Source: Bacteroidota bacterium (GTDB lineage: Bacteria; Bacteroidota; Bacteroidia; Bacteroidales; CAIXZF01). Taken from it: a stretch of DNA of 64,000 nucleotides. The DNA lies in the NCBI GenBank assembly GCA_022709385.1, contig JAKLIX010000001.1, forward strand, positions 496,001 to 560,000. The letters are read 5' to 3'. Below the pieces are notes generated by a model that was not told where the DNA came from, did not search any database, and saw only the letters and a program-made list of their open reading frames with translations. Position 1 is the first letter of the stretch. Every line of letters starts with the position of its first letter. Positions 1 to 64,000 of the stretch are shown in pieces. The position numbers were made by a program, and so were the translations under genes.

Positions 1-798
1 CACCATGTCGAGGTGGATAAAAGATTCGGGCTTGAAAGGAAGTTCCTGGACGATGATATGTTTGGAGCGTTTTTCTTTTTTGAAGTAATCGATCAGAAAA
101 TCGATGCCCTGGGTGGTGGTGCGGGTACCTGTGCCTACCAGCAGTACATCCTCCCTCGCAACGATCACGTCTCCTCCTTCTATACTCACCTGGGAGGATA
201 GTGGCAGATGCAGCGGATTGATGGTTGGGATACCGAAGGAAGGGTGATGGCAGAAAATGCTTTCCATAATGATCGACTCTCTTTCCCTCACCACGCTGGC
301 CATTTTGGCGATGAGGGCCTTACCGGAAAGGCAGACGGCCGGATCGCGCATGAAAAAGAAATTGTGGAGGGGCATCAGGTCATAGCGTCCTTTGGAGAGG
401 AATTTCGTCAGGTTGTCTTTTTCCATGGGTACGCCTTCAATCAGGGCGGTGGCGAGGTCGTTCGCCGGCAAGGCACAAAGGCTGTCATGCATGAATGCCA
501 CATTTTCCCAGCGGCAGATCCGGGCTGTCAGCTCTTCCTTGACGGCGGGGATTTCCAGGATATCCCTGAGCAGGTCTTTCACTTCCAGCACTTCGGATAC
601 CTTTGAAAGGACTCCGTGCAGTTGCCGGTACTCCGCCAGGGCGATATGCAGGTTGAGGATATCGCTGTACAAGGCTCTTTCTGCCGTTTCGGGAGTCATA
701 TTTTCCACTTCCGCTCCCGGCATATGGACGATGACCTTTTCCAGCCGGTCAACCTCCGAACGGATGTTTACGGCCGTTTCCCCAGTTGTGATTGCCAT
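1..798 (-). CDS. Arginine deiminase family protein (partial, C-terminus beyond left edge)
   Basis: Hydrolyses arginine to citrulline and ammonia if it is a true arginine deiminase. Translating the minus strand from the ATG at 798 gives 266 open codons running off the left edge. Family motifs are clear: NFFFMRDPA around residues 146-154 (substrate-binding Arg-Asp), EGGD at 207-210, a GTGTRTT stretch at 222-228 and IHLDM at 261-265, which carries the catalytic His. The nucleophilic Cys near the C-terminus lies outside the window, so activity cannot be confirmed. No carbamate kinase or ornithine carbamoyltransferase gene is visible on this side. It is divergent from the truncated thioredoxin gene at 915. 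A related amidinotransferase-fold hydrolase is the main alternative. Confidence 0.85.
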   Translation of the reverse strand, partial: MAITTGETAVNIRSEVDRLEKVIVHMPGAEVENMTPETAERALYSDILNLHIALAEYRQLHGVLSKVSEVLEVKDLLRDILEIPAVKEELTARICRWENVAFMHDSLCALPANDLATALIEGVPMEKDNLTKFLSKGRYDLMPLHNFFFMRDPAVCLSGKALIAKMASVVRERESIIMESIFCHHPSFGIPTINPLHLPLSSQVSIEGGDVIVAREDVLLVGTGTRTTTQGIDFLIDYFKKEKRSKHIIVQELPFKPESFIHLDMV

Positions 799-914
799 AT
801 CTTTTGGTACTGTTTACCGGACGAAGATACGGCAAAGATCGCATTTGAAATCCTGATGCGGCGACAGATTCCCGCAAATTGAACAAGACAGGCCCGGAAG
901 TGGTTCTTTTGAGC

Positions 915-1128
915 ATGATGCGTCTCAGCCTAATAACTGTCTTTGTTTGTATGCTGTCTCTGATGGCTCTGGCACAGCCCGGAAACGGCAGCCCTCCGGT
1001 GGTGGGCTTTCCGGAAGTGGAACGCCTGCTATCGCTGAGGAACGATACGGTTTATGTCCTGAATTTCTGGGCTACCTGGTGTGTTCCCTGTGTAAAGGAA
1101 CTGCCTGCTTTCCGGCAGCTGCATGCGT
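915..1128 (+). pseudogene. Truncated TlpA-like thioredoxin, N-terminal half only
   Basis: The frame opens with a signal peptide ([20 protein letters not shown]) and continues into a thioredoxin core with [17 protein letters not shown], whose WCVPC redox motif is typical of TlpA/ResA periplasmic disulfide reductases. About 71 residues in, right after the helix following the active site, similarity stops. The remaining frame (to 1253) is antisense to the C-terminus of the FG-GAP gene and resembles no thioredoxin. The break coincides with the stop codon of that convergent gene at 1129-1131. The missing half, with the cis-Pro and last two strands, is not visible elsewhere nearby. I chose the ATG at 915 over an upstream TTG at 879 because it starts the signal peptide. 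It looks like a deletion remnant or an assembly junction. Confidence 0.7.
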
Positions 1129-3327
1129 TCATTCCGTTTTCACGAGTTTGCGGGTATAAACCCGTTCACCGCTTTGCAGCCTCAGGAGGTACATGCCGGC
1201 CGGCAGTTTCGACAGCTCAAGCGAAAAGGTGTTTTGACCGGCTTGCTGTTTAAAGATCATCTCCCCGGTCAGTGTTGCCAGTTCCGCTTCTGTGAAAAGC
1301 AGATCTGATTGGATAGTCACCGTATTTTTCACGGGGTTGGGAATGATCAGGATTGCTCCGCCGGTCTCCGTTCCGGCCAGTCCGGTCACGATTACCTGGT
1401 GGCATGAAGAGGTGTCGGTACATCCTTCATGGGTGATGATGACGGCATAACTACCGTTTACGGCAGGGGTAAAGCTTTGGCCTGAAGCACCCTGCACGGG
1501 ACTTGCTGCATTGCAGTCCCACCATTGGTAAGCGGCGCCGGCCAGGTTGGCTGTCAGCGTGATTCCGTTCAGGCTGACGCCGGTGTCGATGGTAATGACA
1601 GTGACATACAGGGACTGAGGCGGGGAGCTTCCGGCAGGTGAATTTGCCACCACGCTGATAAAACCGCTGCCGGCGCCGGCGATCGTGCTGATGCTGTGGG
1701 TGGTTGAGCTTCCGGTCCAGCCCGGGGGGAGCGTCCAGGTGTAGGAGGTGGCACCGGCAGCGGGGGGAATGCTGTACACCGGGCTGCTGCCTTCACAAAC
1801 AGTGGTAAAGCCGGAAACCGGTCCCGGGATCACCGGTGTAGCGCCGCAGGTGTCAATGGCGAAGGGACCGCTTACCACACTGTAGGTGTTGGCGGATGTG
1901 GTAATGGTGAATTTCAGGTAACAGTCCACAGAGGAAGCTGCCGGTATGGTCCACTGGCACATCCCGGAGTTGGGGATGTTGATCATCACCGGTGAGAAAG
2001 GGCCCTGGGCGCCGGTGGAGGAGAAGTCGATGCTCACCGTGGCGGTATTACCGGGAGGCAGGCTGCTGGTCCATTTGATGAACTGCATGGATCCGTGGCA
2101 GAAGAACTCATTTCCTTTCGGGAAAACCGGGCTGAGGCTCAATTCGGTGGCTACAAGGGTGTTCAGGTAAACCCGCATCATATTTGAGCCGTTGTATTTG
2201 GCCCAGTAGATGATATCGGGATAGCCGTTATGGTCGAGGTCGCGCAGCTTGACATCGTACAGGGTGGTTTCCGGAACGGTGAGGGTGGCCGATTGAAGCC
2301 AGTTTCCTGCACCGTCACCCTTGTAGATGGTGAACAATCCCGAACGATAGGTGATCAGGTCCAGATAGGAATCGGCATCCAGGTCGCCGAAAGCCAGGTT
2401 CTGCAGGCTCTGGGTTGTGGTTGGCAGGCCGTTGGAGGCATTGATCCATGCGTTGGACGGGATGTCATACTTAAACACCCTCGGGTATCCGTCGGCGGTG
2501 GTGGCGATATCCATGGCGCCATCGTTGTTCATATCGGCTACATCGAAAATGAAGGAATAAGTGTTGAACGGAAGGCCATTCTGCATCAGACTGAACTGCC
2601 CGTTGCCGTTGTTCCGCCAGGCTTGTCCGGCCTGCCCGTTGAACTGGGTGTTGTTGGCGATAAAATCCACCTTCCCGTCCTTGTCGAAATCCCCGAAACG
2701 GAATTGCCCGTTGGAGTTCAGATCCAATGCGCCCGGGAAAGGGGTCCAGGTGCCGTTTCCGTTGTTTTTATACAGCCAGACGCCATCGCAGCATCCAAAT
2801 GAGTTGGCACCCAGGTCGAGCTTCCCGTCATTGTCCACATCGGCCATGTCGCAGCCTGCCATGCCCCAGCTCTGACCCTGCAGTCCCAGGTTATCATCCC
2901 AGGGGACCCAGTTGTTCCCTGTTCCGTCGCCGAGTACCACTTCCAGCACCTGGTCGCCGAAATCAACGCCGGCGTAATTATGATGTATCCCGTATGCTAC
3001 GTCCATGATACCGTCATTGTTCACGTCACCGAGCGCTACACCGCCATAGCCGAAATCCCCGTTCATCACCTTGCTCCAGGAAGTGCCGTCGCCGTTGTTT
3101 TTAAAGACCATGATGCCATTTTCAGTGGAAATCAGCGGACTCCAGTGATCACCCACCGAAACCAGATCCAGGTCTCCGTCGTTATCAATATCTCCGATCG
3201 CAAACTGGGTGCGACCGCTCTCATAAACATCTGTCAGACCGGCCGTTACCTGTACATAGGTAAACTGGGCCACTGACTGCAGGCTTAAGCACAAGCCTGC
3301 CAGGCAAAATAAAACATATCGTTGCAT
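1129..3327 (-). CDS. FG-GAP/VCBS beta-propeller T9SS cargo protein
   Basis: A 732-residue secreted protein of unknown partner, probably exported by T9SS and kept at the surface. It has a signal peptide (residues 1-20, ending SVAQ). Seven FG-GAP/VCBS repeats follow, each with a calcium-type DxDxDG-like loop, starting near residues 46, 101, 163, 213, 265, 315 and 363; seven is the number for a closed integrin-alpha-like propeller. Residues about 395-500 form an unassigned beta domain, about 505-580 a PKD/Ig-like domain, and the last 80 or so a type A sorting domain ([11 protein letters not shown] then [20 protein letters not shown]). The sixth loop (DLDADS) lacks the usual Gly. It ends exactly where the truncated thioredoxin gene breaks. 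Family assignment is firm; ligand unknown. Confidence 0.88.
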
Positions 3328-3555
3328 ACCGCTAAGATTATCTCAGACAATGATAAGCATTTTTTTTGAATATACAGGCGGGAACGTTTTTCCGGAAACC
3401 GGAATCCAGGAAGATTTTCGCAGAGAAGCATGATTTTTTCCCTTTATTTTTTCCGTTTTGGTTTTTTCATGCATCTATACTAAAGGGCGCGTGCTTTCCG
3501 CGAGGGGACATGTTGCGCTGAAGCAGCAGGGTTGTTAATATAATTAATTGATAAT

Positions 3556-4257
3556 ATGGAAGATACCAGACAAGTATCCAGCATCCGGATGTGGGCAGAA
3601 GAAGACAGGCCAAGGGAGAAACTTTTGTTGAAAGGACGTCATGCCCTGAGTGATGCAGAGCTGATTGCGATTTTGCTTGGCACGGGCACGCGGGGTGAAT
3701 CGGCGCTTGAACTGGCCAGGCGTATCCTCAGGCAATCGGGCGACAATCTGCTGGAATTGTCGAAGTGCAGTGCGCAGGAGTTGATGAAGAACTTCAGGGG
3801 TCTTGGTCCGGCCAAGACGATTTCCCTGCTGGCGGCCCTGGAGCTGGGTAACCGCAAACGAAGCGCGGAAGCTGTAAAAAGACTAAAGATCAGCAGCAGC
3901 AAGGATGTGTTTGAATATTTACGCGGGATGCTGGGCGACAGTCCGTACGAAGAATTCTGGATGCTGGTTTTGAACCGTTCCAATCAGGTCAGGAAGGCTG
4001 TTTGTGTGAGTGAGGGAGGATTTTCGGGGACGGTAGCCGATCCCAAGAAGATTTTTCTGCTGGCCCTGGAGCACAAGGCCACGGCCATCATTTTATCACA
4101 TAATCATCCCTCGGGCAATCCCCAGCCCAGTGCAGCCGATGTCAGTCTGACCCGTCAGCTCAGGGACGGAGGGGTATTGCTGGAGATGCCGCTGATCGAC
4201 CATGTCATCATCGGTGACGAAAAATATTTTAGTTTTGCAGACGAAGGCCTGTTTTAA
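3556..4257 (+). CDS. radC: RadC family JAMM-domain protein
   Basis: A 233-residue protein of the RadC family (historically called DNA repair protein, true role unsettled). Residues about 64-100 form a helix-hairpin-helix-like segment (FRGLGPAKTISLLAALELG), and the C-terminal JAMM/MPN domain carries the metal motif HNHPSGNPQPSAAD near residue 181. Length and order are normal for the family. The gene is chromosomal, not in an anti-restriction setting. It begins a plus-strand run; the epimerase gene follows after 15 bases, suggesting co-transcription. Confidence 0.93.
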   Translation: MEDTRQVSSIRMWAEEDRPREKLLLKGRHALSDAELIAILLGTGTRGESALELARRILRQSGDNLLELSKCSAQELMKNFRGLGPAKTISLLAALELGNRKRSAEAVKRLKISSSKDVFEYLRGMLGDSPYEEFWMLVLNRSNQVRKAVCVSEGGFSGTVADPKKIFLLALEHKATAIILSHNHPSGNPQPSAADVSLTRQLRDGGVLLEMPLIDHVIIGDEKYFSFADEGLF

Positions 4258-4272
4258 AGCGTTATCTTCCTC

Positions 4273-5421
4273 ATGATCAAGATTATTACCGTTATCGGTG
4301 CACGGCCGCAGATCATCAAGGCTTCTGCTGTCAGCCGTGCCATCCGGCGTCATTTCTCCCTTTACATCCAGGAAGTCATCGTGCATACCGGACAGCATTA
4401 TGATGAGAACATGTCGGAAGTGTTTTTCAGGCAGCTTGATGTGCCGGAGCCGGACTACAACCTGGAGGTGGGCAGCGGATTACACGGGCTTCAGACGGCC
4501 AGGATGATCGAAGGGCTGGAGCGTGTCATGTTGCAGGAGCAGCCTCATTATGTCATCCTTTACGGCGACACCAACTCTACGCTGGCAGGTGCCGTGGCGG
4601 CTTCAAAGCTGAAGATCCCCATTGCACATGTGGAAGCCGGCCTGCGCAGTTTCAACAAGTCCATGCCGGAAGAGATCAACCGTATCCTTTGCGACCATGT
4701 GTCAAGCTTGTTGTTTTCGCCGACCCTGACAGGTGTAAATAATCTGGAGCGTGAAGGTTTTAGCCTTGAAAATAAGGGAATGGCCAGCGCCGATCACCCG
4801 AAAATTCACCATTGCGGGGATGTGATGTATGATAACAGCCTGTATTTCTCCGGAATGGCTGAAAAGCAGTCGAATGTGATGGAGGAGAACGACCTGGAAG
4901 CCGGTCAGTACGTCCTTGCCACCATACACCGCGATCACAACACCGACGACCCTGTCAGACTCGATAATATTTTCAGGTCCCTGCTCAGCATCACTGCCGG
5001 ATACGGCCTGCCGGTCATTGCGCCCCTGCATCCGCGCACTGCAGCCATACTTGAAAAGAACCTGAAGCCGGAGACCTACGAAGAAGTGAAGCGTTCCCTG
5101 CTGGTCAGGCTCATCCCGCCTGCTTCCTTTTTTGATATGATGACCCTGGAAAAGCATTGCCTGATGGTGATGACGGATTCCGGAGGGGTCCAGAAAGAAG
5201 CCTGGTTCAACCAGAAGCCCTGCCTGATCCTTCGTCCGGAAACGGAGTGGCTGGAGATCACCGCTGCCGGTGCGGGAATGGTGACCGATACCGATCCTGA
5301 CCGCATCATCAGGGCCTTCGATCATTACCTGCAAAATCCTCCTGCGGCCTTTCCGCCGGTTTTCGGCGACGGCAAAGCGGCGGAGTTTATCTGTAAAGAA
5401 ATCATGAACAACTGCGAATGA
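4273..5421 (+). CDS. wecB: UDP-N-acetylglucosamine 2-epimerase (non-hydrolysing)
   Basis: Interconverts UDP-GlcNAc and UDP-ManNAc, a precursor of surface glycans. The 382-residue protein starts with the Rossmann motif IGARPQIIKA and has HTGQHYDENMS near residue 38, VEAGLRSFNKSMPEEINR near 123 and the UDP-binding DSGGVQKEAWF near 302, all hallmarks of the WecB/MnaA family. It overlaps the next gene by four bases (ATGA), so the epimerase is probably translationally coupled to the deacetylase-like protein and a GNAT-like protein. This context points to a specific surface or cell-wall polysaccharide rather than a general housekeeping role. Confidence 0.93.
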   Translation: MIKIITVIGARPQIIKASAVSRAIRRHFSLYIQEVIVHTGQHYDENMSEVFFRQLDVPEPDYNLEVGSGLHGLQTARMIEGLERVMLQEQPHYVILYGDTNSTLAGAVAASKLKIPIAHVEAGLRSFNKSMPEEINRILCDHVSSLLFSPTLTGVNNLEREGFSLENKGMASADHPKIHHCGDVMYDNSLYFSGMAEKQSNVMEENDLEAGQYVLATIHRDHNTDDPVRLDNIFRSLLSITAGYGLPVIAPLHPRTAAILEKNLKPETYEEVKRSLLVRLIPPASFFDMMTLEKHCLMVMTDSGGVQKEAWFNQKPCLILRPETEWLEITAAGAGMVTDTDPDRIIRAFDHYLQNPPAAFPPVFGDGKAAEFICKEIMNNCE

Positions 5422-6701
5422 TTGCTGTCCTTGTCCCTGCTTTCAGTCCCCGCCTGGAATACACCCTCGGTGTGCTGCTGAAACACTTTGCAGGTGAGGA
5501 TTACAGCATCATGACCGACAAAGAAGCCTTCCTGAGGGCGGACGGGATTAAAATCAACTATACCGGCGAACCCCTTTCCTCCGGTATCCATGTCAATCCC
5601 CATGGACTGCTTTTTGAACCGGGGATACAGCCAGTTGATGTTCCTGTTTCTTCGTTCAGGGGAATACCGGTGCTGTTTCCCGCGGAATCTGGTTTTCCTT
5701 TCGATATATTTTCAGCTTCCTTTTACCTGCTCAGCCGGTATGAAGAGTACCTTCCCCATACTCCCGACCGTTTCGGCCGTTACAAGGCCGAAGACAGTCT
5801 GGCTTACCGGCATGGCTTTTCAAATATCCCCGTGATTGATCACTGGCTGAAGCTGCTGCTGCCGGAGGGCATCCTGCCTCAACAGCTTACCCTTACACCG
5901 ACGGTGGATATTGATGTGGCCTATGCCTACCGGTTCAAGGGATGGAAAAGGACTGCCGGAGGCTTTGCACTTTCCCTGCTGCAGGTTGATTTCCGCGCTT
6001 TCACCGACAGGGCGATGGTGCTATGCACAGGTCGCCCCGATCCCTATGATACCTATGATTATATCAGGGAGGTACACGCAAGGCGGGGATTGAAGCCCCT
6101 TTTTTTCGTGCTGTGCGGGGCTTACGGTCCGTACGATAAAAATATCCCGTCGCGGCATCCGGCATTTTCAAAGCTCATCGGCCGCTTGTCAGAAACCGGA
6201 ACGGTGGGCATCCATCCTTCCTTTGCTTCCTTTGACGATCCCGGGAAACTGGAGGAGGAACTTGGGCTATTAGCCGCAATGCTGGGGCGACCTGTCACAA
6301 CAAGCAGGCAGCATTATTTAAGACTTTCATTGCCAGGTACATACAGGGAGCTGATTAGGCTTGGCATCACTGACGATTACAGCATGGGATATGCAGCCGT
6401 ACCCGGTTTCAGGGCAGGCACCAGCCGGCCTTTTCCATGGTACGACCTTCATCGTGAGGAAAGTACCCTGCTGATGGTGCATCCCTTCACCGTGATGGAC
6501 GGAAGTCTGAAGGATTATTTGAAACTCGGCACGGAAGAGGCTTCTTCCGTGATTTCCGGTTTGATCCAGCAGCTGAAAGCGACCGGAGGCTGTTTTATGC
6601 CCCTGTGGCACAATGAGAGTTTCAGTGATACCGGCAGGTGGAAGGGCTGGCGGAAAGTGTATGAAAACATGCTGGATGAAATCTTAACAAGCGGATTATG
6701 A
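5418..6701 (+). CDS. Polysaccharide deacetylase-like (NodB-fold) protein
   Basis: A 427-residue cytoplasmic-looking protein without signal peptide. The N-terminal half (about 1-150) is a Bacteroidota-type domain of unknown function. The rest resembles a NodB/CE4 fold: PTVDIDVAYAY near residue 160 takes the place of the usual TFDDG metal motif, GIHPSFAS near 270 offers the metal His, and MPLWHNESF near 400 matches the terminal motif with a catalytic His. It would act on N-acetyl groups of a sugar nucleotide- or lipid-linked glycan, but this is inferred from fold. Overlaps of four bases on both sides tie it to the epimerase and the acyltransferase-like gene. I do not know a characterised member. 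Confidence 0.75.
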   Translation: MIAVLVPAFSPRLEYTLGVLLKHFAGEDYSIMTDKEAFLRADGIKINYTGEPLSSGIHVNPHGLLFEPGIQPVDVPVSSFRGIPVLFPAESGFPFDIFSASFYLLSRYEEYLPHTPDRFGRYKAEDSLAYRHGFSNIPVIDHWLKLLLPEGILPQQLTLTPTVDIDVAYAYRFKGWKRTAGGFALSLLQVDFRAFTDRAMVLCTGRPDPYDTYDYIREVHARRGLKPLFFVLCGAYGPYDKNIPSRHPAFSKLIGRLSETGTVGIHPSFASFDDPGKLEEELGLLAAMLGRPVTTSRQHYLRLSLPGTYRELIRLGITDDYSMGYAAVPGFRAGTSRPFPWYDLHREESTLLMVHPFTVMDGSLKDYLKLGTEEASSVISGLIQQLKATGGCFMPLWHNESFSDTGRWKGWRKVYENMLDEILTSGL

Positions 6702-7645
6702 CCAGAGGGATCACTTATCTGAGGCATGAACAGATTGACCGGCGAAAGTGGGATCGTTGCATTGAGGAGGCCATCAATGGCCATGTGTATGCCTGGTCCT
6801 GGTACCTGGATAGTGTTTGTGATCAATGGGATGCCATGGTGGAAGGCGATTATGACAGTGTATTCCCGCTGCCGTGGCGCAGCAGGATGGGGATCCGCTA
6901 TGTATACCAGCCTCCCTTTACCCAGCAACTGGGACTTTTCACCAGGGGGCAGTCCGGCGGGGAGCGGCTGAATGCCTTTCTGGATGCCTTGCCTGCCCAT
7001 TTCCGGCTGACGGAGATACAGCTGAATGCTTACAACAGGCCTTCCCATCCTGCATACTCGGTCCGTATGCGGCCAAACCTGGTGATGGACCTGATCCCGC
7101 CCTATGAGATCATATCCGGTGGCTATTCCCAGAACCTGAAAAGGCATGTGCGCAAGGCAGCAGCCTCGGGCTGGATCATTACGGAAGATGTAAAACCCTC
7201 CAGGCTGATCAGGCTGTTCCGCGAGAACCGGGGCAGGGAGTTGAAGACCCTGAATGACAGGGATTATGAGCGTCTGGAGAGACTTACGGCCGAATGCAGT
7301 AAAAGAGCATGCCTTCACCTGCTGGGGTCCGGACCCGGTGGCGGTGAGCCTGACGCAGGGGTGATTTTTGCGGAATCCCACGGGAAGCTGGTACTGCTTT
7401 TTTCCGCGACCGGTCCGGAAGCCCGGCAGCAGGCTGCCATGGCGGCGCTGATCGACTACATGATCAGGAAGCATGCAGGGAAGAACCTGGTGCTGGATTT
7501 CGAAGGGTCAGAAGACCCCGGAATGGCACAGTTTTATGGCAGTTTCGGTGCAGTCGCCTCGCCATATCCTTTTATCAGGAAGAACAGCCTGGGGCCCTTC
7601 ACCCGTTTCGCAGCGGGAATCTTCAAACCTTCCCTCAGGAGGTAA
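6698..7645 (+). CDS. GNAT/FemAB-like acyltransferase superfamily protein
   Basis: A 315-residue protein with the general look of the FemAB/GNAT double-domain superfamily: a WSWYLDSVCDQWDAM segment near the N-terminus, a basic helix (SQNLKRHVRKA) near residue 145 and a second GNAT-like half with GVIFAESHGKLVLLFSATG. Such proteins transfer an aminoacyl or acyl group to a glycan or peptide. It overlaps the deacetylase-like gene by four bases (ATGA). A reasonable inference is that deacetylation frees an amine that this enzyme re-acylates, but donor and acceptor are unknown. There is no membrane segment or signal peptide. Confidence 0.65.
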   Translation: MTRGITYLRHEQIDRRKWDRCIEEAINGHVYAWSWYLDSVCDQWDAMVEGDYDSVFPLPWRSRMGIRYVYQPPFTQQLGLFTRGQSGGERLNAFLDALPAHFRLTEIQLNAYNRPSHPAYSVRMRPNLVMDLIPPYEIISGGYSQNLKRHVRKAAASGWIITEDVKPSRLIRLFRENRGRELKTLNDRDYERLERLTAECSKRACLHLLGSGPGGGEPDAGVIFAESHGKLVLLFSATGPEARQQAAMAALIDYMIRKHAGKNLVLDFEGSEDPGMAQFYGSFGAVASPYPFIRKNSLGPFTRFAAGIFKPSLRR

Positions 7646-7716
7646 ATCCGTTAACTTCCTGCCTGGTGCTGGTCCCGGGTGCTTGCTTTGTTCTTCTGTC
7701 CTTGCCTGGCATTCTT

Positions 7717-7747
7717 TTTTATATTTCAAATAATTAGCGTATGTTTG
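7717..7747 (+). promoter_or_regulatory. Bacteroidota-type promoter of upp
   Basis: TATGTTTG at 7740-7747 matches the Bacteroidota -7 box TAnnTTTG, and a TTT lies exactly 20 bases upstream at 7717-7719 in the -33 position. The predicted transcription start is about ten bases before the upp ATG at 7764, giving upp a very short leader. Confidence 0.55.
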
Positions 7748-7763
7748 AGCAAATATTTGAACA

Positions 7764-8414
7764 ATGGTAAAAAACCTGGGACAGCAGCACAGCATTCTCA
7801 ACCAGTATATTGCAGAGATACGCGATGAACGGGTCCAGCAGGACAGCCTTCGGTTCCGGCGCAACCTGGAACGTATCGGTATGTTTTTCGGATACAGGAT
7901 CAGTGAAACACTGGTGTATGAGAAGAAGGAGATCACAACCACCCTGGGGGTTGCAGAAGTGCCGGTGCTGACAGACTATCCCGTGCTGGCGACGATCCTC
8001 AGAGCAGGGCTTCCGCTTCATCAGGGGCTGCTCAACGTCTTTGACAAATCGGAAAATGCCTTTATTTCGGCTTACCGCATGTATCACAAGGATGGTCGTT
8101 TCAGCATTCAGATAGAGTACTCCTCAACTCCCGATGTGGAAGGAAAAGTGGTGATACTTTCGGACTCGATGCTGGCTACCGGAGCTTCCATGGTGCTGGC
8201 ATATAAGGAGTTGCTTACCAACGGCAAACCGAAGCACACCCACATCATTTCTATCCTTGCAAGCACCGAAGGCGTTGAATACCTGAAAAGAAGCCTTCCG
8301 GGATCCGACATTACCCTGTGGGTGGGCGCCATCGACGAAGAGCTCACCGCCCAGGCTTACATCGTGCCCGGACTTGGGGATGCAGGCGATCTTGCGTACG
8401 GAAAAAAACTGTGA
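7764..8414 (+). CDS. upp: Uracil phosphoribosyltransferase
   Basis: Pyrimidine salvage enzyme converting uracil and PRPP to UMP in the cytosol. The 216-residue protein carries the PRPP-binding motif VVILSDSMLATGAS near residue 131 and the C-terminal uracil-binding loop YIVPGLGDAGDLAYG, both diagnostic of UPRTase. A good -7 box sits 16 bases upstream of the start, so it is probably transcribed on its own and not as part of the glycan trio before it. Confidence 0.94.
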   Translation: MVKNLGQQHSILNQYIAEIRDERVQQDSLRFRRNLERIGMFFGYRISETLVYEKKEITTTLGVAEVPVLTDYPVLATILRAGLPLHQGLLNVFDKSENAFISAYRMYHKDGRFSIQIEYSSTPDVEGKVVILSDSMLATGASMVLAYKELLTNGKPKHTHIISILASTEGVEYLKRSLPGSDITLWVGAIDEELTAQAYIVPGLGDAGDLAYGKKL

Positions 8415-8469
8415 TTTTCATATCAGAATTGGTTCTCTGCCGTTATCAAGCCAGTAACATCCATCGGTC

Positions 8470-9711
8470 ATGCAAGCCATCCTGCTTGAAAATGTAAAAA
8501 TCTCCCTGCGTTCCATCCGCAGTCACCTGCTCAGGACCATACTCACCGTGATGATCATCGCCTTTGGACTGATGGCGCTGGTGGGGATACTGACGGCCAT
8601 CGATTCCATCAAATACTACCTGAACTCCAATTTCACCATGATGGGGGCGAACACCTTTACCATCCGCAACAGGACGCTCCGTATCCATGTGGGTGATTCC
8701 GAGGTGAAACCCAGGGTTTATCCAAAGATCAGCTATGACCAGGCGACGAGGTTCACCGAAGAGTATGGCTTTCCGGCTGTGGCCTCCGTGTTCATGTATG
8801 CTTCTGGCATTGCAACCGTGAAATATGAGACCAATAAGAGCAATCCGAATATTACCGTGATTGGCTGCGATGATCATTACCTGATCACTTCGGGCAATGA
8901 ACTTGAAAAAGGCAGGAATTTCTCGGGTCACGAATTGCAGATGGGGTCCAATGTAGCGCTGGTCGGATCCGAAGTGGTTTCAAAGATTTTCACCAACAAG
9001 GAAGACCCGCTCGAAAAGGTTATCTCTATCGGTCCTGGCAAATACCGCATTATCGGGGTATTGAAGAGCAAGGGTTCGGGGATGGGTTTCAGCAGCGACC
9101 GCACCTGTCTTTTGCCATTGAACAATGTGAGGCAGTATTTCCCCAGACCAAATATGTCGTTCATTATCAATGTGATGGCGAAGAACCCCCAGGATCTGGA
9201 GCCGGCCATCGGGGAAGCGACCGGCTTATTCCGAAAGATCCGCAAGATACCGGTAGGCCGGGAGGACGACTTTGATATTTCCAAGAGCGACCAGGTAGCC
9301 CAGATGTTGATAGAAAACATCCGTTATGTTACGCTGGCGGCTACCATTATCGGTTTCATCACCCTGATGGGTGCGGCGATCGGATTGATGAACATCATGC
9401 TGGTGTCGGTAACCGAGCGCACCCGTGAGATTGGCATCCGGAAGGCCATCGGTGCCAACCGAAGGCTGATCAGGATACAGTTTCTGACCGAAGCGGTCAT
9501 CATCGGACAGATCGGGGGGATGCTCGGGATCATTCTCGGTATTCTGATAGGAAACATTCTGAGCCTGATCATCGGCAGTGCCTTCATCGTACCATGGGTA
9601 TGGATCATCGGAGGTGTGCTGTTGTGTTTCGTGGTAGCGGTCATTTCGGGTTATTATCCCGCCCAGAAGGCTTCCCGCCTCGATCCCATCGAAGCCCTCA
9701 GGTACGAGTAG
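8470..9711 (+). CDS. MacB-like/FtsX-fold ABC transporter permease
   Basis: A 413-residue inner-membrane permease of the MacB/LolC type: one N-terminal membrane helix (residues about 22-44), a large periplasmic MacB core domain (about 50-275) and three C-terminal helices (about 285-307, 338-360, 372-395). The cytoplasmic coupling region [18 protein letters not shown] is typical. The family works with an ATPase to move lipoproteins, peptides or drugs by mechanotransmission across the periplasm. No ATPase or periplasmic adaptor gene is adjacent, so the partner must be encoded elsewhere. It converges with the plug gene, leaving eight bases between stops. Confidence 0.88.
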
Positions 9712-9719
9712 TCCCTGTT

Positions 9720-11009
9720 TTACCTTGATTTGATTGTTTCCACTGCGATAAGCTCCTGGTATTCATTCCCTGGGGCCTGATAATACACATAGATGGTGTA
9801 TTCGTTTTCCGTTTCATGGTGGTTGCCTTCAATCCGGGCATGATCTGCCTGGACGGCGCCGTTCTCGAGGAACAGATAGGCATAGTTGTAGTAGCCCTGT
9901 TTGAGGAACAGTTTCAGTTCATAAGCCTTACGTTCGAAGTTGTAGGTCATCCTGTTCTCTTTCCCGAGTTGCCAGCGGGTCAGGGCTCCGGAGAGGAAGA
10001 TGTTCCCGTCGGCTGCCAGCGGGAAGTAGGGCAAAGTGAAATGTACCCATACATAGTCTGCTTCTGTCGAAGGATCGGTTCCGTCGGTTGTTCTGACCAC
10101 GAAACGGCCGTTGATGTCTTCTTCCGTAATATATACCTTGAACTGCCTTCGTTCATCATTGGCAAGGATAATATCGTATGAAGGTTCTCCGGGTTCTATC
10201 TTCCGGACCCTGTCGCCCGGGGTCTTCACACTTTTAAGGTCGGCATGCCGGTACTCATTGCCGGCAAAAAAGATATTCCCTGCATCGTGGGTGTAGTCCA
10301 GTTCGTCGCCTTTCACCAGCAGGGGCTGAAGGTTGCTGATCATATTGTCCCAGCGGCCGTTCTGCCGGATGATTACCTTCAGGTTCTGATAAGGATTGAT
10401 GATGGGAAAGGTACCGGTTTTAATGCGGAACAGCAGCTGTTGTTTTTCGTCCTTGTCTTCGATTACCACGGGCCGTTTCACTTCTCCGGTGATCTTCACT
10501 TTCGGATCAACCACCCAGAAACGCAGGCTTAATACCGGTTCTTCCCTTTTGTCTTCCGGAAAGACCACCAGCAGGTAGTTCCCCGACAGCCTGATCCCGA
10601 AGCGCTCGTTGGGGAATCGCAGATTGTAATGGGTATAAGGTTGGAGGGTATTGTAAGAATATGCGTAGTCTTCGATACGGTCTTCATAATAGCCGTCGAG
10701 GTATTGGTTTACGTCCAGCGGGCTGGGCAGCCAGTCCGGGCTGCAATGGATCACCGTATAAAGGTAATTTCTGTTGCCTCCGTCGAGGTCATCGAATTCG
10801 AGCAGCAGTTTATCCGTACCGCCGAGCACCAGGCGGGCTTGTCCGAGTTCCCATCCTTCCCTGTATAGCAGGGGTGTTTTAATGTTGGGTGTATAAATAT
10901 GGTCGTGGTAACGAAGGTAGTTTTCCCTGAAGTATTCTCTCTGGGTTTGTGCCGGGGTGAACAGGGGCAGCAACAGCAGGGCGGAAACGATCAGCAGGAG
11001 GTTTTTCAT
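9720..11009 (-). CDS. Type IX secretion system plug protein (DUF5103)
   Basis: A 429-residue periplasmic protein with signal peptide (MKNLLLIVSALLLLPLFTPA). The sequence matches what I recall of DUF5103 proteins, including FDDLDGGNRNYLYTVIHCS near residue 73, a tyrosine-rich stretch near 105-125 and NEYTIYVYYQAPGNEYQEL at the end. In Flavobacterium a DUF5103 protein is the Plug that closes the periplasmic side of the SprA translocon when PorV is absent. Its presence agrees with the other T9SS genes 40-50 kb away. It lies directly behind the SpoU methyltransferase gene (10-base gap), so it probably shares the ribosomal protein transcript. Confidence 0.85.
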   Translation of the reverse strand: MKNLLLIVSALLLLPLFTPAQTQREYFRENYLRYHDHIYTPNIKTPLLYREGWELGQARLVLGGTDKLLLEFDDLDGGNRNYLYTVIHCSPDWLPSPLDVNQYLDGYYEDRIEDYAYSYNTLQPYTHYNLRFPNERFGIRLSGNYLLVVFPEDKREEPVLSLRFWVVDPKVKITGEVKRPVVIEDKDEKQQLLFRIKTGTFPIINPYQNLKVIIRQNGRWDNMISNLQPLLVKGDELDYTHDAGNIFFAGNEYRHADLKSVKTPGDRVRKIEPGEPSYDIILANDERRQFKVYITEEDINGRFVVRTTDGTDPSTEADYVWVHFTLPYFPLAADGNIFLSGALTRWQLGKENRMTYNFERKAYELKLFLKQGYYNYAYLFLENGAVQADHARIEGNHHETENEYTIYVYYQAPGNEYQELIAVETIKSR

Positions 11010-11019
11010 GGAATCCGGA

Positions 11020-11823
11020 TTAACAATGCGGGCTTACTGCAGTGCCCCTGGTTCTGAATTCATGGCAAAGGATGGCCGTGGCGACGGCTGCATTGAGGGA
11101 CTCGGCATGACTGCCATCGCCGGGATGTGCGCAGGCGGAGATGGAGATTTTTTGAGAGATCAGCGGGATCAGTTCTTCCGATATTCCGTGTGATTCACTG
11201 CCGATCAGCAGCAATCCCTTTTGCAGCAGTTTCGTGTGATGCAGCGGTGGTCCTTCCGGGAAGCTTCCGTAAACCGGCAGGTCGGCGGGCAGGTCGGAGA
11301 GGAAAGACTTCAGATCTTCATAGAGTACGCTTACCCGGAAGACTGATCCCATGGTAGCCTGGACGGTCTTTGGATTGAAGACATCGACCGACCCCCTGGA
11401 GCAGATCACCTGCCTTATTCCGAACCAGTCGGCGATACGCAGGATGGTTCCCAGGTTCCCCGGGTCGCTGATACCGTCGAGTACCAGGGTCAGGTCGTTT
11501 GACAGCAGTTTCCAGTCGAGGGTGGCCGGCGGCATGACTGCCACGGCGAGCACCTGGTTCGGGGTCACCAGGCTGCTGATCCTTGAGAGTTCTGCTTCAG
11601 TCACGGCATAGACAGCAGGATCACCGGGCAGGGAAGTTTCTTCTGACCATCCCGGCCAGGCTTCCGTGGCAAAGATCTCGCGGACGGGCCACTTGCTTTC
11701 AAGCAATGCTGCGACCAATTTAGGACCTTCTGCCAGAAAAAGGCGGTGGCTTTTTCTGTCTTCTGCCTTGTGAAGGCTGCGGATTTGCCGGATCAGTGTC
11801 TTGTTCAGGGGCATAAGCAACAT
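11020..11823 (-). CDS. TrmH/SpoU family RNA 2'-O-methyltransferase
   Basis: Methylates ribose 2'-OH in tRNA or rRNA with S-adenosylmethionine. The 267-residue protein has an N-terminal L30e-like substrate-binding domain (about 1-100) and a SPOUT catalytic domain with the three motifs LDGISDPGNLGTILRIADW, LLIGSESHGISEEL and HAESLNAAVATAIL, the trefoil-knot signature. The target nucleotide cannot be told. The start may be the ATG at 11823 or the one three codons in at 11814. A TACTTTTG box on the minus strand at 11858-11865 could give it its own start of transcription, although it follows rplI by only 65 bases. Confidence 0.9.
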   Translation of the reverse strand: MLLMPLNKTLIRQIRSLHKAEDRKSHRLFLAEGPKLVAALLESKWPVREIFATEAWPGWSEETSLPGDPAVYAVTEAELSRISSLVTPNQVLAVAVMPPATLDWKLLSNDLTLVLDGISDPGNLGTILRIADWFGIRQVICSRGSVDVFNPKTVQATMGSVFRVSVLYEDLKSFLSDLPADLPVYGSFPEGPPLHHTKLLQKGLLLIGSESHGISEELIPLISQKISISACAHPGDGSHAESLNAAVATAILCHEFRTRGTAVSPHC

Positions 11824-11888
11824 GCAGCCGGGATCGGGTGATTCCGGCCACTTGTTTCAAAAGTAATAATTTCCCCGGACGGGCCGGC

Positions 11889-12338
11889 TTATTCGGCGAA
11901 AACTTCGAAGGTGATTTCGGCCTGGGCTTCTTTGTGCAGGATGATACGTGCGGTGTAGGTACCCAGATCTTTGATGGACTCGCCGTCCACATGGATCTTT
12001 TTCCTGTCCACCTCATAGCCGAATTGTTCGCGGATGGCATCGGCGATCTGGACTGCATTGACAGAACCGTAGATTTTTCCGGTGGGAGCGGCTTTGGCGC
12101 CGATTTTCACCGTGATGTTCTGCAAAGCGGTAGCCAGATCCTGGGCCTGCATCCTGACTTTTTCGGCCTTGAACGCTTTTTGGCGGATAATCTCCTCCGT
12201 CATCTTTTTGTTTGACGGGCTTGCCAGCACTGCATAGCCTTTGGGAATCAGGTAATTCCTTGCGTAGCCGTTTTTAACCGACACTATTTCGTTGGCGTAT
12301 CCCAGGTTGGGGATATCTTGCTTTAAGATCACTTCCAT
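11889..12338 (-). CDS. rplI: 50S ribosomal protein L9
   Basis: Structural protein of the large ribosomal subunit at the base of the L1 stalk. The 149 residues show the N-terminal signature MEVILKQDIPNLGYANEIV with NGYARNYLIPKGYA, a long connecting helix and a C-terminal domain, and the length is normal. It is the third gene after rpsF and rpsR with 12 bases between rpsR and rplI, the classical order. Confidence 0.97.
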   Translation of the reverse strand: MEVILKQDIPNLGYANEIVSVKNGYARNYLIPKGYAVLASPSNKKMTEEIIRQKAFKAEKVRMQAQDLATALQNITVKIGAKAAPTGKIYGSVNAVQIADAIREQFGYEVDRKKIHVDGESIKDLGTYTARIILHKEAQAEITFEVFAE

Positions 12339-12350
12339 GACGTTGTCCCT

Positions 12351-12623
12351 TTATTTTAATAAGTCAGCTACATAAGGCAGCAAAGCAAGGTGACGGGCCC
12401 TTTTGATTGCCTGTGCCACTTTTTTCTGATACTTGGTCGAGGTACCGGTGATCCTCCTTGGAAGGATCTTTCCCTGTTCGTTGATGAATTTGAGCAGGAA
12501 GTCGGCGTCCTTGTAATCGATGTACTTGATGCCGCTCTTCTTGAAACGGCAGTATTTCTTTTTCTTGACATCGACTGCTATCGGGGTCAGGTATTTGATT
12601 TCTGAATTGTTCTGTGTTGCCAT
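12351..12623 (-). CDS. rpsR: 30S ribosomal protein S18
   Basis: Small-subunit protein that pairs with S6 in the platform. The 90 residues include [19 protein letters not shown] and [20 protein letters not shown], the S18 core, and the C-terminal [11 protein letters not shown]. One Cys remains in the N-terminal KYCRFKK segment. It lies between rpsF (18-base gap) and rplI. Confidence 0.97.
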
Positions 12624-12641
12624 CTTACAGCGGTTTTAGGT

Positions 12642-13001
12642 TCATGATTCGGTTTGTTCCGTGACGGGCTGGGCCTTGTTGGCGCGTTTCTTCTCGTTAT
12701 AGGCAATGGCATGTTTGTCCAGTGCCACGGTAAGAAAGCGCAACAGCCTTTCATCACGTTTACAGGCGATTTCCAAATCGCGGATCACGTTTCCTTCTGC
12801 CCTGTATTCCAACAGGTAATAGAATCCGCTGGTTTTTTTCTGGATGGCATAGGCCATCTTGCGCATGCCCCAGTTGTCTTCAAGGACAATCTCGGCTCCT
12901 TTGTCTTTGAGGAGCTTGACGAACTTTCCAACCGTTTCCTTTACCTGGTCTTCAGATAAAACGGGAGTCATGACGAAAACGGTTTCATACTGATTTAACA
13001 T
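12642..13001 (-). CDS. rpsF: 30S ribosomal protein S6
   Basis: The 119-residue S6 protein starts MLNQYETVFVMTPVLSEDQ and carries NWGMRKMAYAIQKKTSGFYY, as in the family. It is the first gene of the S6-S18-L9 unit, with a strong promoter-like element about 53 bases upstream. In other bacteria the S6:S18 complex can bind its own leader; the leader here is only about 46 bases and I could not draw a convincing S6:S18 motif in it. Confidence 0.96.
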   Translation of the reverse strand: MLNQYETVFVMTPVLSEDQVKETVGKFVKLLKDKGAEIVLEDNWGMRKMAYAIQKKTSGFYYLLEYRAEGNVIRDLEIACKRDERLLRFLTVALDKHAIAYNEKKRANKAQPVTEQTES

Positions 13002-13053
13002 AGTTTTCTGGTTTGATCTTTAATTGGTTAAACTGATTTTTTCAAACGGACGG

Positions 13054-13084
13054 CAAAGGTACAACCATAATTTCAATCTGGCAA
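13054..13084 (-). promoter_or_regulatory. Promoter of the rpsF-rpsR-rplI operon
   Basis: Read on the minus strand, TTG (13084-13082), 20 bases, then TACCTTTG (13061-13054). This is the best match to the Bacteroidota consensus TTG-N19-21-TAnnTTTG in the window. Predicted transcription start near 13047, giving a leader of about 46 bases before the rpsF ATG at 13001. Confidence 0.7.
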
Positions 13085-13213
13085 TAGTCCGTTGCATTTC
13101 ATCCGGCCTGCCGCTGCGAGTTTGTCAATTCCCGGAAATGCTTCGCCCGGGGTATCGAGCCAGCCTGGTTCAGCGAACTGTTTGGTGGTTTAGAAGTTTA
13201 GGTTTTACTCACA

Positions 13214-13221
13214 TACCTTTG
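13214..13221 (+). promoter_or_regulatory. -7 box of the YitT-family gene
   Basis: TACCTTTG matches TAnnTTTG and lies 23 bases before the ATG at 13245. The -33 region is less clear (TTT at 13189-13191, 22 bases away). Confidence 0.45.
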
Positions 13222-13244
13222 TCGCTATTAAAAACTTCTTTACC

Positions 13245-14168
13245 ATGGCCAGAATATTCACTGAAAAACCCTTTACAAGAAAGTGGTTTGTCTCCTATGC
13301 GCTGATCATAGCCGGTTCTTTCATCCTGGCCGGCGGCTTTGTTTTCTTTATCACTCCTTACAAATTTGTCCCGGGAGGCGTGTATGGGGTTGCCATTGTG
13401 ATCCATTATCTTACCAAGGGGATGCTGTCGTTTGCTCCCGGTGGCTTACCCGTGGGTTTAACGGGACTGGTGCTGAATATTCCCCTGACCATCATCGGCA
13501 TCCGGATCCTTGGGCCCAGGTTCGGGGCGAAGACAGTGGTGGGTTTCGTACTATCCTCCGTTTTCATGGATCTGATCACCGGTTTTTGGGGCGATAAACC
13601 CCTGGTGGAAAATGATCCCCTGCTGTCATGCATTTTCGGGGGGGTGCTGGTGGGCTTCGGACTGGGATTGATTTTCAGGTCGAAGGCCACATCCGGGGGC
13701 TCCGACATCATCGCCATGATCCTTTCGAAGTACACCCGGCTTCCGCTTGGGATGCTGATGATCTACACAGATTCCGTCATCGTGCTGATTGGCCTGGCGG
13801 CCTTTGCCAGCTGGGCGGTTCCATTGTATTCCTGGATCATCATTTTCATTACGGGCAAGGTGATAGACGTCGTGATGCAGGGGCTCTCTTCCGACAAAGC
13901 CCTCTTTATCATCTCAGAGAAGTATGAAGAAATCCGCGACCGCATCATTAACAGCATGGGAAGGGGCGGAACCTTCATACCGGGCCAGGGGATGTATAAC
14001 GGCGCACCACGTACAATCATCTACACCGTGGTCAACCGTCGGGAAATATCCATCCTGGAGGAGTATATTCACCAGATAGATCCCGATGCTTTTGTTTCGG
14101 TGATCGAAGCCAATGAAATCCTTGGAGAAGGCTTCAAATCCCTGCAGGAGAAAGTGAAACAGGCTTAA
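13245..14168 (+). CDS. YitT family membrane protein (DUF2179)
   Basis: A 307-residue inner-membrane protein of unknown substrate. Five or six hydrophobic segments occupy residues about 10-215 (for example SYALIIAGSFILAGGFVFFI at 17-36), with the family pattern GGVYGVAIVIHY and SGGSDIIAMILSKYT. The C-terminal DUF2179 domain (about 225-305) contains GRGGTFIPGQGMY and TVVNRREISILEEYIHQID, a ferredoxin-like regulatory fold. The family occurs widely in Firmicutes and Bacteroidota. It stands alone, convergent with mqnC. Confidence 0.9.
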   Translation: MARIFTEKPFTRKWFVSYALIIAGSFILAGGFVFFITPYKFVPGGVYGVAIVIHYLTKGMLSFAPGGLPVGLTGLVLNIPLTIIGIRILGPRFGAKTVVGFVLSSVFMDLITGFWGDKPLVENDPLLSCIFGGVLVGFGLGLIFRSKATSGGSDIIAMILSKYTRLPLGMLMIYTDSVIVLIGLAAFASWAVPLYSWIIIFITGKVIDVVMQGLSSDKALFIISEKYEEIRDRIINSMGRGGTFIPGQGMYNGAPRTIIYTVVNRREISILEEYIHQIDPDAFVSVIEANEILGEGFKSLQEKVKQA

Positions 14169-14212
14169 GACAGGGGAAGGTGCCTGGGTGTGCAATCCGG
14201 ATTATCATCCGA

Positions 14213-15343
14213 CTACAGCCCTCCTGATTGTTGTTCAATATCAGCCAGGTGTTCAAAGCGCTGATCCCTGCGTACGGGCCGGAATCCGGCTTCCCGGATG
14301 GCCTGTTGTATACCCGGGATATCGAACTGGTGGCTGGCGCCGGCCACGCTCACGACGTTTTCCTCCAGCATGACCGAACCGAAATCATTGGCGCCGGCGT
14401 AAAGGCAGAGCTGCGCGGTTTGTTTGCCAACGGTAAGCCAGCTTGCCTGGATGTTGGGGATATTGGGCAGCATGATCCTTGAAATTGCGATCCAGCGGAT
14501 GTATTCAGCGGCAGTGACGCTGTTCCTGACGTTCCTGTGCCTGCTCAGAAAGGTGTCTTTATCCTGGAAAGGCCAGGGAATAAAGGAGATGAAACCGGTA
14601 TGACCGGCAGGTTTGGCGGACTGAAGCTGGCGCAGGGCCAGCAGGTGATCGAAGCGTTCCTCCAGGCTTTCAATATGGCCGAACATCATGGTGGCTGATG
14701 TGAGAATATCGAGCTTGTGGGCTGCCCGCATCACCTCCAGCCATTCTCCGGCGCTGCATTTGTTTTTGGAGATGGCCTGCCTGACGCGGTCGGAAAGGAT
14801 CTCGGCCCCGGCGCCTGGCAGGCTGTCGAGACCGGCTTCCCGGAGCGCCGTGAGTACTTCAGTGTAAGACAGCCCATCCATCCGGGCCAGGTGAACCACT
14901 TCGGCAGGACCCAGGGCATGCAGTTTCAGTTCAGGGTAAGCGGTTTTCAGATCCCTGAAAAGACCGGTATAAAAAGCCAGACCTAATTTGGGATGCAGTC
15001 CCCCCTGCAGCAGCAACTGCCGTCCGCCCAATGCCCACATCTGGTCAATTTTACGGCGGTATTCTTCCATCGTGGTCACATAGGCCTCAGGGTGGTTGAT
15101 TCCGCGGAAGTAGTTGCAGAACTGGCAGGCGCTCACACACACATTGGTGATGTTCACATTGCGGTCGATCAGCCAGGTGACCTCCCGCTCCGGATGCAGG
15201 CTCATCCTGATCTGGTGGGCGGTTTGCATCAAAGCCGGCAAAGGAGCTTCACGGTAAAGAAAGATCCCTTCCTCTCGGTTTAAAAAACCACCGGCAAGTG
15301 CCACTTTGGTCAATTCTGTCAATTCATCAGGGCCATTTCCCAT
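14213..15343 (-). CDS. mqnC: Cyclic dehypoxanthinylfutalosine synthase (radical SAM)
   Basis: Radical SAM enzyme of the futalosine menaquinone pathway that cyclises dehypoxanthinylfutalosine. The 376-residue protein binds a 4Fe-4S cluster through CVSACQFCNY near residue 72 (CxxxCxxC), followed by GGRQLLLQGGLHP, LPGAGAEILSD and TSATMMFGHIES. The stretch FISFIPWPFQ favours MqnC over the related MqnE, where I recall a different motif at this point. No other mqn gene is in the window. Its start overlaps the promoter region of divergent pepA. Confidence 0.87.
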   Translation of the reverse strand: MGNGPDELTELTKVALAGGFLNREEGIFLYREAPLPALMQTAHQIRMSLHPEREVTWLIDRNVNITNVCVSACQFCNYFRGINHPEAYVTTMEEYRRKIDQMWALGGRQLLLQGGLHPKLGLAFYTGLFRDLKTAYPELKLHALGPAEVVHLARMDGLSYTEVLTALREAGLDSLPGAGAEILSDRVRQAISKNKCSAGEWLEVMRAAHKLDILTSATMMFGHIESLEERFDHLLALRQLQSAKPAGHTGFISFIPWPFQDKDTFLSRHRNVRNSVTAAEYIRWIAISRIMLPNIPNIQASWLTVGKQTAQLCLYAGANDFGSVMLEENVVSVAGASHQFDIPGIQQAIREAGFRPVRRDQRFEHLADIEQQSGGL

Positions 15344-15366
15344 GATCAGTCATTTTCTTACCTTTG
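15336..15366 (+). promoter_or_regulatory. Promoter of pepA, overlapping the mqnC start
   Basis: TACCTTTG at 15359-15366 with a TTT 20 bases upstream (15336-15338). It places transcription start near 15372, which excludes the upstream in-frame ATG at 15306 and supports translation from the ATG at 15402. The -33 part lies inside the first codons of mqnC on the other strand. Confidence 0.55.
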
Positions 15367-15401
15367 CAGATTCAGCCAGGCGTACAAAAATACCACACAA
15401 T

Positions 15402-16841
15402 ATGTTTCCAGTTGTTAAAAAGCTTGCAGATTACGGGGAAAACCAAAGCCTGGTCTATGTCATACGCGATTTTAAGCAGCTGGAAGACAAGCATTTCTCC
15501 CCGCAGGAAATGGCTTTTCTGGAGGAAAGCCTGAGGGGAGAATGCAGGGATTTTCACCTGTTTAACCGTTACGGTCATGTACTGGTGGTGGTGAAGCTGC
15601 CGGAGCACAAGCCCGGACTGGCGCTCAGGGAGCAGGGCAGGAAGCTGGGCTCCGACATTGCTGCCGTGTTAAAAGATCACAGGGTGGAAGAGATTGTTTT
15701 TGTGGCCCGCCGTGGCGACGATCCCTGTGTGCTTGCCCTGGCAGAGGGGATGATGCTGGCCTCCTACCGTTTCGATAAGTATAAAAAATCCTGCGATAAG
15801 AAGGAAAGCTTCCTTCGGGAGATCGGTCTGTTGCTGCCTTCGGTCAGTGACCATGAAATCCGGCACCTGAACCATATCGTGGAGGCGGTGTACAGATGCC
15901 GCGATATGGTCAATGAGCCGGTGAATATGTTGAATGCCCTGAAATTTGCAGAATCCGTCGAAGAGATGTTCTCCGGAACTGCCGTCAGGGTAGAGATCAT
16001 GAACAAGAAGAAGATCGAGTCGCTGAAGATGGGCGGATTATTGGCCGTGAACCGGGGCAGTGTGGATCCTCCGACTTTCACCATCCTTGAATACAAGCCT
16101 GACGATGCCCTGAATGAAAAACCCATCGTCCTGGCCGGCAAAGGGGTTGTCTTTGATACCGGCGGGCTCAACCTGAAGACAGCCCAGGGGATGGAGGGAA
16201 TGAAGGGGGACATGGCCGGCGCAGCTGCAGTGGCCTGTGTATTCAAAGCCGTCGCTGACCTGAAGATGCCGGTGTATCTGGTGGGACTGCTGCCTGCCAC
16301 CGACAACAGACCCGGCAACAATGCCTTCGTTCCGGGTGACATCATCACCATGTATAATGGCACCACAGTGGAAATCGTGAATACCGATGCCGAAGGCCGC
16401 CTGATCCTGGCCGATGCCCTGGCATATGCGAAAAAATATGACCCCCAGCTCGTGATCGACATTGCCACCCTCACCGCCTCGGCTGCCAATGCCGTGGGCA
16501 GGGCTGCCATCGCTGCCATGGGAACAGCCGGAAGCGAACTCATGGAAAAGATGGTTTCGAGTGGTTTCGAGGTTCACGAAAGAATTGCAGTCTTTCCCTT
16601 CTGGGATGACTATGCTGCCATGATCAAATCCGAAGTGGCCGATCTGAAAAACCTCGGCGGAAGAGAGGCGGGAGCCATCACAGCCGGAAAATTCCTGGAG
16701 AAATTTACCGCCTATCCCTGGATACACCTCGACATTGCCGGTCCGGCCATGCTCGATAAAAAAGATGCTTACCGGGGTCCGGGTGCCTCAGGTGTGGGTG
16801 TAAGACTACTGACCCAGTTCCTTATCAATTATTTCAAATAA
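15402..16841 (+). CDS. pepA: Leucyl aminopeptidase (M17 family)
   Basis: Cytosolic metallo-aminopeptidase that removes N-terminal residues from peptides. The 479-residue protein has a variable N-terminal domain (about 1-160) and the M17 catalytic domain with GKGVVFDTGGLNLKT, MKGDMAGAAAV and the signature NTDAEGRLILADAL, which supply the two-metal ligands and catalytic Lys and Arg. I start it at 15402 because the -7 box lies between this ATG and the earlier one at 15306, and the extra residues of the longer version look unrelated. It is followed by pdxA after 13 bases. Confidence 0.92.
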   Translation: MFPVVKKLADYGENQSLVYVIRDFKQLEDKHFSPQEMAFLEESLRGECRDFHLFNRYGHVLVVVKLPEHKPGLALREQGRKLGSDIAAVLKDHRVEEIVFVARRGDDPCVLALAEGMMLASYRFDKYKKSCDKKESFLREIGLLLPSVSDHEIRHLNHIVEAVYRCRDMVNEPVNMLNALKFAESVEEMFSGTAVRVEIMNKKKIESLKMGGLLAVNRGSVDPPTFTILEYKPDDALNEKPIVLAGKGVVFDTGGLNLKTAQGMEGMKGDMAGAAAVACVFKAVADLKMPVYLVGLLPATDNRPGNNAFVPGDIITMYNGTTVEIVNTDAEGRLILADALAYAKKYDPQLVIDIATLTASAANAVGRAAIAAMGTAGSELMEKMVSSGFEVHERIAVFPFWDDYAAMIKSEVADLKNLGGREAGAITAGKFLEKFTAYPWIHLDIAGPAMLDKKDAYRGPGASGVGVRLLTQFLINYFK

Positions 16842-16854
16842 CAAACAGATTCTT

Positions 16855-17937
16855 ATGACAGATTCCCAGGAGAAAGAGAAAAGACTGCGGCTTGGTATTA
16901 CCCACGGGGATATCAATGGGATCTCCTATGAGATAATCATGAAAAGCCTGATGGACCAGCGAATGCTCGATCAGCTGACCCCTGTGGTTTACGGAACCGC
17001 CAAGGTTGCATCTTATTATAGAAAGGTATTGAATATCAATGACTTCAGCTTTAATATTGTCCGCAAAGCCGACCAGGCGCATCCCCGCAAACCCAATCTG
17101 GTAAACCTGATGGATCAGGAGATCAAGATCGATCTGGGGCAATCCACCCCGGTGGCCGGAGAGCTTGCCCTGATGGCACTTGAAGCAGCCACGGCGGATC
17201 TGATGGCCGGACACATTGATGCCCTGGTTACGGCCCCTATCAATAAAAAAAATATTCAGACCGAGACTTTTACATTTCCCGGGCATACGGAGTACCTTGC
17301 CATGAAATTCAGGTCGGATAGCCACCTGATGCTGATGGTTGGGCCCAATCTGAGGATAGGCGTGGTAACGGGTCATATGCCCCTGAAAGATGTTCCGGCT
17401 TCGCTGACCGTTGACCTGATCATGAAACGAATCCGGGTCATGAACCAATCCGTCATCCGGGACTTCGGGATTCCGAAACCTAAGATCGCCTTGTTGGGAG
17501 TGAACCCTCACGGGGGAGAGGATGGCTTACTGGGAGCGGAAGAACAGCAGGTGATTATGCCTGCCATTGAAAAAGCAAGACAGGAAGGCATGCTGGTTTT
17601 CGGGCCTTTCCCTGCCGACGGTTTCTTTGGTTTCGGCGACCACCTGCGGTATGACGGCGTTCTGGCCATGTATCACGATCAGGGGCTCATCCCCTTCAAA
17701 ACCATGTCGTATCACGAAGGAGTCAATTTTACTGCCGGGTTGCCATATATCAGGACTTCGCCGGCTCATGGCACGGCCTATGCCCTTGCCGGGAAAAATG
17801 AAGCAAACCCGGATTCCATGCGGCACGCCATTTATCTTGCCACTGATCTTTACCGCAACCGGATCGCCAGTGAAGAACTTCTGGCCAATGCTGCCAGTTT
17901 GAACGTCCAGGAATGTAATACTGATAACCAGGACTGA
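16855..17937 (+). CDS. pdxA: 4-hydroxythreonine-4-phosphate dehydrogenase
   Basis: NAD-dependent oxidation of 4-phosphohydroxy-threonine in the DXP-dependent route to pyridoxal phosphate. The 360-residue protein shows ITHGDINGISYEI at the N-terminus, VTAPINKKNIQ, FPGHTEYLA, GHMPLKDVP and the C-terminal MYHDQGLIPFK with TSPAHGTAYALAG, including metal-binding His residues. No pdxJ is adjacent. It lies between pepA and murF-alr in the same direction; both flanks are short (13 and 19 bases). Confidence 0.95.
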   Translation: MTDSQEKEKRLRLGITHGDINGISYEIIMKSLMDQRMLDQLTPVVYGTAKVASYYRKVLNINDFSFNIVRKADQAHPRKPNLVNLMDQEIKIDLGQSTPVAGELALMALEAATADLMAGHIDALVTAPINKKNIQTETFTFPGHTEYLAMKFRSDSHLMLMVGPNLRIGVVTGHMPLKDVPASLTVDLIMKRIRVMNQSVIRDFGIPKPKIALLGVNPHGGEDGLLGAEEQQVIMPAIEKARQEGMLVFGPFPADGFFGFGDHLRYDGVLAMYHDQGLIPFKTMSYHEGVNFTAGLPYIRTSPAHGTAYALAGKNEANPDSMRHAIYLATDLYRNRIASEELLANAASLNVQECNTDNQD

Positions 17938-17956
17938 TCCTTATCCGTGCTGAAAG

Positions 17957-20449
17957 ATGGAGGCCACTTCTTATCCGCTTTCCGAAATTGCAGCTGTATT
18001 ACGGGCGATTCTCCACGGATCAGCCAGGGCAGACCTTCGCGTCGCTGAACTGCTGACCGACAGCAGGCAGTTTGTCCAGCCTTCCGGGACCCTCTTTTTT
18101 GCCCTTGTATCCAAAAGAAACGACGGACACCGTTATATCGGGGAATTGTACGAAAAAGGTGTCAGATCCTTTGTGGTTTCCGATGGAGGTTTTGCTTTCC
18201 GGGATTATCCCGAAGCTGTCTTCCTCGTGGTTCCCGATACCCTGCTTGCACTCCAGCAGCTGGCAGCCTGGCATCGCAGGCAATTCGGCCTTACGGTGGT
18301 GGGAATCACCGGCAGCAACGGAAAAACCATCGTCAAAGAATGGCTTTACCAGCTCCTGCAGGATGACCTGAAAATCGTCAGAAGCCCGAAAAGCTATAAT
18401 TCCCAGACGGGGGTTCCCTTATCCGTCTGGCAGATCGGGTCAGGCGACGAATTAGCCCTGATCGAAGCTGGCATTTCCGAACCTGATGAAATGAACCGTT
18501 TGCAACCCGTCATCCTTCCCGGTATCGGGATTTTTACCAATATCGGACAGGCCCATGCGGGAAATTTCATCAACAAAGACCAGAAAATAGCTGAAAAGCT
18601 CAAATTATTCACCCATGTCGAAACCCTGATATTCTGTTCCGACCATCTCGATATCCAGCAAAGGATTATCAGTACCGAGGCATTCCGCAAGCTCAGGCTC
18701 TTCACCTGGGGGAGAAAGAAAGACAGCGATCTGGTGATAGAATCCATTGACCGGAATGTACGCTGGACGGATATCCATTGTCGTTTCGAAGGAAGGCAGG
18801 TCCATATCAGGCTTCCTTTTGTGGACGATGCCTCCATCGAAAATGTCATGCATTGCTGGGCCTTCATGCTGCTCAGAGGGGTTCCCGACGAAATCATCCT
18901 TCAGCGGGTTTCCCGGCTCAGTCCGGTGGCCATGCGAATGGAACTCAAGGAAGGAATTAACAACTGTACCATTATCAATGACAGTTACAGTTCCGATATC
19001 AATTCCCTGTCGATCGCGCTCGACTTTTTAAACCAGCAAAAGCAACACCGCAGAAAAACAGTGATCCTGTCGGATCTGCTTCAAAGCGGGCGAAATGAGA
19101 ACGACCTGTATGCCTGGATAGCAGATCTGCTGGCCAATAAAGAGGTTGACCAGTTGATCGGGATAGGCCCTGCCATCACACGCCATGCAGCCAGGTTCAG
19201 AATGAACAAATCCTTCTTTGCCGGCACCGAGGATTTCCTGAAAAAGTTCCCCTTTTCTAATTTTCAGCATGAAAGCATTCTGATCAAGGGTGCCAGGGTG
19301 TTCAATTTCGAGGATATCAGCAAAGCGCTTCAGCAAAAGGCCCATGAAACTGTACTCGAGATCAACCTGAATGCACTGGTGCATAACCTGAACCTCATCC
19401 GCTCAAGGCTCAAACCGGGTGTGAAAACAATGGTGATGGTCAAGGCATTCAGTTACGGCAGCGGCAGCTACGAGATTGCGAACCTTCTGCAGTTTCACCA
19501 GGTCGACTATCTTGCCGTGGCATATGCGGATGAGGGAGTTGAGTTGCGCAGGGCAGGGATCAGCCTTCCGGTCATGGTCATGAATCCCGATGAGGAAAGC
19601 ATCGATGCGCTCAGCAAATACCACCTCGAACCCGAGGTTTACAACTTCAGAATTCTCGATCTGATTGAAGAGAGCAGGCAACGACTGTCGGGCGGGCAGC
19701 AGGGCAGGATATTCATCCACCTGAAGCTGGATACCGGTATGAACAGGCTCGGATTCCGGGAGGAGGATCTTGAGTTACTGATCAAACGGCTTGATGCGCT
19801 CCCGTATATACATGTAAAATCGGTGTTCAGCCATCTGGCTGCCAGTGAGATGCCCCAACATGATCCCTTTACCCTTGAACAGATCAGCCGCTTTTCATCC
19901 ATGACCGAAACACTCCGTGCTGAAGGAAGGAACAGTTTTATCAGGCATATCCTGAATTCGGCAGGATTATGCAGGTTTCCCGATGCACAGTTCGACATGG
20001 TGAGGATAGGGATCAGCCTGTACGGTGTAGCGGTTTGTCCGGGGGATGAAGGACGATTGCAGCAGGTCAGCAGCCTGCGGTCCATGGTTTCTCAGATCAG
20101 GCAGTTGGAAGCCGGTGAAACAGTGGGTTACGGGCGGTCATGGACAGCCAGGCGTCAGAGCCGCATCGCGGTGGTACCCATCGGATATGCTGACGGACTC
20201 CCCAGGGCCCTGGGCAACGGCAGGGGGAAGCTGATGATAAACGGAACCCTCGTCCCCATTATCGGAGAGGTATGTATGGATATGTGCATGGTGGATGTCA
20301 GCGGTGTTGAGGCAAGGGAAGGCGATGTAGTGCTGGTGTTCGGTAAAGACAAAGCGGTCACTGAGTTTGCCGCTGCCGCCGATACCATTCCCTATGAGAT
20401 CCTGACCCGGATCTCACGGAGGGTAAAGCGGGTTTATTATCAGGAATAA
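17957..20449 (+). CDS. MurF-alanine racemase fusion
   Basis: Fusion of a Mur ligase (residues about 1-460) and an alanine racemase (about 465-830), a Bacteroidota arrangement. The ligase half has the ATP loop GITGSNGKTIVKEWL, the Glu of ALIEAGISEPDEM and the His of FTNIGQAHAGNF. At the substrate loop it reads NDSYSSDINSL where ordinary MurF has DAYNANPxSM, so D-Ala-D-Ala binding may differ. The racemase half has the PLP Lys in MVMVKAFSYGSGS (about residue 494), GYADGLPRALGNG and the acidic EVCMDMCMVDVSG. It probably supplies D-Ala for peptidoglycan. A separate, canonical murF lies at 50046-51350, so the fused ligase half may be auxiliary. Confidence 0.93.
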   Translation: MEATSYPLSEIAAVLRAILHGSARADLRVAELLTDSRQFVQPSGTLFFALVSKRNDGHRYIGELYEKGVRSFVVSDGGFAFRDYPEAVFLVVPDTLLALQQLAAWHRRQFGLTVVGITGSNGKTIVKEWLYQLLQDDLKIVRSPKSYNSQTGVPLSVWQIGSGDELALIEAGISEPDEMNRLQPVILPGIGIFTNIGQAHAGNFINKDQKIAEKLKLFTHVETLIFCSDHLDIQQRIISTEAFRKLRLFTWGRKKDSDLVIESIDRNVRWTDIHCRFEGRQVHIRLPFVDDASIENVMHCWAFMLLRGVPDEIILQRVSRLSPVAMRMELKEGINNCTIINDSYSSDINSLSIALDFLNQQKQHRRKTVILSDLLQSGRNENDLYAWIADLLANKEVDQLIGIGPAITRHAARFRMNKSFFAGTEDFLKKFPFSNFQHESILIKGARVFNFEDISKALQQKAHETVLEINLNALVHNLNLIRSRLKPGVKTMVMVKAFSYGSGSYEIANLLQFHQVDYLAVAYADEGVELRRAGISLPVMVMNPDEESIDALSKYHLEPEVYNFRILDLIEESRQRLSGGQQGRIFIHLKLDTGMNRLGFREEDLELLIKRLDALPYIHVKSVFSHLAASEMPQHDPFTLEQISRFSSMTETLRAEGRNSFIRHILNSAGLCRFPDAQFDMVRIGISLYGVAVCPGDEGRLQQVSSLRSMVSQIRQLEAGETVGYGRSWTARRQSRIAVVPIGYADGLPRALGNGRGKLMINGTLVPIIGEVCMDMCMVDVSGVEAREGDVVLVFGKDKAVTEFAAAADTIPYEILTRISRRVKRVYYQE

Positions 20450-20488
20450 TCATGAATTAACTTAAGTTTGCAAATGCATGACCAACCG

Positions 20489-21223
20489 ATGATGTATCGT
20501 ACGCTTTCAGTCCTGGTACCGGCCTATAATGAAGAGAAGACCATCGTCAATATCCTTGATAAGGTACTGTCTGTCAAATTGTTAGGTGGGTTGGCCACAG
20601 AGATTGTCGTCATTAATGACTGCTCGCGTGACAATACCGGGAAGCAAGTGGAAGCCTACATGACTTCACATCCCGAAGCCACGATCCGCCTGCTGAACCA
20701 GCCTTACAATCAAGGAAAAGGAGCAGCCCTGCACCGGGGTATCAGCGAATGCGCCGGCGATCTGGTAGTAGTGCAGGATGCAGACCTTGAATATGACCCG
20801 CAGGAATTTAATTTGCTGCTGAAACCCATCCTGGACGGACATGCTGATGTGGTTTACGGATCCAGGTTTTCGGGCGGGAATGCCCATCGCATCCTCTTTT
20901 TCTGGCATACGATCGGAAACAAGTTCCTGACCTTTCTGTCGAATTCCCTGACCAATCTCAATCTTACCGACATGGAAACCTGCTACAAGATGTTTGATGC
21001 GGGATACCTGAAACAAATCCGGTTCTGTGAAAATCGTTTCGGATTCGAACCGGAGGTAACAGCCAAGATATCCCGCTTCCCCGGCATCCGGATCTATGAG
21101 GTTGGGATCTCCTATTATGGGCGTACCTATCATGAAGGGAAGAAAATCAAAGCCAGGGACGGATTCAGGGCGATCTACTGTATCCTGAAATATAATATCT
21201 GGAGCAGGAAATATAGAAAATAA
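20489..21223 (+). CDS. GT2 family glycosyltransferase, DPM1/polyprenyl-phosphate type
   Basis: About 244 residues with the GT-A start [14 protein letters not shown], a nucleotide-sugar DxD-like site [12 protein letters not shown] and [10 protein letters not shown], as in dolichyl/polyprenyl-phosphate mannose or glucose synthases. It lacks the C-terminal membrane helices of the longer relatives. It would load a sugar onto a polyprenyl phosphate at the cytoplasmic face. A TAAGTTTG box at 20463-20470 favours a start at 20489 or 20492, though an ATG at 20474 is also in frame. The next gene encodes a membrane protein that could use the product. Confidence 0.88.
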
Positions 21224-21241
21224 GCTGATAGCATTAAGAGG

Positions 21242-23107
21242 GTGAAAATAATAACTGCCATTCGTTCCCGGCCCTGGTCTTTCCTCCTGGTCTTACTGCT
21301 TTTCAGCATCATTGTCATCCTGCGTTTTTACCATCCTGTCAGGAATGTCATTTCCTGGGATGTATTCGGGTACTATCTGTATCTTCCGGCACTGTTCATC
21401 TACGGGGATCCGGGGCTCAGAGATCCTGCATGGGTGCATGCCCTCATCGAGCAATACAATAATACCGCAACTTTTTACCAGGTAATCGCCGGACCTGAGG
21501 GCGGCATGATCATCAAATACAGTTGCGGGATGGCAGTAATGTACAGTCCTTTCTTCTTTGCCGCACACCTGCTGGCACCCTCACTGGGTTATGCAGCCGA
21601 CGGGCTGTCGGATCCCTATCAGCTTGCCCTGGTTTTCGGAGGATTGCTCTACACCCTTGCAGGGATGCTGTTACTCAGGCGACTGCTGCTGGAGTTCTTC
21701 GGTGACCGGCTGACGGCACTGGTCATACTGCTGGTGGTGGCAGGGACCAATTACCTGCAAATGGCCTATGCCGGAGGATTGCTGACCCATAATGTGCTCT
21801 TCGGCCTGTATGCCCTGGCCTTTTTACTGACAGTACAATGGTACCGGACATTCCGTCCTGTTGTGGCGGCCTGGCTTGGCCTGAGCATCGGGATGATCAC
21901 ACTGATCAGACCCACCGACATGCTGGTGTTGCTGATTCCTTTGCTTTACGGTATTCACAGGCAAACAGAATTAAAACAAAGGTTACGGCTGCTGATCAAA
22001 AACCACCGCAGCCTCCTGGCTTTCATCATTTGCATCATCCTGGCAGGCCTGCCCCAGATCCTTTACTGGAAAAGCCAGACAGGTAGTTTCATTTTTTACT
22101 CCTATGTCAATCCCGGCGAAGGATTCGACTTCCTTAGCCCGCATACCCTTAAATTTCTGTTCAGCTTCCGTAAGGGCTGGCTCATTTATACCCCTTTGAT
22201 GCTGTTCGCCCTGGCCGGGCTGATGATGATGTACCGCAGCAAGCACAAGGCTTTCCTGTCTCTGGGCATTTTCCTGGCCCTGTATCTGTACGTGGTTTCT
22301 TCCTGGACATGCTGGTATTACGCAGGAAGTTTCAGCCAGAGGCCCATGGTGCAGGTATACCCTTTCCTGGCCATTCCCATGGGTTTTGCTTTTGCTTCCA
22401 TCAGCAGATTGAAAAAGTATCTCCGCGCTTTCTTCGGTCTCGTTGCAGCTTTAATGCTGATTCTCAATTTGTTTCAAACGTGGCAGTATTCCTTTGCCAA
22501 TATTCTGGATGGGTCCCGGATGACAGCCCCCTATTATTTTAAAATCTTTGCCAAAACCAGGATTCACCCGGATGATCGCCAATTATTGCTGGTGGAACGA
22601 TCGGTGGTTTCTGAGGAATACTTTACAGACAGTTTGCGTTACCAGGAGGGCAAATTGCTGTATTTCAATGGTTTCGAGAATAATGTGGCAAATCATGCCA
22701 ATATCATCAGCGATAGCCTGGCCTTTTCAGGTAAGCATGTCCTGCGCATGGACTCAGACAACATATATTCTCCCGGATTGTATATTAAGTACAGGGATCT
22801 AAGCCGGGCCGATCATGTATGGATCAGGGCATCCGTCTGGGTTTTCGCTCCCATGCCCGCAAATCCCCTGGCACTGGTGATTACTTTCGATCATAAAGGC
22901 GGGGCTTACAAATGGACGGGTACGGAGTATACCGGCCAGGCTGCTGCGGAAAGAAAAGGCGATTGGGTGAAGATCAGCAGGGATTATATGAGCCCCGAAG
23001 TGAGATCGGGACACGATAAACTCTCAGTTTACTGCTGGCTCAGAGGGAAAAAGCCTGTACTGATAGACGACCTGAAGGTGGAAGTGTTCGAACCTCTTTC
23101 CCATTAA
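21242..23107 (+). CDS. Polytopic membrane protein, probable GT-C glycosyltransferase
   Basis: A 621-residue protein with about a dozen hydrophobic segments (for example residues 10-30, 140-160, 175-235, 258-275, 318-336, 345-365, 400-420). The first external loop has SWDVFGYYLYLPAL, whose Asp fits the catalytic Asp of GT-C enzymes such as ArnT. The last 150 residues look extracytoplasmic and beta-rich. The start codon is GTG. It follows the DPM1-like gene by 18 bases, so a polyprenyl-phosphate sugar donor made next door is a sensible guess. The acceptor is unknown, and a glycan-binding membrane protein without transferase activity remains possible. Confidence 0.7.
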   Translation: MKIITAIRSRPWSFLLVLLLFSIIVILRFYHPVRNVISWDVFGYYLYLPALFIYGDPGLRDPAWVHALIEQYNNTATFYQVIAGPEGGMIIKYSCGMAVMYSPFFFAAHLLAPSLGYAADGLSDPYQLALVFGGLLYTLAGMLLLRRLLLEFFGDRLTALVILLVVAGTNYLQMAYAGGLLTHNVLFGLYALAFLLTVQWYRTFRPVVAAWLGLSIGMITLIRPTDMLVLLIPLLYGIHRQTELKQRLRLLIKNHRSLLAFIICIILAGLPQILYWKSQTGSFIFYSYVNPGEGFDFLSPHTLKFLFSFRKGWLIYTPLMLFALAGLMMMYRSKHKAFLSLGIFLALYLYVVSSWTCWYYAGSFSQRPMVQVYPFLAIPMGFAFASISRLKKYLRAFFGLVAALMLILNLFQTWQYSFANILDGSRMTAPYYFKIFAKTRIHPDDRQLLLVERSVVSEEYFTDSLRYQEGKLLYFNGFENNVANHANIISDSLAFSGKHVLRMDSDNIYSPGLYIKYRDLSRADHVWIRASVWVFAPMPANPLALVITFDHKGGAYKWTGTEYTGQAAAERKGDWVKISRDYMSPEVRSGHDKLSVYCWLRGKKPVLIDDLKVEVFEPLSH

Positions 23108-24226
23108 TCAGGGATAGCATGGTCGCAGGCGGTCGGAAAAGCCAAAGGGAAATTTATACAGGTTGGCTTCCGTCGACATCAGGATGATCAGATCATAGCT
23201 TTCTGTTTCAGTTTTCAGTTCCTGGTCGGTATATGAAGAAAGAGGTCGATTGGCTGCGATACTCTGCTCGAAATAATACCAGAAATCATGTTTCCCGAAC
23301 ATGGGCGTGGTGAGGCCGTTGCCGTAAATCATCCAGAAAAAACTGTCGGCAATCACCAGCACATCGGGCTTCACTGCATTTTCCACCTGCCTGTGGTAAA
23401 ACCTTGGGTAAGCTCCCGGAGTGTTTTTCATTTTCCAGATCAGGTTGAGTCCTTCGCCCACATCATAATCGGTATCTCTGAGGTCTGCGGTAATATCAAG
23501 CCCGTCCCATCCGAAATCATGCATCCGGATGCCCAGGTTGTGGGAAATATACCTGAAAAGGCTGTCGGTGCAAATTCCCATGCCATAGATGCTCCAGTGG
23601 ATGCCGTACCTCGGGTAAAGCGGCCATGAAGCGGTGTCTTTCATTGCAAGGAAATAGCGGTTAAAGTCGATGTAATTGATTCCATGGCGTTTACATCCTT
23701 CACTCAGGTATTTGTAATTGGAAATGCCTGTCTTCTCTTTAAGTAGTTCATCGGGAATGTACTCCGGGTAAAAACTGGCTTTTCCGGGCAGAAATAATAT
23801 CAATAAGCCTGTCCCGTGTTCCGATAAGCTATCCTGAATGAATTTAAGTGCCGACAGCCTGGCTTCGGCAGCAGTGTCGCCGATGAAATTCCGGCCAGTA
23901 TAATCGGCAATATAATTCTGTTCATAGAGGTAATGATCCTTTCCTATGATCACATCTTTCGCATGGACACGGTTGAATATGCTGTAGTCCAACTGATTGT
24001 TAAGACGTACCAGATCCGGATAAAAGCCTGTTGCCTGTTGCAGAAAAGGTTCGGCTTGCCTTTGAAAATCACGGCTGACCCATGATTTGAAAGAAAATTC
24101 CGGAGCTTCGGCAGTATTGACCGCACCTGCCAGGGGTTTGCTGCTGATATAGGGAAAGATACCCTGAATGAGGGGAAGGGAAATGATTACCGCCAGCAGG
24201 CAAAACAGGAGTCCGGACAATCTCAT
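23108..24226 (-). CDS. AlgJ/AlgX-like SGNH O-acetyltransferase
   Basis: A 372-residue envelope protein with one N-terminal hydrophobic segment (LSGLLFCLLAVIISLPLIQG). The body resembles the SGNH hydrolase domain of AlgJ/AlgX: KDVIIGKDHYLYEQNY, FLPGKASFYPEYIPDEL, the His motif YGIHWSIYG near residue 210 and VLVIADSFFW near 290, which contains the likely nucleophilic Ser. In AlgX/AlgJ the His sits in DTHW; here the Asp position is Gly, so the triad may be completed differently. Three bases separate it from the AlgI-like gene, matching the two-protein system in which AlgI passes acyl groups through the membrane to AlgJ. Confidence 0.8.
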   Translation of the reverse strand: MRLSGLLFCLLAVIISLPLIQGIFPYISSKPLAGAVNTAEAPEFSFKSWVSRDFQRQAEPFLQQATGFYPDLVRLNNQLDYSIFNRVHAKDVIIGKDHYLYEQNYIADYTGRNFIGDTAAEARLSALKFIQDSLSEHGTGLLILFLPGKASFYPEYIPDELLKEKTGISNYKYLSEGCKRHGINYIDFNRYFLAMKDTASWPLYPRYGIHWSIYGMGICTDSLFRYISHNLGIRMHDFGWDGLDITADLRDTDYDVGEGLNLIWKMKNTPGAYPRFYHRQVENAVKPDVLVIADSFFWMIYGNGLTTPMFGKHDFWYYFEQSIAANRPLSSYTDQELKTETESYDLIILMSTEANLYKFPFGFSDRLRPCYP

Positions 24227-24229
24227 GGT

Positions 24230-25687
24230 TCAGAACCTGAAATAAATGAATGGATTGAATCCGGACGAGGTGATCACTGCCAGGCAGATCACCAACAGTA
24301 TAATGGAAATGAGGGTTTTAATAATGAGGGAGGTGTTCCTGCGGGATATGGACAGGATATTGTTTTGCCTCTGTTCAATTCCGGGTATCAGCGCAAGGAA
24401 GGATACAACGGCAGCCAGGATCAGGATGCTGAGGAATTTCGAATCCGGGAAAGTATGACTTGCATTCATATTCAGGGACCACATGCGGGCAAGGTAGTCC
24501 CGGGCTGAGGCAAAATCCGGTGAGCGGAAGAGTACCCATCCGTTCACGGTGATGATAAAGGTGACGGCCCAAGCCAGGTAGGATGAAGTCTTTTTATAAA
24601 ACTTCAGCAGGAACAGCCTTTCAATGATCATCACCAACCCCTGGTATGCTCCCCAGAGAATAAAGGTCCATGCGGCCCCGTGCCAGAAACCGCACAGCAA
24701 CATGGTGACGGCAGTGGCTATGATATAGATCCACATTTCAGTTTTCAGGCCGGCATAGCGTTTCCTGCGCCATTTATCCGACAGGCGGTAGGCGAGCGGC
24801 AGAAAGATATAATCCCTCAGCCAGGAAGAAAGGGTGATGTGCCAGCGTCGCCAGAATTCAGTGATGCTCCTGGCGGTATAGGGGTTGTTGAAATTCTCCG
24901 GAAAACGGAAACCCGTCATGGCGGCCAGGCCGATCGCCATATCCGAGTAGCCGGCAAAATCGAAGTAAATCTGAAAGGTGTATGCAAGGGCTCCGACCCA
25001 GGCAAGACCGGTAGACATGTCCTGAGCATTCATGGCGAATATCAAGTCCACGCTTTCACCTAATGTATTGGCAATCAGTACTTTTCTCGCTAAACCGAGA
25101 ACAAAGCGAAAGAAGCCGCTGATCCTTTGTTCATAGGGTATCCTTTGATCCGGTTGCTCCAGTGTTTCGGCCATTTCCCTGTATCTGACGATAGGGCCTG
25201 CCAGAATTTTCGGAAACATGAAAATGAAGGCTGCGTAGGCAGCCAGCGAAGGCGCGGGAAGCTGATGCTTACGGTATACATCGATGCTGTAGCTGATTTT
25301 CTGGAAGGTGATAAACGATATCCCGAGCGGCAGCAGCACCGGGGTCCATGTCAGGGGCTCTGCGTGAATCAGCCTGAGCAGTTCATTGGTATTATCTACC
25401 AGGAAGTTGGCATATTTAAAATAGAGCAGCAGTGAGGTATGATATACCAGGATCAGCACGAAATGCAATTTTCTTCCCCTGTCAAGGCGGTTCATCCAGC
25501 GATTCCAGTAATGATCAGCCAGGATGGAAGTCCATACCACCAGCACGAAAACCGGGGCTCCCCATGCGAAAAAGAGGGTGCTTGCGGCGATGATGAGCCA
25601 GTTTCTGTATGACTTATCGGTCAGGTAATACAGCAGCAGGAAAACCGGCAGGAAATAGACCAGGAAGAGGCTGCTGTTAAAAATCAT
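24230..25687 (-). CDS. MBOAT family O-acyltransferase (AlgI-like)
   Basis: A 485-residue inner-membrane protein with about ten or more membrane segments. It shows the AlgI/DltB hallmarks: LPLGISFITFQKISYSIDVY, GPIVRYREM, IYFDFAGYSDMAIGLAAMTG, TEFWRRWHITLSSWLRDYIF and the active-site His in LLCGFWHGAAWTFILWG. It would take acyl groups from a cytoplasmic donor and hand them to the SGNH protein encoded next to it, to decorate a surface polysaccharide. The target polymer is unknown; no alginate genes are present. Confidence 0.93.
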   Translation of the reverse strand: MIFNSSLFLVYFLPVFLLLYYLTDKSYRNWLIIAASTLFFAWGAPVFVLVVWTSILADHYWNRWMNRLDRGRKLHFVLILVYHTSLLLYFKYANFLVDNTNELLRLIHAEPLTWTPVLLPLGISFITFQKISYSIDVYRKHQLPAPSLAAYAAFIFMFPKILAGPIVRYREMAETLEQPDQRIPYEQRISGFFRFVLGLARKVLIANTLGESVDLIFAMNAQDMSTGLAWVGALAYTFQIYFDFAGYSDMAIGLAAMTGFRFPENFNNPYTARSITEFWRRWHITLSSWLRDYIFLPLAYRLSDKWRRKRYAGLKTEMWIYIIATAVTMLLCGFWHGAAWTFILWGAYQGLVMIIERLFLLKFYKKTSSYLAWAVTFIITVNGWVLFRSPDFASARDYLARMWSLNMNASHTFPDSKFLSILILAAVVSFLALIPGIEQRQNNILSISRRNTSLIIKTLISIILLVICLAVITSSGFNPFIYFRF

Positions 25688-25709
25688 GGCTGGGGCAGAT
25701 TTGTGGTGG

Positions 25710-27962
25710 TCAGAAACCGAAACCCTCTATAAAATCATCATTGTTGTTTTTTGGGCTCTCATAAGTACTGCAATCCATCACTGCAGACATACCTTCGGGT
25801 TTTTCGAAGTCGTCGACAGGAAATTGCAGGCTTTTATCGTTGTAGATCTTCTGCATATACAAGGCCCAGATCGGGAGCGCCATATTCGCACCCTGGCCCA
25901 GGGTCATATTCCTGAAGTGAACGCTGCGGTCTTCCCAGCCAACCCAGACACCGGTAACCAGGCTGGGAGTGAGTCCCATGAACCAGCCGTCGGAGTAATT
26001 CTGGGTAGTGCCTGTTTTACCGGCAATGGGGTAATTCAGGCCGAATTTGTAGCGGAGGCGGGCGCCCGTTCCACTTTCGACGACACCTTTCATCAGGCTG
26101 ATCATCAGGTAGGCAGTTTTTTCATTCATGGCTTCCTCCTGGCGGGGGAAGAAGCTCGCAAGCACATTCCCGAATTTGTCTTCGATACGCGTAATGAAAA
26201 TGGGTTCCACATAGAGGCCTTTGTTGGCATAGGTTGCCATGGCACCCGTCATTTCGTACACCGAAATGTCCGGAGTGCCCAGGCAGATGGAAGGTACCGC
26301 ATCTACCGGACTGGTGATGCCCATCTTGCGGATCTGGTTGATCACCGCCAGAGGCGAGTACTTTTTCATCAGGTGGGCTGAAATATAATTAATGGAGTTG
26401 GCAAGGGCATATTTTAATGTCACTACCTTGCCGTCGTCATCCTTGCCTGAATTGGAGGGGGTCCATTGTGTCCCGTCCGGCAGGTCGAAAGTCACCGGAA
26501 CGTTGGGAATTTTGGTGCAGGGGTTGTATTCCCCTTCATTCATGGCAATGGTATACAGAAAGGGTTTAAAGGTTGAGCCTACCTGCCGTTTGCCGATGGC
26601 AACATGATCGTATTTGAAGTATTTGTAGTTTGTTCCGCCCACGTATGCCCGCACAAAACCGGTCTGGGGTTCCACCGACATCAGACCGCTATGTGCAAAT
26701 TCCTTGAAGTAGCGGATGGAATCCATCGGGCTCATCAGGGTGTCTTTATCACCCTTCCAGTCGAATACCGTCATGGCGACTTTTGTGTGAAACGCTTTCC
26801 TGATCTCCGTTTCAGTTGCGCCTTCCTTCTTCATCGCCTGGTAACGTTCCGTCCGGATCATAGCTTGTTTCATGATGTTATCCATTTCTTCCTGGCTCAG
26901 GTTACGGTCGAAGGGAGCATTCTTCACGTCTTTCCAGTGTTTGAAGAAAGCCGGTTGCAGGTCTTTTCCGAGATGTTCCGCAACGGCCTGTTCTGCATAT
27001 GTCTGCATTACCGAGTTAATGGTGGTGTATATCCTCAGCCCGTCTTTATACAGATTATACCTGCTTCCGTCCGGTTTCTTATGATCCTCGCACCATTGTT
27101 CCAGTACACCCCTCAGATACTCCCTGAAATAGGTGGCCAGGCCGGTATTATGGTCCTGGAAACGGTAATGTTTCATGTCTACCGGTATCGCCTGTAATGA
27201 ATCATATTGTGTTTCGGTAATAAAATCATACTTCTCCATCTGCGAAAGCACTACATCCCTTCTTTTGGCAGCCCTTTCCGGATTTCTGACGGGACTGTAC
27301 CAGCTTGGTGCCTTCAGCACGCCTACCAGCAGGGCAGCTTCTTCAACGGTCAATTCTCCTGGTTCTTTGCTGAAGAATGTTCTTGAGGCGGATTTAATGC
27401 CGTAGGTCTGACTGCCAAAAGGTACTGTGTTAAAATACAGTGCAATAATCTCTTCTTTTGAATAATTACGCTCCAGTTTGATGGCCATCACCCATTCTTT
27501 GAGTTTGGTAATGGCAGTTTTAAGGAAAATACTGTTTTCATCTCTGGGAAAGAGGTTCTTGGCCAGTTGCTGGGTAATGGTACTGCCTCCTCCCCGATTA
27601 CGCCCTGTGACCAGCCCGAAAACAACCCGCCCCATGGCTTTGAAATCAACCCCCGAATGCTTTCTGAACCTGATGTCTTCTGTGGCGATCAGCGCATTGA
27701 CCAGGTGGGGCGACAGATCTTCATAATGGATGGTAGTCCGGTTTTCAATGAAATATTTACCAATGACTTTCTGGTCGGATGAGATGATCTCTGAAGCCAG
27801 GTTGCTTTTCGGATTTTCCAGGTCCTCGAGCGAGGGCATATATCCGAATCCTCCCACGCTGATAATGATGAAAATCAGCACTAAAATGGCGGTCAGGATG
27901 GCATAACCAATCCAGAATCTTTTGATAAACAAGTTATTGACCTTTTTTTTCCTGGCTCTCAT
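25710..27962 (-). CDS. Class A penicillin-binding protein (PBP1A-like)
   Basis: Bifunctional peptidoglycan glycosyltransferase and transpeptidase of 750 residues. One N-terminal membrane helix (about 17-37) is followed by the GT51 domain with ATEDIRFRKHSGVDFKAMGR and GGGSTITQQLAKNLF, then a transpeptidase domain with the SxxK motif GSTFKPFLYTIA, SxN in LANSINYIS and KTG in AGKTGTTQNYSDGWF. All catalytic motifs are intact. It lies nine bases after gldH and before the AlgI-like gene, in a long minus-strand run starting at holB. Confidence 0.94.
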   Translation of the reverse strand: MRARKKKVNNLFIKRFWIGYAILTAILVLIFIIISVGGFGYMPSLEDLENPKSNLASEIISSDQKVIGKYFIENRTTIHYEDLSPHLVNALIATEDIRFRKHSGVDFKAMGRVVFGLVTGRNRGGGSTITQQLAKNLFPRDENSIFLKTAITKLKEWVMAIKLERNYSKEEIIALYFNTVPFGSQTYGIKSASRTFFSKEPGELTVEEAALLVGVLKAPSWYSPVRNPERAAKRRDVVLSQMEKYDFITETQYDSLQAIPVDMKHYRFQDHNTGLATYFREYLRGVLEQWCEDHKKPDGSRYNLYKDGLRIYTTINSVMQTYAEQAVAEHLGKDLQPAFFKHWKDVKNAPFDRNLSQEEMDNIMKQAMIRTERYQAMKKEGATETEIRKAFHTKVAMTVFDWKGDKDTLMSPMDSIRYFKEFAHSGLMSVEPQTGFVRAYVGGTNYKYFKYDHVAIGKRQVGSTFKPFLYTIAMNEGEYNPCTKIPNVPVTFDLPDGTQWTPSNSGKDDDGKVVTLKYALANSINYISAHLMKKYSPLAVINQIRKMGITSPVDAVPSICLGTPDISVYEMTGAMATYANKGLYVEPIFITRIEDKFGNVLASFFPRQEEAMNEKTAYLMISLMKGVVESGTGARLRYKFGLNYPIAGKTGTTQNYSDGWFMGLTPSLVTGVWVGWEDRSVHFRNMTLGQGANMALPIWALYMQKIYNDKSLQFPVDDFEKPEGMSAVMDCSTYESPKNNNDDFIEGFGF

Positions 27963-27971
27963 ATTCCCGGC

Positions 27972-28454
27972 TCATCTTGATTGTTCGATGCGAAGACCGA
28001 TATCGGCTATTCCGCTCAGCATGGTTTCCCTCATGGCCTGTTCCACCTTGATCCTGTAAGGCCCGCCGGATGGGAACAACCAGTCTTTCTGGAATAGCAG
28101 CCTTGATTCCCGGAGCTTGCCGTGCCCTTTTCCCAGCCAGCTTCCGTCGGGCTTGGCCAGAATACAGTTCACGGTGTCGCGATATGCATTTCCTGCCGGG
28201 TCGTTTGTGGTGACAAAGAGGTAGAGGTTGGAATAGGGATATGCAGTGGTGTTTCTCACATAGAAATAGATATTGTAATAAACGCTGCTGTCGGCGATAT
28301 TGAAGTCGAAAGTCACCGGCGATGTTTGTGCCCACTGGTTGTCCGGTATACGCGCCATGTGATCGTATATTCTGTTCCTGTCACACGAAAACAGGCATGG
28401 GACAAGACATGCTGCCAGTATCAGGAAGGAGAGGTATGGATGCCGGTCGCTCAT
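27972..28454 (-). CDS. gldH: Gliding motility lipoprotein GldH
   Basis: A 160-residue lipoprotein with a signal peptide ending in the lipobox LFSC. The mature part (ARIPDNQWAQTSPVTFDF, NLYLFVTTNDPAGNAYRDTV, EQAMRETMLSGIADIGLRI) matches what I know of GldH, one of the lipoproteins needed for gliding and efficient T9SS function in Flavobacterium. In non-gliding Bacteroidota the gene is often kept, so gliding cannot be inferred from it. It is eight bases behind ricT and nine ahead of PBP1A. Confidence 0.88.
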   Translation of the reverse strand: MSDRHPYLSFLILAACLVPCLFSCDRNRIYDHMARIPDNQWAQTSPVTFDFNIADSSVYYNIYFYVRNTTAYPYSNLYLFVTTNDPAGNAYRDTVNCILAKPDGSWLGKGHGKLRESRLLFQKDWLFPSGGPYRIKVEQAMRETMLSGIADIGLRIEQSR

Positions 28455-28462
28455 GCCTGGTT

Positions 28463-29587
28463 TTATTCATCAAACCTGGTAAGGTCGTCCTGGGTAAGCA
28501 GGGTATCCATTTCTGTTTTAACCTCTTTTTTGGAGGCGAAATCCTCCAGGTTTTCCGGAAACACGCCTTTCTTATTGTTTTCGATAATATTCAGAACGGC
28601 TTCAAGCGGAATGGCCAGGTAGTGGTTGGGATCATGCTGGTAGGAATACCACATGATCTTTCTGAAGATGTCTGTTTTCTGGTGGACGGCGTCCCCTTTC
28701 TTTGTCCTGAGTTTCATTTCCACATCGGGAAAGCCTTTCATGGCATCCAGGTAGGTGGCATATTCATAGTTCAAACAACACTTGAGTTTGCCGCACTGCC
28801 CTGCAAGTTTCTGCGGATTCAGTGAGAGTTGCTGCACTCTGGCTGAATGGGTTCCTACTGATTTAAAACAACTCATCCATGATGCGCAGCAGAGTTCCCT
28901 TCCACAGGTACCGATTCCGCCCAAACGGCTGGCCTCCTGCCTTACTCCGATCTGCTTCATTTCTATTCTTACCCTGAATTCGTCTGCCAGTATCTTGATG
29001 AGTTCCCTGAAGTCAACCCTCTCATCAGCAGTGTAATAAAAAATAGCTTTGGTGTTATCTCCCTGGTATTCAACGTCATTGACTTTCATTACCAGCCTCA
29101 GTTTTTCGGCAATGCCACGTGTTTTCAAGGTAGCCTTGTCTTCGTGTTCCACGGCCGCTACCCATTTCTCAATGTCGGTAGCCCTGGCCTTGCGGTATAC
29201 TTTTTTAATATCATCTGAAGGAAACTTGATCCCTTTGCGTTTCATCTGCAAGCGGACGGTTTCCCCAACCATGCTGACAATACCGATATCGTGACCGGGT
29301 GAGGCCTCGACAGCCACAATGTCTCCTGCCGTATATTCCTGGTCTGAAGAAGCCTTGAAAATCTCTTTGCGGTTGTTTTTAAACCGGATTTCCACGTAAT
29401 AATACCCTGCTTCATCGATCGTGATCGGGTAATCCTTCAGCCAGTCCGTCGCGTCCATCTTTGCACAGCGCTTGCTGAAGACTTTCGCATTGTTTTGATA
29501 GGGCTTGGGATCGTGGCAGCATGCACGTGTAAAAAATTGATGATATGCGTGGTTGGTCTTTCTTCTTTCTTCGGGGTAGTCTTCCAT
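28463..29587 (-). CDS. PSP1 domain protein (RicT/YaaT-like)
   Basis: About 374 residues. The core matches the PSP1/RicT family: GIGTCGRELCCASWM and GQCGKLKCCLNYEY give two Cys clusters (CGRELCC and CGKLKCC), as in the iron-sulfur-binding RicT of Bacillus, where RicT works with RicA and RicF in RNA processing and development. No RicA or RicF homologue is visible here, so the partner in this organism is open. The N-terminal 40 residues and the C-terminal acidic tail are less conserved. I chose the ATG at 29587; an upstream ATG at 29638 adds 17 residues. Confidence 0.85.
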   Translation of the reverse strand: MEDYPEERRKTNHAYHQFFTRACCHDPKPYQNNAKVFSKRCAKMDATDWLKDYPITIDEAGYYYVEIRFKNNRKEIFKASSDQEYTAGDIVAVEASPGHDIGIVSMVGETVRLQMKRKGIKFPSDDIKKVYRKARATDIEKWVAAVEHEDKATLKTRGIAEKLRLVMKVNDVEYQGDNTKAIFYYTADERVDFRELIKILADEFRVRIEMKQIGVRQEASRLGGIGTCGRELCCASWMSCFKSVGTHSARVQQLSLNPQKLAGQCGKLKCCLNYEYATYLDAMKGFPDVEMKLRTKKGDAVHQKTDIFRKIMWYSYQHDPNHYLAIPLEAVLNIIENNKKGVFPENLEDFASKKEVKTEMDTLLTQDDLTRFDE

Positions 29588-29686
29588 GGCTTTCTGTATA
29601 GGCGGAATTTCCTTGAAGCAAACGCGGTACGTTCGCAATTAAACATACAAAGGTAGAAAAATATCGTAATGATTGGGATTCCGGCC

Positions 29687-30826
29687 TCAACTGCGTGCTG
29701 ACTGAAGGAGCTTTCCGGCCCGAAGGGAAACATCCATCAGGACAAGCGGTACGTAGGCATTCCGTTCAATATGGAAAATGGCTTCGTTAAAGAGCCCGAA
29801 GAGTGCCTCAGCATTACTGACCGTAACATATTTGCTGAAATTCCGCACAAATTCGAGTTCTTTTCCTCTGAGGACGATTTCCGGATGGCCCGGTGTATTC
29901 AGGTGGAGACAATAACGGATTACCCTGATGCCGTATATCAGGAAGGCTTTCAGGCTTTCTTTGGGCAGTTTGGCGAGTTCTGCGTTGATGGTTTGTATTT
30001 CAGATACTTTATAAAGGTAGCTGGCAAGCATCCAGTTCCTGAAGTGGGTAAAGGTCAATGTTTCATCGGCCGCGTCTTCCAGGTACTTCAGGGCTTCTAT
30101 GTAATTTCCTCCGGACAGGGAAGCGATTTTCTGAAGGTCCGACGTTCCGGCCTGTTCGATGGTCTGAAGATGGGAAACCATCGCCTCCTGATCGATGGGT
30201 GGCACTTTCAGTAACTGCGTCCGCGATAAAATTGTCGGAATGATCAGATCAGTGTTTTCTGATATCAGCAGAAAGACTGTCTTGTCGGGCGGTTCTTCCA
30301 GTATCTTCAATATTTTGGGCGCAGCCGCATGATACAACTTCTCAACCATCCAGATTACCATGAACTTGTAATTGCCTTCATAACTGGTGTACCCCAGTGT
30401 CCTGACAATTTCGTTACAGTCGTTTGCATTGATGATCCCCTGTTTCTTTTCAATTCCGATCTGTTCATACCAGTCGTTCAGACTCACATAAGCATGCCTG
30501 GCAAGCAGGTATTGCCGCCATTCTTCAAGGAAATCAATGCTTCTCGGTTTTTCTCTGATGGTGGCATTGGTGGCAACAGGGAAAATAAAATGCAGGTCGG
30601 GATGGGCAAGTTTCGCAAATTTGAGGCATGACGGACAACTGCCGCATGAATCTTCTGCCTGCTTGTTAGCGCAACTCAGATAGGTTGAATAAGCCAGGCC
30701 CAACGCGAGCTTTCCGTTACCCTCCGGCCCATAGAACAGCCTGGCATGAGGGATGCGTCCTTCCTTCACTGTCTGGATAAGTTGCTTCTTCAGCCCGCTA
30801 TGCCCGATTACCTCTGAAAATTGCAT
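29687..30826 (-). CDS. holB: DNA polymerase III delta-prime subunit
   Basis: Clamp-loader subunit of 379 residues with an AAA+ fold: MQFSEVIGHSGLKKQLIQ, a modified P-loop YGPEGNGKLALGLA, a zinc motif formed by Cys residues in CANKQAEDSCGSCPSCLKF, and an SRC-like arginine finger replaced here by LSRTQLLKVPP. A minus-strand TACCTTTG box at 30835-30842 sits just upstream of the ATG at 30826, which rules out the longer frame that begins at 30952. It heads the holB-ricT-gldH-PBP1A-algI-algJ series. Confidence 0.92.
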   Translation of the reverse strand: MQFSEVIGHSGLKKQLIQTVKEGRIPHARLFYGPEGNGKLALGLAYSTYLSCANKQAEDSCGSCPSCLKFAKLAHPDLHFIFPVATNATIREKPRSIDFLEEWRQYLLARHAYVSLNDWYEQIGIEKKQGIINANDCNEIVRTLGYTSYEGNYKFMVIWMVEKLYHAAAPKILKILEEPPDKTVFLLISENTDLIIPTILSRTQLLKVPPIDQEAMVSHLQTIEQAGTSDLQKIASLSGGNYIEALKYLEDAADETLTFTHFRNWMLASYLYKVSEIQTINAELAKLPKESLKAFLIYGIRVIRYCLHLNTPGHPEIVLRGKELEFVRNFSKYVTVSNAEALFGLFNEAIFHIERNAYVPLVLMDVSLRAGKLLQSARS

Positions 30827-30834
30827 GATGCCTG

Positions 30835-30842
30835 CAAAGGTA
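30835..30842 (-). promoter_or_regulatory. -7 box of holB
   Basis: TACCTTTG on the minus strand, eight bases before the holB ATG at 30826. With the usual spacing the transcript would start only a few bases ahead of the start codon, so a nearly leaderless mRNA is predicted. The -33 match is weak. Confidence 0.45.
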
Positions 30843-30958
30843 TGCCGAAACGGAATGTGTTTGGAAAAATTACCTGGTTTTAAAGTGGTATAAAGGTTCA
30901 GTTTCAGGGATGGTGTCGCAGACTGGAAGGATATCTGCAGATTATACAGCAATTGGAT

Positions 30959-31597
30959 ATGAATCGCTTATTTTTGTACCGGCATAAAGATAAAAGGCAC
31001 ATGTACCCGGATGCATTGAAGGATAAAACGGTTGGAATTGCAGGTTGCGGAGGCCTGGGATCCAATTGTGCCGTCGCTTTGGCCAGGGCCGGCGTCGGCA
31101 AACTGGTCATTGCGGATTTTGATGTGGTTTGCGAGTCAAACCTGAACCGCCAATATTTTTTTATTGATCAGCTGGGTATGAAGAAAGTCATCGCGTTGCG
31201 TGATAACCTGCTCAGGATCAGGCCTGGCCTGCAGCTCGAAGTCCACGATGTGACACTTGAGCCGGAAAGCATCTTCCGGATTTTTTCCTCCTGCCAGGTG
31301 ATTGCCGAAGCTTTTGACCAGGCTGCCGCCAAGCAGATGATCATTGAAACGGTGCTCAGCCGCTTCGATGACAAATACCTGGTGTGTGGTATAGGCCTGG
31401 CGGGTTGGGGTATGAACGAATCCATTGAAACTGTGAGGGATGGACGGTTGATTATTTGCGGTGACCGGTGTAGCGAGGTATCCGATACGCTTCCTCCGCT
31501 CGCACCCAGGGTGGGAATTGTAGCCCACATGCAGGCGAATATTATTCTGGAACTGCTGCTCGGACCTTGCGGCGGGCTTCAGCCATGTGTCACATAG
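30959..31597 (+). CDS. thiF: Sulfur carrier protein ThiS adenylyltransferase
   Basis: A 212-residue E1-like enzyme. The nucleotide-binding motif GIAGCGGLGSNCAVALARAG, the adjacent IADFDVVCESNLNRQYFF with catalytic Asp, Asn and Arg, and APRVGIVAHMQANIILELLLG identify it as ThiF/MoeB family. It activates the C-terminal Gly of ThiS as the acyl-adenylate. At 212 residues it is shorter than E. coli ThiF and lacks the pair of CxxC zinc motifs, as in the short ThiF forms of anaerobes. Adjacent thiS supports the thiamine role; no other thi gene is here. Start taken as the ATG at 30959. Confidence 0.88.
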   Translation: MNRLFLYRHKDKRHMYPDALKDKTVGIAGCGGLGSNCAVALARAGVGKLVIADFDVVCESNLNRQYFFIDQLGMKKVIALRDNLLRIRPGLQLEVHDVTLEPESIFRIFSSCQVIAEAFDQAAAKQMIIETVLSRFDDKYLVCGIGLAGWGMNESIETVRDGRLIICGDRCSEVSDTLPPLAPRVGIVAHMQANIILELLLGPCGGLQPCVT

Positions 31598-31608
31598 GAT
31601 TTTTGTCT

Positions 31609-31812
31609 ATGGAGATTATACTGAATAACAGATCCGAAACCTTTGAAGCAGATAGTTTGACCGTGGCCGAATTGCTGGAAAGGAAGAATTTTACCTTTAA
31701 GATGCTGGTCATTAAAGTGAATGATGTGCTGGTAAAAAATGATGCGTATCATACACAAACGATCATGGATGGGGATCATGTGATGGTACTGCACCTGATC
31801 TCCGGGGGGTGA
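31609..31812 (+). CDS. thiS: Sulfur carrier protein ThiS
   Basis: A 67-residue ubiquitin-fold sulfur carrier ending in Gly-Gly (VMVLHLISGG), which ThiF adenylates and which then carries thiocarboxylate sulfur for the thiazole of thiamine. The start MEIILNNRSETF and the length are normal for ThiS. It begins 11 bases after thiF and ends just before the bidirectional terminator. Confidence 0.9.
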   Translation: MEIILNNRSETFEADSLTVAELLERKNFTFKMLVIKVNDVLVKNDAYHTQTIMDGDHVMVLHLISGG

Positions 31813-31814
31813 CA

Positions 31815-31846
31815 AACAAAAAAGCGCCCGAAGGCGCTCTTTTGTT
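31815..31846. terminator. Bidirectional intrinsic terminator
   Basis: A perfect six-base-pair stem AGCGCC/GGCGCT with a CGAA tetraloop (31823-31838), flanked by an A-rich run on the left and a T-rich run (CTTTTGTT) on the right. It can end the plus-strand thiF-thiS transcript and the minus-strand transcript of the giant cargo genes, whose last codons begin at 31845. Confidence 0.8.
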
Positions 31847-34800
31847 AATGTTCAATGATCATCTTCCTTGCAAGTCGCGTTTCACCGTATGTTACAAAGT
31901 AATAATACATGCCGGGCGGTAAAGCGGCGGTATTCAGTTCAAAGCTGTGTTCTCCGCCATTGCTTTTCTCCCTGCGGCTGATCACACATTGCCCGAGTTG
32001 GTTGATGACTTCCAGCTGCAACTCGCCTTTGCCGGGAAGCATACAAACAATCAAGGTGGTCTGATCGGCCGGATTTGGGATATTCTGCGACAAACCAAAG
32101 GGTGACTGCCCATGTTCAAAGATATCCAGCCATTTGTTCTCCAGCCGGTTGCAAATGGTGTCGTTGATCCTGTAACCGTCGGTGGCGACATCGGTATATA
32201 CACACAGGTAATAATACCCGAAATTCGGGAAATAATACCTGGTGCTGAAGGTATACGTGGTGCTTTCACCGGTCTGAAGGGCCTGGCTTCCGTACCAGGT
32301 TTCCTGAACAACCTTAAAGGTATCCTGTACGGTATATACCAGCGGAACCTCACTTACAGGGTTCTGACCCAGGTTTTTGATCATGACTTCCACGGTGGCC
32401 GAATCTCCGTAATTGGTTTGGGAACCCGGCTGCAGCAGCGCAATCATGGTCAGGTCATAGGGAGGGGGCACTACGGTAATATACTCACAAACAGAGTCGT
32501 TGAAGAAATACGTATCGAAATTCACATCGGTATACACACAAAGGGTGTAATCCTGCAGGGGTGATGGGAGGGGATCAAATGTCACGGTGGCGGTGGCATC
32601 CGGAAGCAGTGCACCGGGATTAACTTTATATCCGACCGTGATCCCGTTGATCATGTATTTGACAGGTACATTCATTAAGGTATCCCAGCCTGTATTTTTT
32701 ATGACTGCCGACACCACGATGTCCTGTCCGTAAGTGTTTGTTCCTGTTGGTTGAAGGATCTGTACCGTGCTGGCATCGATCTGTATCCTGGGGAAGGTAA
32801 GCTCCACATTGTCGATGGCCCAGCCATTGTAAGTGGTGTTGTTAAAGGAAGCGGGACTGAAAGCAAAGCGGAACTGGGTCGGGATGGCATAATCAATAGT
32901 GATCTTAAGGTCGTAATCCGAATAAATGTAATTGGTGTCAACCATACTCCATCCGTTGGGAACATTATGCCAGTTCGTAGCATTGGGATCATTGATATAG
33001 CCCAGCTTCTTCCAGGATCCGTCGTTGGCCAGGTATTCCACACGGCCCCAGTCGTTGGAATGCGTATGAACCCAGTGGTAGAATTTAAGCGTATCCATGC
33101 CCACGATGGAGAAATCGAATTTGGGTGAATACAGGTATTGGGCGGAAGCGTGCGGATAGACACCGTTAAGCAGGGTTTTCCAGCTGTTGGGAGGGGAATA
33201 GGGTGCATTGATCACCGGAGAGGCCGGACTGCCCTTCTGCCAGAGCGATCCTGTCGTGTAAAAATAGCAGACTGCGCTGTCCATGTCGTCATAAAAGTAT
33301 GGGATCAGGATGGGGATACCGAACAGCTCAACCATAACGGTGTCGTTCATGTTATCTCCGTCGTTGGGCAGGCCGGTAAAGGCTTTCAGGGTGTATGTGC
33401 CTGCCGGGGCGGCGAACTGTGTGGTGAAAACATAATGGGTGGAATCCCCCGGGACAAGATTTCCGTTCCAGGTTTCGCTTACGATGGGGTTGTTGTTGAT
33501 CTGGTAATAGATGGGAGTGGACGTAAGGTTGTTCATCCCGTTGTTGTTCAGCCTGACATCCACAGTCAGCATCGTTCCTTCATCGTTGATACCACTGGGT
33601 GCATATACCAGATCAACGCCAGCATCATGGGGATAGGGGATGGTGATGGCAAAATTATCGATGGCAAAGCCGTATGTCTGGGAAGAAGAATTGGAAAAGA
33701 AATACAACCTGAACCGCATGGTAGGGGTGAAATTGAAGTTGGACAGCAGGTAGGTTGCTTTTATCCATCCGTTTGAAATCCCTGCCCAGGCTGCACCTAA
33801 GGTGGTGATAGTGGAATTGAACCAGTTGATTCCCAGAGGGTCGTTCACTGAACCCAGTACATTCCACGTGCTACCTCCGTCGGTGCTGTATTGCACCTGG
33901 GCTCCGTCTCCCGTGGTGGGCATGTTACAGTTATACCAGAATGATATTCTGGCATTGATGGCATTCGAGAAATCAAAGATCTGCGTGGTAAGATAACAGC
34001 TTGCATTGGCTGTATATGAATTCATGTTCAGGTTGGTGGCCCAGACATTGGGTGAGGAAACAGGGGGGTGAGGCCAGCCGGGCGCTATCGGTGAACCATG
34101 GATCCAGCTTGTTCCGCTGGTGGTGGTCGGGAAAAAATTAATGGCTCCGTCGAAATTATCGTAATAGGGCAGAGTATCCACGGGAACGCCCTGTATTGTG
34201 CGGCAGAGGGTGTCGTTGAAGGAGTTGGAGTCGCTCACCAGTGCGGTATAAGCGCAAAAACTGTGGAAGCCGGTAGGCCAGGTGATGGGGGTGAAAGTGA
34301 CGTTGGTGGTGGCATTGGTGGCAAGGTTGCCTGTCCAGATCTGAGTAACGGGAGGATTATTGTCAATAATATAACCCACGAGCACGGAGGTAATGGGATC
34401 CGTACCGAAATTCTTCATGATAACGCTGACCGGACTGCTGTATCCCTGGGGATAGGTTGTGGCCGGTGTCTGGATACTGGTGATGCCAGCATCTTTCGCC
34501 AGCTGGGGCATGATCAGGGCCGTGTAATCTTCCGTCTCACCCCAGGTGTAAGTGGTACAGGGTGCAATGGAACTCGGAGATGAGGTTTCCACTAAAACAA
34601 CCCTGAAACGGGTCGGTCCTATCGCTGCAGTTACAGGTACGGTGATGGTGCCGGCCATGAGGCCGTTGGTGGTGGTGGTGGGACCTCCCGTAAAGGCAGT
34701 TTCGGTGGCAGGATCAAACTGGCCGTCGTAGTTCCAGTCAACGAATACCTTGCAGTGGCAGGTATAAAAGCTGCCCAGGTAAATGGCTGAAACAGAAATA

Positions 34801-37397
34801 CTGTAGGTCTGTCCTTTGGTTAGCAGGATGGCAGGGGCAGTCGTGGTATAATTGTTATAGGTTTGGTTGGCGGCGGGATTGTTCAGGTATGGCAGCGGAT
34901 TCCCCCAGTTCAGGTTGCTGATGGTCACATTCCCGATATCGTCATAGCCGTTGGAAGTGGCATAGGATTCACAGTAGGTGAACATATTGTTGATCACTGT
35001 CTTGGTCACAGTGTCATTCTGGTGATTGTTGTCACCCGGGACATCCAGCCACGACTTGAACTGATAAGTGGCATAGGCACTCAGGTTTGCCGGCGTGGTA
35101 AAGGTATAGGTGATGGTATCACCCGGCTGAAGTGTGGCTGTGAAGGTTTCTGTTACTGCAGGAAGGCTGTTGATTTTGTATGACATCTGGAATCCGGTAA
35201 CAGGCTGGGTTCCGTAATTCCTGATCTTTGTTCTGACAATCATGTTGGAACCCAGGTTAAAGCCTGTATTTGGAGAAACCAGCAACAGGCTGGCTCCATC
35301 GTAAGGGGGGGGCTGGCCGACAAAAACGGTGTCGGAAGCTCTTGGTCCGATACATCCGTTGGCGCCGTTGGCCTGTGGGTAATAGATCGTGGTGGCATAC
35401 AGGATGGGTGTGGTAAAGTTGGCTCCGCTGCCGATCAGGTTGCCTCCCGTGATTGCATCGTACCAGCTGACAGGGGATGGAGATGTTGCCGTGATGGTGG
35501 TGCTTGTGCCGTATGGGATCAGCACGGAAGTAACGCCCGGAGGGGCAGGGACAGCCTTGGAAACTACCTGCCGTATCAGGGTGTCGTCACCGTGATTGGG
35601 ATCATTGGCCAGGGTAACCCATACCTTGATGTTGAAGAGAGAATCCTGCCCTGTGGCAAAAAGGTTTACGGGGGTGGTAAATGTATAGGTGAGCGTACTT
35701 CCCGGCTGTATCGTTCCGGGAACCGTTTCAGTAACCGCAGGAGCCCAGGGAGCCTTTTTGTAACTGGCAGTCAGTCCCCCGTTAATGACCGTCATTCCTT
35801 CATTGAGAATGGTGATGGTGATGGTTTCATTGCCCAGCCCGCATCCCGAATTCGGAGAACTTACCTGGGTGAGGGCAGCTTCCTGGGGAGAGGGCAGGAC
35901 GATGGAAAAGTCGTCGATGGAGAAACCACTGTAGGTTTGCGATCCGTCAGAATTGAAAATATATCTGAACCTTACCTGACCGACAGCATTGTTCAGTACG
36001 CTGAGTTTATACTTGCACTTCATCCACCCGTTGGTATTTCCCGCCCATGCAGGCTGGTTGGTAGAGTATATGTTGTTGGTGTACCAGTTTTCACCAAGCG
36101 GGTCGTTCAGGGTACCCAGGATTTGCCAGTTGGTACCGTTGGTCGTGTATTCCAGCCGGGTGCCGTCATAATTGGTTTCTGTGTCGTTGTTCCTCCAGAA
36201 GGTTAACTTGGCATTGACCGCATTGGAAAAGTCAAAAACCGGCGATGTCAGGATGCAGTATGCATTGTCGTAGTATGTAGTGGTAAGGTTCACGTCCCAG
36301 GCATTGGGCGGAGAATGCGTAGAATTGGTCGTTCCGTATGAAGGCGTGCCGAGTTGCCAGGACGTACTCTGGTTGGTCCCGCCGTAACTCGGCGTCCACA
36401 ATCCCAGGTTCACATCGAAATTGTCATAGAAAGGAAAGGTAATCCCTGCATAAGCAGTAAACTGGTTGCAGCTGCTTACCGGTTCCCTTGCCCAGTTGTG
36501 CGCCAGGCTCGCATCAAATGCTTCCACCCACCAGCAGACCTGATCTGAATCATTCACTGTGGGAATAATGCCCATCATGGTATCCAGGGGCAGATCGGTC
36601 ATCCCTGCCGTATCGTAGGGGCCGTTGTTGATGCTGTAAACAATGTAGGCGGTATCTATCCCCGACTGGTCTGAGATTTTTGCCTTAATATTGAAAGGAC
36701 CCACGCTCCAGACGATACCGGATATGACGGGCGGTACCAGGGTAATGACCGGCGGGATCAGTTCGGAGGGTGCAAGTGTCACTTTCACATTATCAAGGTA
36801 CCAGCCTGCATTGTTGACCGGACCAACCTGTCCTCCGTCTGATAACCTGAACCTGATCTTTACACTGGAATAATTGCCGACAAGCTGCGAAATATCGAAG
36901 GTTTCGGTTCTCCACCAGGTGTTCTGTGGTAAAGCCGGCGGATTGGACGGTTGCCACAACGATCCGTAAGAATTACAGGCAAACCTGTTCCCGTTGGCCC
37001 CGAACTGCCCTGTTCCAAGATACTGGGCTGCAGTAAGCTGAACCCAGCTGACGCCATTGTCGTTTGATACTTCTATACTGGCAATGTCAAGGAAATCGAT
37101 CTTGGCGATCTGTGAAAAAGTCAGTACAACATAAGTGTATCCGATGGTGCTGAAAGGAATGGAGGTCAGGTATTGCGTGGCACCGGCCTTAACCTGGCAG
37201 GAATCTGATCGGGTACTGGCTGTGGTATGATACAGCCGTGTATTGATCCCCCAGTCTTTGACAGGAGGGTTTGTCTGGGTGGAGATCAGGCTGTCGTCGA
37301 GGCTCGGCAATTCGAAGTTTTCATGAAAGCCGATAACCTGTCCATGGCTCAGACTGAGGGTGAAGATCAGGAGGGCGAAACTAAGTAACTTTTTCAT
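31845..37397 (-). CDS. Giant T9SS cargo protein A (GEVED/CARDB-like repeats)
   Basis: About 1850 residues, secreted. Order: signal peptide (MKKLLSFALLIFTLSLSHG); MAM/jellyroll-like module opening FHENFELP; an Ig-like domain (PPVISGIVWSVGPFNIKAKI); a second jellyroll (FYDNFDVNLGLW); CARDB-like segments; a GEVED domain with VFVDWNYDGQFDPATETAF and YTWGETEDYTALI; third and fourth jellyrolls (YYDNFDGAINFF, YFYDDMDSAVCYF), each followed by CARDB-like repeats; and a type A sorting domain (LSQNIPNPADQTTL ... GMYYYFVTYGETRLARKM). There is no enzyme motif; adhesion or a surface layer is an inference. It is the tandem paralogue of the next upstream gene. Start is the ATG at 37397, because a longer frame would run into gene B. 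Confidence 0.88.
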   Translation of the reverse strand: MKKLLSFALLIFTLSLSHGQVIGFHENFELPSLDDSLISTQTNPPVKDWGINTRLYHTTASTRSDSCQVKAGATQYLTSIPFSTIGYTYVVLTFSQIAKIDFLDIASIEVSNDNGVSWVQLTAAQYLGTGQFGANGNRFACNSYGSLWQPSNPPALPQNTWWRTETFDISQLVGNYSSVKIRFRLSDGGQVGPVNNAGWYLDNVKVTLAPSELIPPVITLVPPVISGIVWSVGPFNIKAKISDQSGIDTAYIVYSINNGPYDTAGMTDLPLDTMMGIIPTVNDSDQVCWWVEAFDASLAHNWAREPVSSCNQFTAYAGITFPFYDNFDVNLGLWTPSYGGTNQSTSWQLGTPSYGTTNSTHSPPNAWDVNLTTTYYDNAYCILTSPVFDFSNAVNAKLTFWRNNDTETNYDGTRLEYTTNGTNWQILGTLNDPLGENWYTNNIYSTNQPAWAGNTNGWMKCKYKLSVLNNAVGQVRFRYIFNSDGSQTYSGFSIDDFSIVLPSPQEAALTQVSSPNSGCGLGNETITITILNEGMTVINGGLTASYKKAPWAPAVTETVPGTIQPGSTLTYTFTTPVNLFATGQDSLFNIKVWVTLANDPNHGDDTLIRQVVSKAVPAPPGVTSVLIPYGTSTTITATSPSPVSWYDAITGGNLIGSGANFTTPILYATTIYYPQANGANGCIGPRASDTVFVGQPPPYDGASLLLVSPNTGFNLGSNMIVRTKIRNYGTQPVTGFQMSYKINSLPAVTETFTATLQPGDTITYTFTTPANLSAYATYQFKSWLDVPGDNNHQNDTVTKTVINNMFTYCESYATSNGYDDIGNVTISNLNWGNPLPYLNNPAANQTYNNYTTTAPAILLTKGQTYSISVSAIYLGSFYTCHCKVFVDWNYDGQFDPATETAFTGGPTTTTNGLMAGTITVPVTAAIGPTRFRVVLVETSSPSSIAPCTTYTWGETEDYTALIMPQLAKDAGITSIQTPATTYPQGYSSPVSVIMKNFGTDPITSVLVGYIIDNNPPVTQIWTGNLATNATTNVTFTPITWPTGFHSFCAYTALVSDSNSFNDTLCRTIQGVPVDTLPYYDNFDGAINFFPTTTSGTSWIHGSPIAPGWPHPPVSSPNVWATNLNMNSYTANASCYLTTQIFDFSNAINARISFWYNCNMPTTGDGAQVQYSTDGGSTWNVLGSVNDPLGINWFNSTITTLGAAWAGISNGWIKATYLLSNFNFTPTMRFRLYFFSNSSSQTYGFAIDNFAITIPYPHDAGVDLVYAPSGINDEGTMLTVDVRLNNNGMNNLTSTPIYYQINNNPIVSETWNGNLVPGDSTHYVFTTQFAAPAGTYTLKAFTGLPNDGDNMNDTVMVELFGIPILIPYFYDDMDSAVCYFYTTGSLWQKGSPASPVINAPYSPPNSWKTLLNGVYPHASAQYLYSPKFDFSIVGMDTLKFYHWVHTHSNDWGRVEYLANDGSWKKLGYINDPNATNWHNVPNGWSMVDTNYIYSDYDLKITIDYAIPTQFRFAFSPASFNNTTYNGWAIDNVELTFPRIQIDASTVQILQPTGTNTYGQDIVVSAVIKNTGWDTLMNVPVKYMINGITVGYKVNPGALLPDATATVTFDPLPSPLQDYTLCVYTDVNFDTYFFNDSVCEYITVVPPPYDLTMIALLQPGSQTNYGDSATVEVMIKNLGQNPVSEVPLVYTVQDTFKVVQETWYGSQALQTGESTTYTFSTRYYFPNFGYYYLCVYTDVATDGYRINDTICNRLENKWLDIFEHGQSPFGLSQNIPNPADQTTLIVCMLPGKGELQLEVINQLGQCVISRREKSNGGEHSFELNTAALPPGMYYYFVTYGETRLARKMIIEH

Positions 37398-37416
37398 TAT
37401 CAAAATAATATGCGAT

Positions 37417-40400
37417 CTAGTGAGAAATAACCATTTTTCGGGCAAGCCGGTTCTGGTTGAAAATAACATGATAATAGTAGATTCCGGATGGGATGTCTTC
37501 GGTTTCAATGCTTAATACCTGCATACCGTCTCCAAGTTTTTCCCTTCGCTGGTATATGGATTGTCCAACCATATTGACCAGTTCGAACTGAATCTCACCC
37601 GGTCTTGGCAGCCGGATCATGATCTGGGTTGTCCCGTCGGTCGGATTAGGGATATTTTGCGACAGGTAAAAGGCATCCGGATCATTTTCCGCAATCCAGG
37701 TGTATTTTTCCTCAAGAAGGCGGCAGTTGGTGTCATTCACCATATAACCGTCACCAAGGTATTCAGTATAGGCGCACAGGTAATACCAGCCCAGGAATTC
37801 GTAATTGTAGGGAGTATTGAAAGTATAGTCGATGGAATCACCCGGGTTCAGTGCCTGGGCAGGCTGTATGGTTTCGTGAACGGTAATGGCACCGGTGCCT
37901 ACATCATATCCCACCGGGATCTCGGTGACCGGGAATTGTCCCACATTCTTGATGTTGACGGTTACAGCGGCTGGCTCTCCATGAATGGTAAGGAATTCGG
38001 GGGCAATGATACGGCTGACCAGCAGGTCATAATCCGGAGCCTGGACGGTAATGCCGGTACAGGTGGTGTCGTTGAAATACTTATCATCGCCCGGGAGGTC
38101 TGTATAGGCACAAAGGGTATAATCCGACAGGGGCGAAGGCATGGGCGGGAAGTTGTAAACCGTGGTGGAGTCAGGCAACAGGGATCCGGTCCAGGTGCCG
38201 AAGTTGGAAGTAATACCGTTGATCTGGTATTTAACCGGAATGTCTGTCAGGGTATCCGAACCGAAGTTTTTAATCCTGACACTGACATTGAGATCTGTCC
38301 CGTAGATGGTTTGTCCGCTTGGTTGAATAATGGAAATAACGCCTGCATCCTTGGGTATTTTTGGCGAAGTGAGCTTAAAATTATCCACGGCCCATCCGTC
38401 GAAGTTGGTGTTCACATAAACTGGTTTAAAGTAAAAACGGAACTGGGTCGGGGTAGCAAAATTGGTGATGACTTTCAGGTCGTAAGCCGACTGGTGCCAT
38501 CCTGGTTGCACGCCGAATCCTGTCCACCCGTGGCTTGCGTTGGTGTACCAGTTAAGGGCGTTTGGATCGCCCAGCCAGCCAAGGGTTTGCCAGCCGTTGG
38601 TGCTGAGATACTCCAGGAAGGCGATGTCGTTTTCGTATATGTGTGACCAATGGTCGAAGATCAGGGAGTCATAGCCTGTCTGCGAAAAATCGAAAACAGG
38701 GGAGTACAGGTACTCGTCCTGGCCGGTTCTCTGGTAGATGCCGTTGAGTATGGTTTTCCAGCAAAAGGGAGGGGACTGGGGTGCGTTGATCACGCTGGAG
38801 GTGGGTGTGCCATGTTGCCATTGGGTACCGGTGGTGTACCAGTACGTCAGGGTTGAATCAAATTCATCGTGGTAGGGGATGGTAAAAGTAGGGATGCCGA
38901 AGAGTACCTTGAAGGAGGTATCATTCATATGGTCCCCGTCGCCCGCGATGTCTGCATAACAGGTCAGGGTATAATTCCCCTGCGGGGCAATGTAAGGCAG
39001 GGATAAGTTTACGATGGTGGAAGCTCCGGGTACCAGAGATCCGGTCCAGGAATGCGTAAGCAGGGGACCCTGGTTGGCGCGGTACTTGATGTCCACACCG
39101 GTAAGGTTGGTGCTGCTGTAATTGACCAGCCTTACCTGAGGATACAGCTGGGTGCCTGCCACGGCCTGACCGGTAGGTAGCAGGATGGAGTCCACACCGG
39201 CATCAATCGGGTAAGGAATGGTGATGGCGAAATTATCGATGGCAAAACCTTTTTGCTGGGTAGCAGTATTGGATAGAAATACAAAACGGAAACGCATGGT
39301 GGGAACCTGGTTAAAATTCGACAGTACATAAGTTGCTTTTTTCCAGCCGCCCGAGTTACCGGCCCAGGCAGCACCCAGGCTGGTAATGTTGCTGGGATGC
39401 CAGTTGATTCCCAGGGGGTCGTTCTGGCTGCCCAGCGGCTGCCAGGTGTTTCCGCCGTCCTGACTGTACTGTAGCTGCACGCCATCGCCCGTTGTCGGCA
39501 TTTCCGTATTATACTGGAACATAATTTTTGCGTTGATGGCATTGGTAAAGTCAAAGATCTGGGTAGTGAGTTGGCATAACGCACTGGCCGTATAACCTGT
39601 CATGTTCAGGTTGGTAGCCCATAGGTTGGGTGGAGAATAAGCAGGCGAGGGCCAGTTTGGAGCGACGGGCGCCCCGTGAATCCAACTGGTACCAGTGGTT
39701 GAGGTGGGGAAGAACCGGATCACTCCGTCGAAGTTGTCGTAATAGGCCAGGGTGTCCACCGGCACTCCCTGGATGTTCCGGCAAAGGGTATCGTTAAATG
39801 TATTCGAATCGCCATCCAGGGTGGTATAGGCACAGAAGGTGTGATAACCAAGGGGCCAGGTAATGGAAGGGAAGGTTACCTGGGTGCTGCCGTTGGGAGC
39901 AAGGTTACCGATCCAGGTCTGGGTGACCGGAGGATTGTTGTCAAGCACATAGGTAACATCTACGGAGTCTATTGCGTTGAGTCCGAAGTTTTTAATGGTC
40001 ATGGTGGGTGGATTGGTGTACCCCTGAGGGTAGGTAACAGGAGGAATGTTGATGGCCGTAACTCCGGCATCCCAATCCAACTGTGGCATCACAAGGGCAA
40101 GATAATCCTCCGTTTCGCCCCAGGTGTAGAGTCCGCAGGGATCAATATTACCCGGTGAACTTGTTTCCACTACGATTACGCGGAAACGGGTAATTCCCAG
40201 GTGGGCGTTTACAGGAACCGTAATAGTACCGGTCAGGGTAGTATTGGTTTGTGTGGTGGGCCCGGCGGTAAACGCATTTTCTATGGTCTCGTCGAAGACG
40301 CCGTCGTAATTCCAGTCGACAAATACCTTGCAACAGGTGCTGTAATGACCGCTGGCAAAGATCACACTGACAGAGATGTTATAAGTCTGTCCGCGTGTAA

Positions 40401-42978
40401 GGAAAATAGGCGGCAGGTTGGTAAAATCAGTATATAACTGTGCGGAAGTTCCGTTGTTGAATGTAGGCAATGGATTCCCGTTGTTCAGGTTGGAAATCGT
40501 GACATTGCCGATGTCTTCGTATCCGGTGGAAGTGGCCCGGGATTCACAGTAGGTAAACATCTTGTTTTCCACTGTCTTGGAGGAGGTATCGTTGATGTGG
40601 TTCTGGTCTCCGGGTACATCCACCCAGGATTTAAACTGGTACACCTGGTAAGCGCTCAGATTGGCAGGTGTAGTGAACACATAATCAATGATATCATCTA
40701 TTTCCAGGGTATCGGTTACTGTCTCCGTTACCGGGGTGCCATTATTAATGCTGTATTTGATTGGGAAATTGAAGATAGGATCTGTGCCGTAATTTCTGAT
40801 CCGTACGCTGACTGTTTCTGAGGCAGTCAGGTTAAAGCCCGTGTTTGGAGTCAGAATTGACAAGGTAGCCCCGTCGAATGGCGGAGGAGAACCCACGTAA
40901 ACGGTGTCTCTTGCCCTGACGCTCACACAGCCGTTTGAAGCGGTGGCCATGGGAAAATAGACCATGGTTCCGTAAAGGATGGGAGTAGTATAGCTGGGCC
41001 CGGTTCCGATCTGGGTTCCGCCGGTGAACTGGTCGAACCAGGTGATGCTGTGCGGTGAGGCAGCTGTAATTGTGGTAAAAGTGCCATAAGGAATGAGGAC
41101 GGAAGTGACAGCCGGGGGATTGGGAACGAATTTCGACTGAATGACTTTGGTGGCAGTGTCATCACCCAGATTGGGATCATTGATCAGGTTCACCCAGGCT
41201 TTCAGGATGAAAACGGAATCGGCGCCGATGGCCTGCAGGTTTACCGGGGTAGTGAAGGTATACAAGAGGGTATCTCCGGGTTGAATGGTATTGGGAACGG
41301 TTTCAATGACCGGTGGTGAAGTCGGACTTTTCCGGAATCCTGCCGTCAGACCACCGGTGATGGGGGTCAGTCCTGCATTGTGAATCTTGATTTTCACGGT
41401 TTCATTACCCAATCCGCAGCCGCCGCTGGTAGCGATGATTCCCTCACAGGTAGCTTCCTGGGGTGCCGGCAGGGTGATGCTGAAATCGTCGATGGAAAAA
41501 CCGTCATTGTTGCCGCTGCCGTCGGAAGTGAAAATATAGCGGAAGCGAACCTGGCCGACAACATTGTTCAGGTTGCTCAGTTTTATCTTGGCTTTTTTCC
41601 ATCCGTTCGACTGGCCGTTCCAGGCCGGCTGGTTGCTGGAATTGATGTTGCTGTTATACCAGTTGGTTGCAAGGGGACTGTTTACGGCTCCCAGCAATTG
41701 CCAGTTGGTACCATTGGTGGTATATTCAAGCCTGGTGCCGTCCCAGCCTGATTCGCAATAATAGTTTATCCAGAATGCCATCCTGGCATCCACCGCGTTT
41801 GAGAAATCGAAAACAGGTGAGGTTAGTATGCAATAAGCATTTGAGGCATAGGCGGTTGTGAGGTTCACATCCCAGGCGTTCGGATGCGAATGGGTAGAAC
41901 TGGTCACACCATAGGATGGTTGACCAAGCTGCCAGGTGGATTGCTGGTTGGTTCCTCCGTAACTGGGTGTCCATAGTCCGAGATTCACATCAAAATTGTC
42001 GAAAAAGGGAAAAGTGATCCCGGCATATGCCGTAAACTGGTTGCAGCTGGATACCGGCTCTCTTGCCCAGTTGTATGCAGGTGATGCATCATAGGCTTCC
42101 ACCCACCAGCAAACCACATCCGAATCATTGACCGTGGGAATGATTCCCATCATGGTATCCAGCGGCAGGTGCACCATGCCTACTGTATCGTAAGGGCCAT
42201 TATTCACCGAATAAATCACTTTTGCCGTATCGATGCCGCTGGCGTCGCTGATTTTGGCCTTGATCTGGAAAGGCCCCACACTCCATACAATTCCCGTGAT
42301 TACCGGAGGCACAAGGATGATGGTTGGCGGAGTAAGTTCTGAAGGAGCCATCAGAACCCGGATGTTGTCGAGATACCACCCTTTGTTGCTGTTCGGTCCG
42401 GGTTGGCCGCCGTCTGAAAGCCTGAACCTGATCCTCGCATCGGGAACATTGCCGATCAAAAGGCCGATATTGAACGACTCGCTTCGCCACCAGGTATTGG
42501 TAGGCAGGGCTACGGCATTGGACGGTTGCCATAAGTTCCCGTAGGAATTGGCGGCAAAACGGTTTCCGTTGGCGGCGTACTGTCCTGTACCCTGATACTG
42601 GGCTCCGGTTAGTTGAACCCAGCTCTGCCCGCCATTGTTCGATACTTCAATGGTGGCAATATCCAGGAAGTCGACCTTGCAGATATGGTCGAAATACAGG
42701 ATGACATTGGTGTTGCCCAAAGTGCTGAAAGGATTGGAGGTCATGTATATGGCCTGTCCTGTCTTTACCTGGCAGGAATCCGACCTGAGACTGCCGGCAC
42801 CGTAATGCAGACGGGTGTTGATGTTCCAGATGTCACCCGGAGCTGGCGAAGAAAAGTATGTTACACTGTCATCCTGGCCCGGTAATTCAAAATTCTCATG
42901 AAAGACAATGGTTGCCTGTGACCAGACTGCAGTGTAATATCCGAACACGAATAACAACAGTATGAGTAACTTTTTCAT
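37417..42978 (-). CDS. Giant T9SS cargo protein B, tandem paralogue of A
   Basis: 1853 residues, with the same domain order as protein A from signal peptide (MKKLLILLLFVFGYYTAVWS) to sorting domain (LSQNIPNPTDGTTQIMIRL ... GIYYYHVIFNQNRLARKM). Long near-identical runs occur, for example around the second jellyroll (FDVNLGLWTPSYGGTNQ in both) and the GEVED domain. Differences concentrate in the signal peptide, the fourth jellyroll and the last CARDB-like repeats. It ends 19 bases before the start of A, so B and A are probably one transcript, B first. No adhesin, protease or glycosidase motif is visible. Confidence 0.88.
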   Translation of the reverse strand: MKKLLILLLFVFGYYTAVWSQATIVFHENFELPGQDDSVTYFSSPAPGDIWNINTRLHYGAGSLRSDSCQVKTGQAIYMTSNPFSTLGNTNVILYFDHICKVDFLDIATIEVSNNGGQSWVQLTGAQYQGTGQYAANGNRFAANSYGNLWQPSNAVALPTNTWWRSESFNIGLLIGNVPDARIRFRLSDGGQPGPNSNKGWYLDNIRVLMAPSELTPPTIILVPPVITGIVWSVGPFQIKAKISDASGIDTAKVIYSVNNGPYDTVGMVHLPLDTMMGIIPTVNDSDVVCWWVEAYDASPAYNWAREPVSSCNQFTAYAGITFPFFDNFDVNLGLWTPSYGGTNQQSTWQLGQPSYGVTSSTHSHPNAWDVNLTTAYASNAYCILTSPVFDFSNAVDARMAFWINYYCESGWDGTRLEYTTNGTNWQLLGAVNSPLATNWYNSNINSSNQPAWNGQSNGWKKAKIKLSNLNNVVGQVRFRYIFTSDGSGNNDGFSIDDFSITLPAPQEATCEGIIATSGGCGLGNETVKIKIHNAGLTPITGGLTAGFRKSPTSPPVIETVPNTIQPGDTLLYTFTTPVNLQAIGADSVFILKAWVNLINDPNLGDDTATKVIQSKFVPNPPAVTSVLIPYGTFTTITAASPHSITWFDQFTGGTQIGTGPSYTTPILYGTMVYFPMATASNGCVSVRARDTVYVGSPPPFDGATLSILTPNTGFNLTASETVSVRIRNYGTDPIFNFPIKYSINNGTPVTETVTDTLEIDDIIDYVFTTPANLSAYQVYQFKSWVDVPGDQNHINDTSSKTVENKMFTYCESRATSTGYEDIGNVTISNLNNGNPLPTFNNGTSAQLYTDFTNLPPIFLTRGQTYNISVSVIFASGHYSTCCKVFVDWNYDGVFDETIENAFTAGPTTQTNTTLTGTITVPVNAHLGITRFRVIVVETSSPGNIDPCGLYTWGETEDYLALVMPQLDWDAGVTAINIPPVTYPQGYTNPPTMTIKNFGLNAIDSVDVTYVLDNNPPVTQTWIGNLAPNGSTQVTFPSITWPLGYHTFCAYTTLDGDSNTFNDTLCRNIQGVPVDTLAYYDNFDGVIRFFPTSTTGTSWIHGAPVAPNWPSPAYSPPNLWATNLNMTGYTASALCQLTTQIFDFTNAINAKIMFQYNTEMPTTGDGVQLQYSQDGGNTWQPLGSQNDPLGINWHPSNITSLGAAWAGNSGGWKKATYVLSNFNQVPTMRFRFVFLSNTATQQKGFAIDNFAITIPYPIDAGVDSILLPTGQAVAGTQLYPQVRLVNYSSTNLTGVDIKYRANQGPLLTHSWTGSLVPGASTIVNLSLPYIAPQGNYTLTCYADIAGDGDHMNDTSFKVLFGIPTFTIPYHDEFDSTLTYWYTTGTQWQHGTPTSSVINAPQSPPFCWKTILNGIYQRTGQDEYLYSPVFDFSQTGYDSLIFDHWSHIYENDIAFLEYLSTNGWQTLGWLGDPNALNWYTNASHGWTGFGVQPGWHQSAYDLKVITNFATPTQFRFYFKPVYVNTNFDGWAVDNFKLTSPKIPKDAGVISIIQPSGQTIYGTDLNVSVRIKNFGSDTLTDIPVKYQINGITSNFGTWTGSLLPDSTTVYNFPPMPSPLSDYTLCAYTDLPGDDKYFNDTTCTGITVQAPDYDLLVSRIIAPEFLTIHGEPAAVTVNIKNVGQFPVTEIPVGYDVGTGAITVHETIQPAQALNPGDSIDYTFNTPYNYEFLGWYYLCAYTEYLGDGYMVNDTNCRLLEEKYTWIAENDPDAFYLSQNIPNPTDGTTQIMIRLPRPGEIQFELVNMVGQSIYQRREKLGDGMQVLSIETEDIPSGIYYYHVIFNQNRLARKMVISH

Positions 42979-43134
42979 CGATATATAAGGTATTTATGGA
43001 CAATAAAATAATCAGCTTTCAGCCTGCTAAAAGAGGATAAAAGTACAAAAGTTTTCAATATGCAATAGTAATAGTGGTGTAGTTTTTCGCTTAAAGACAG
43101 GCTGCCGGGGAAGGAGGTTGCCTGTGCAAGTGCC

Positions 43135-44424
43135 TCATACCACTTCGGCTACCACAAAAGAGCTGCCGCCGATAAAGATCAGATCTTCTGCCGATGCGGC
43201 GGAAAGGGCTGCACGATATGCTTCCCCTACTCCCTTATAAGGGATTCCCTTCAGTCCGGCGGCCTTAGCAGTCCGGTAGAGTGCTTCGACCGGCAATCCC
43301 CTGGGTACGTCGGGCCGGCAAAAATAATAGTCCGCTCCTGAAGGTAAGAGCTTTAAAATAGATGATACGTCCTTGTCGCCTGCCAACCCGAATACTATAT
43401 GAAGGCGTTTGCATGAAATCTCACCGAGTTGTTTCACCACTTCACTGATCCCGCTTTCATTGTGGGCCGTATCACAGATGGTGAGCGGTTTCCTTTTTAA
43501 AACCTGCCATCTGCCCCGTAATCCCGAGTTTTGAACAACGCGGCCGATTCCCCTGAGGATGGCAGTGTCCGGGATACTTCGAAACATTCCGGAAAGCTGA
43601 TGACATGCCTCCAACACGCTAAGCAGGTTCTTTTGCTGGTAATGTCCGCCTAATGGACAATACAGGTTCTCAAGAAATGGCTCACCCCTTTTATAAATAG
43701 CGGTGCGGAACCCTTCCTTCAGCTGCCTTATGGAATGAAGGCCGAAACCCCGGTCAGCATATGAGATTGGTGCCTGCATGCCATGCGCCCTGTCTTCGAA
43801 GATATGCCGTATGGCCTCCTGGCTCTCTCCAATAATAACGGGAACTCCGGGTTTGATAATGCCGGCCTTCTCTGAAGCAATGGCTTCGGGATTGTCCCCG
43901 AGGAATTGCATGTGGTCCATGCCGATATTGGTGATGATACTGAGCAACGGACGGATGACATTGGTGGAATCAAGCCGGCCGCCCATCCCTGTTTCAATGA
44001 CGGCAATTTCCGCCTGCGCTTCGGCAAACCAGGCCGCAGCCATTGCAAAAGTCATTTCAAAAAATGAGGGCTTCAGGTTCCGGAATACCTCCTGATGCCT
44101 GTTTACAAATGAGACGACGAAGGATTTGGGGATCATGCGTCCGTTTACCCTGATCCTTTCACGGTAATCTTTCAGATGGGGCGAAGTGAACAGGGCTGTC
44201 CGCAAACCTGATTCCATCAAAACCGAGGCCAGCATGGATGATACCGACCCTTTGCCGTTGGTACCGGCGATATGGACAGACGGGAAGTGTGTGTGTGGAT
44301 TGCCGGCACTAAGGCAAAGAGAAAGCGTGGTGTCAAGTCCCGGCTTATAGGCCGGAGGTCCTGTCCTGTGGTACATCGGCAGTTGTGAGTACAGGTATTC
44401 CAGGACTTGCGGATAGGTTTTCAA
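43135..44424 (-). CDS. folC: Bifunctional folylpolyglutamate/dihydrofolate synthase
   Basis: Adds glutamates to folates and makes dihydrofolate from dihydropteroate. The 429-residue Mur-like ligase shows GTNGKGSVSSMLASVL (P-loop), LFTSPHLKDYRERI, AVIETGMGGRLDSTNVI and ITNIGMDHMQFLGD. The start is a TTG at 44424, overlapping the tonB stop as TTGA; a later ATG at 44376 would cut off YLYSQLPMY, which is conserved in the family. Fourth gene of exbB-exbD-tonB-folC. Confidence 0.93.
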   Translation of the reverse strand: MKTYPQVLEYLYSQLPMYHRTGPPAYKPGLDTTLSLCLSAGNPHTHFPSVHIAGTNGKGSVSSMLASVLMESGLRTALFTSPHLKDYRERIRVNGRMIPKSFVVSFVNRHQEVFRNLKPSFFEMTFAMAAAWFAEAQAEIAVIETGMGGRLDSTNVIRPLLSIITNIGMDHMQFLGDNPEAIASEKAGIIKPGVPVIIGESQEAIRHIFEDRAHGMQAPISYADRGFGLHSIRQLKEGFRTAIYKRGEPFLENLYCPLGGHYQQKNLLSVLEACHQLSGMFRSIPDTAILRGIGRVVQNSGLRGRWQVLKRKPLTICDTAHNESGISEVVKQLGEISCKRLHIVFGLAGDKDVSSILKLLPSGADYYFCRPDVPRGLPVEALYRTAKAAGLKGIPYKGVGEAYRAALSAASAEDLIFIGGSSFVVAEVV

Positions 44425-45266
44425 TTCTGCAGGACAAAATGATAGGTGATGCTGCCTTTTTGTTCTTCCGGGGCATTGGGGTTGGGACTGAAACGGGCCT
44501 GCAAGGCAGCCTGCCTGGCAAGCCGTTGCAGCACGGCACTGGAAGTGGTGGTCCCCCTGGCGCCGGATTCTGCACGAGTAACCGCTCCCTGTTTATTCAC
44601 CCAGATCCTGACCACTACCGTTCCTGTTTCATAGGCCCCGTATTCCGGCTTTGGTAAAAACTTGGCGCTGCGCCCGCTCAGGTCAAAGGACGGTCCGATC
44701 CCGTCTCCCTTGCCGGTTCCGACGCCGTAACCCGCTCCCGTCCCGGCACCCGACCCCGGTTCCCCGTCGTAGTTCTTACTGTATAAGGAACCACCCGGAT
44801 GACCCTGGTCGCCGGCCTGCCCCGTAATGCCTTCGCTTCCTCCCTGCTTCTTTGGTTTACCGGTATACAAAGCCTTCGGATTTACGACAGGGTCATTGAT
44901 TTTAATGACCTCCGCCGGCTTGGTGGCTTCATTGTTGCGCGATGTCTGTATGGCCGGAGCTTCCTCAATGTCCTGTGTCAGGTAGTTATCGTCAGTTCCG
45001 TCTTTTCCCTTCTGAACGGTGATCTCTGAAGGAGCCTCGCCCAGATCCCTGGTGTTCACTGCAAGGTATTCCTCGTACTGAACATCGCCCATGCCCTGGT
45101 CAGAAGTGCCGAAATTCACCTCAAGCCCCGATCCTCCCCCAACCATGGGATATGGAGGTATCGGCGTGTGCATGACAATCAGGAATAAAACCCCGAGAAT
45201 GATGCCATGAAAAACCAGGGAGAGTATCCAGGCTAAGGGCCGGTTGGTGTTTTCTGCATCCTGCAT
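44421..45266 (-). CDS. TonB-like energy transducer
   Basis: About 281 residues. One N-terminal membrane helix (LAWILSLVFHGIILGVLFLI), a long Gly/Pro/Ser-rich periplasmic spacer with GAGTGAGYGVGTGKGDG, and a C-terminal domain with TGTVVVRIWVNKQGAVTRA and a final SITYHFVLQN, as in the TonB C-terminal fold. It couples the proton motive force from ExbB-ExbD to outer-membrane transporters. Start taken as the ATG at 45266, which lies one base from the exbD stop. TolA-like function is the alternative. Confidence 0.85.
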   Translation of the reverse strand: MQDAENTNRPLAWILSLVFHGIILGVLFLIVMHTPIPPYPMVGGGSGLEVNFGTSDQGMGDVQYEEYLAVNTRDLGEAPSEITVQKGKDGTDDNYLTQDIEEAPAIQTSRNNEATKPAEVIKINDPVVNPKALYTGKPKKQGGSEGITGQAGDQGHPGGSLYSKNYDGEPGSGAGTGAGYGVGTGKGDGIGPSFDLSGRSAKFLPKPEYGAYETGTVVVRIWVNKQGAVTRAESGARGTTTSSAVLQRLARQAALQARFSPNPNAPEEQKGSITYHFVLQN

Positions 45267-45267
45267 G

Positions 45268-45669
45268 TCAGCGCTGCATTGATTTTGTGGCCAGTACCAT
45301 CTTGATGCTGACCTTATTGCCGATCTGAAGCACATCTACCAGATCCTGAACACTCAGGGCATTGTCGAAACGCAATACCACGGTAGGTTCGGTCACGGTA
45401 CTCGTAATCCGCTGAAGTTCAGATTCAAGCATGTCGAATCCGATTTCCTGGTTGTTCACAAAATACCGTTTGTCGGCCGTAACCGAAAGAGAGATCTGTT
45501 GTTTGCTGATGGCCTGGGAAGTAGTTGCCTTTGGCAGCATCAGCTTGATTACCGAAGGATTGACCAGGGTCGAAATGATCAGAAAGAACAACAACAGAAA
45601 AAACATGATGTCGTTCAATGATCCGGTATATACTTCCGCATGAAAAGCGGACCGCTTCCTCAGGTTCAT
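45268..45669 (-). CDS. exbD: ExbD/TolR biopolymer transport protein
   Basis: About 133 residues with a single membrane helix near the N-terminus (NDIMFFLLLFFLIISTLV), whose Asp is the proton-motive residue in this family, and a periplasmic domain ending VDVLQIGNKVSIKMVLATK. Start chosen at the ATG at 45669 (MNLRKRSAFHAEVYTGSL), overlapping the exbB stop; a longer frame from 45696 is less likely. Confidence 0.9.
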   Translation of the reverse strand: MNLRKRSAFHAEVYTGSLNDIMFFLLLFFLIISTLVNPSVIKLMLPKATTSQAISKQQISLSVTADKRYFVNNQEIGFDMLESELQRITSTVTEPTVVLRFDNALSVQDLVDVLQIGNKVSIKMVLATKSMQR

Positions 45670-45670
45670 C

Positions 45671-46399
45671 TCATGCCTCCTTCTGCAATAGATCAAGAAA
45701 TTCCCTGGAACTGTCCTCCAGCTGGAAAACCACTTTATCCAGCAGGATGTTCAGGTAATGATAACCGGTGTAGGCCAGAACCCCGATGATCAGGCCGGTT
45801 GCACTGGTGATCATCTTTTCATACAGGCCTCCTGCAATGATCCCGATGCTGATGTTGTCGGCAAGGGAAATATTGTAAAAGATCTTGATGACCCCCATGA
45901 TGGTACCGATGAAGCCAAGCATCGGCGCAATGCCTGCCACGATCCCCAGAATCTTCAGGTTCTTTTCCAGCTTGGTGATCTCGTACCGCCCTACACTTTC
46001 CAGCGATCGTTCAATCTCATCTATGGGTTTCCCAACGCGTCCAAGCCCCTTTTCCACCATCCTTGAGATGGGGGAATTAACTGACTTGCAAAGGGCTTTG
46101 GCTGCATCCAGCTTATAATCGAAAATGAAATCCCGGATGTTGTGCATGAAGTTATGGTTGATCCTGCCTGCTTTCCTGATGGCGATCAGCCTTTCGAAAA
46201 AGAAGTATACTGCCAGCAGGGACAAAATAAAAAGGGGTATCATGACAATCCCGCCTTTCATGACCAGTTCAATCAGTGTGAGCGACTCAACCGTGGACAC
46301 CGGCTGCGGAGGGGACTGTATCTGGGTGACTGCCTGTTGTATGGTGTCGCCTATGCTTTGCCCTGCGGTGCTGATCTGTAATAGCATGCCTGAAATCAT
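45671..46399 (-). CDS. exbB: MotA/TolQ/ExbB proton channel family protein
   Basis: 242 residues with three membrane helices: about 33-58 (GGIVMIPLFILSLLAVYFFF), about 150-172 (GIVAGIAPMLGFIGTIMGVI) and about 192-212 (SATGLIIGVLAYTGYHYL). Cytoplasmic loop between helices one and two is typical of ExbB/TolQ. With ExbD it forms the proton channel that powers TonB. First gene of the four-gene minus-strand unit, divergent from the sigma factor gene across a 306-base gap. Confidence 0.92.
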   Translation of the reverse strand: MISGMLLQISTAGQSIGDTIQQAVTQIQSPPQPVSTVESLTLIELVMKGGIVMIPLFILSLLAVYFFFERLIAIRKAGRINHNFMHNIRDFIFDYKLDAAKALCKSVNSPISRMVEKGLGRVGKPIDEIERSLESVGRYEITKLEKNLKILGIVAGIAPMLGFIGTIMGVIKIFYNISLADNISIGIIAGGLYEKMITSATGLIIGVLAYTGYHYLNILLDKVVFQLEDSSREFLDLLQKEA

Positions 46400-46705
46400 A
46401 TCAAAAGCCTGTTTAAGTTAAGTAGGTAAAATTATTATATATTCAGGCCCCTTTGAATTTATTTCTTTCCACTTTTAAACAACACACTGTTAATTCAATC
46501 TATAAACAATAAGCAAAGGCATTTATTGTACACTGAATCGTAATGAAAATGCGAAGCAATTTTCGTTTAGATTTAGTTATACCGATGGCTTTGGAGATAC
46601 ATGATTCGCATACCTGTGTTTTTTTGGTATACTTTTTTATTTCCGGCGCTGGTTTTAAAAGCAAGATCTGTCTAAGGGAATATCTGTAATGAGCTGTGAT
46701 CTGGC
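46400..46705. other. 306-base AT-rich divergent intergenic region
   Basis: Separates exbB (-) from the ECF sigma gene (+) and must hold both promoters. I see a possible plus-strand element TTTG (46590-46593), 17 bases, TACCTGTG (46611-46618), one base off TAnnTTTG, and no gene or RNA structure I can support. Confidence 0.3.
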
Positions 46706-47281
46706 ATGACTGATGAGGAACTGATTAAAAAACTGCTGGCAAATGAACGTGATGCATTCCGGGAACTGGTTAACCTGTACCAGGACCGCGTGGTCCGCAC
46801 TGCTGCAGGTTTGCTTCCTACTTACCAGGATGCGGAGGATATCGCCCAGGAGGTATTTGTGGAGATTTACAGGTCGCTGCATGCTTTCAGACACGACGCC
46901 AGGCTGTCGACCTGGATATACCGTATCACTGTCAATAAAGCCATCAACCTTCAAAAACGGAATAAAAGGAAACAATGGATCACTTCTCTTGAATCCTGGT
47001 TTCACAGTGCCGGAAATGATGACGGCGGAAGGGATTCAGACCGGTCGTACCAGGCAGATCATCCCATACAAAACGCTGAAACGGCGCGCGTTCTTGACCA
47101 GGCGTTGAATGCACTCCCGGATAAACAACGCATCGCATTCACCCTTCACAAGGTGGAAGGTCTGCCACACAGGGAAATTGCCGATATCATGCAGGTCTCC
47201 ATCCCTTCCGTCGAGTCTCTCATTTTCAGGGCCAGGGTGAATCTGCAGAAAAGCCTTGCCGGATATTATAAATTGTATTAA
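46706..47281 (+). CDS. ECF-type RNA polymerase sigma factor
   Basis: 191 residues. Region 2 (about 5-80) contains LYQDRVVRTAAGLL, DAEDIAQEVFVEIYRSL and STWIYRITVNKAI; region 4 (about 130-185) contains ALNALPDKQRIAFTLHKVEG and the helix-turn-helix PHREIADIMQVSIPSVESLI. A 50-residue linker sits between. The next gene encodes a zinc-type anti-sigma factor, so this is a sigma/anti-sigma pair; downstream Spy/CpxP-like genes suggest an envelope stress regulon. Target promoter motif not determined. Confidence 0.93.
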   Translation: MTDEELIKKLLANERDAFRELVNLYQDRVVRTAAGLLPTYQDAEDIAQEVFVEIYRSLHAFRHDARLSTWIYRITVNKAINLQKRNKRKQWITSLESWFHSAGNDDGGRDSDRSYQADHPIQNAETARVLDQALNALPDKQRIAFTLHKVEGLPHREIADIMQVSIPSVESLIFRARVNLQKSLAGYYKLY

Positions 47282-47302
47282 AACCGCAAGATTCATTCAC
47301 CG

Positions 47303-47785
47303 ATGTTGTCAAAAGAAAAAAACAGGGAAATGCAGTGCAGGGAGATGAAAAATAAACTCTGGTCCTATGCGGAAAATGAATTGGACGCATTTGAATCGGA
47401 AAACCTGGAAAGGCACCTGGAAACATGCACAGCATGCAGCCGCCTGCTTCATTTGACCAGGGAGGCAATATCCCTGATGGAAGAAAAGAAAAAGATCACG
47501 GCCAATCCATTCCTGTTTACCCGTGTGATGGAAGCCCTGGATAAGGAAACCCATGATTACCGGACATTTTCCTGGAAACCAATTGCTTCTTTGCTGCTTC
47601 CCGCACCGCTACTGGTTTTTGCCGGTATCATGATCGGCATGGCCCTGGCCGGTAACTCCGGAAAGGAATCACTGACAGCCGGCACAACATACCAAAGTCT
47701 TTCCGGCAATGATGTGTTCCGCCTCGGCGATCTCGATGAACAGGATTATCTCACCTATTTTGATATGAATAATCAGGAAGAATAA
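47303..47785 (+). CDS. Zinc-finger (zf-HC2) anti-sigma factor
   Basis: 160 residues. The N-terminal zf-HC2 domain shows C(9)REMKNKLWSYAENEL and LERHLETCTACSRLL, giving His-x3-Cys-x2-Cys as in ZAS-type anti-sigma factors. One membrane helix follows (about 97-117, LLLPAPLLVFAGIMIGMALA) and a short periplasmic tail. It would hold the sigma factor encoded just before it (21-base gap) and release it on an envelope signal. It overlaps the next gene by one base (TAATG). Confidence 0.88.
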   Translation: MLSKEKNREMQCREMKNKLWSYAENELDAFESENLERHLETCTACSRLLHLTREAISLMEEKKKITANPFLFTRVMEALDKETHDYRTFSWKPIASLLLPAPLLVFAGIMIGMALAGNSGKESLTAGTTYQSLSGNDVFRLGDLDEQDYLTYFDMNNQEE

Positions 47786-48378
47786 TGAATACACTGCTCA
47801 ATAAAAAGTGGATGGCCTGGGTGCTCATCATGTTGTTCATATTGAATATCAGCATGCTGGGAACAATCCTCGGAATATTTTTCCTCCGTTCCAAGAAAGC
47901 GGAACCGGAATTACCTCAGGATCAACGCTTCAGTGGAAGGGAGCTGATCGAAAAAGCCAGCTTCGATTCGACTCAGGTCATGGCATTCCACAAACTCCGG
48001 CAGGATTTCATTGAGGCCACCCAGGCTGACCTGGAAAGACTGGACATGATTCGCCGGGATGTGATCGGTGAGATGGACCGCCGGGAACCCGATACCAATT
48101 ACCTGATGGAACTGGCAGACAGCATCGGAAAAGTCCAGGCTGAAATTAAAAAGGCTACCCTCAGGCATTACAGGGATGTGAGCAGGATTTGTAATCCGGA
48201 ACAGAAAGAAATGGTGAAAAGGTATTATACCCGGATGTTTTTCAGGGAAGGACAGGGTCAGGGCAAGATGATGCGAAAAGGCAAAAGGCATGGGCAGGCC
48301 GATGGGGAAGGATACCGCTTCCGGGGCGGACGTCCGCATGGAGAAGAAAATCATCCGGACACAGGAAACGGCAAATAA
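47785..48378 (+). CDS. Membrane-anchored Spy/CpxP-like periplasmic protein
   Basis: 197 residues: an N-terminal membrane helix (MAWVLIMLFILNISMLGTIL) that probably stays as an anchor, then a helical periplasmic region (FDSTQVMAFHKLRQDFIEAT, SRICNPEQKEMVKRYYTRMF) like heavy-metal-sensor/Spy-type four-helix proteins, and a charged Gly/Arg-rich tail. Its gene overlaps the anti-sigma gene, so it may take part in signal sensing, as CnrX-like sensors do for CnrH/CnrY. Exact family not certain. Confidence 0.7.
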   Translation: MNTLLNKKWMAWVLIMLFILNISMLGTILGIFFLRSKKAEPELPQDQRFSGRELIEKASFDSTQVMAFHKLRQDFIEATQADLERLDMIRRDVIGEMDRREPDTNYLMELADSIGKVQAEIKKATLRHYRDVSRICNPEQKEMVKRYYTRMFFREGQGQGKMMRKGKRHGQADGEGYRFRGGRPHGEENHPDTGNGK

Positions 48379-48438
48379 CAGACTGATCAGTAATAATATA
48401 TATAAGTTTAGAAAGTTTAATCAAATTCAAACAACATC

Positions 48439-48972
48439 ATGAACACAATAATCAGAAATGAAAAATGGGCAGGCCTGTTGGTACTTGTCATGCTGGTGAG
48501 CACGGTGGCTTTTTCGCAGGGCCGCGGTTATGGCCGGGGAGACGGCCCGCGGCATGGCTGGCGGGAACACCGGGCCGATTCTGCCTTTGGACCGGGCAGT
48601 GGATATTGCATGAATATTCCTGACCTGACCAAAGATCAGCAGGAAAAAATCGGGAAATCACGTCTTCAGTATGACAAAGAGGCGCTGCAACTTAAAAACC
48701 AGCGTGATGAATTGAAGGCCCGGCTAAGAACCCTTCAGACAGCAGACAAAGCCGATAACAAGGCCATCGACCAGGTCATTGACGAGATTGCAGCCATCAA
48801 TGCCCGGCTTGCAAAAAAACGCAACCTTCACAGGCAGGAAATCCGGTCCCTGCTTACGGACGAACAAAAGCTGTGGTTTGATACAGCGAAAGGAAAGAAA
48901 GGCAAGAGGGGAAAAGGACCACGGTCACAAGGACCTGCTGCCGGAGAACGCGGCCCCTGGTGTCCCTGGTGA
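48439..48972 (+). CDS. Spy/CpxP family periplasmic protein with two LTxxQ motifs
   Basis: 177 residues, signal peptide (LVLVMLVSTVAFSQG). The mature part begins with a Gly/Arg-rich stretch and holds two LTxxQ motifs, LTKDQ near residue 62 and LTDEQ near 137, separated by helices, the mark of Spy/CpxP periplasmic chaperones. The tail is basic (KGKKGKRGKGPRS). It is 60 bases downstream of the membrane-anchored relative and could be a target of the sigma factor. Its stop abuts that of the convergent anmK with no spacer. Confidence 0.8.
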   Translation: MNTIIRNEKWAGLLVLVMLVSTVAFSQGRGYGRGDGPRHGWREHRADSAFGPGSGYCMNIPDLTKDQQEKIGKSRLQYDKEALQLKNQRDELKARLRTLQTADKADNKAIDQVIDEIAAINARLAKKRNLHRQEIRSLLTDEQKLWFDTAKGKKGKRGKGPRSQGPAAGERGPWCPW

Positions 48973-50037
48973 TCAGGCCAGGTAAACAGCGCCCCCGCAG
49001 TGATCCCGGGATGCACCCGTTACGGAAGCAAGGGTATTGATACGCCCTGAAAAACGCAGCACACCAAGGAATGCAAATACCAGGGCTTCCTTATAATCAA
49101 CCAACATTGGATCCGGCACCACGACCTCAAGTTGTGGTGCCAGTTTTTTTATCTGCTTGATGAGATGGATGTTCCTGGCTCCCCCTCCCGTGACCAGCAT
49201 CCTTTTACCGGGAATTTGCCTGCAAATCTGTGCCACCTGAAAAGCGACATGATGACTCACACTCGCCAGGATATCCGCAGCTTGCCGCGCTGAGGTTCTC
49301 AGCAATGGCTGAAACTGTTCCAGGTACCATTCCCTGCCCAGTGATTTCGGTGGAGGCAGAAAGTAAAACTCCAGCTTGTTAAGCGCTTCCAAAAGATCCG
49401 GGATTATCTTTCCGGATGCTGCCACACTGCCTTCAGGATCAAAGGGAAGATTCAACAGGGCGGCGGTTTCGTTCAAGGGCATATTGCATGGACTGATATC
49501 ACAGGCGATCCGCCCTCTCAGGGGGTCTTCCCATGAAATATTGCTGAACCCTCCCAGATTGAGGCAGCAGTCATATGCATGAAACAACAGGCGGTCACCG
49601 GCAGGAACCAGCGGTGCTCCCTGTCCCCCAAGGGCCACATCCGTTGATCTGAAGTCGCAAATCACGGTGAATCCCGCCTGTGCAGCCAGCATGGCGCCGT
49701 CTCCCGCCTGTAAGGTCAGCCCTTCCTCAGGCCGGTGGAAAACAGTATGCCCGTGGGATGCGACAAAATCCGGAGTAAACCCCTCTTTCCTGCAAAATGC
49801 ATTGACCAGACTGCCGAGGTAAGCACCATAATGTTTGTGCAGCATGGCAAGCGCCAGACCGTCCATCTCAGGGGCATGCTTCAGTTTGTCGTACCACTCC
49901 CGGGAGTACGGGATGGTTTCAGCATGAAGAAGCCGGAAGCTCCAGCGGCCGTCATCGAAATGAAACTCGCAGGCCGCCAGATCTGTCCCGTCGAGTGAAG
50001 TGCCTGACATCAAACCGATTACCTTGTATGTTTCCAT
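48973..50037 (-). CDS. anmK: Anhydro-N-acetylmuramic acid kinase
   Basis: Cell-wall recycling enzyme that phosphorylates and opens 1,6-anhydroMurNAc. The 354-residue protein begins METYKVIGLMSGTSLDGTDLA, the AnmK signature, with LQAGDGAMLAAQAGFTVICD and VTGGGARNIHLIKQIK for sugar and ATP binding. An upstream in-frame start at 50247 would add about 70 residues overlapping murF and without similarity, so I use the ATG at 50037. Last gene of the porP-gldJ-murF-anmK run. Confidence 0.93.
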   Translation of the reverse strand: METYKVIGLMSGTSLDGTDLAACEFHFDDGRWSFRLLHAETIPYSREWYDKLKHAPEMDGLALAMLHKHYGAYLGSLVNAFCRKEGFTPDFVASHGHTVFHRPEEGLTLQAGDGAMLAAQAGFTVICDFRSTDVALGGQGAPLVPAGDRLLFHAYDCCLNLGGFSNISWEDPLRGRIACDISPCNMPLNETAALLNLPFDPEGSVAASGKIIPDLLEALNKLEFYFLPPPKSLGREWYLEQFQPLLRTSARQAADILASVSHHVAFQVAQICRQIPGKRMLVTGGGARNIHLIKQIKKLAPQLEVVVPDPMLVDYKEALVFAFLGVLRFSGRINTLASVTGASRDHCGGAVYLA

Positions 50038-50045
50038 AACGGAGT

Positions 50046-51350
50046 TTATAAAGCCTCGAGTACGGTCTCCAGTTTGATCCCGCGCGATCCTTTTATTAAT
50101 ATGGTATGATCTCTGACAGGGTATTGAAACAGGTAATCTCTGACAGAGGCTGCATCCCTGAATGTCTGAAACCCTGCCCGCTTGGCGGCGGCACTGAATA
50201 CCGGACCGGCAAGCAGTACTTTCCATCCTGCCCTTTCTTCCAGCCACCGGATGATCTGCCGGTGTTCTTCCTCCGCGTGATCTCCCAACTCAAGCATGTC
50301 TCCGAGGATAAGCATTTTGTTTTCCGCCGCTATCCCTGCAAAACTTTCAAGGCTGGCCTTCATGCTTGCCGGATTGGCGTTATAAGCATCCATGATAACG
50401 CTGTTCCGGGAAGTCTGTATGAACTGCGAACGCTGGTTGCATGGCTCGTAGGTTTCCAGTGCAGCAGCAATCGCGGCAGCCTCCACACCGTAATGCAATC
50501 CAATGGTGATGGCAGCCATCAGGTTAGCCAGGTTGTACTGGCCGATCAGTCTGGACCGGACCAGATGAGTTTCATTAGCTGTACTGAATGTTACGGCCGC
50601 AAAGGGACCGTATGCCTCAGGCATAAAGCGGCAGTATGTCTGACGGCCATTTCCATAGGTGATCCGGCCGGGGTAATCCTTCGTCAGTTCCATTAAAAGC
50701 GGATCATCCGCGTTCACGAAAAAGTTGCCGCCCTTTTCTTTTACACTGTCATAAAGGGCTTTTTTTGTCCGGATGATGCCATCGATCCCGCCGAATCCTT
50801 CGAGGTGGGCCTTGCCGATATTGGTGATCAGCCCGGCATCAGGAAGGGCCAAATTACACAGCATCCCAATCTCTCCGGGGTGATTGGCTCCCATTTCGAC
50901 GACTGCCATCTCTGTGTCCCTGCCAATTCTGAGCAAGGTGAGCGGAACCCCGATGTGGTTGTTCAGGTTGCCCTCGGTGGCGACCAGCTGGTATTTGCAA
51001 CCCAGAACGGCACTGATCAGCTCCTTGCTGGTGGTTTTGCCGTTGCTTCCGGTGATACCCAGTAACGGTATCAGGGATTGCTGTCTGTGAAAACGAGCCA
51101 TTTGCTGAAGGGTCTCAAGCACATTCGCGACCCGGATGATCCGCTTGTCTTCAGGATTTGGAACATTCTCGTCAACAATGGCATAGGCTGCTCCTTTTTC
51201 AAGGGCTTCCGCTGCAAAAAGGTTGCCGTTGAAATGGGTACCCCTGAATGCAAAGAAAAGACTGCCTGGATGGATATGCCTGGAATCGGTCGAAACCGAA
51301 GGATAATTCAGAAACAACGCATGCAGCGTGCTGAGAGGAACAGATACCAT
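50046..51350 (-). CDS. murF: UDP-N-acetylmuramoyl-tripeptide--D-alanyl-D-alanine ligase
   Basis: Adds D-Ala-D-Ala to the UDP-MurNAc-tripeptide. The 434-residue protein has the N-terminal uridine-binding domain (SVSTDSRHIHPGSLFFAFRG), the ATP loop GITGSNGKTTSKELISAV, AVVEMGANHPGEIG, ITNIGKAHLEGFGG and the canonical substrate loop VIMDAYNANPASM. All residues expected for activity are present. It differs from the fused MurF half of the protein at 17957-20449. Located between gldJ and anmK, as is common in Bacteroidota. Confidence 0.94.
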   Translation of the reverse strand: MVSVPLSTLHALFLNYPSVSTDSRHIHPGSLFFAFRGTHFNGNLFAAEALEKGAAYAIVDENVPNPEDKRIIRVANVLETLQQMARFHRQQSLIPLLGITGSNGKTTSKELISAVLGCKYQLVATEGNLNNHIGVPLTLLRIGRDTEMAVVEMGANHPGEIGMLCNLALPDAGLITNIGKAHLEGFGGIDGIIRTKKALYDSVKEKGGNFFVNADDPLLMELTKDYPGRITYGNGRQTYCRFMPEAYGPFAAVTFSTANETHLVRSRLIGQYNLANLMAAITIGLHYGVEAAAIAAALETYEPCNQRSQFIQTSRNSVIMDAYNANPASMKASLESFAGIAAENKMLILGDMLELGDHAEEEHRQIIRWLEERAGWKVLLAGPVFSAAAKRAGFQTFRDAASVRDYLFQYPVRDHTILIKGSRGIKLETVLEAL

Positions 51351-51395
51351 CGGGATGTTCAGGGACTAAGCCCTTCAGCTGGGTTGAACCGGTTT

Positions 51396-52871
51396 TTAAT
51401 AAGCGCCGGGGATGGGACTGCCAACCCTGGTCATGGCACAACGAAAGCCGATATTGTCGGTCGACTGGTATTCATCCAGGAAACGGCGTGTACCCGGACT
51501 GAGCCAGTAGGCACGGTCTTTCCATGAACCACCTTTGTAAACACGGGCCTGATCATTGATCATGGAAGTCATGCTGTAATCATACATCAGGTTGGAAGTA
51601 TTGCCTTCCGGAGCTTCAAGCCATTCTTTCGACAAGGTGGAAGCGTAATCACCGTCGAGGTAATTGATATTGTCGGATTTCCTGTAATTTCTCCTGTTCA
51701 TGCTTTCTTCCGTGGTCACCTCTCTCCAGATAACCCTCCCGAGGCTGTCTTTCTCGGCGATAAAACCTTCCTGGTCCCTGGTCTGGGTTTTAAAGACATT
51801 CCCCCTGTAAGAGCGGAAATCATCCATGTCTTCATAGGTGAGGGGCCTGTAAACATCCATTACCCACTCGGAAACATTGCCGGCCATATTGTAAACACCA
51901 TAATCGTTCGGCCAGTATGAATATACCGGGGCAGGTATGTCGGCACCGTCGTTCAGGTTCCCTGCCACGCCCATATAATCACCCCTGCCTCTCATGAAAT
52001 TGGCGACAAAGCTGCCGTAGAATTTATCATCGGTGGTACGTGTGAAGTTTCCGTTCCAGGGATAGTTCCTTCTTTCAATAATACGTTCAAACTGGGTGTT
52101 TCCCACGAGGCCGAGCGATGCGTATTCCCATTCGGCTTCGGTGGGCAGGCGGTAACGCGGGAGCAGGATGCCGTCTTCCATCCTGACCTTCCTTTCACCG
52201 GAACCGGAAGGATTCAGGTCTTCCAGCGGGCTGCGGACCAGTCCTTCATATTGCCCTACAAGATAAGCGTCGGTATTGAAGTTGTTCTCATTCAACTGAT
52301 CGGGATCCCAGTCGAGGATGCCCTGTTCCACCAGGATCATTTCATTTACCCTGTCGGTTCTCCATGCACAGTAATTACTGGCCTGGTGCCAGTTGACACC
52401 CACAACGGGATAGTTACGGTATGCGGGATGCCTCAGGTAAAGTTCCACCAGGGGCTCATTGTAAGCAAGACGCTCTCTCCATACCAGGGTGTCGGGCAGT
52501 GCTTTTTTGAATACTTCCGGATAGTCCATGCTGAACACACGTTGTAACCAGTAAAGGTATTCCAGGTAATCCAGGTTGCGAACCTCGGTTTCATCAAGAT
52601 AGAAGGAGGATACGGTCACCCTTCTCGGGATGTTGTTCCAGTTGAACTGGACATTGTCCTGGGTTGTTCCCATGACGAAAGTACCTCCTTCGATCAGGAT
52701 CAGTCCGGGACCCGTTGCCTGTTCAACGAAATCAACCACCTCAAAACCACCGTTCTCGGGGTTGTTGTATTCCCACCCGGTGGTGCTTGAATACTCTTTC
52801 TTGCAGGATGCCAGGGTAAGGATCAGCAACCCCAGCGATACTGCCTGTGTGATTTTTATTAGCCGCTTCAT
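51396..52871 (-). CDS. gldJ: T9SS/gliding lipoprotein GldJ
   Basis: About 491 residues, a lipoprotein with lipobox LASC after a short signal peptide. The rest is a formylglycine-generating-enzyme (SUMF) fold: LILIEGGTFVMGTTQDN, VSSFYLDETEVRNLDYLEYL, YPVVGVNWHQASNYCAWR, YRLPTEAEWEYASLG, YNMAGNVSEWVMDVY and a C-terminal NIGFRCAM. The DETEV and DYLEYL wording matches GldJ rather than GldK/PorK. GldJ has no known enzymatic role; it stabilises other gliding/T9SS proteins. Start is the ATG at 52871; an ATG seven codons upstream is possible. Confidence 0.88.
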   Translation of the reverse strand: MKRLIKITQAVSLGLLILTLASCKKEYSSTTGWEYNNPENGGFEVVDFVEQATGPGLILIEGGTFVMGTTQDNVQFNWNNIPRRVTVSSFYLDETEVRNLDYLEYLYWLQRVFSMDYPEVFKKALPDTLVWRERLAYNEPLVELYLRHPAYRNYPVVGVNWHQASNYCAWRTDRVNEMILVEQGILDWDPDQLNENNFNTDAYLVGQYEGLVRSPLEDLNPSGSGERKVRMEDGILLPRYRLPTEAEWEYASLGLVGNTQFERIIERRNYPWNGNFTRTTDDKFYGSFVANFMRGRGDYMGVAGNLNDGADIPAPVYSYWPNDYGVYNMAGNVSEWVMDVYRPLTYEDMDDFRSYRGNVFKTQTRDQEGFIAEKDSLGRVIWREVTTEESMNRRNYRKSDNINYLDGDYASTLSKEWLEAPEGNTSNLMYDYSMTSMINDQARVYKGGSWKDRAYWLSPGTRRFLDEYQSTDNIGFRCAMTRVGSPIPGAY

Positions 52872-52915
52872 GGAATGATATCTGAAAATCATTGATACAG
52901 TTCGGTTTACATTAA

Positions 52916-53914
52916 CTAAAAGGACGGGCAGTTTATTGTTCTTATCTTTTTCTTTTTCACAGGACAGGGGAACAGCCAGCTGAATGACACCTCGTGGGCG
53001 CCACCCGTGATGTTGGTCAGCCTGGATACGGTAAGGTCGTAACTGTAACCCAGTTTAAAACTGGATTGTTCAAAACCTGCCAGCATAATGAAAGCATCTG
53101 CATTGTTGAAATTCTGCCTGAACCACAATCCTCCCACAAAAGGTGATCTGTTGAAATACAAACCGTAGTTGATCTGCTGGAAATGCTGCTGCATTTGGTA
53201 GAGAATGTTGGGAGAAATGGTGGGATCTTCCGGGTTGCGGTTGGAGCCGCTCTTGCGCTTCAGGTCAATAATGCCTCCCGCATGAACGGTGAGCTTCATG
53301 TTGAGCTTGCTGCTGATGTCGCTGTAAAACCCTTCATTGGGCTGAGTCAGGTGATGAACCGCGACTCCGGCGAAAAAACTCTCTCCAAGATTCAGTAAAG
53401 TACCCGTGGAAAAATCCGCAAACCCGATGCTTAGCTTGGGTGGGGGCTTTTCCTGGGTCTGGTTCACAAACCCGAAACGCGGGTCGATCATGTCGGGAAA
53501 AGTCAGCTTATCCCAGTCGATCCTCCGCTGGTAATAAGTGGCCTGAAAACCGGCATGCAGAAACGACCTGCGGTTGAGTGTCAACCGGTAAGAATAAATT
53601 CCGCTGAAAGTAGTGGTAGTTAGTGCCCCTTCCCCGGCCTGGTCGTTCATGGCCAGAAATCCGACACCTCCCGAAATCCTGTCCCAGTATTGGTCGAAAG
53701 CGGCGCTGTACGTAACATAAGTCCCTGCAATAGCCGGCCATTGATTGCGGTAATTGAAGGTAAGCCTCGGACATACCGCTGATCCTGCTAATGCGGGATT
53801 CAGGTAAAGCGGATTGGCGTAAAACTGTGAGAAGATGGGGTCCTGCGCTACTGCCACCCGGCCTGTTATAACCAGGATTATCAGCATTACCAGGTAACTT
53901 AGCTTCTTGACCAT
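52916..53914 (-). CDS. PorP/SprF family T9SS membrane protein
   Basis: 332 residues, signal peptide (LVMLIILVITGRVAVAQ) followed by the family start DPIFSQFYANPLYLNPALAG and a beta-barrel pattern of alternating strands, as in PorP/SprF proteins of the outer membrane. Some members work with specific cargo adhesins (SprF with SprB), others with the core T9SS (PorP). It precedes gldJ by 44 bases on the same strand, which hints at the core role. Confidence 0.88.
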   Translation of the reverse strand: MVKKLSYLVMLIILVITGRVAVAQDPIFSQFYANPLYLNPALAGSAVCPRLTFNYRNQWPAIAGTYVTYSAAFDQYWDRISGGVGFLAMNDQAGEGALTTTTFSGIYSYRLTLNRRSFLHAGFQATYYQRRIDWDKLTFPDMIDPRFGFVNQTQEKPPPKLSIGFADFSTGTLLNLGESFFAGVAVHHLTQPNEGFYSDISSKLNMKLTVHAGGIIDLKRKSGSNRNPEDPTISPNILYQMQQHFQQINYGLYFNRSPFVGGLWFRQNFNNADAFIMLAGFEQSSFKLGYSYDLTVSRLTNITGGAHEVSFSWLFPCPVKKKKIRTINCPSF

Positions 53915-54323
53915 AAGTGTTAGTAGGATGTTGATAAATTTTTGGGATTACAATATTACAATATTTTTTTCACATACCAGCTTTTCAAAAAATTATTGTG
54001 ATCCCGCAGCCAATTCCATTAAATCTTTTATACTGCTTATGACACTGAAAGTTTCATAAGGTTTCCCGCTCAGGCAACAATCTTAATCCAAATCTGTCAT
54101 ATACCTGAAAAAGAATGGATTCCAAAAACAAACCAGCCGCTTGAATGACTTTTTTGGAAAAATGGTGGCAGGCGGCATACTTTTTTACCAGCTTTGTTGT
54201 TTAATTTATCCCCATGGTCAACATAACAGTTGTGATCAGATTGGATGGAAACCCAAGTGATTCAATACGATACCTTATGTACCCCCAATCCGGATACCGG
54301 TGGTAATATTCAAACCCTGATTT
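53915..54323. other. 409-base divergent intergenic region between porP and porU
   Basis: AT-rich region between the minus-strand porP and the plus-strand porU. It must hold two promoters, but I found no exact TAnnTTTG in either direction; the nearest plus-strand match is CAGCTTTG at 54189-54196. No gene or RNA supported. Confidence 0.3.
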
Positions 54324-57300
54324 ATGCGTAAATTTCACATTGTCAGTATTATACATTTTCTTCTCCTGTTTCCTGCCACGCATATGGCATTTTCCCGTGA
54401 TGCCTTTCAACTGCCTCCGGTAAGCATTCATTGGCTTGGGATTCAGTCATTCGGCGATACCTCCGATCCGCTTCACCGCTTCCTTTACTTTGAACAGGCT
54501 GTTTTTCAACCTGCCACAGGTGATTTACCCTGTTATTCCATCAGCATTCCATATCCCGCGGGTACCCGTATCAGTGCCGTCTCGCTGTTAAATCCGGTGT
54601 ATACGGAGCTTAGCCCTGAAGAAAGATCGGTCGTCCGCGATCTGTCCCTCATCGGGAATGAACCCATGATCAGTTTTGAACATTCGGTACACAGAAAGGA
54701 GCATGCAGCCCTGATTACGATACTGCCTTTTATAAAAGATCAGGTAAGCGGATCCATCCTGCGTCTCGACCAATTCGCCCTGGAGCTGGAAACCCTCCCC
54801 GAAACCACGGAAACATCCTTGCGTGACTATGCTGCCCATTCGGTGCTCTCCCAGGGTACCTGGTACAAGATCAGTGTCAGTAATACGGGCATTTACCGGC
54901 TTAGCTGGCAGGATCTTGTGAATATGGGGATCAGTCCGGCAGGCATCAACCCGAAAAATATCCGTATCTACGGCAATGGCGGCGGCATGCTTGCTGAAGC
55001 CAACAATGTTTTCAGACATGACGACCTGGTGGAAAACGCTATCGTGGTCTCCGGAGAAAACGACGGCAGTTTCGATGCCGCGGATTATATCCTGTTCTAT
55101 GGGGAGTCACCCGATACCTGGACATATAAAACATCAAAACAGGCCTTTAGCCATACGAAAAACCTTTACACTGACCATACTTACTATTTCCTGACCTTCG
55201 ACCACGGACCCGGAAAACGCGTTGTCGACATCCCCCAGTCGGGGCAGACCGCCACGCACCAGGTAAACCGGTTCAACGATTACGCTTTTTATGAGCTGGA
55301 TGAAAGCAACCTGATCAAAAGCGGTAAAATCTGGTACGGAGAAAAATTCGACCTGAAAACCAGCTATGAGCTTCCGGCTTTTTCTTTCCCCAATATTGAC
55401 GGGGATATCCCCGTGAAATTCGAGGTCGACCTGGCCGCGAGGTCCACCTCTGCAAGCACCTTCAAGGTGTATGTGAACGGGGGAGAGGCCATTAACCAGC
55501 AAATCTCACCCATCAGTCCTGCGTTTAATACGGATTATGCCATCCCGGCCACAGCTTCCCGGACCTTCTACCTGAATACACCAACGGTCAATGTCAGGGT
55601 TAACTACATTCCTCCCGTAACCGGTTCGATCGGGTGGCTGAACTACGTGGAATTCAATGTGACACGTCACCTGATCATGCACGGAGACCAGATGTCGTTC
55701 CGCCATATTGAATCGGCCGACCCGGGTAATATTACCGAATTCACCCTTTCGGGCGTCGCCGCTTCCACGCAGGTCTGGGACGTGACGGATTGCACCAACC
55801 CCGGAAATGTCTTAACCACAGGAGCTTCAGGAAACCTGGTCTTCAGCTTGCCCACCGACAGCATCCGTGAGTTCATCGCCTTTTCCGGGGCTTCTTTCCT
55901 TGGTATCAGCGGTTGGGAGCAAATCTCCAACCAGGATCTGCATGCTACAGGAACCCATGACATGATCATCATAGCTCATCCGGATTTTTTAAATCACGCT
56001 CATGAACTGGCTGAAATACACAGAGATGAAGGTTTAACTGTGACCGTGACCACGCCCGGGCAGATTTACAATGAATTTTCATCCGGAGCCCAGGACGTGG
56101 CCGCACTGAGAGACTTCATCAAAATGATTTACGACAGGGCGCCACAGGGTCAGGAACCCCGTTACGTCCTGATGTTCGGAGACGGATCCTTTGATTACAG
56201 GGACCGCCTGGCCAACAATACCAATTTCGTTCCCACCTTTCAGTCTATCAATTCATTAAGACCTACAGAATCCTATGTAACCGACGACTTCTTCGGATTA
56301 ATGGATCCGGCTGAAGGGAATGACTGTTACGGAACCCTCGACCTGGGTGTAGGCCGGCTGCCGGTGAAAAACCTCGAACAGGCAGACCAGGCCCTGCTCA
56401 AGATCAAAAAGTACCTCGGCCTGATTCCGCAAACCCCCGGGACGAATTATTCCAACAGCGTCCCCCGGCTCGGCGACTGGCGGAATCTGATCTGTTTTGT
56501 GGCCGATGATGAAGACAACAACATGCATTTCGATCAGGCAGAGGCACTTGCTACATATGTAGACACGGCTTTCAGAGAATACAATGTGGATAAGATCTAT
56601 TTCGATGCTTACAAACAGCAGTCGACACCCGGCGGGCAACGTTACCCCGATGTGAATGCCGACATTAACAAAAGAGTTGGCAAGGGTGCACTCATCATGA
56701 ATTACACCGGTCACGGGGGAGAAACGGGCTGGGCCCATGAAAGGGTGCTGGAGGTGTCTGATATCAATGCCTGGAACAATGAGTGGGACCTGCCTGTTTT
56801 TGTCACTGCAACCTGTGAATTCAGCCGTTTCGACGATCCCGAGAGGATTTCGGCCGGGGAGTATGTCTTCCTTAACCCCGCCGGTGGGGGGATATCCCTC
56901 TTCACCACCACCAGGCTTTCCTTTTCCTCTTCCAATTTCGCCCTGAACATGAACTTTTATTACCATGTATTTAATAAAACCGGTGGCAGATACCTGAAAA
57001 TGGGAGAGGTGATCAAACTGGCCAAGACACCTTCCAATCCTTATATCCGCAATTTCGTCCTGCTCGGCGATCCCGCCCTGGGTATCGTTTATCCTGAATA
57101 TAAAGTGGCTACCTCCACCATCAATGGCAAACCGGTGGGTACTGAGCCCGATACCCTGAAAGCCTTCAGCCATGTGACCATTACGGGTTACATCCACGAT
57201 GATGATGGCAATAAACTGACGGATTTCAACGGAGTGATTTACCCGAGCGTGTTCGATAAGCCGGCCGAAGTTGTCACCCTCGGGAATGACCAGGGAAGTG

Positions 57301-58178
57301 CCAAAAGGATGTTCCTGTTACAAAAGAACATCCTGTACCGCGGAAAGGCAAGTGTGACCAATGGGGAGTTCAGCTTTACCTTCATTGTTCCCAGGGACAT
57401 CGCATATAAATACGGTTTCGGTAAGATCAGCTATTATGCCCAGAATGGAATTACAGATGCAAACGGCCATTTTGATCATTTCCTCATCGGCGGCTCTGAA
57501 ACAAACTTCGAAGCAGACAATGAAGGACCGGGAATCAGGCTGTACATGAATGATACCACTTTCGTCTTCGGCGGGATGACAGACCAGAATCCCATCCTGC
57601 TGGCCTACCTGACCGACTTTCATGGGATCAACACCGTCGGAAACGGGATAGGGCACGACATCGTGGCCGTGCTCGACGAGGAAACAGATAAATCCATCGT
57701 GCTGAATGATTACTATGAGGCAAGCCTGGATTCCTATCAAAGCGGCGTGGTCCGCTATCCTTTCTCAGGTTTGAAAGAGGGACTGCATACACTCAGGCTG
57801 AAAGCCTGGGATATCTACAATAACAGTTCCGAGGCCTATACAGAATTTATCGTGATGGAGAACGACCGCCTGGTGATCGAGAACCTGGTGAATTACCCGA
57901 ATCCCTTCATCGATCATACCTGCTTCGTATTCAATCATAACCAACCCGGGACCGAACTGGAAGTCGAAATCCAGGTATACTCAGTAACAGGCTCCCTGGT
58001 CAGGGTATTGAAAACCAGGCTGCTGACCGACGGATTTAAAGCCGGTCCCATTCTGTGGGATGGACTTAGCGAGCAGGGAGCACGCCTGAACAGGGGGATG
58101 TATGTTTACCGTCTCCATGTGAGGACATCTGAAGGAGAAAACTACAACAAAACCGCAAAACTTATTGTTTTGAAATAG
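54324..58178 (+). CDS. porU: Type IX secretion system sortase PorU
   Basis: Cell-surface cysteine protease (gingipain/C25-like) that removes the sorting domain of T9SS cargo and attaches the cargo to anionic lipopolysaccharide or equivalent. The 1284-residue protein has a signal peptide, an N-terminal beta region, a C25-like domain (about residues 540-930) with the catalytic His in NYTGHGGETGWAHE (His about 797) and Cys in VTATCEFSRFDDP (Cys about 831), and a C-terminal sorting-type domain (LVNYPNPFIDHTCF ... GMYVYRLHVRTSEG) that PorV recognises. It begins the porU-porV-ispF unit. Confidence 0.94.
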   Translation: MRKFHIVSIIHFLLLFPATHMAFSRDAFQLPPVSIHWLGIQSFGDTSDPLHRFLYFEQAVFQPATGDLPCYSISIPYPAGTRISAVSLLNPVYTELSPEERSVVRDLSLIGNEPMISFEHSVHRKEHAALITILPFIKDQVSGSILRLDQFALELETLPETTETSLRDYAAHSVLSQGTWYKISVSNTGIYRLSWQDLVNMGISPAGINPKNIRIYGNGGGMLAEANNVFRHDDLVENAIVVSGENDGSFDAADYILFYGESPDTWTYKTSKQAFSHTKNLYTDHTYYFLTFDHGPGKRVVDIPQSGQTATHQVNRFNDYAFYELDESNLIKSGKIWYGEKFDLKTSYELPAFSFPNIDGDIPVKFEVDLAARSTSASTFKVYVNGGEAINQQISPISPAFNTDYAIPATASRTFYLNTPTVNVRVNYIPPVTGSIGWLNYVEFNVTRHLIMHGDQMSFRHIESADPGNITEFTLSGVAASTQVWDVTDCTNPGNVLTTGASGNLVFSLPTDSIREFIAFSGASFLGISGWEQISNQDLHATGTHDMIIIAHPDFLNHAHELAEIHRDEGLTVTVTTPGQIYNEFSSGAQDVAALRDFIKMIYDRAPQGQEPRYVLMFGDGSFDYRDRLANNTNFVPTFQSINSLRPTESYVTDDFFGLMDPAEGNDCYGTLDLGVGRLPVKNLEQADQALLKIKKYLGLIPQTPGTNYSNSVPRLGDWRNLICFVADDEDNNMHFDQAEALATYVDTAFREYNVDKIYFDAYKQQSTPGGQRYPDVNADINKRVGKGALIMNYTGHGGETGWAHERVLEVSDINAWNNEWDLPVFVTATCEFSRFDDPERISAGEYVFLNPAGGGISLFTTTRLSFSSSNFALNMNFYYHVFNKTGGRYLKMGEVIKLAKTPSNPYIRNFVLLGDPALGIVYPEYKVATSTINGKPVGTEPDTLKAFSHVTITGYIHDDDGNKLTDFNGVIYPSVFDKPAEVVTLGNDQGSAKRMFLLQKNILYRGKASVTNGEFSFTFIVPRDIAYKYGFGKISYYAQNGITDANGHFDHFLIGGSETNFEADNEGPGIRLYMNDTTFVFGGMTDQNPILLAYLTDFHGINTVGNGIGHDIVAVLDEETDKSIVLNDYYEASLDSYQSGVVRYPFSGLKEGLHTLRLKAWDIYNNSSEAYTEFIVMENDRLVIENLVNYPNPFIDHTCFVFNHNQPGTELEVEIQVYSVTGSLVRVLKTRLLTDGFKAGPILWDGLSEQGARLNRGMYVYRLHVRTSEGENYNKTAKLIVLK

Positions 58179-58221
58179 CATTGAATTGAAGGATAATACA
58201 ATATGATATTTGAATTATCGT

Positions 58222-58229
58222 TACCTTTG
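58222..58229 (+). promoter_or_regulatory. Possible internal promoter box of porV
   Basis: TACCTTTG lies between the porU stop and the porV ATG at 58264, in the 85-base gap. The -33 position has no good match, so this is a candidate only; it would allow porV to be made without porU. Confidence 0.35.
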
Positions 58230-58263
58230 CACCACTTTTTTAAAATCTAGCACCCAAAATTTT

Positions 58264-59499
58264 ATGACATTGAAAACCGGAAGTTTAAGCCTTGCAGTCC
58301 TCTGTTTTATCATGCTTGCGGCAGGCCGGGGAACAGCCCAGAATACACAGACCAGCAGTATTTTTGAAGGCACAAAACTGAATACCATCACTACCGCAGT
58401 GCCTTTTCTGATGGTTGCCCCCGATTCCAGGGCGGGTGCCCTTGGTGATGCCGGCGCCGCTACCAGTCCCGATGCCAACTCCCTGCACTGGAATCCGGCC
58501 AAGTATGCTTTCATTGACAAGGATATGGGATTCAGCGTCTCATACAGCCCCTGGCTGAAAGCACTGGTGAATGATATCAACCTGGCCTACGTTACAGGTT
58601 ACAAGCGCCTGAACGATATGTCGACCGTGGCAGCCTCCCTGCTTTACTTTTCTCTCGGTGATATCACATTCACCAATGATGTGGGCGTGGAAACCGGTAA
58701 CTATCGTCCCAATGAGTTTGCCCTCGACCTGGCTTACTCGAGAAAATTCACTAAAAACCTGTCCATGGCCATCTCCGGAAGGTATATTTACAGCAATCTG
58801 ACACAGGGCCAGTTTGTCGGCGGGCAGGAAACCCATGCCGGACAGAGTGTGGCTACCGATGTGGCCCTCTATTACACGAAAAATCTCAGGTTCCAGAACC
58901 GCATGAAAGGACAATGGGCGCTCGGTATGAATATCTCCAATATCGGATCCAAGATTTCCTATACCTCAAGCACCGAAAGAGACTTTATTCCCACCAACCT
59001 CCGCCTGGGACCTTCCTTCACCATCGACCTGGATGATTATAACCGCCTCTCGTTCATGTTCGACCTGAGCAAACTCCTCGTTCCATCCCCCCCTGAATAC
59101 AAACTGAACGACTCTACCGGCCTGCCGGAAAGGGATCCCAACGGGAACCTCATCATCTTCAGGGGCAAGGATCCCAATGTGGGTATCGTTAAGGGAATGT
59201 TCCAGTCATTCAACGACGCACCAGACGGAACCTCGGAAGAGATCAGGGAGATTAATTACTCGGTTGGCGTTGAATATTGGTACGACAAGCAGTTCGCCAT
59301 CCGCGGCGGTTACTTCCACGAAAACAAATACAAGGGCAACCGCAAATTTTTCACCCTGGGAGCCGGTTTGAAATATAATGTCTTCGGACTGGATTTTGCC
59401 TATCTCATCCCCGTGGAACAACGCAATCCGCTGGAAAATACCATCCGCTTCACCCTCCTCTTCGACATGGAGGCATTCAACAAACAGAATGAGATCTGA
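58264..59499 (+). CDS. porV: T9SS outer-membrane shuttle protein PorV (LptO)
   Basis: 411 residues. A signal peptide (LAVLCFIMLAAGRGTAQ) precedes the family hallmark FLMVAPDSRAGALGDAGAAT and an FadL-like beta-barrel with HWNPAKYAFIDKDMGFSVSY and YWYDKQFAIRGGYFHENKYK. PorV takes cargo from the SprA translocon and delivers it to PorU. Start is the ATG at 58264, not an upstream TTG at 58210. Its stop overlaps the ispF start by one base (TGATG). Confidence 0.95.
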   Translation: MTLKTGSLSLAVLCFIMLAAGRGTAQNTQTSSIFEGTKLNTITTAVPFLMVAPDSRAGALGDAGAATSPDANSLHWNPAKYAFIDKDMGFSVSYSPWLKALVNDINLAYVTGYKRLNDMSTVAASLLYFSLGDITFTNDVGVETGNYRPNEFALDLAYSRKFTKNLSMAISGRYIYSNLTQGQFVGGQETHAGQSVATDVALYYTKNLRFQNRMKGQWALGMNISNIGSKISYTSSTERDFIPTNLRLGPSFTIDLDDYNRLSFMFDLSKLLVPSPPEYKLNDSTGLPERDPNGNLIIFRGKDPNVGIVKGMFQSFNDAPDGTSEEIREINYSVGVEYWYDKQFAIRGGYFHENKYKGNRKFFTLGAGLKYNVFGLDFAYLIPVEQRNPLENTIRFTLLFDMEAFNKQNEI

Positions 59500-59978
59500 T
59501 GGCCTTCCGGATCGGCTTCGGCTTCGATGTCCATCGCCTTGAAGCGCATCAGGAACTCAAACTCGGAGGAGTCAGTATACCACACTCAAAAGGAGCCGTC
59601 GGGCATTCCGATGCCGACACCCTCATCCATGCCATCTGTGATGCCTTGCTTGGCGCCGCCGGGCAACGCGATATCGGCTTCCATTTTCCCGATACCGACC
59701 CGGCCTGGAAAGGGAAAGACAGTGCCCATTTCCTGCTGAAAGTCAATGAAATCCTGCACAGCCTGGCTTACTCCGTCGTGAATATCGATGCCACGGTGGT
59801 GCTTCAGAAACCTAAGATATCCGCTTATATCCCCGATATCTGCCGTAACCTGGCGTCCCTGCTGAACCTTGATGAAACCTCCATCTCCGTCAAAGCCAAA
59901 ACTTCCGAAGGCATCGGGTACGTTGGCAGGGAAGAAGGAGTCCAGGCCTATGCCGTGGCCCTCCTGGAAAAACGCTGA
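59499..59978 (+). CDS. ispF: 2-C-methyl-D-erythritol 2,4-cyclodiphosphate synthase
   Basis: MEP pathway enzyme for isoprenoid precursors. The 159-residue protein starts MAFRIGFGFDVHRL and shows GVSIPHSKGAVGHSDADTLIHAICDALLG split over residues about 28-55 (metal-binding Asp and His), DIGFHFPDTDP and the C-terminal KAKTSEGIGYVGREEG. Full length. Translationally coupled to porV by TGATG; this adjacency of a secretion gene and an isoprenoid gene recurs, as far as I recall, in Porphyromonas. Confidence 0.95.
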   Translation: MAFRIGFGFDVHRLEAHQELKLGGVSIPHSKGAVGHSDADTLIHAICDALLGAAGQRDIGFHFPDTDPAWKGKDSAHFLLKVNEILHSLAYSVVNIDATVVLQKPKISAYIPDICRNLASLLNLDETSISVKAKTSEGIGYVGREEGVQAYAVALLEKR

Positions 59979-60020
59979 GGACTAAGCCGTCATGCTTCGG
60001 CTCCGCTTGCACGGACGCTG

Positions 60021-60542
60021 TCAGAAAAACTGGTTTATCTCCTTCTTGAGAAATTCAACTGCCTGGACAAGAGAGGGCTTTTCCTGTTTCAGGTAAAGTT
60101 CAAAGATCTTCCTGCTCAGCTCCAGCCCTTCGGCATCCGCCGGCACTTCCCCGGCTGCCTGGTTGATTACGGTGATCAGCTCCTCTTTGCCGCTTTTAAC
60201 CATCTCCCAGGCTTTCACCGACATATATACCTGCAGCGACAGGTTGTGCTCGTATTCCTCCCTGACGGCGTTCACCAGCGCCCGTTGCAGCGTGCGCGCA
60301 TCCTGCCCTGTGTCGCTGATCCGGACAATCAGGCTGCCGGGATTGATACGTTCAAGGAATAACATGATACGCTCGTAAGCCTGCAGCCGGATCGGGGTCA
60401 CAACGGCCCGGTTCTGGTCCCGCCAGCCGGCCTGCCGGTTCTTTTGTTCATTGTCGAAAAAATACCTGATCGTCAGTATGGTCGAAGCGCCCACAACCAG
60501 GGATGGCAGGGTGTACTTCAGGATCTCAAGGAATTCGTTCAT
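60021..60542 (-). CDS. Conserved Bacteroidota protein with one membrane helix, unknown function
   Basis: 173 residues. One hydrophobic segment (about 9-29, YTLPSLVVGASTILTIRYFF) is followed by a soluble helical domain with PIRLQAYERIMLFLERI, ALVNAVREEYEHNLSLQVYM and a C-terminal LVQAVEFLKKEINQFF. I recognise the type as a Bacteroidota protein of unknown function and can give no role. It converges with ispF and is divergent from the aminotransferase. Confidence 0.8.
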   Translation of the reverse strand: MNEFLEILKYTLPSLVVGASTILTIRYFFDNEQKNRQAGWRDQNRAVVTPIRLQAYERIMLFLERINPGSLIVRISDTGQDARTLQRALVNAVREEYEHNLSLQVYMSVKAWEMVKSGKEELITVINQAAGEVPADAEGLELSRKIFELYLKQEKPSLVQAVEFLKKEINQFF

Positions 60543-60626
60543 GGCAGGATGTTCATCTTGGAAGGCAAAGGTCGTGAAATAATCAGAAATTATCCTGTGA
60601 ATGACTTAACAAATAACTGAATTTTA

Positions 60627-60634
60627 TACTTTTG
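60627..60634 (+). promoter_or_regulatory. -7 box of the aminotransferase gene
   Basis: TACTTTTG matches TAnnTTTG. It predicts a leader of about 150 bases before the ATG at 60792, long for this window, and that leader contains the stem-loop at 60690-60736. The -33 match is weak. Confidence 0.4.
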
Positions 60635-60689
60635 TATACCGACACGAAATGGGTCTGCGAAAAAGGGACAACAGTAAAGTGTACGGCAT

Positions 60690-60736
60690 TACTGGTTCTA
60701 TGCACCATTGCTTCGCAAAGCTGCCAAGAACCAGTA
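60690..60736 (+). promoter_or_regulatory. Stem-loop in the leader of the aminotransferase gene
   Basis: Perfect ten-base-pair inverted repeat TACTGGTTCT (60690-60699) and AGAACCAGTA (60727-60736). The 27-base loop holds a second small hairpin TTGC-TTC-GCAA. No U-tract follows, so it is not a simple terminator. I do not recognise it as a known riboswitch. Confidence 0.5.
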
Positions 60737-60791
60737 TATCTTCTTTGACCAGCGAAACTGCAATATCTTTAAATAAACCAGACTGCCACTC

Positions 60792-61997
60792 ATGGAAACA
60801 ATCTTGTCAAAACGGGTCAACGAACTGTCGGAATCCGAAACCCTGGCCATGACCAGGATCAGCCGCGAACTGCAGTGCAAGGGACATAAGGTGATCAACC
60901 TGAGCATCGGCCAGCCCGATTTCAATACGCCTCAGTATATCAAAGATGCCGCAGTTGAAGCCCTTGAACAGAATTACACTTCTTACAGCCCGGTGCCCGG
61001 CTACCAGGATCTGCGGGAAGCCATCTGCCTGAAACTGAAAAGAGATAACCAGCTCGAATACCAGCCTTCCCAGGTAGTGGTGAGCACCGGGGCCAAGCAG
61101 GCCCTGGCCAATGTGGTGCTGTCGCTGGTGAATCCTGGCGATGAAGTGATCCTGCCGGTCCCTTACTGGGTTACCTATAAGGAACTGGTCAAACTGGCTG
61201 AAGGCAGGTCGGTGTTTTTACCCACTGGCGTTCTGACTGATTTTAAAATCACTCCCGCCCAGCTCGAAGCTGCCATCACCCCGGCCAGCAAACTGTTCAT
61301 CTTTTCCAGTCCCTGCAATCCCTCCGGCTCGGTGTATTCGCGGGAAGAACTGCAAGCCCTCGCAGCCGTTTTTGAGCGGCATCCCCAGGTTTTCATTATG
61401 TCGGATGAGATTTACGAACATATTAACTTTGTGGGCAGGCATGAGTCGATCGCACAGTTCCCTTCCATTAAAGACCGTGTGATCGTGGTGAACGGCGTAT
61501 CCAAAGGCTTCGCCATGACCGGCTGGCGCGTGGGCTATATTGCCGCCCCGCCTTTTCTTGCCCAGGCCTGCGATAAACTGCAGGGTCAGATGACCTCCGG
61601 AACCTGCAGCATCGCTCAGCGGGCCACCCTCAAAGCCGTGGCAACGAACCCGGCAGACGATCACGACCTGCAGATGATGGTGAAAGCCTTCCGCGAAAGA
61701 AGAGACTACCTGCTCGAGCTGCTGAAGGAAATACCCGGCCTGAAGACCAATACCCCCGATGGCGCATTTTATGTATTTGCCGATTGTTCCTCCTATTTCG
61801 GAAAAGCTGACGGCAACACGCACATCAGCGATGCCAACGACCTGAGCTTTTACCTGCTTTACCATGCGTATGTGGCAACCGTATCGGGTGCGGCTTTCGG
61901 CGATCCGGCCTGTATCCGCCTTTCCTATGCCACTTCAAAAGAACAGCTTGCCGAAGCCGTCATCCGGATGAAAGAAGTACTTGGCAGGCTGAAATAA
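60792..61997 (+). CDS. Aspartate aminotransferase (class I PLP)
   Basis: 401 residues, fold type I aminotransferase transferring the amino group between aspartate and 2-oxoglutarate. Motifs: LSIGQPDFNTPQYIKDAA, SSPCNPSGSVYSREEL, MSDEIYEHI and the PLP Lys in VVNGVSKGFAMTGWRVGY, then the C-terminal Arg for the substrate carboxylate in ACIRLSYATS. The subgroup (AspB-like, type Ib) is common in Bacteroidota. Overlapping frames upstream (60649 onward) are not genes. Confidence 0.92.
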   Translation: METILSKRVNELSESETLAMTRISRELQCKGHKVINLSIGQPDFNTPQYIKDAAVEALEQNYTSYSPVPGYQDLREAICLKLKRDNQLEYQPSQVVVSTGAKQALANVVLSLVNPGDEVILPVPYWVTYKELVKLAEGRSVFLPTGVLTDFKITPAQLEAAITPASKLFIFSSPCNPSGSVYSREELQALAAVFERHPQVFIMSDEIYEHINFVGRHESIAQFPSIKDRVIVVNGVSKGFAMTGWRVGYIAAPPFLAQACDKLQGQMTSGTCSIAQRATLKAVATNPADDHDLQMMVKAFRERRDYLLELLKEIPGLKTNTPDGAFYVFADCSSYFGKADGNTHISDANDLSFYLLYHAYVATVSGAAFGDPACIRLSYATSKEQLAEAVIRMKEVLGRLK

Positions 61998-62034
61998 GTA
62001 TTTTGTAATCAGGATATTACATTTGAACAAAGCC

Positions 62035-63819
62035 TCATGCCTGGCTGGCTTCAGTTTGATCTGATTTTTCTGCAGCTTTATTCACCGACAAGTGCAATTC
62101 GTCCAGTTGTTCCCTGCTGATCGTGGAAGGAGCGTCGATCATCATGTCGCGGCCCGCATTGTTTTTCGGGAAGGCGATAAAATCGCGGATAGACTCCTGT
62201 CCGCCGAATAAAGCACACCAGCGGTCGAATCCGAAAGCGATGCCTCCGTGGGGCGGTGCACCGTACTCAAAAGCATTCATCAGGAAGCCGAATTGCTTGA
62301 CGGCTTCTTCCTCACTGAAGCCGAGGATGGATAACATCTTGTTTTGCAGATCTTTCTCATGGATTCTGATGCTTCCGCCACCGATTTCCACCCCGTTTAT
62401 GACCAGGTCGTAGGCATTGGCTTTCACCAGGGCGGGATTCACGTCGAGCAGCGGGATGTCCTCCGGTTTTGGAGCGGTAAAGGGATGATGCATGGCATAA
62501 TAGCGCCCGGTTTCCTCATCCCACTCAAGCAGCGGAAAATCCACCACCCACATGGGTTTGAAGCAGTTGTTATCTCTCAGTCCAAGCCGGTTGCCCATCT
62601 CAAGCCTGAGTTCACAGAGGGCTTTACGGGTTTTTACCGCAGGACCGGACAGGATCAGCATCAGGTCGCCGGCTTTTGCCTGCATGGTTTCTGCCAGCCT
62701 GCTGAGGTCCTCCTGTCCGAAGAACTTATCTATGGATGATTTCAGGCTGCCGTCAGCACCATGCTTTATGTAAACCAGCCCGCCGGCCCCGATCTGGGGT
62801 TTACGGACGAATTCCGTGAGCTCATCCAGTTGCTTGCGGCTGTATTCGGCACATCCGGGCACCGTAATGCCTGCCACCAGTTCCGCATCGTCGAATAGTC
62901 TGAAAGCTTTCCCCTTGACCAGGTCTGTAATTTCAACGAATTCCATGCCGAAGCGCAGATCCGGCTTATCGCTGCCATAGCGCCGCATGGCATCCTCCCA
63001 GCTCATCCGTGGGAAAGCATGCTGGTCCAGATGCAAAACCGAACGGAAAAGGTGCCTTGCGAGTCCTTCAAAGGTTTCCAGAATGTCGTCCTGCGTAACG
63101 AACGACATCTCGCAGTCGATCTGGGTGAACTCCGGTTGCCTGTCGGCCCGCAAATCCTCGTCCCTGAAACAGCGCACGATCTGGAAATAGCGGTCGTAAC
63201 CTGCTACCATCAGGATTTGCTTGAAGGTCTGGGGCGACTGGGGCAGGGCATAAAATTCGCCCGGGTTCATGCGCGAGGGAACCACAAAATCGCGGGCGCC
63301 TTCGGGTGTGGATTTGATCATATAGGGGGTTTCGATCTCCAGAAAGCCCTGTGAATCAAGATAATTTCTTGTTTCGAAGGCCATGCGGTGACGCAGTATC
63401 ATGTGATCGCGCAGTACCGGACGGCGCAAATCAAGGTAACGGTACCGCATCCGGAGTTCATCTCCTCCGTCGGTCTCATTTTCTATGGTGAAAGGGGGTA
63501 GCTTGCTGACATTCAGTACTTCAAAGGACTCCACAAGGATCTCGATGTCACCGGTCGGCATCTTTGGGTTTTTGTTGCTCCTTTCCGCAACTGTTCCCTT
63601 TGCCCTGATCACCCACTCTCTGCCGAGTTTCCGCGCTTCTCCGCACAGGGCGGCATCGCTTTCCATGTTAAAAACCAGTTGCGTGATGCCGTAGCGGTCG
63701 CGGAGATCAATAAAGGTCATTCCCCCGAGATCTCTCGATTTCTGAACCCATCCGCTTAGTGTGACGGATCTTCCCTTGTCATCCAGGCGGAGCTCCCCGC
63801 AGTTGTTTGTTCTCAGCAT
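62035..63819 (-). CDS. aspS: Aspartyl-tRNA synthetase
   Basis: Class II aminoacyl-tRNA synthetase of 594 residues. N-terminal OB fold ([20 protein letters not shown]), motif 2 region [18 protein letters not shown], bacterial GAD insertion (about 290-420), and motif 3 region [15 protein letters not shown]. Length fits bacterial AspRS. The start is the ATG at 63819, since a minus-strand TACCTTTG box at 63839-63846 lies just upstream; a longer frame from 63894 would begin before the promoter. Confidence 0.96.
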
Positions 63820-63838
63820 ATGTCTTTCATTAGGGCGA

Positions 63839-63870
63839 CAAAGGTAAAGAATGTCGGCATCGGATTGAAA
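63839..63870 (-). promoter_or_regulatory. Promoter of aspS
   Basis: On the minus strand TTT (63870-63868), 21 bases, TACCTTTG (63846-63839). Transcription start predicted about 14 bases before the aspS ATG at 63819. Confidence 0.55.
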
Positions 63871-64000
63871 TGAATTGTCTTTCCTGAATGCCATACACCC
63901 CTGGGTCGAAATTTTCTCGCAAACTCATTCAGTGTCGGTATAATTTCCCGCTTTGCTGGCTTGATGTCAGAGGGAATTAAACTGAAGGTAAACTGAATCT

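Follow-up and report, generated by a model that had tools for sequence, protein, structure and literature searches.

Two giant genes that lie side by side on the same strand and encode proteins of one design raise the question of how such a pair arose and whether its members have exchanged sequence since. Our best answer for the pair found in the window (i.e. the whole 64 000-nt stretch of DNA analysed here), to which we give a probability of about 0.6, is that the genes, called A and B below, are old tandem duplicates of about the age of a genus split, that their N-terminal two thirds were converted afterwards, and that they encode exported adhesive arms.

Gene pair and module architecture

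The pair and its immediate surroundings comprise the following features:

30953–31597, plus strand: thiF-family gene, downstream neighbour, convergent, 65% identical to that of the relative described below and conserved there
31823–31838, no strand assigned: G+C-rich hairpin just 3′ of A, with a T-rich minus-strand tract after it (GAGCGCCTTCGGGCGCTTTTTT; sequence and scan)
31845–37397, minus strand: gene A, 1850 aa, with the architecture of B and 61% identical to it (refined start, alignment, domain profiles)
37398–37416, minus strand: 19-nt intergenic gap from the stop of B to the start of A (sequence and terminator scan)
37417–42978, minus strand: gene B, 1853 aa, with a signal-peptide-like N-terminus, an N-terminal module, an Ig-like module, three MAM, six CARDB-like, Ig_7, GEVED and a type A T9SS sorting domain (ORF, Pfam/NCBIfam, module self-comparison)
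43135–44424, minus strand: folC-like gene, upstream neighbour, 52% identical to that of the relative and conserved there

An earlier sequence-only reading had reported two same-strand open reading frames of about 1850 residues, 19 bases apart, and both the arrangement and the giant size were borne out. The gap follows from the start of A, which lies at 37397 (MKKLLSFALL), the mechanical TTG call at 37508 being an upstream extension. No terminator-like site was found in the 19-nt gap by the terminator scan, a scan in which the overall number of sites was no higher than in shuffled sequences; together with the hairpin after A, the terminator-free gap suggests that A and B may share one transcript. 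Upstream of folC, positions 44421–46399 encode a TonB-C-terminal-like protein (below cut-off) and an ExbB/MotA channel protein.

The order of modules is identical in A and B according to Pfam and NCBIfam (InhA-like MAM, Ig_7, GEVED, reelin-type/MAM, CARDB and type A sorting domain), in agreement with the common domain order, including CARDB, one GEVED and a sorting domain, proposed earlier. The InhA-like MAM (PF20773) scored 59.2 and 63.4 bits in the two proteins against a cut-off of 26.9. Self-comparison divided the chain into 14 segments, among them three mutually homologous MAM modules (B residues 321–505, 1071–1256 and 1358–1541), six CARDB-like modules, one GEVED, one Ig_7, an Ig-like module with a low-significance match to the Ig domain of a peptidylarginine deiminase, and the N-terminal module. 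Four MAM modules had been proposed; three stand, while the N-terminal one (B residues 22–214) has neither a Pfam match nor a BLAST match to the other three. The fourth CARDB module of B (residues 1257–1357; 38908–39210) is 42% identical to CARDB5 of B, 44% to CARDB4 of A and 33% to CARDB4 of the relative, and intragenic replacement is a possible origin of this module, judging from these identities.

Export and cargo load of the genome

Sorting domains and secretion genes were located as follows:

31848–32096, minus strand: type A T9SS sorting domain of A, residues about 1768–1850 (TIGR04183, 33.0 bits against a cut-off of 23)
37420–37698, minus strand: type A T9SS sorting domain of B, residues about 1761–1853 (TIGR04183, 31.9 bits against 23)
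51396–52892: GldJ, barely above cut-off
52916–53914: PorP/SprF
54324–58178, plus strand: PorU, the T9SS sortase (NF033707, 1363.7 bits)
58210–59499, plus strand: PorV, the shuttle for type A CTD cargo (NF033710, 513.9 bits)

Both proteins carry a type A CTD above the curated cut-offs of two profiles, PF18962 scoring 31.3 bits in A and 28.1 bits in B (cut-off 27). Inspected by eye, the N-termini of A, B and the homologue in the relative consist of MKK, a hydrophobic stretch and a small residue before Q. The genome encodes a T9SS with both PorU and PorV; these lie with GldJ and PorP/SprF in a T9SS/gliding cluster at 51396–59499 of the window, 8–17 kb from the start of B, and SprA is encoded elsewhere in the genome. 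Cargo of this system is taken across the inner membrane by Sec; PorV then conveys it and PorU processes it, after which it is released or attached to the surface (PMC10202324). On this scheme, A and B would be exported by Sec, recognized through their type A CTD and handed on by PorV, and PorU would trim them and fix them to the surface.

The 4.08-Mb genome contains at least 150 type A CTD sites above cut-off (a lower bound, 150 of 318 candidates having been scored), 22 type B sorting domains above cut-off and 18 GEVED sites, and for such a genome A and B are otherwise ordinary. Together with open frames of up to 8081 aa, the sorting-domain counts indicate a very large T9SS cargo load (C2:50720, C23:276222, C29:64906, C4:62185 and other loci). 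A further type A CTD cargo, with FG-GAP repeats and a PKD-like domain, is encoded at 1129–3327 of the window.

Two paralogues of the pair were found in the same genome (G000), namely C3 (G000:C3:113334–117410, a 2237-aa frame) and C7 (G000:C7:54025–57225, a 1951-aa frame), homologous at 43–49% over the first 1360 or so residues in C3 and the first 1070 or so in C7. Where A and B have MAM4-CARDB5-6, these paralogues end, by eye, in PKD- and proprotein-convertase P-type-like modules, and the C-terminal part seems to be the exchangeable one in them.

A single copy at the same site in a relative

The one genome of the same family that we compared, the uncultured Bacteroidales MAG Ja_bin-4767 (G001, CAIXZF010000099.1), served as outgroup G. 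Its homologue is a single gene of 1855 aa with the same modules, 53% identical to A and to B. It lies in the order folC – cargo – thiF – polIII delta′ that is also found in the window, with neighbour identities of 52% for folC, 65% for the convergent thiF and 57% for DNA polymerase III delta′. Apart from this homologue, no full-length match in one piece was found among 393 sampled genomes of the order; the other genomes encode proteins of greater or smaller length in which these modules occur in different arrangements.

Adjacent homologues facing an outgroup with a single copy at that very site make this a true tandem duplication; either the locus went from one copy to two here, or one of two was lost in G001. 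The proposal of duplicated T9SS cargo is thus supported by single-copy synteny in the relative, by the type A CTD and by the T9SS genes nearby.

Divergence between A and B

The long, nearly identical stretches reported by the sequence-only reading were absent. Over 1846 aligned residues (11 gapped columns) A and B share 61.4% of amino acids and 62.5% of nucleotides, identical runs of DNA reach 18 nt at most, and the best 60-residue block reaches 87% at the amino acid and 76% at the nucleotide level. Four-fold sites differ in 350 of 556 cases (63%), the expectation for random codons of equal composition being 67%, and are hence near saturation. The duplication and any exchange must therefore be old, and a trace of conversion would be invisible in the DNA itself. 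At a DNA identity of 62.5%, faulty assembly can also be ruled out as the origin of the two copies; an additional, near-identical copy collapsed in the assembly is possible.

A change in relatedness along the gene

Two parts of the gene differ in how A and B are related (identities, trees and change point):

39211–42978, minus strand: B residues 1–1256, where A and B are sisters (67.7% aa identity, 55% to the relative)
37417–39210, minus strand: B residues 1257–1853, where A, B and the single-copy relative are equidistant

Both A and B show the 55% identity to G over residues 1–1256; over residues 1358–1853 the three values are nearly equal (A–B 49%, A–G 49%, B–G 51%). MaxChi placed a change point at B residue 1287 (permutation P = 0.0002), which persisted at the same significance once CARDB4 was removed, and the share of informative sites at which A equals B fell from 55% before the change point to 31% after it (a star). 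The shift in relationship lies at about residues 1257–1290. The block structure suspected earlier is therefore present, being readable only with an outgroup.

Trees with outgroups united A and B for residues 1–320, 321–680 and 1072–1256, with the rival groupings rejected, and were less clear for 681–1072; for residues 1–1072 combined, the AU test rejected both A+G (P = 0.001) and B+G (P = 0.0004). The best tree for residues 1257–1853 was A+G (UFBoot 82, rising to 95 for 1542–1853) and A+B was not favoured, with AU values for A+B in the C-terminal third of 0.05–0.4, i.e. no formal rejection. As to whether the N-terminal part stems from exchange with the paralogues C3 and C7, a clade of A, B and G and a clade of A, B, C7 and C3 were about equal (AU P = 0.54 versus 0.46).

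The shift recurs within single module types. Informative sites shared by A and B dropped from 61/120 to 16/71 in CARDB and from 85/135 to 22/65 in MAM modules (P about 1e-4 each), so that modules of one type in the two gene parts stand at a similar distance from G001 but differ sharply in A–B sharing. When we simulated a faster C-terminal third on an unchanged tree, using a proportional-branch model, none of 500 simulations at each of six rates came as low as the observed value. Within that model, the simulation and the same-type comparison exclude differences in constraint as the sole cause.

Origin of the pair

One part of the pair is more alike between the paralogues than the outgroup and the rest of the gene predict, a pattern that gene conversion leaves and that parallel acceleration elsewhere in the gene could still produce. 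Because A and B have a later common ancestor for residues 1–1256 and are equidistant from the outgroup beyond, ancient, partial conversion is the best explanation. An ancestral giant T9SS cargo gene, which the related genus still has singly between folC and thiF, would have been duplicated at about the time of the split from that genus; the N-terminal two thirds would have been homogenized later and the C-terminal third would retain the older divergence. Of the earlier suggestion of duplication followed by gene conversion or selection on parts, conversion in this ancient and partial form best accounts for the outgroup shift, and a recent form is refuted by the synonymous sites.

The main rival is parallel acceleration of both C-terminal parts, in which the gene was simply duplicated once the genera had split, conversion played no part, and both C-terminal thirds then evolved about twice as fast under relaxed or positive selection. 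We consider this distinctly less probable, though a serious contender: the A+B topology survives the 5% level in the C-terminal third, and this third is also the less similar part in comparisons with more distant relatives (about 41% versus about 50%). However, A and B drop from 68% to 49% identity to each other along the gene while their identity to the relative decreases only slightly, the branches leading to A and B roughly double in length in the C-terminal third without any lengthening of the G branch, and both the rate-only simulations and the unequal sharing among modules of the same fold speak against it.

It is rather unlikely that recombination with some other modular cargo gene overwrote part of one copy (e.g. 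CARDB4 or the C-terminal third of B). Related giants such as C3 and C7 could act as donors, and the identities of the CARDB4 module of B given above fit such an event, but A, B and G form one clade against other cargo in the C-terminal third with 99% support, which leaves a distant donor of this third unsupported, and the change point does not depend on CARDB4. A recent conversion or duplication with near-identical stretches, which blocks of 84–87% amino acid identity might suggest, can be dismissed given the near-saturated four-fold sites and the absence of any DNA run above 18 nt.

As a more tentative extension of partial conversion, exchange bounded by domains might keep the N-terminal two thirds alike (N-terminal module, MAM2-3, GEVED and CARDB1-3) and leave the C-terminal thirds free to diverge, giving tandem arms with a shared front, different stalk or anchor ends and divided labour.

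Structure and possible function

In the AlphaFold model covering the last 782 residues of B (mean pLDDT 82), the chain forms a row of beta beads; the N-terminal part was modelled less well (pLDDT 72). The first MAM of the C-terminal model is structurally similar to meprin alpha, reelin, receptor tyrosine phosphatase mu and immune inhibitor A (Z 11.6–14.6), the fit of B residues 1076–1255 to the MAM domain of meprin alpha being the closest (Z 14.6, 2.4 Å over 147 residues), and the MAM jellyroll is thus recognized both by PF20773 and by structure. Whole-chain fold matches (complement, transglutaminase, S-layer) are generic bead strings of no diagnostic value, those to transglutaminase/protein 4.2 resting on the Ig-like beads.

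A combination of MAM, CARDB and Ig beads with no recognized catalytic domain suggests a long, multivalent binding arm, in which the MAM-like jellyrolls and CARDB/Ig-like beads could bind glycans, cells or particles. From these domain types alone it is plausible that A and B are multivalent surface adhesins. That they instead belong to a scaffold, S-layer or sheath, or accompany an enzyme complex as a secreted accessory, is a somewhat less favoured but substantial alternative; Foldseek matches of the bead-like Ig/jellyroll strings include S-layer proteins, and a protease (Immune inhibitor A) is among the proteins of solved structure that come closest to MAM2 in sequence, but the whole-chain matches, mostly generic, do not discriminate.

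Comparison with known systems

The G001 orthologue is the nearest comparison, with the same length, modules and neighbours but one copy there and two here. Among distant proteins, the Aureispira grappling hook protein GhpA (PDB 9flx, 9fls) is likewise a giant surface string of Ig-like beads (Z 9.6–9.7 over 241 residues), but with an rmsd of 8–29 Å over several domains the likeness extends to the bead-string arrangement only and indicates no membership. A literature search for GEVED together with type IX secretion returned nothing.

The adhesin regions of Porphyromonas gingivalis HagA, RgpA and Kgp are T9SS cargo whose repeated jellyroll modules have been rearranged between strains and genes (PMC5266723). 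Like A and B, they are Bacteroidales proteins that combine a T9SS type A CTD with jellyroll adhesin modules in repeats; in both cases a genome has several paralogues, and modules are rearranged and recombined (PMC5266723; PMC11500903). In contrast, the modules of A and B are InhA/reelin-type MAM, CARDB, GEVED and Ig_7, neither protein has a protease domain, and while the P. gingivalis repeats are identical in places at the DNA level, A and B share 62%. The Cleaved Adhesin Domain (PF07675) had no match in A or B in the Pfam scan at E 0.01, which places both outside the cleaved-adhesin family. By analogy, A and B may nevertheless work like the HagA, RgpA and Kgp adhesins. They are modular T9SS type A cargo, an already known sort of surface protein comparable to HagA, and the pair, with its clear synteny, illustrates how giant surface proteins of the T9SS are multiplied and shuffled in uncultured members of the Bacteroidales; its change point will lend itself to testing as genomes of this family accumulate.
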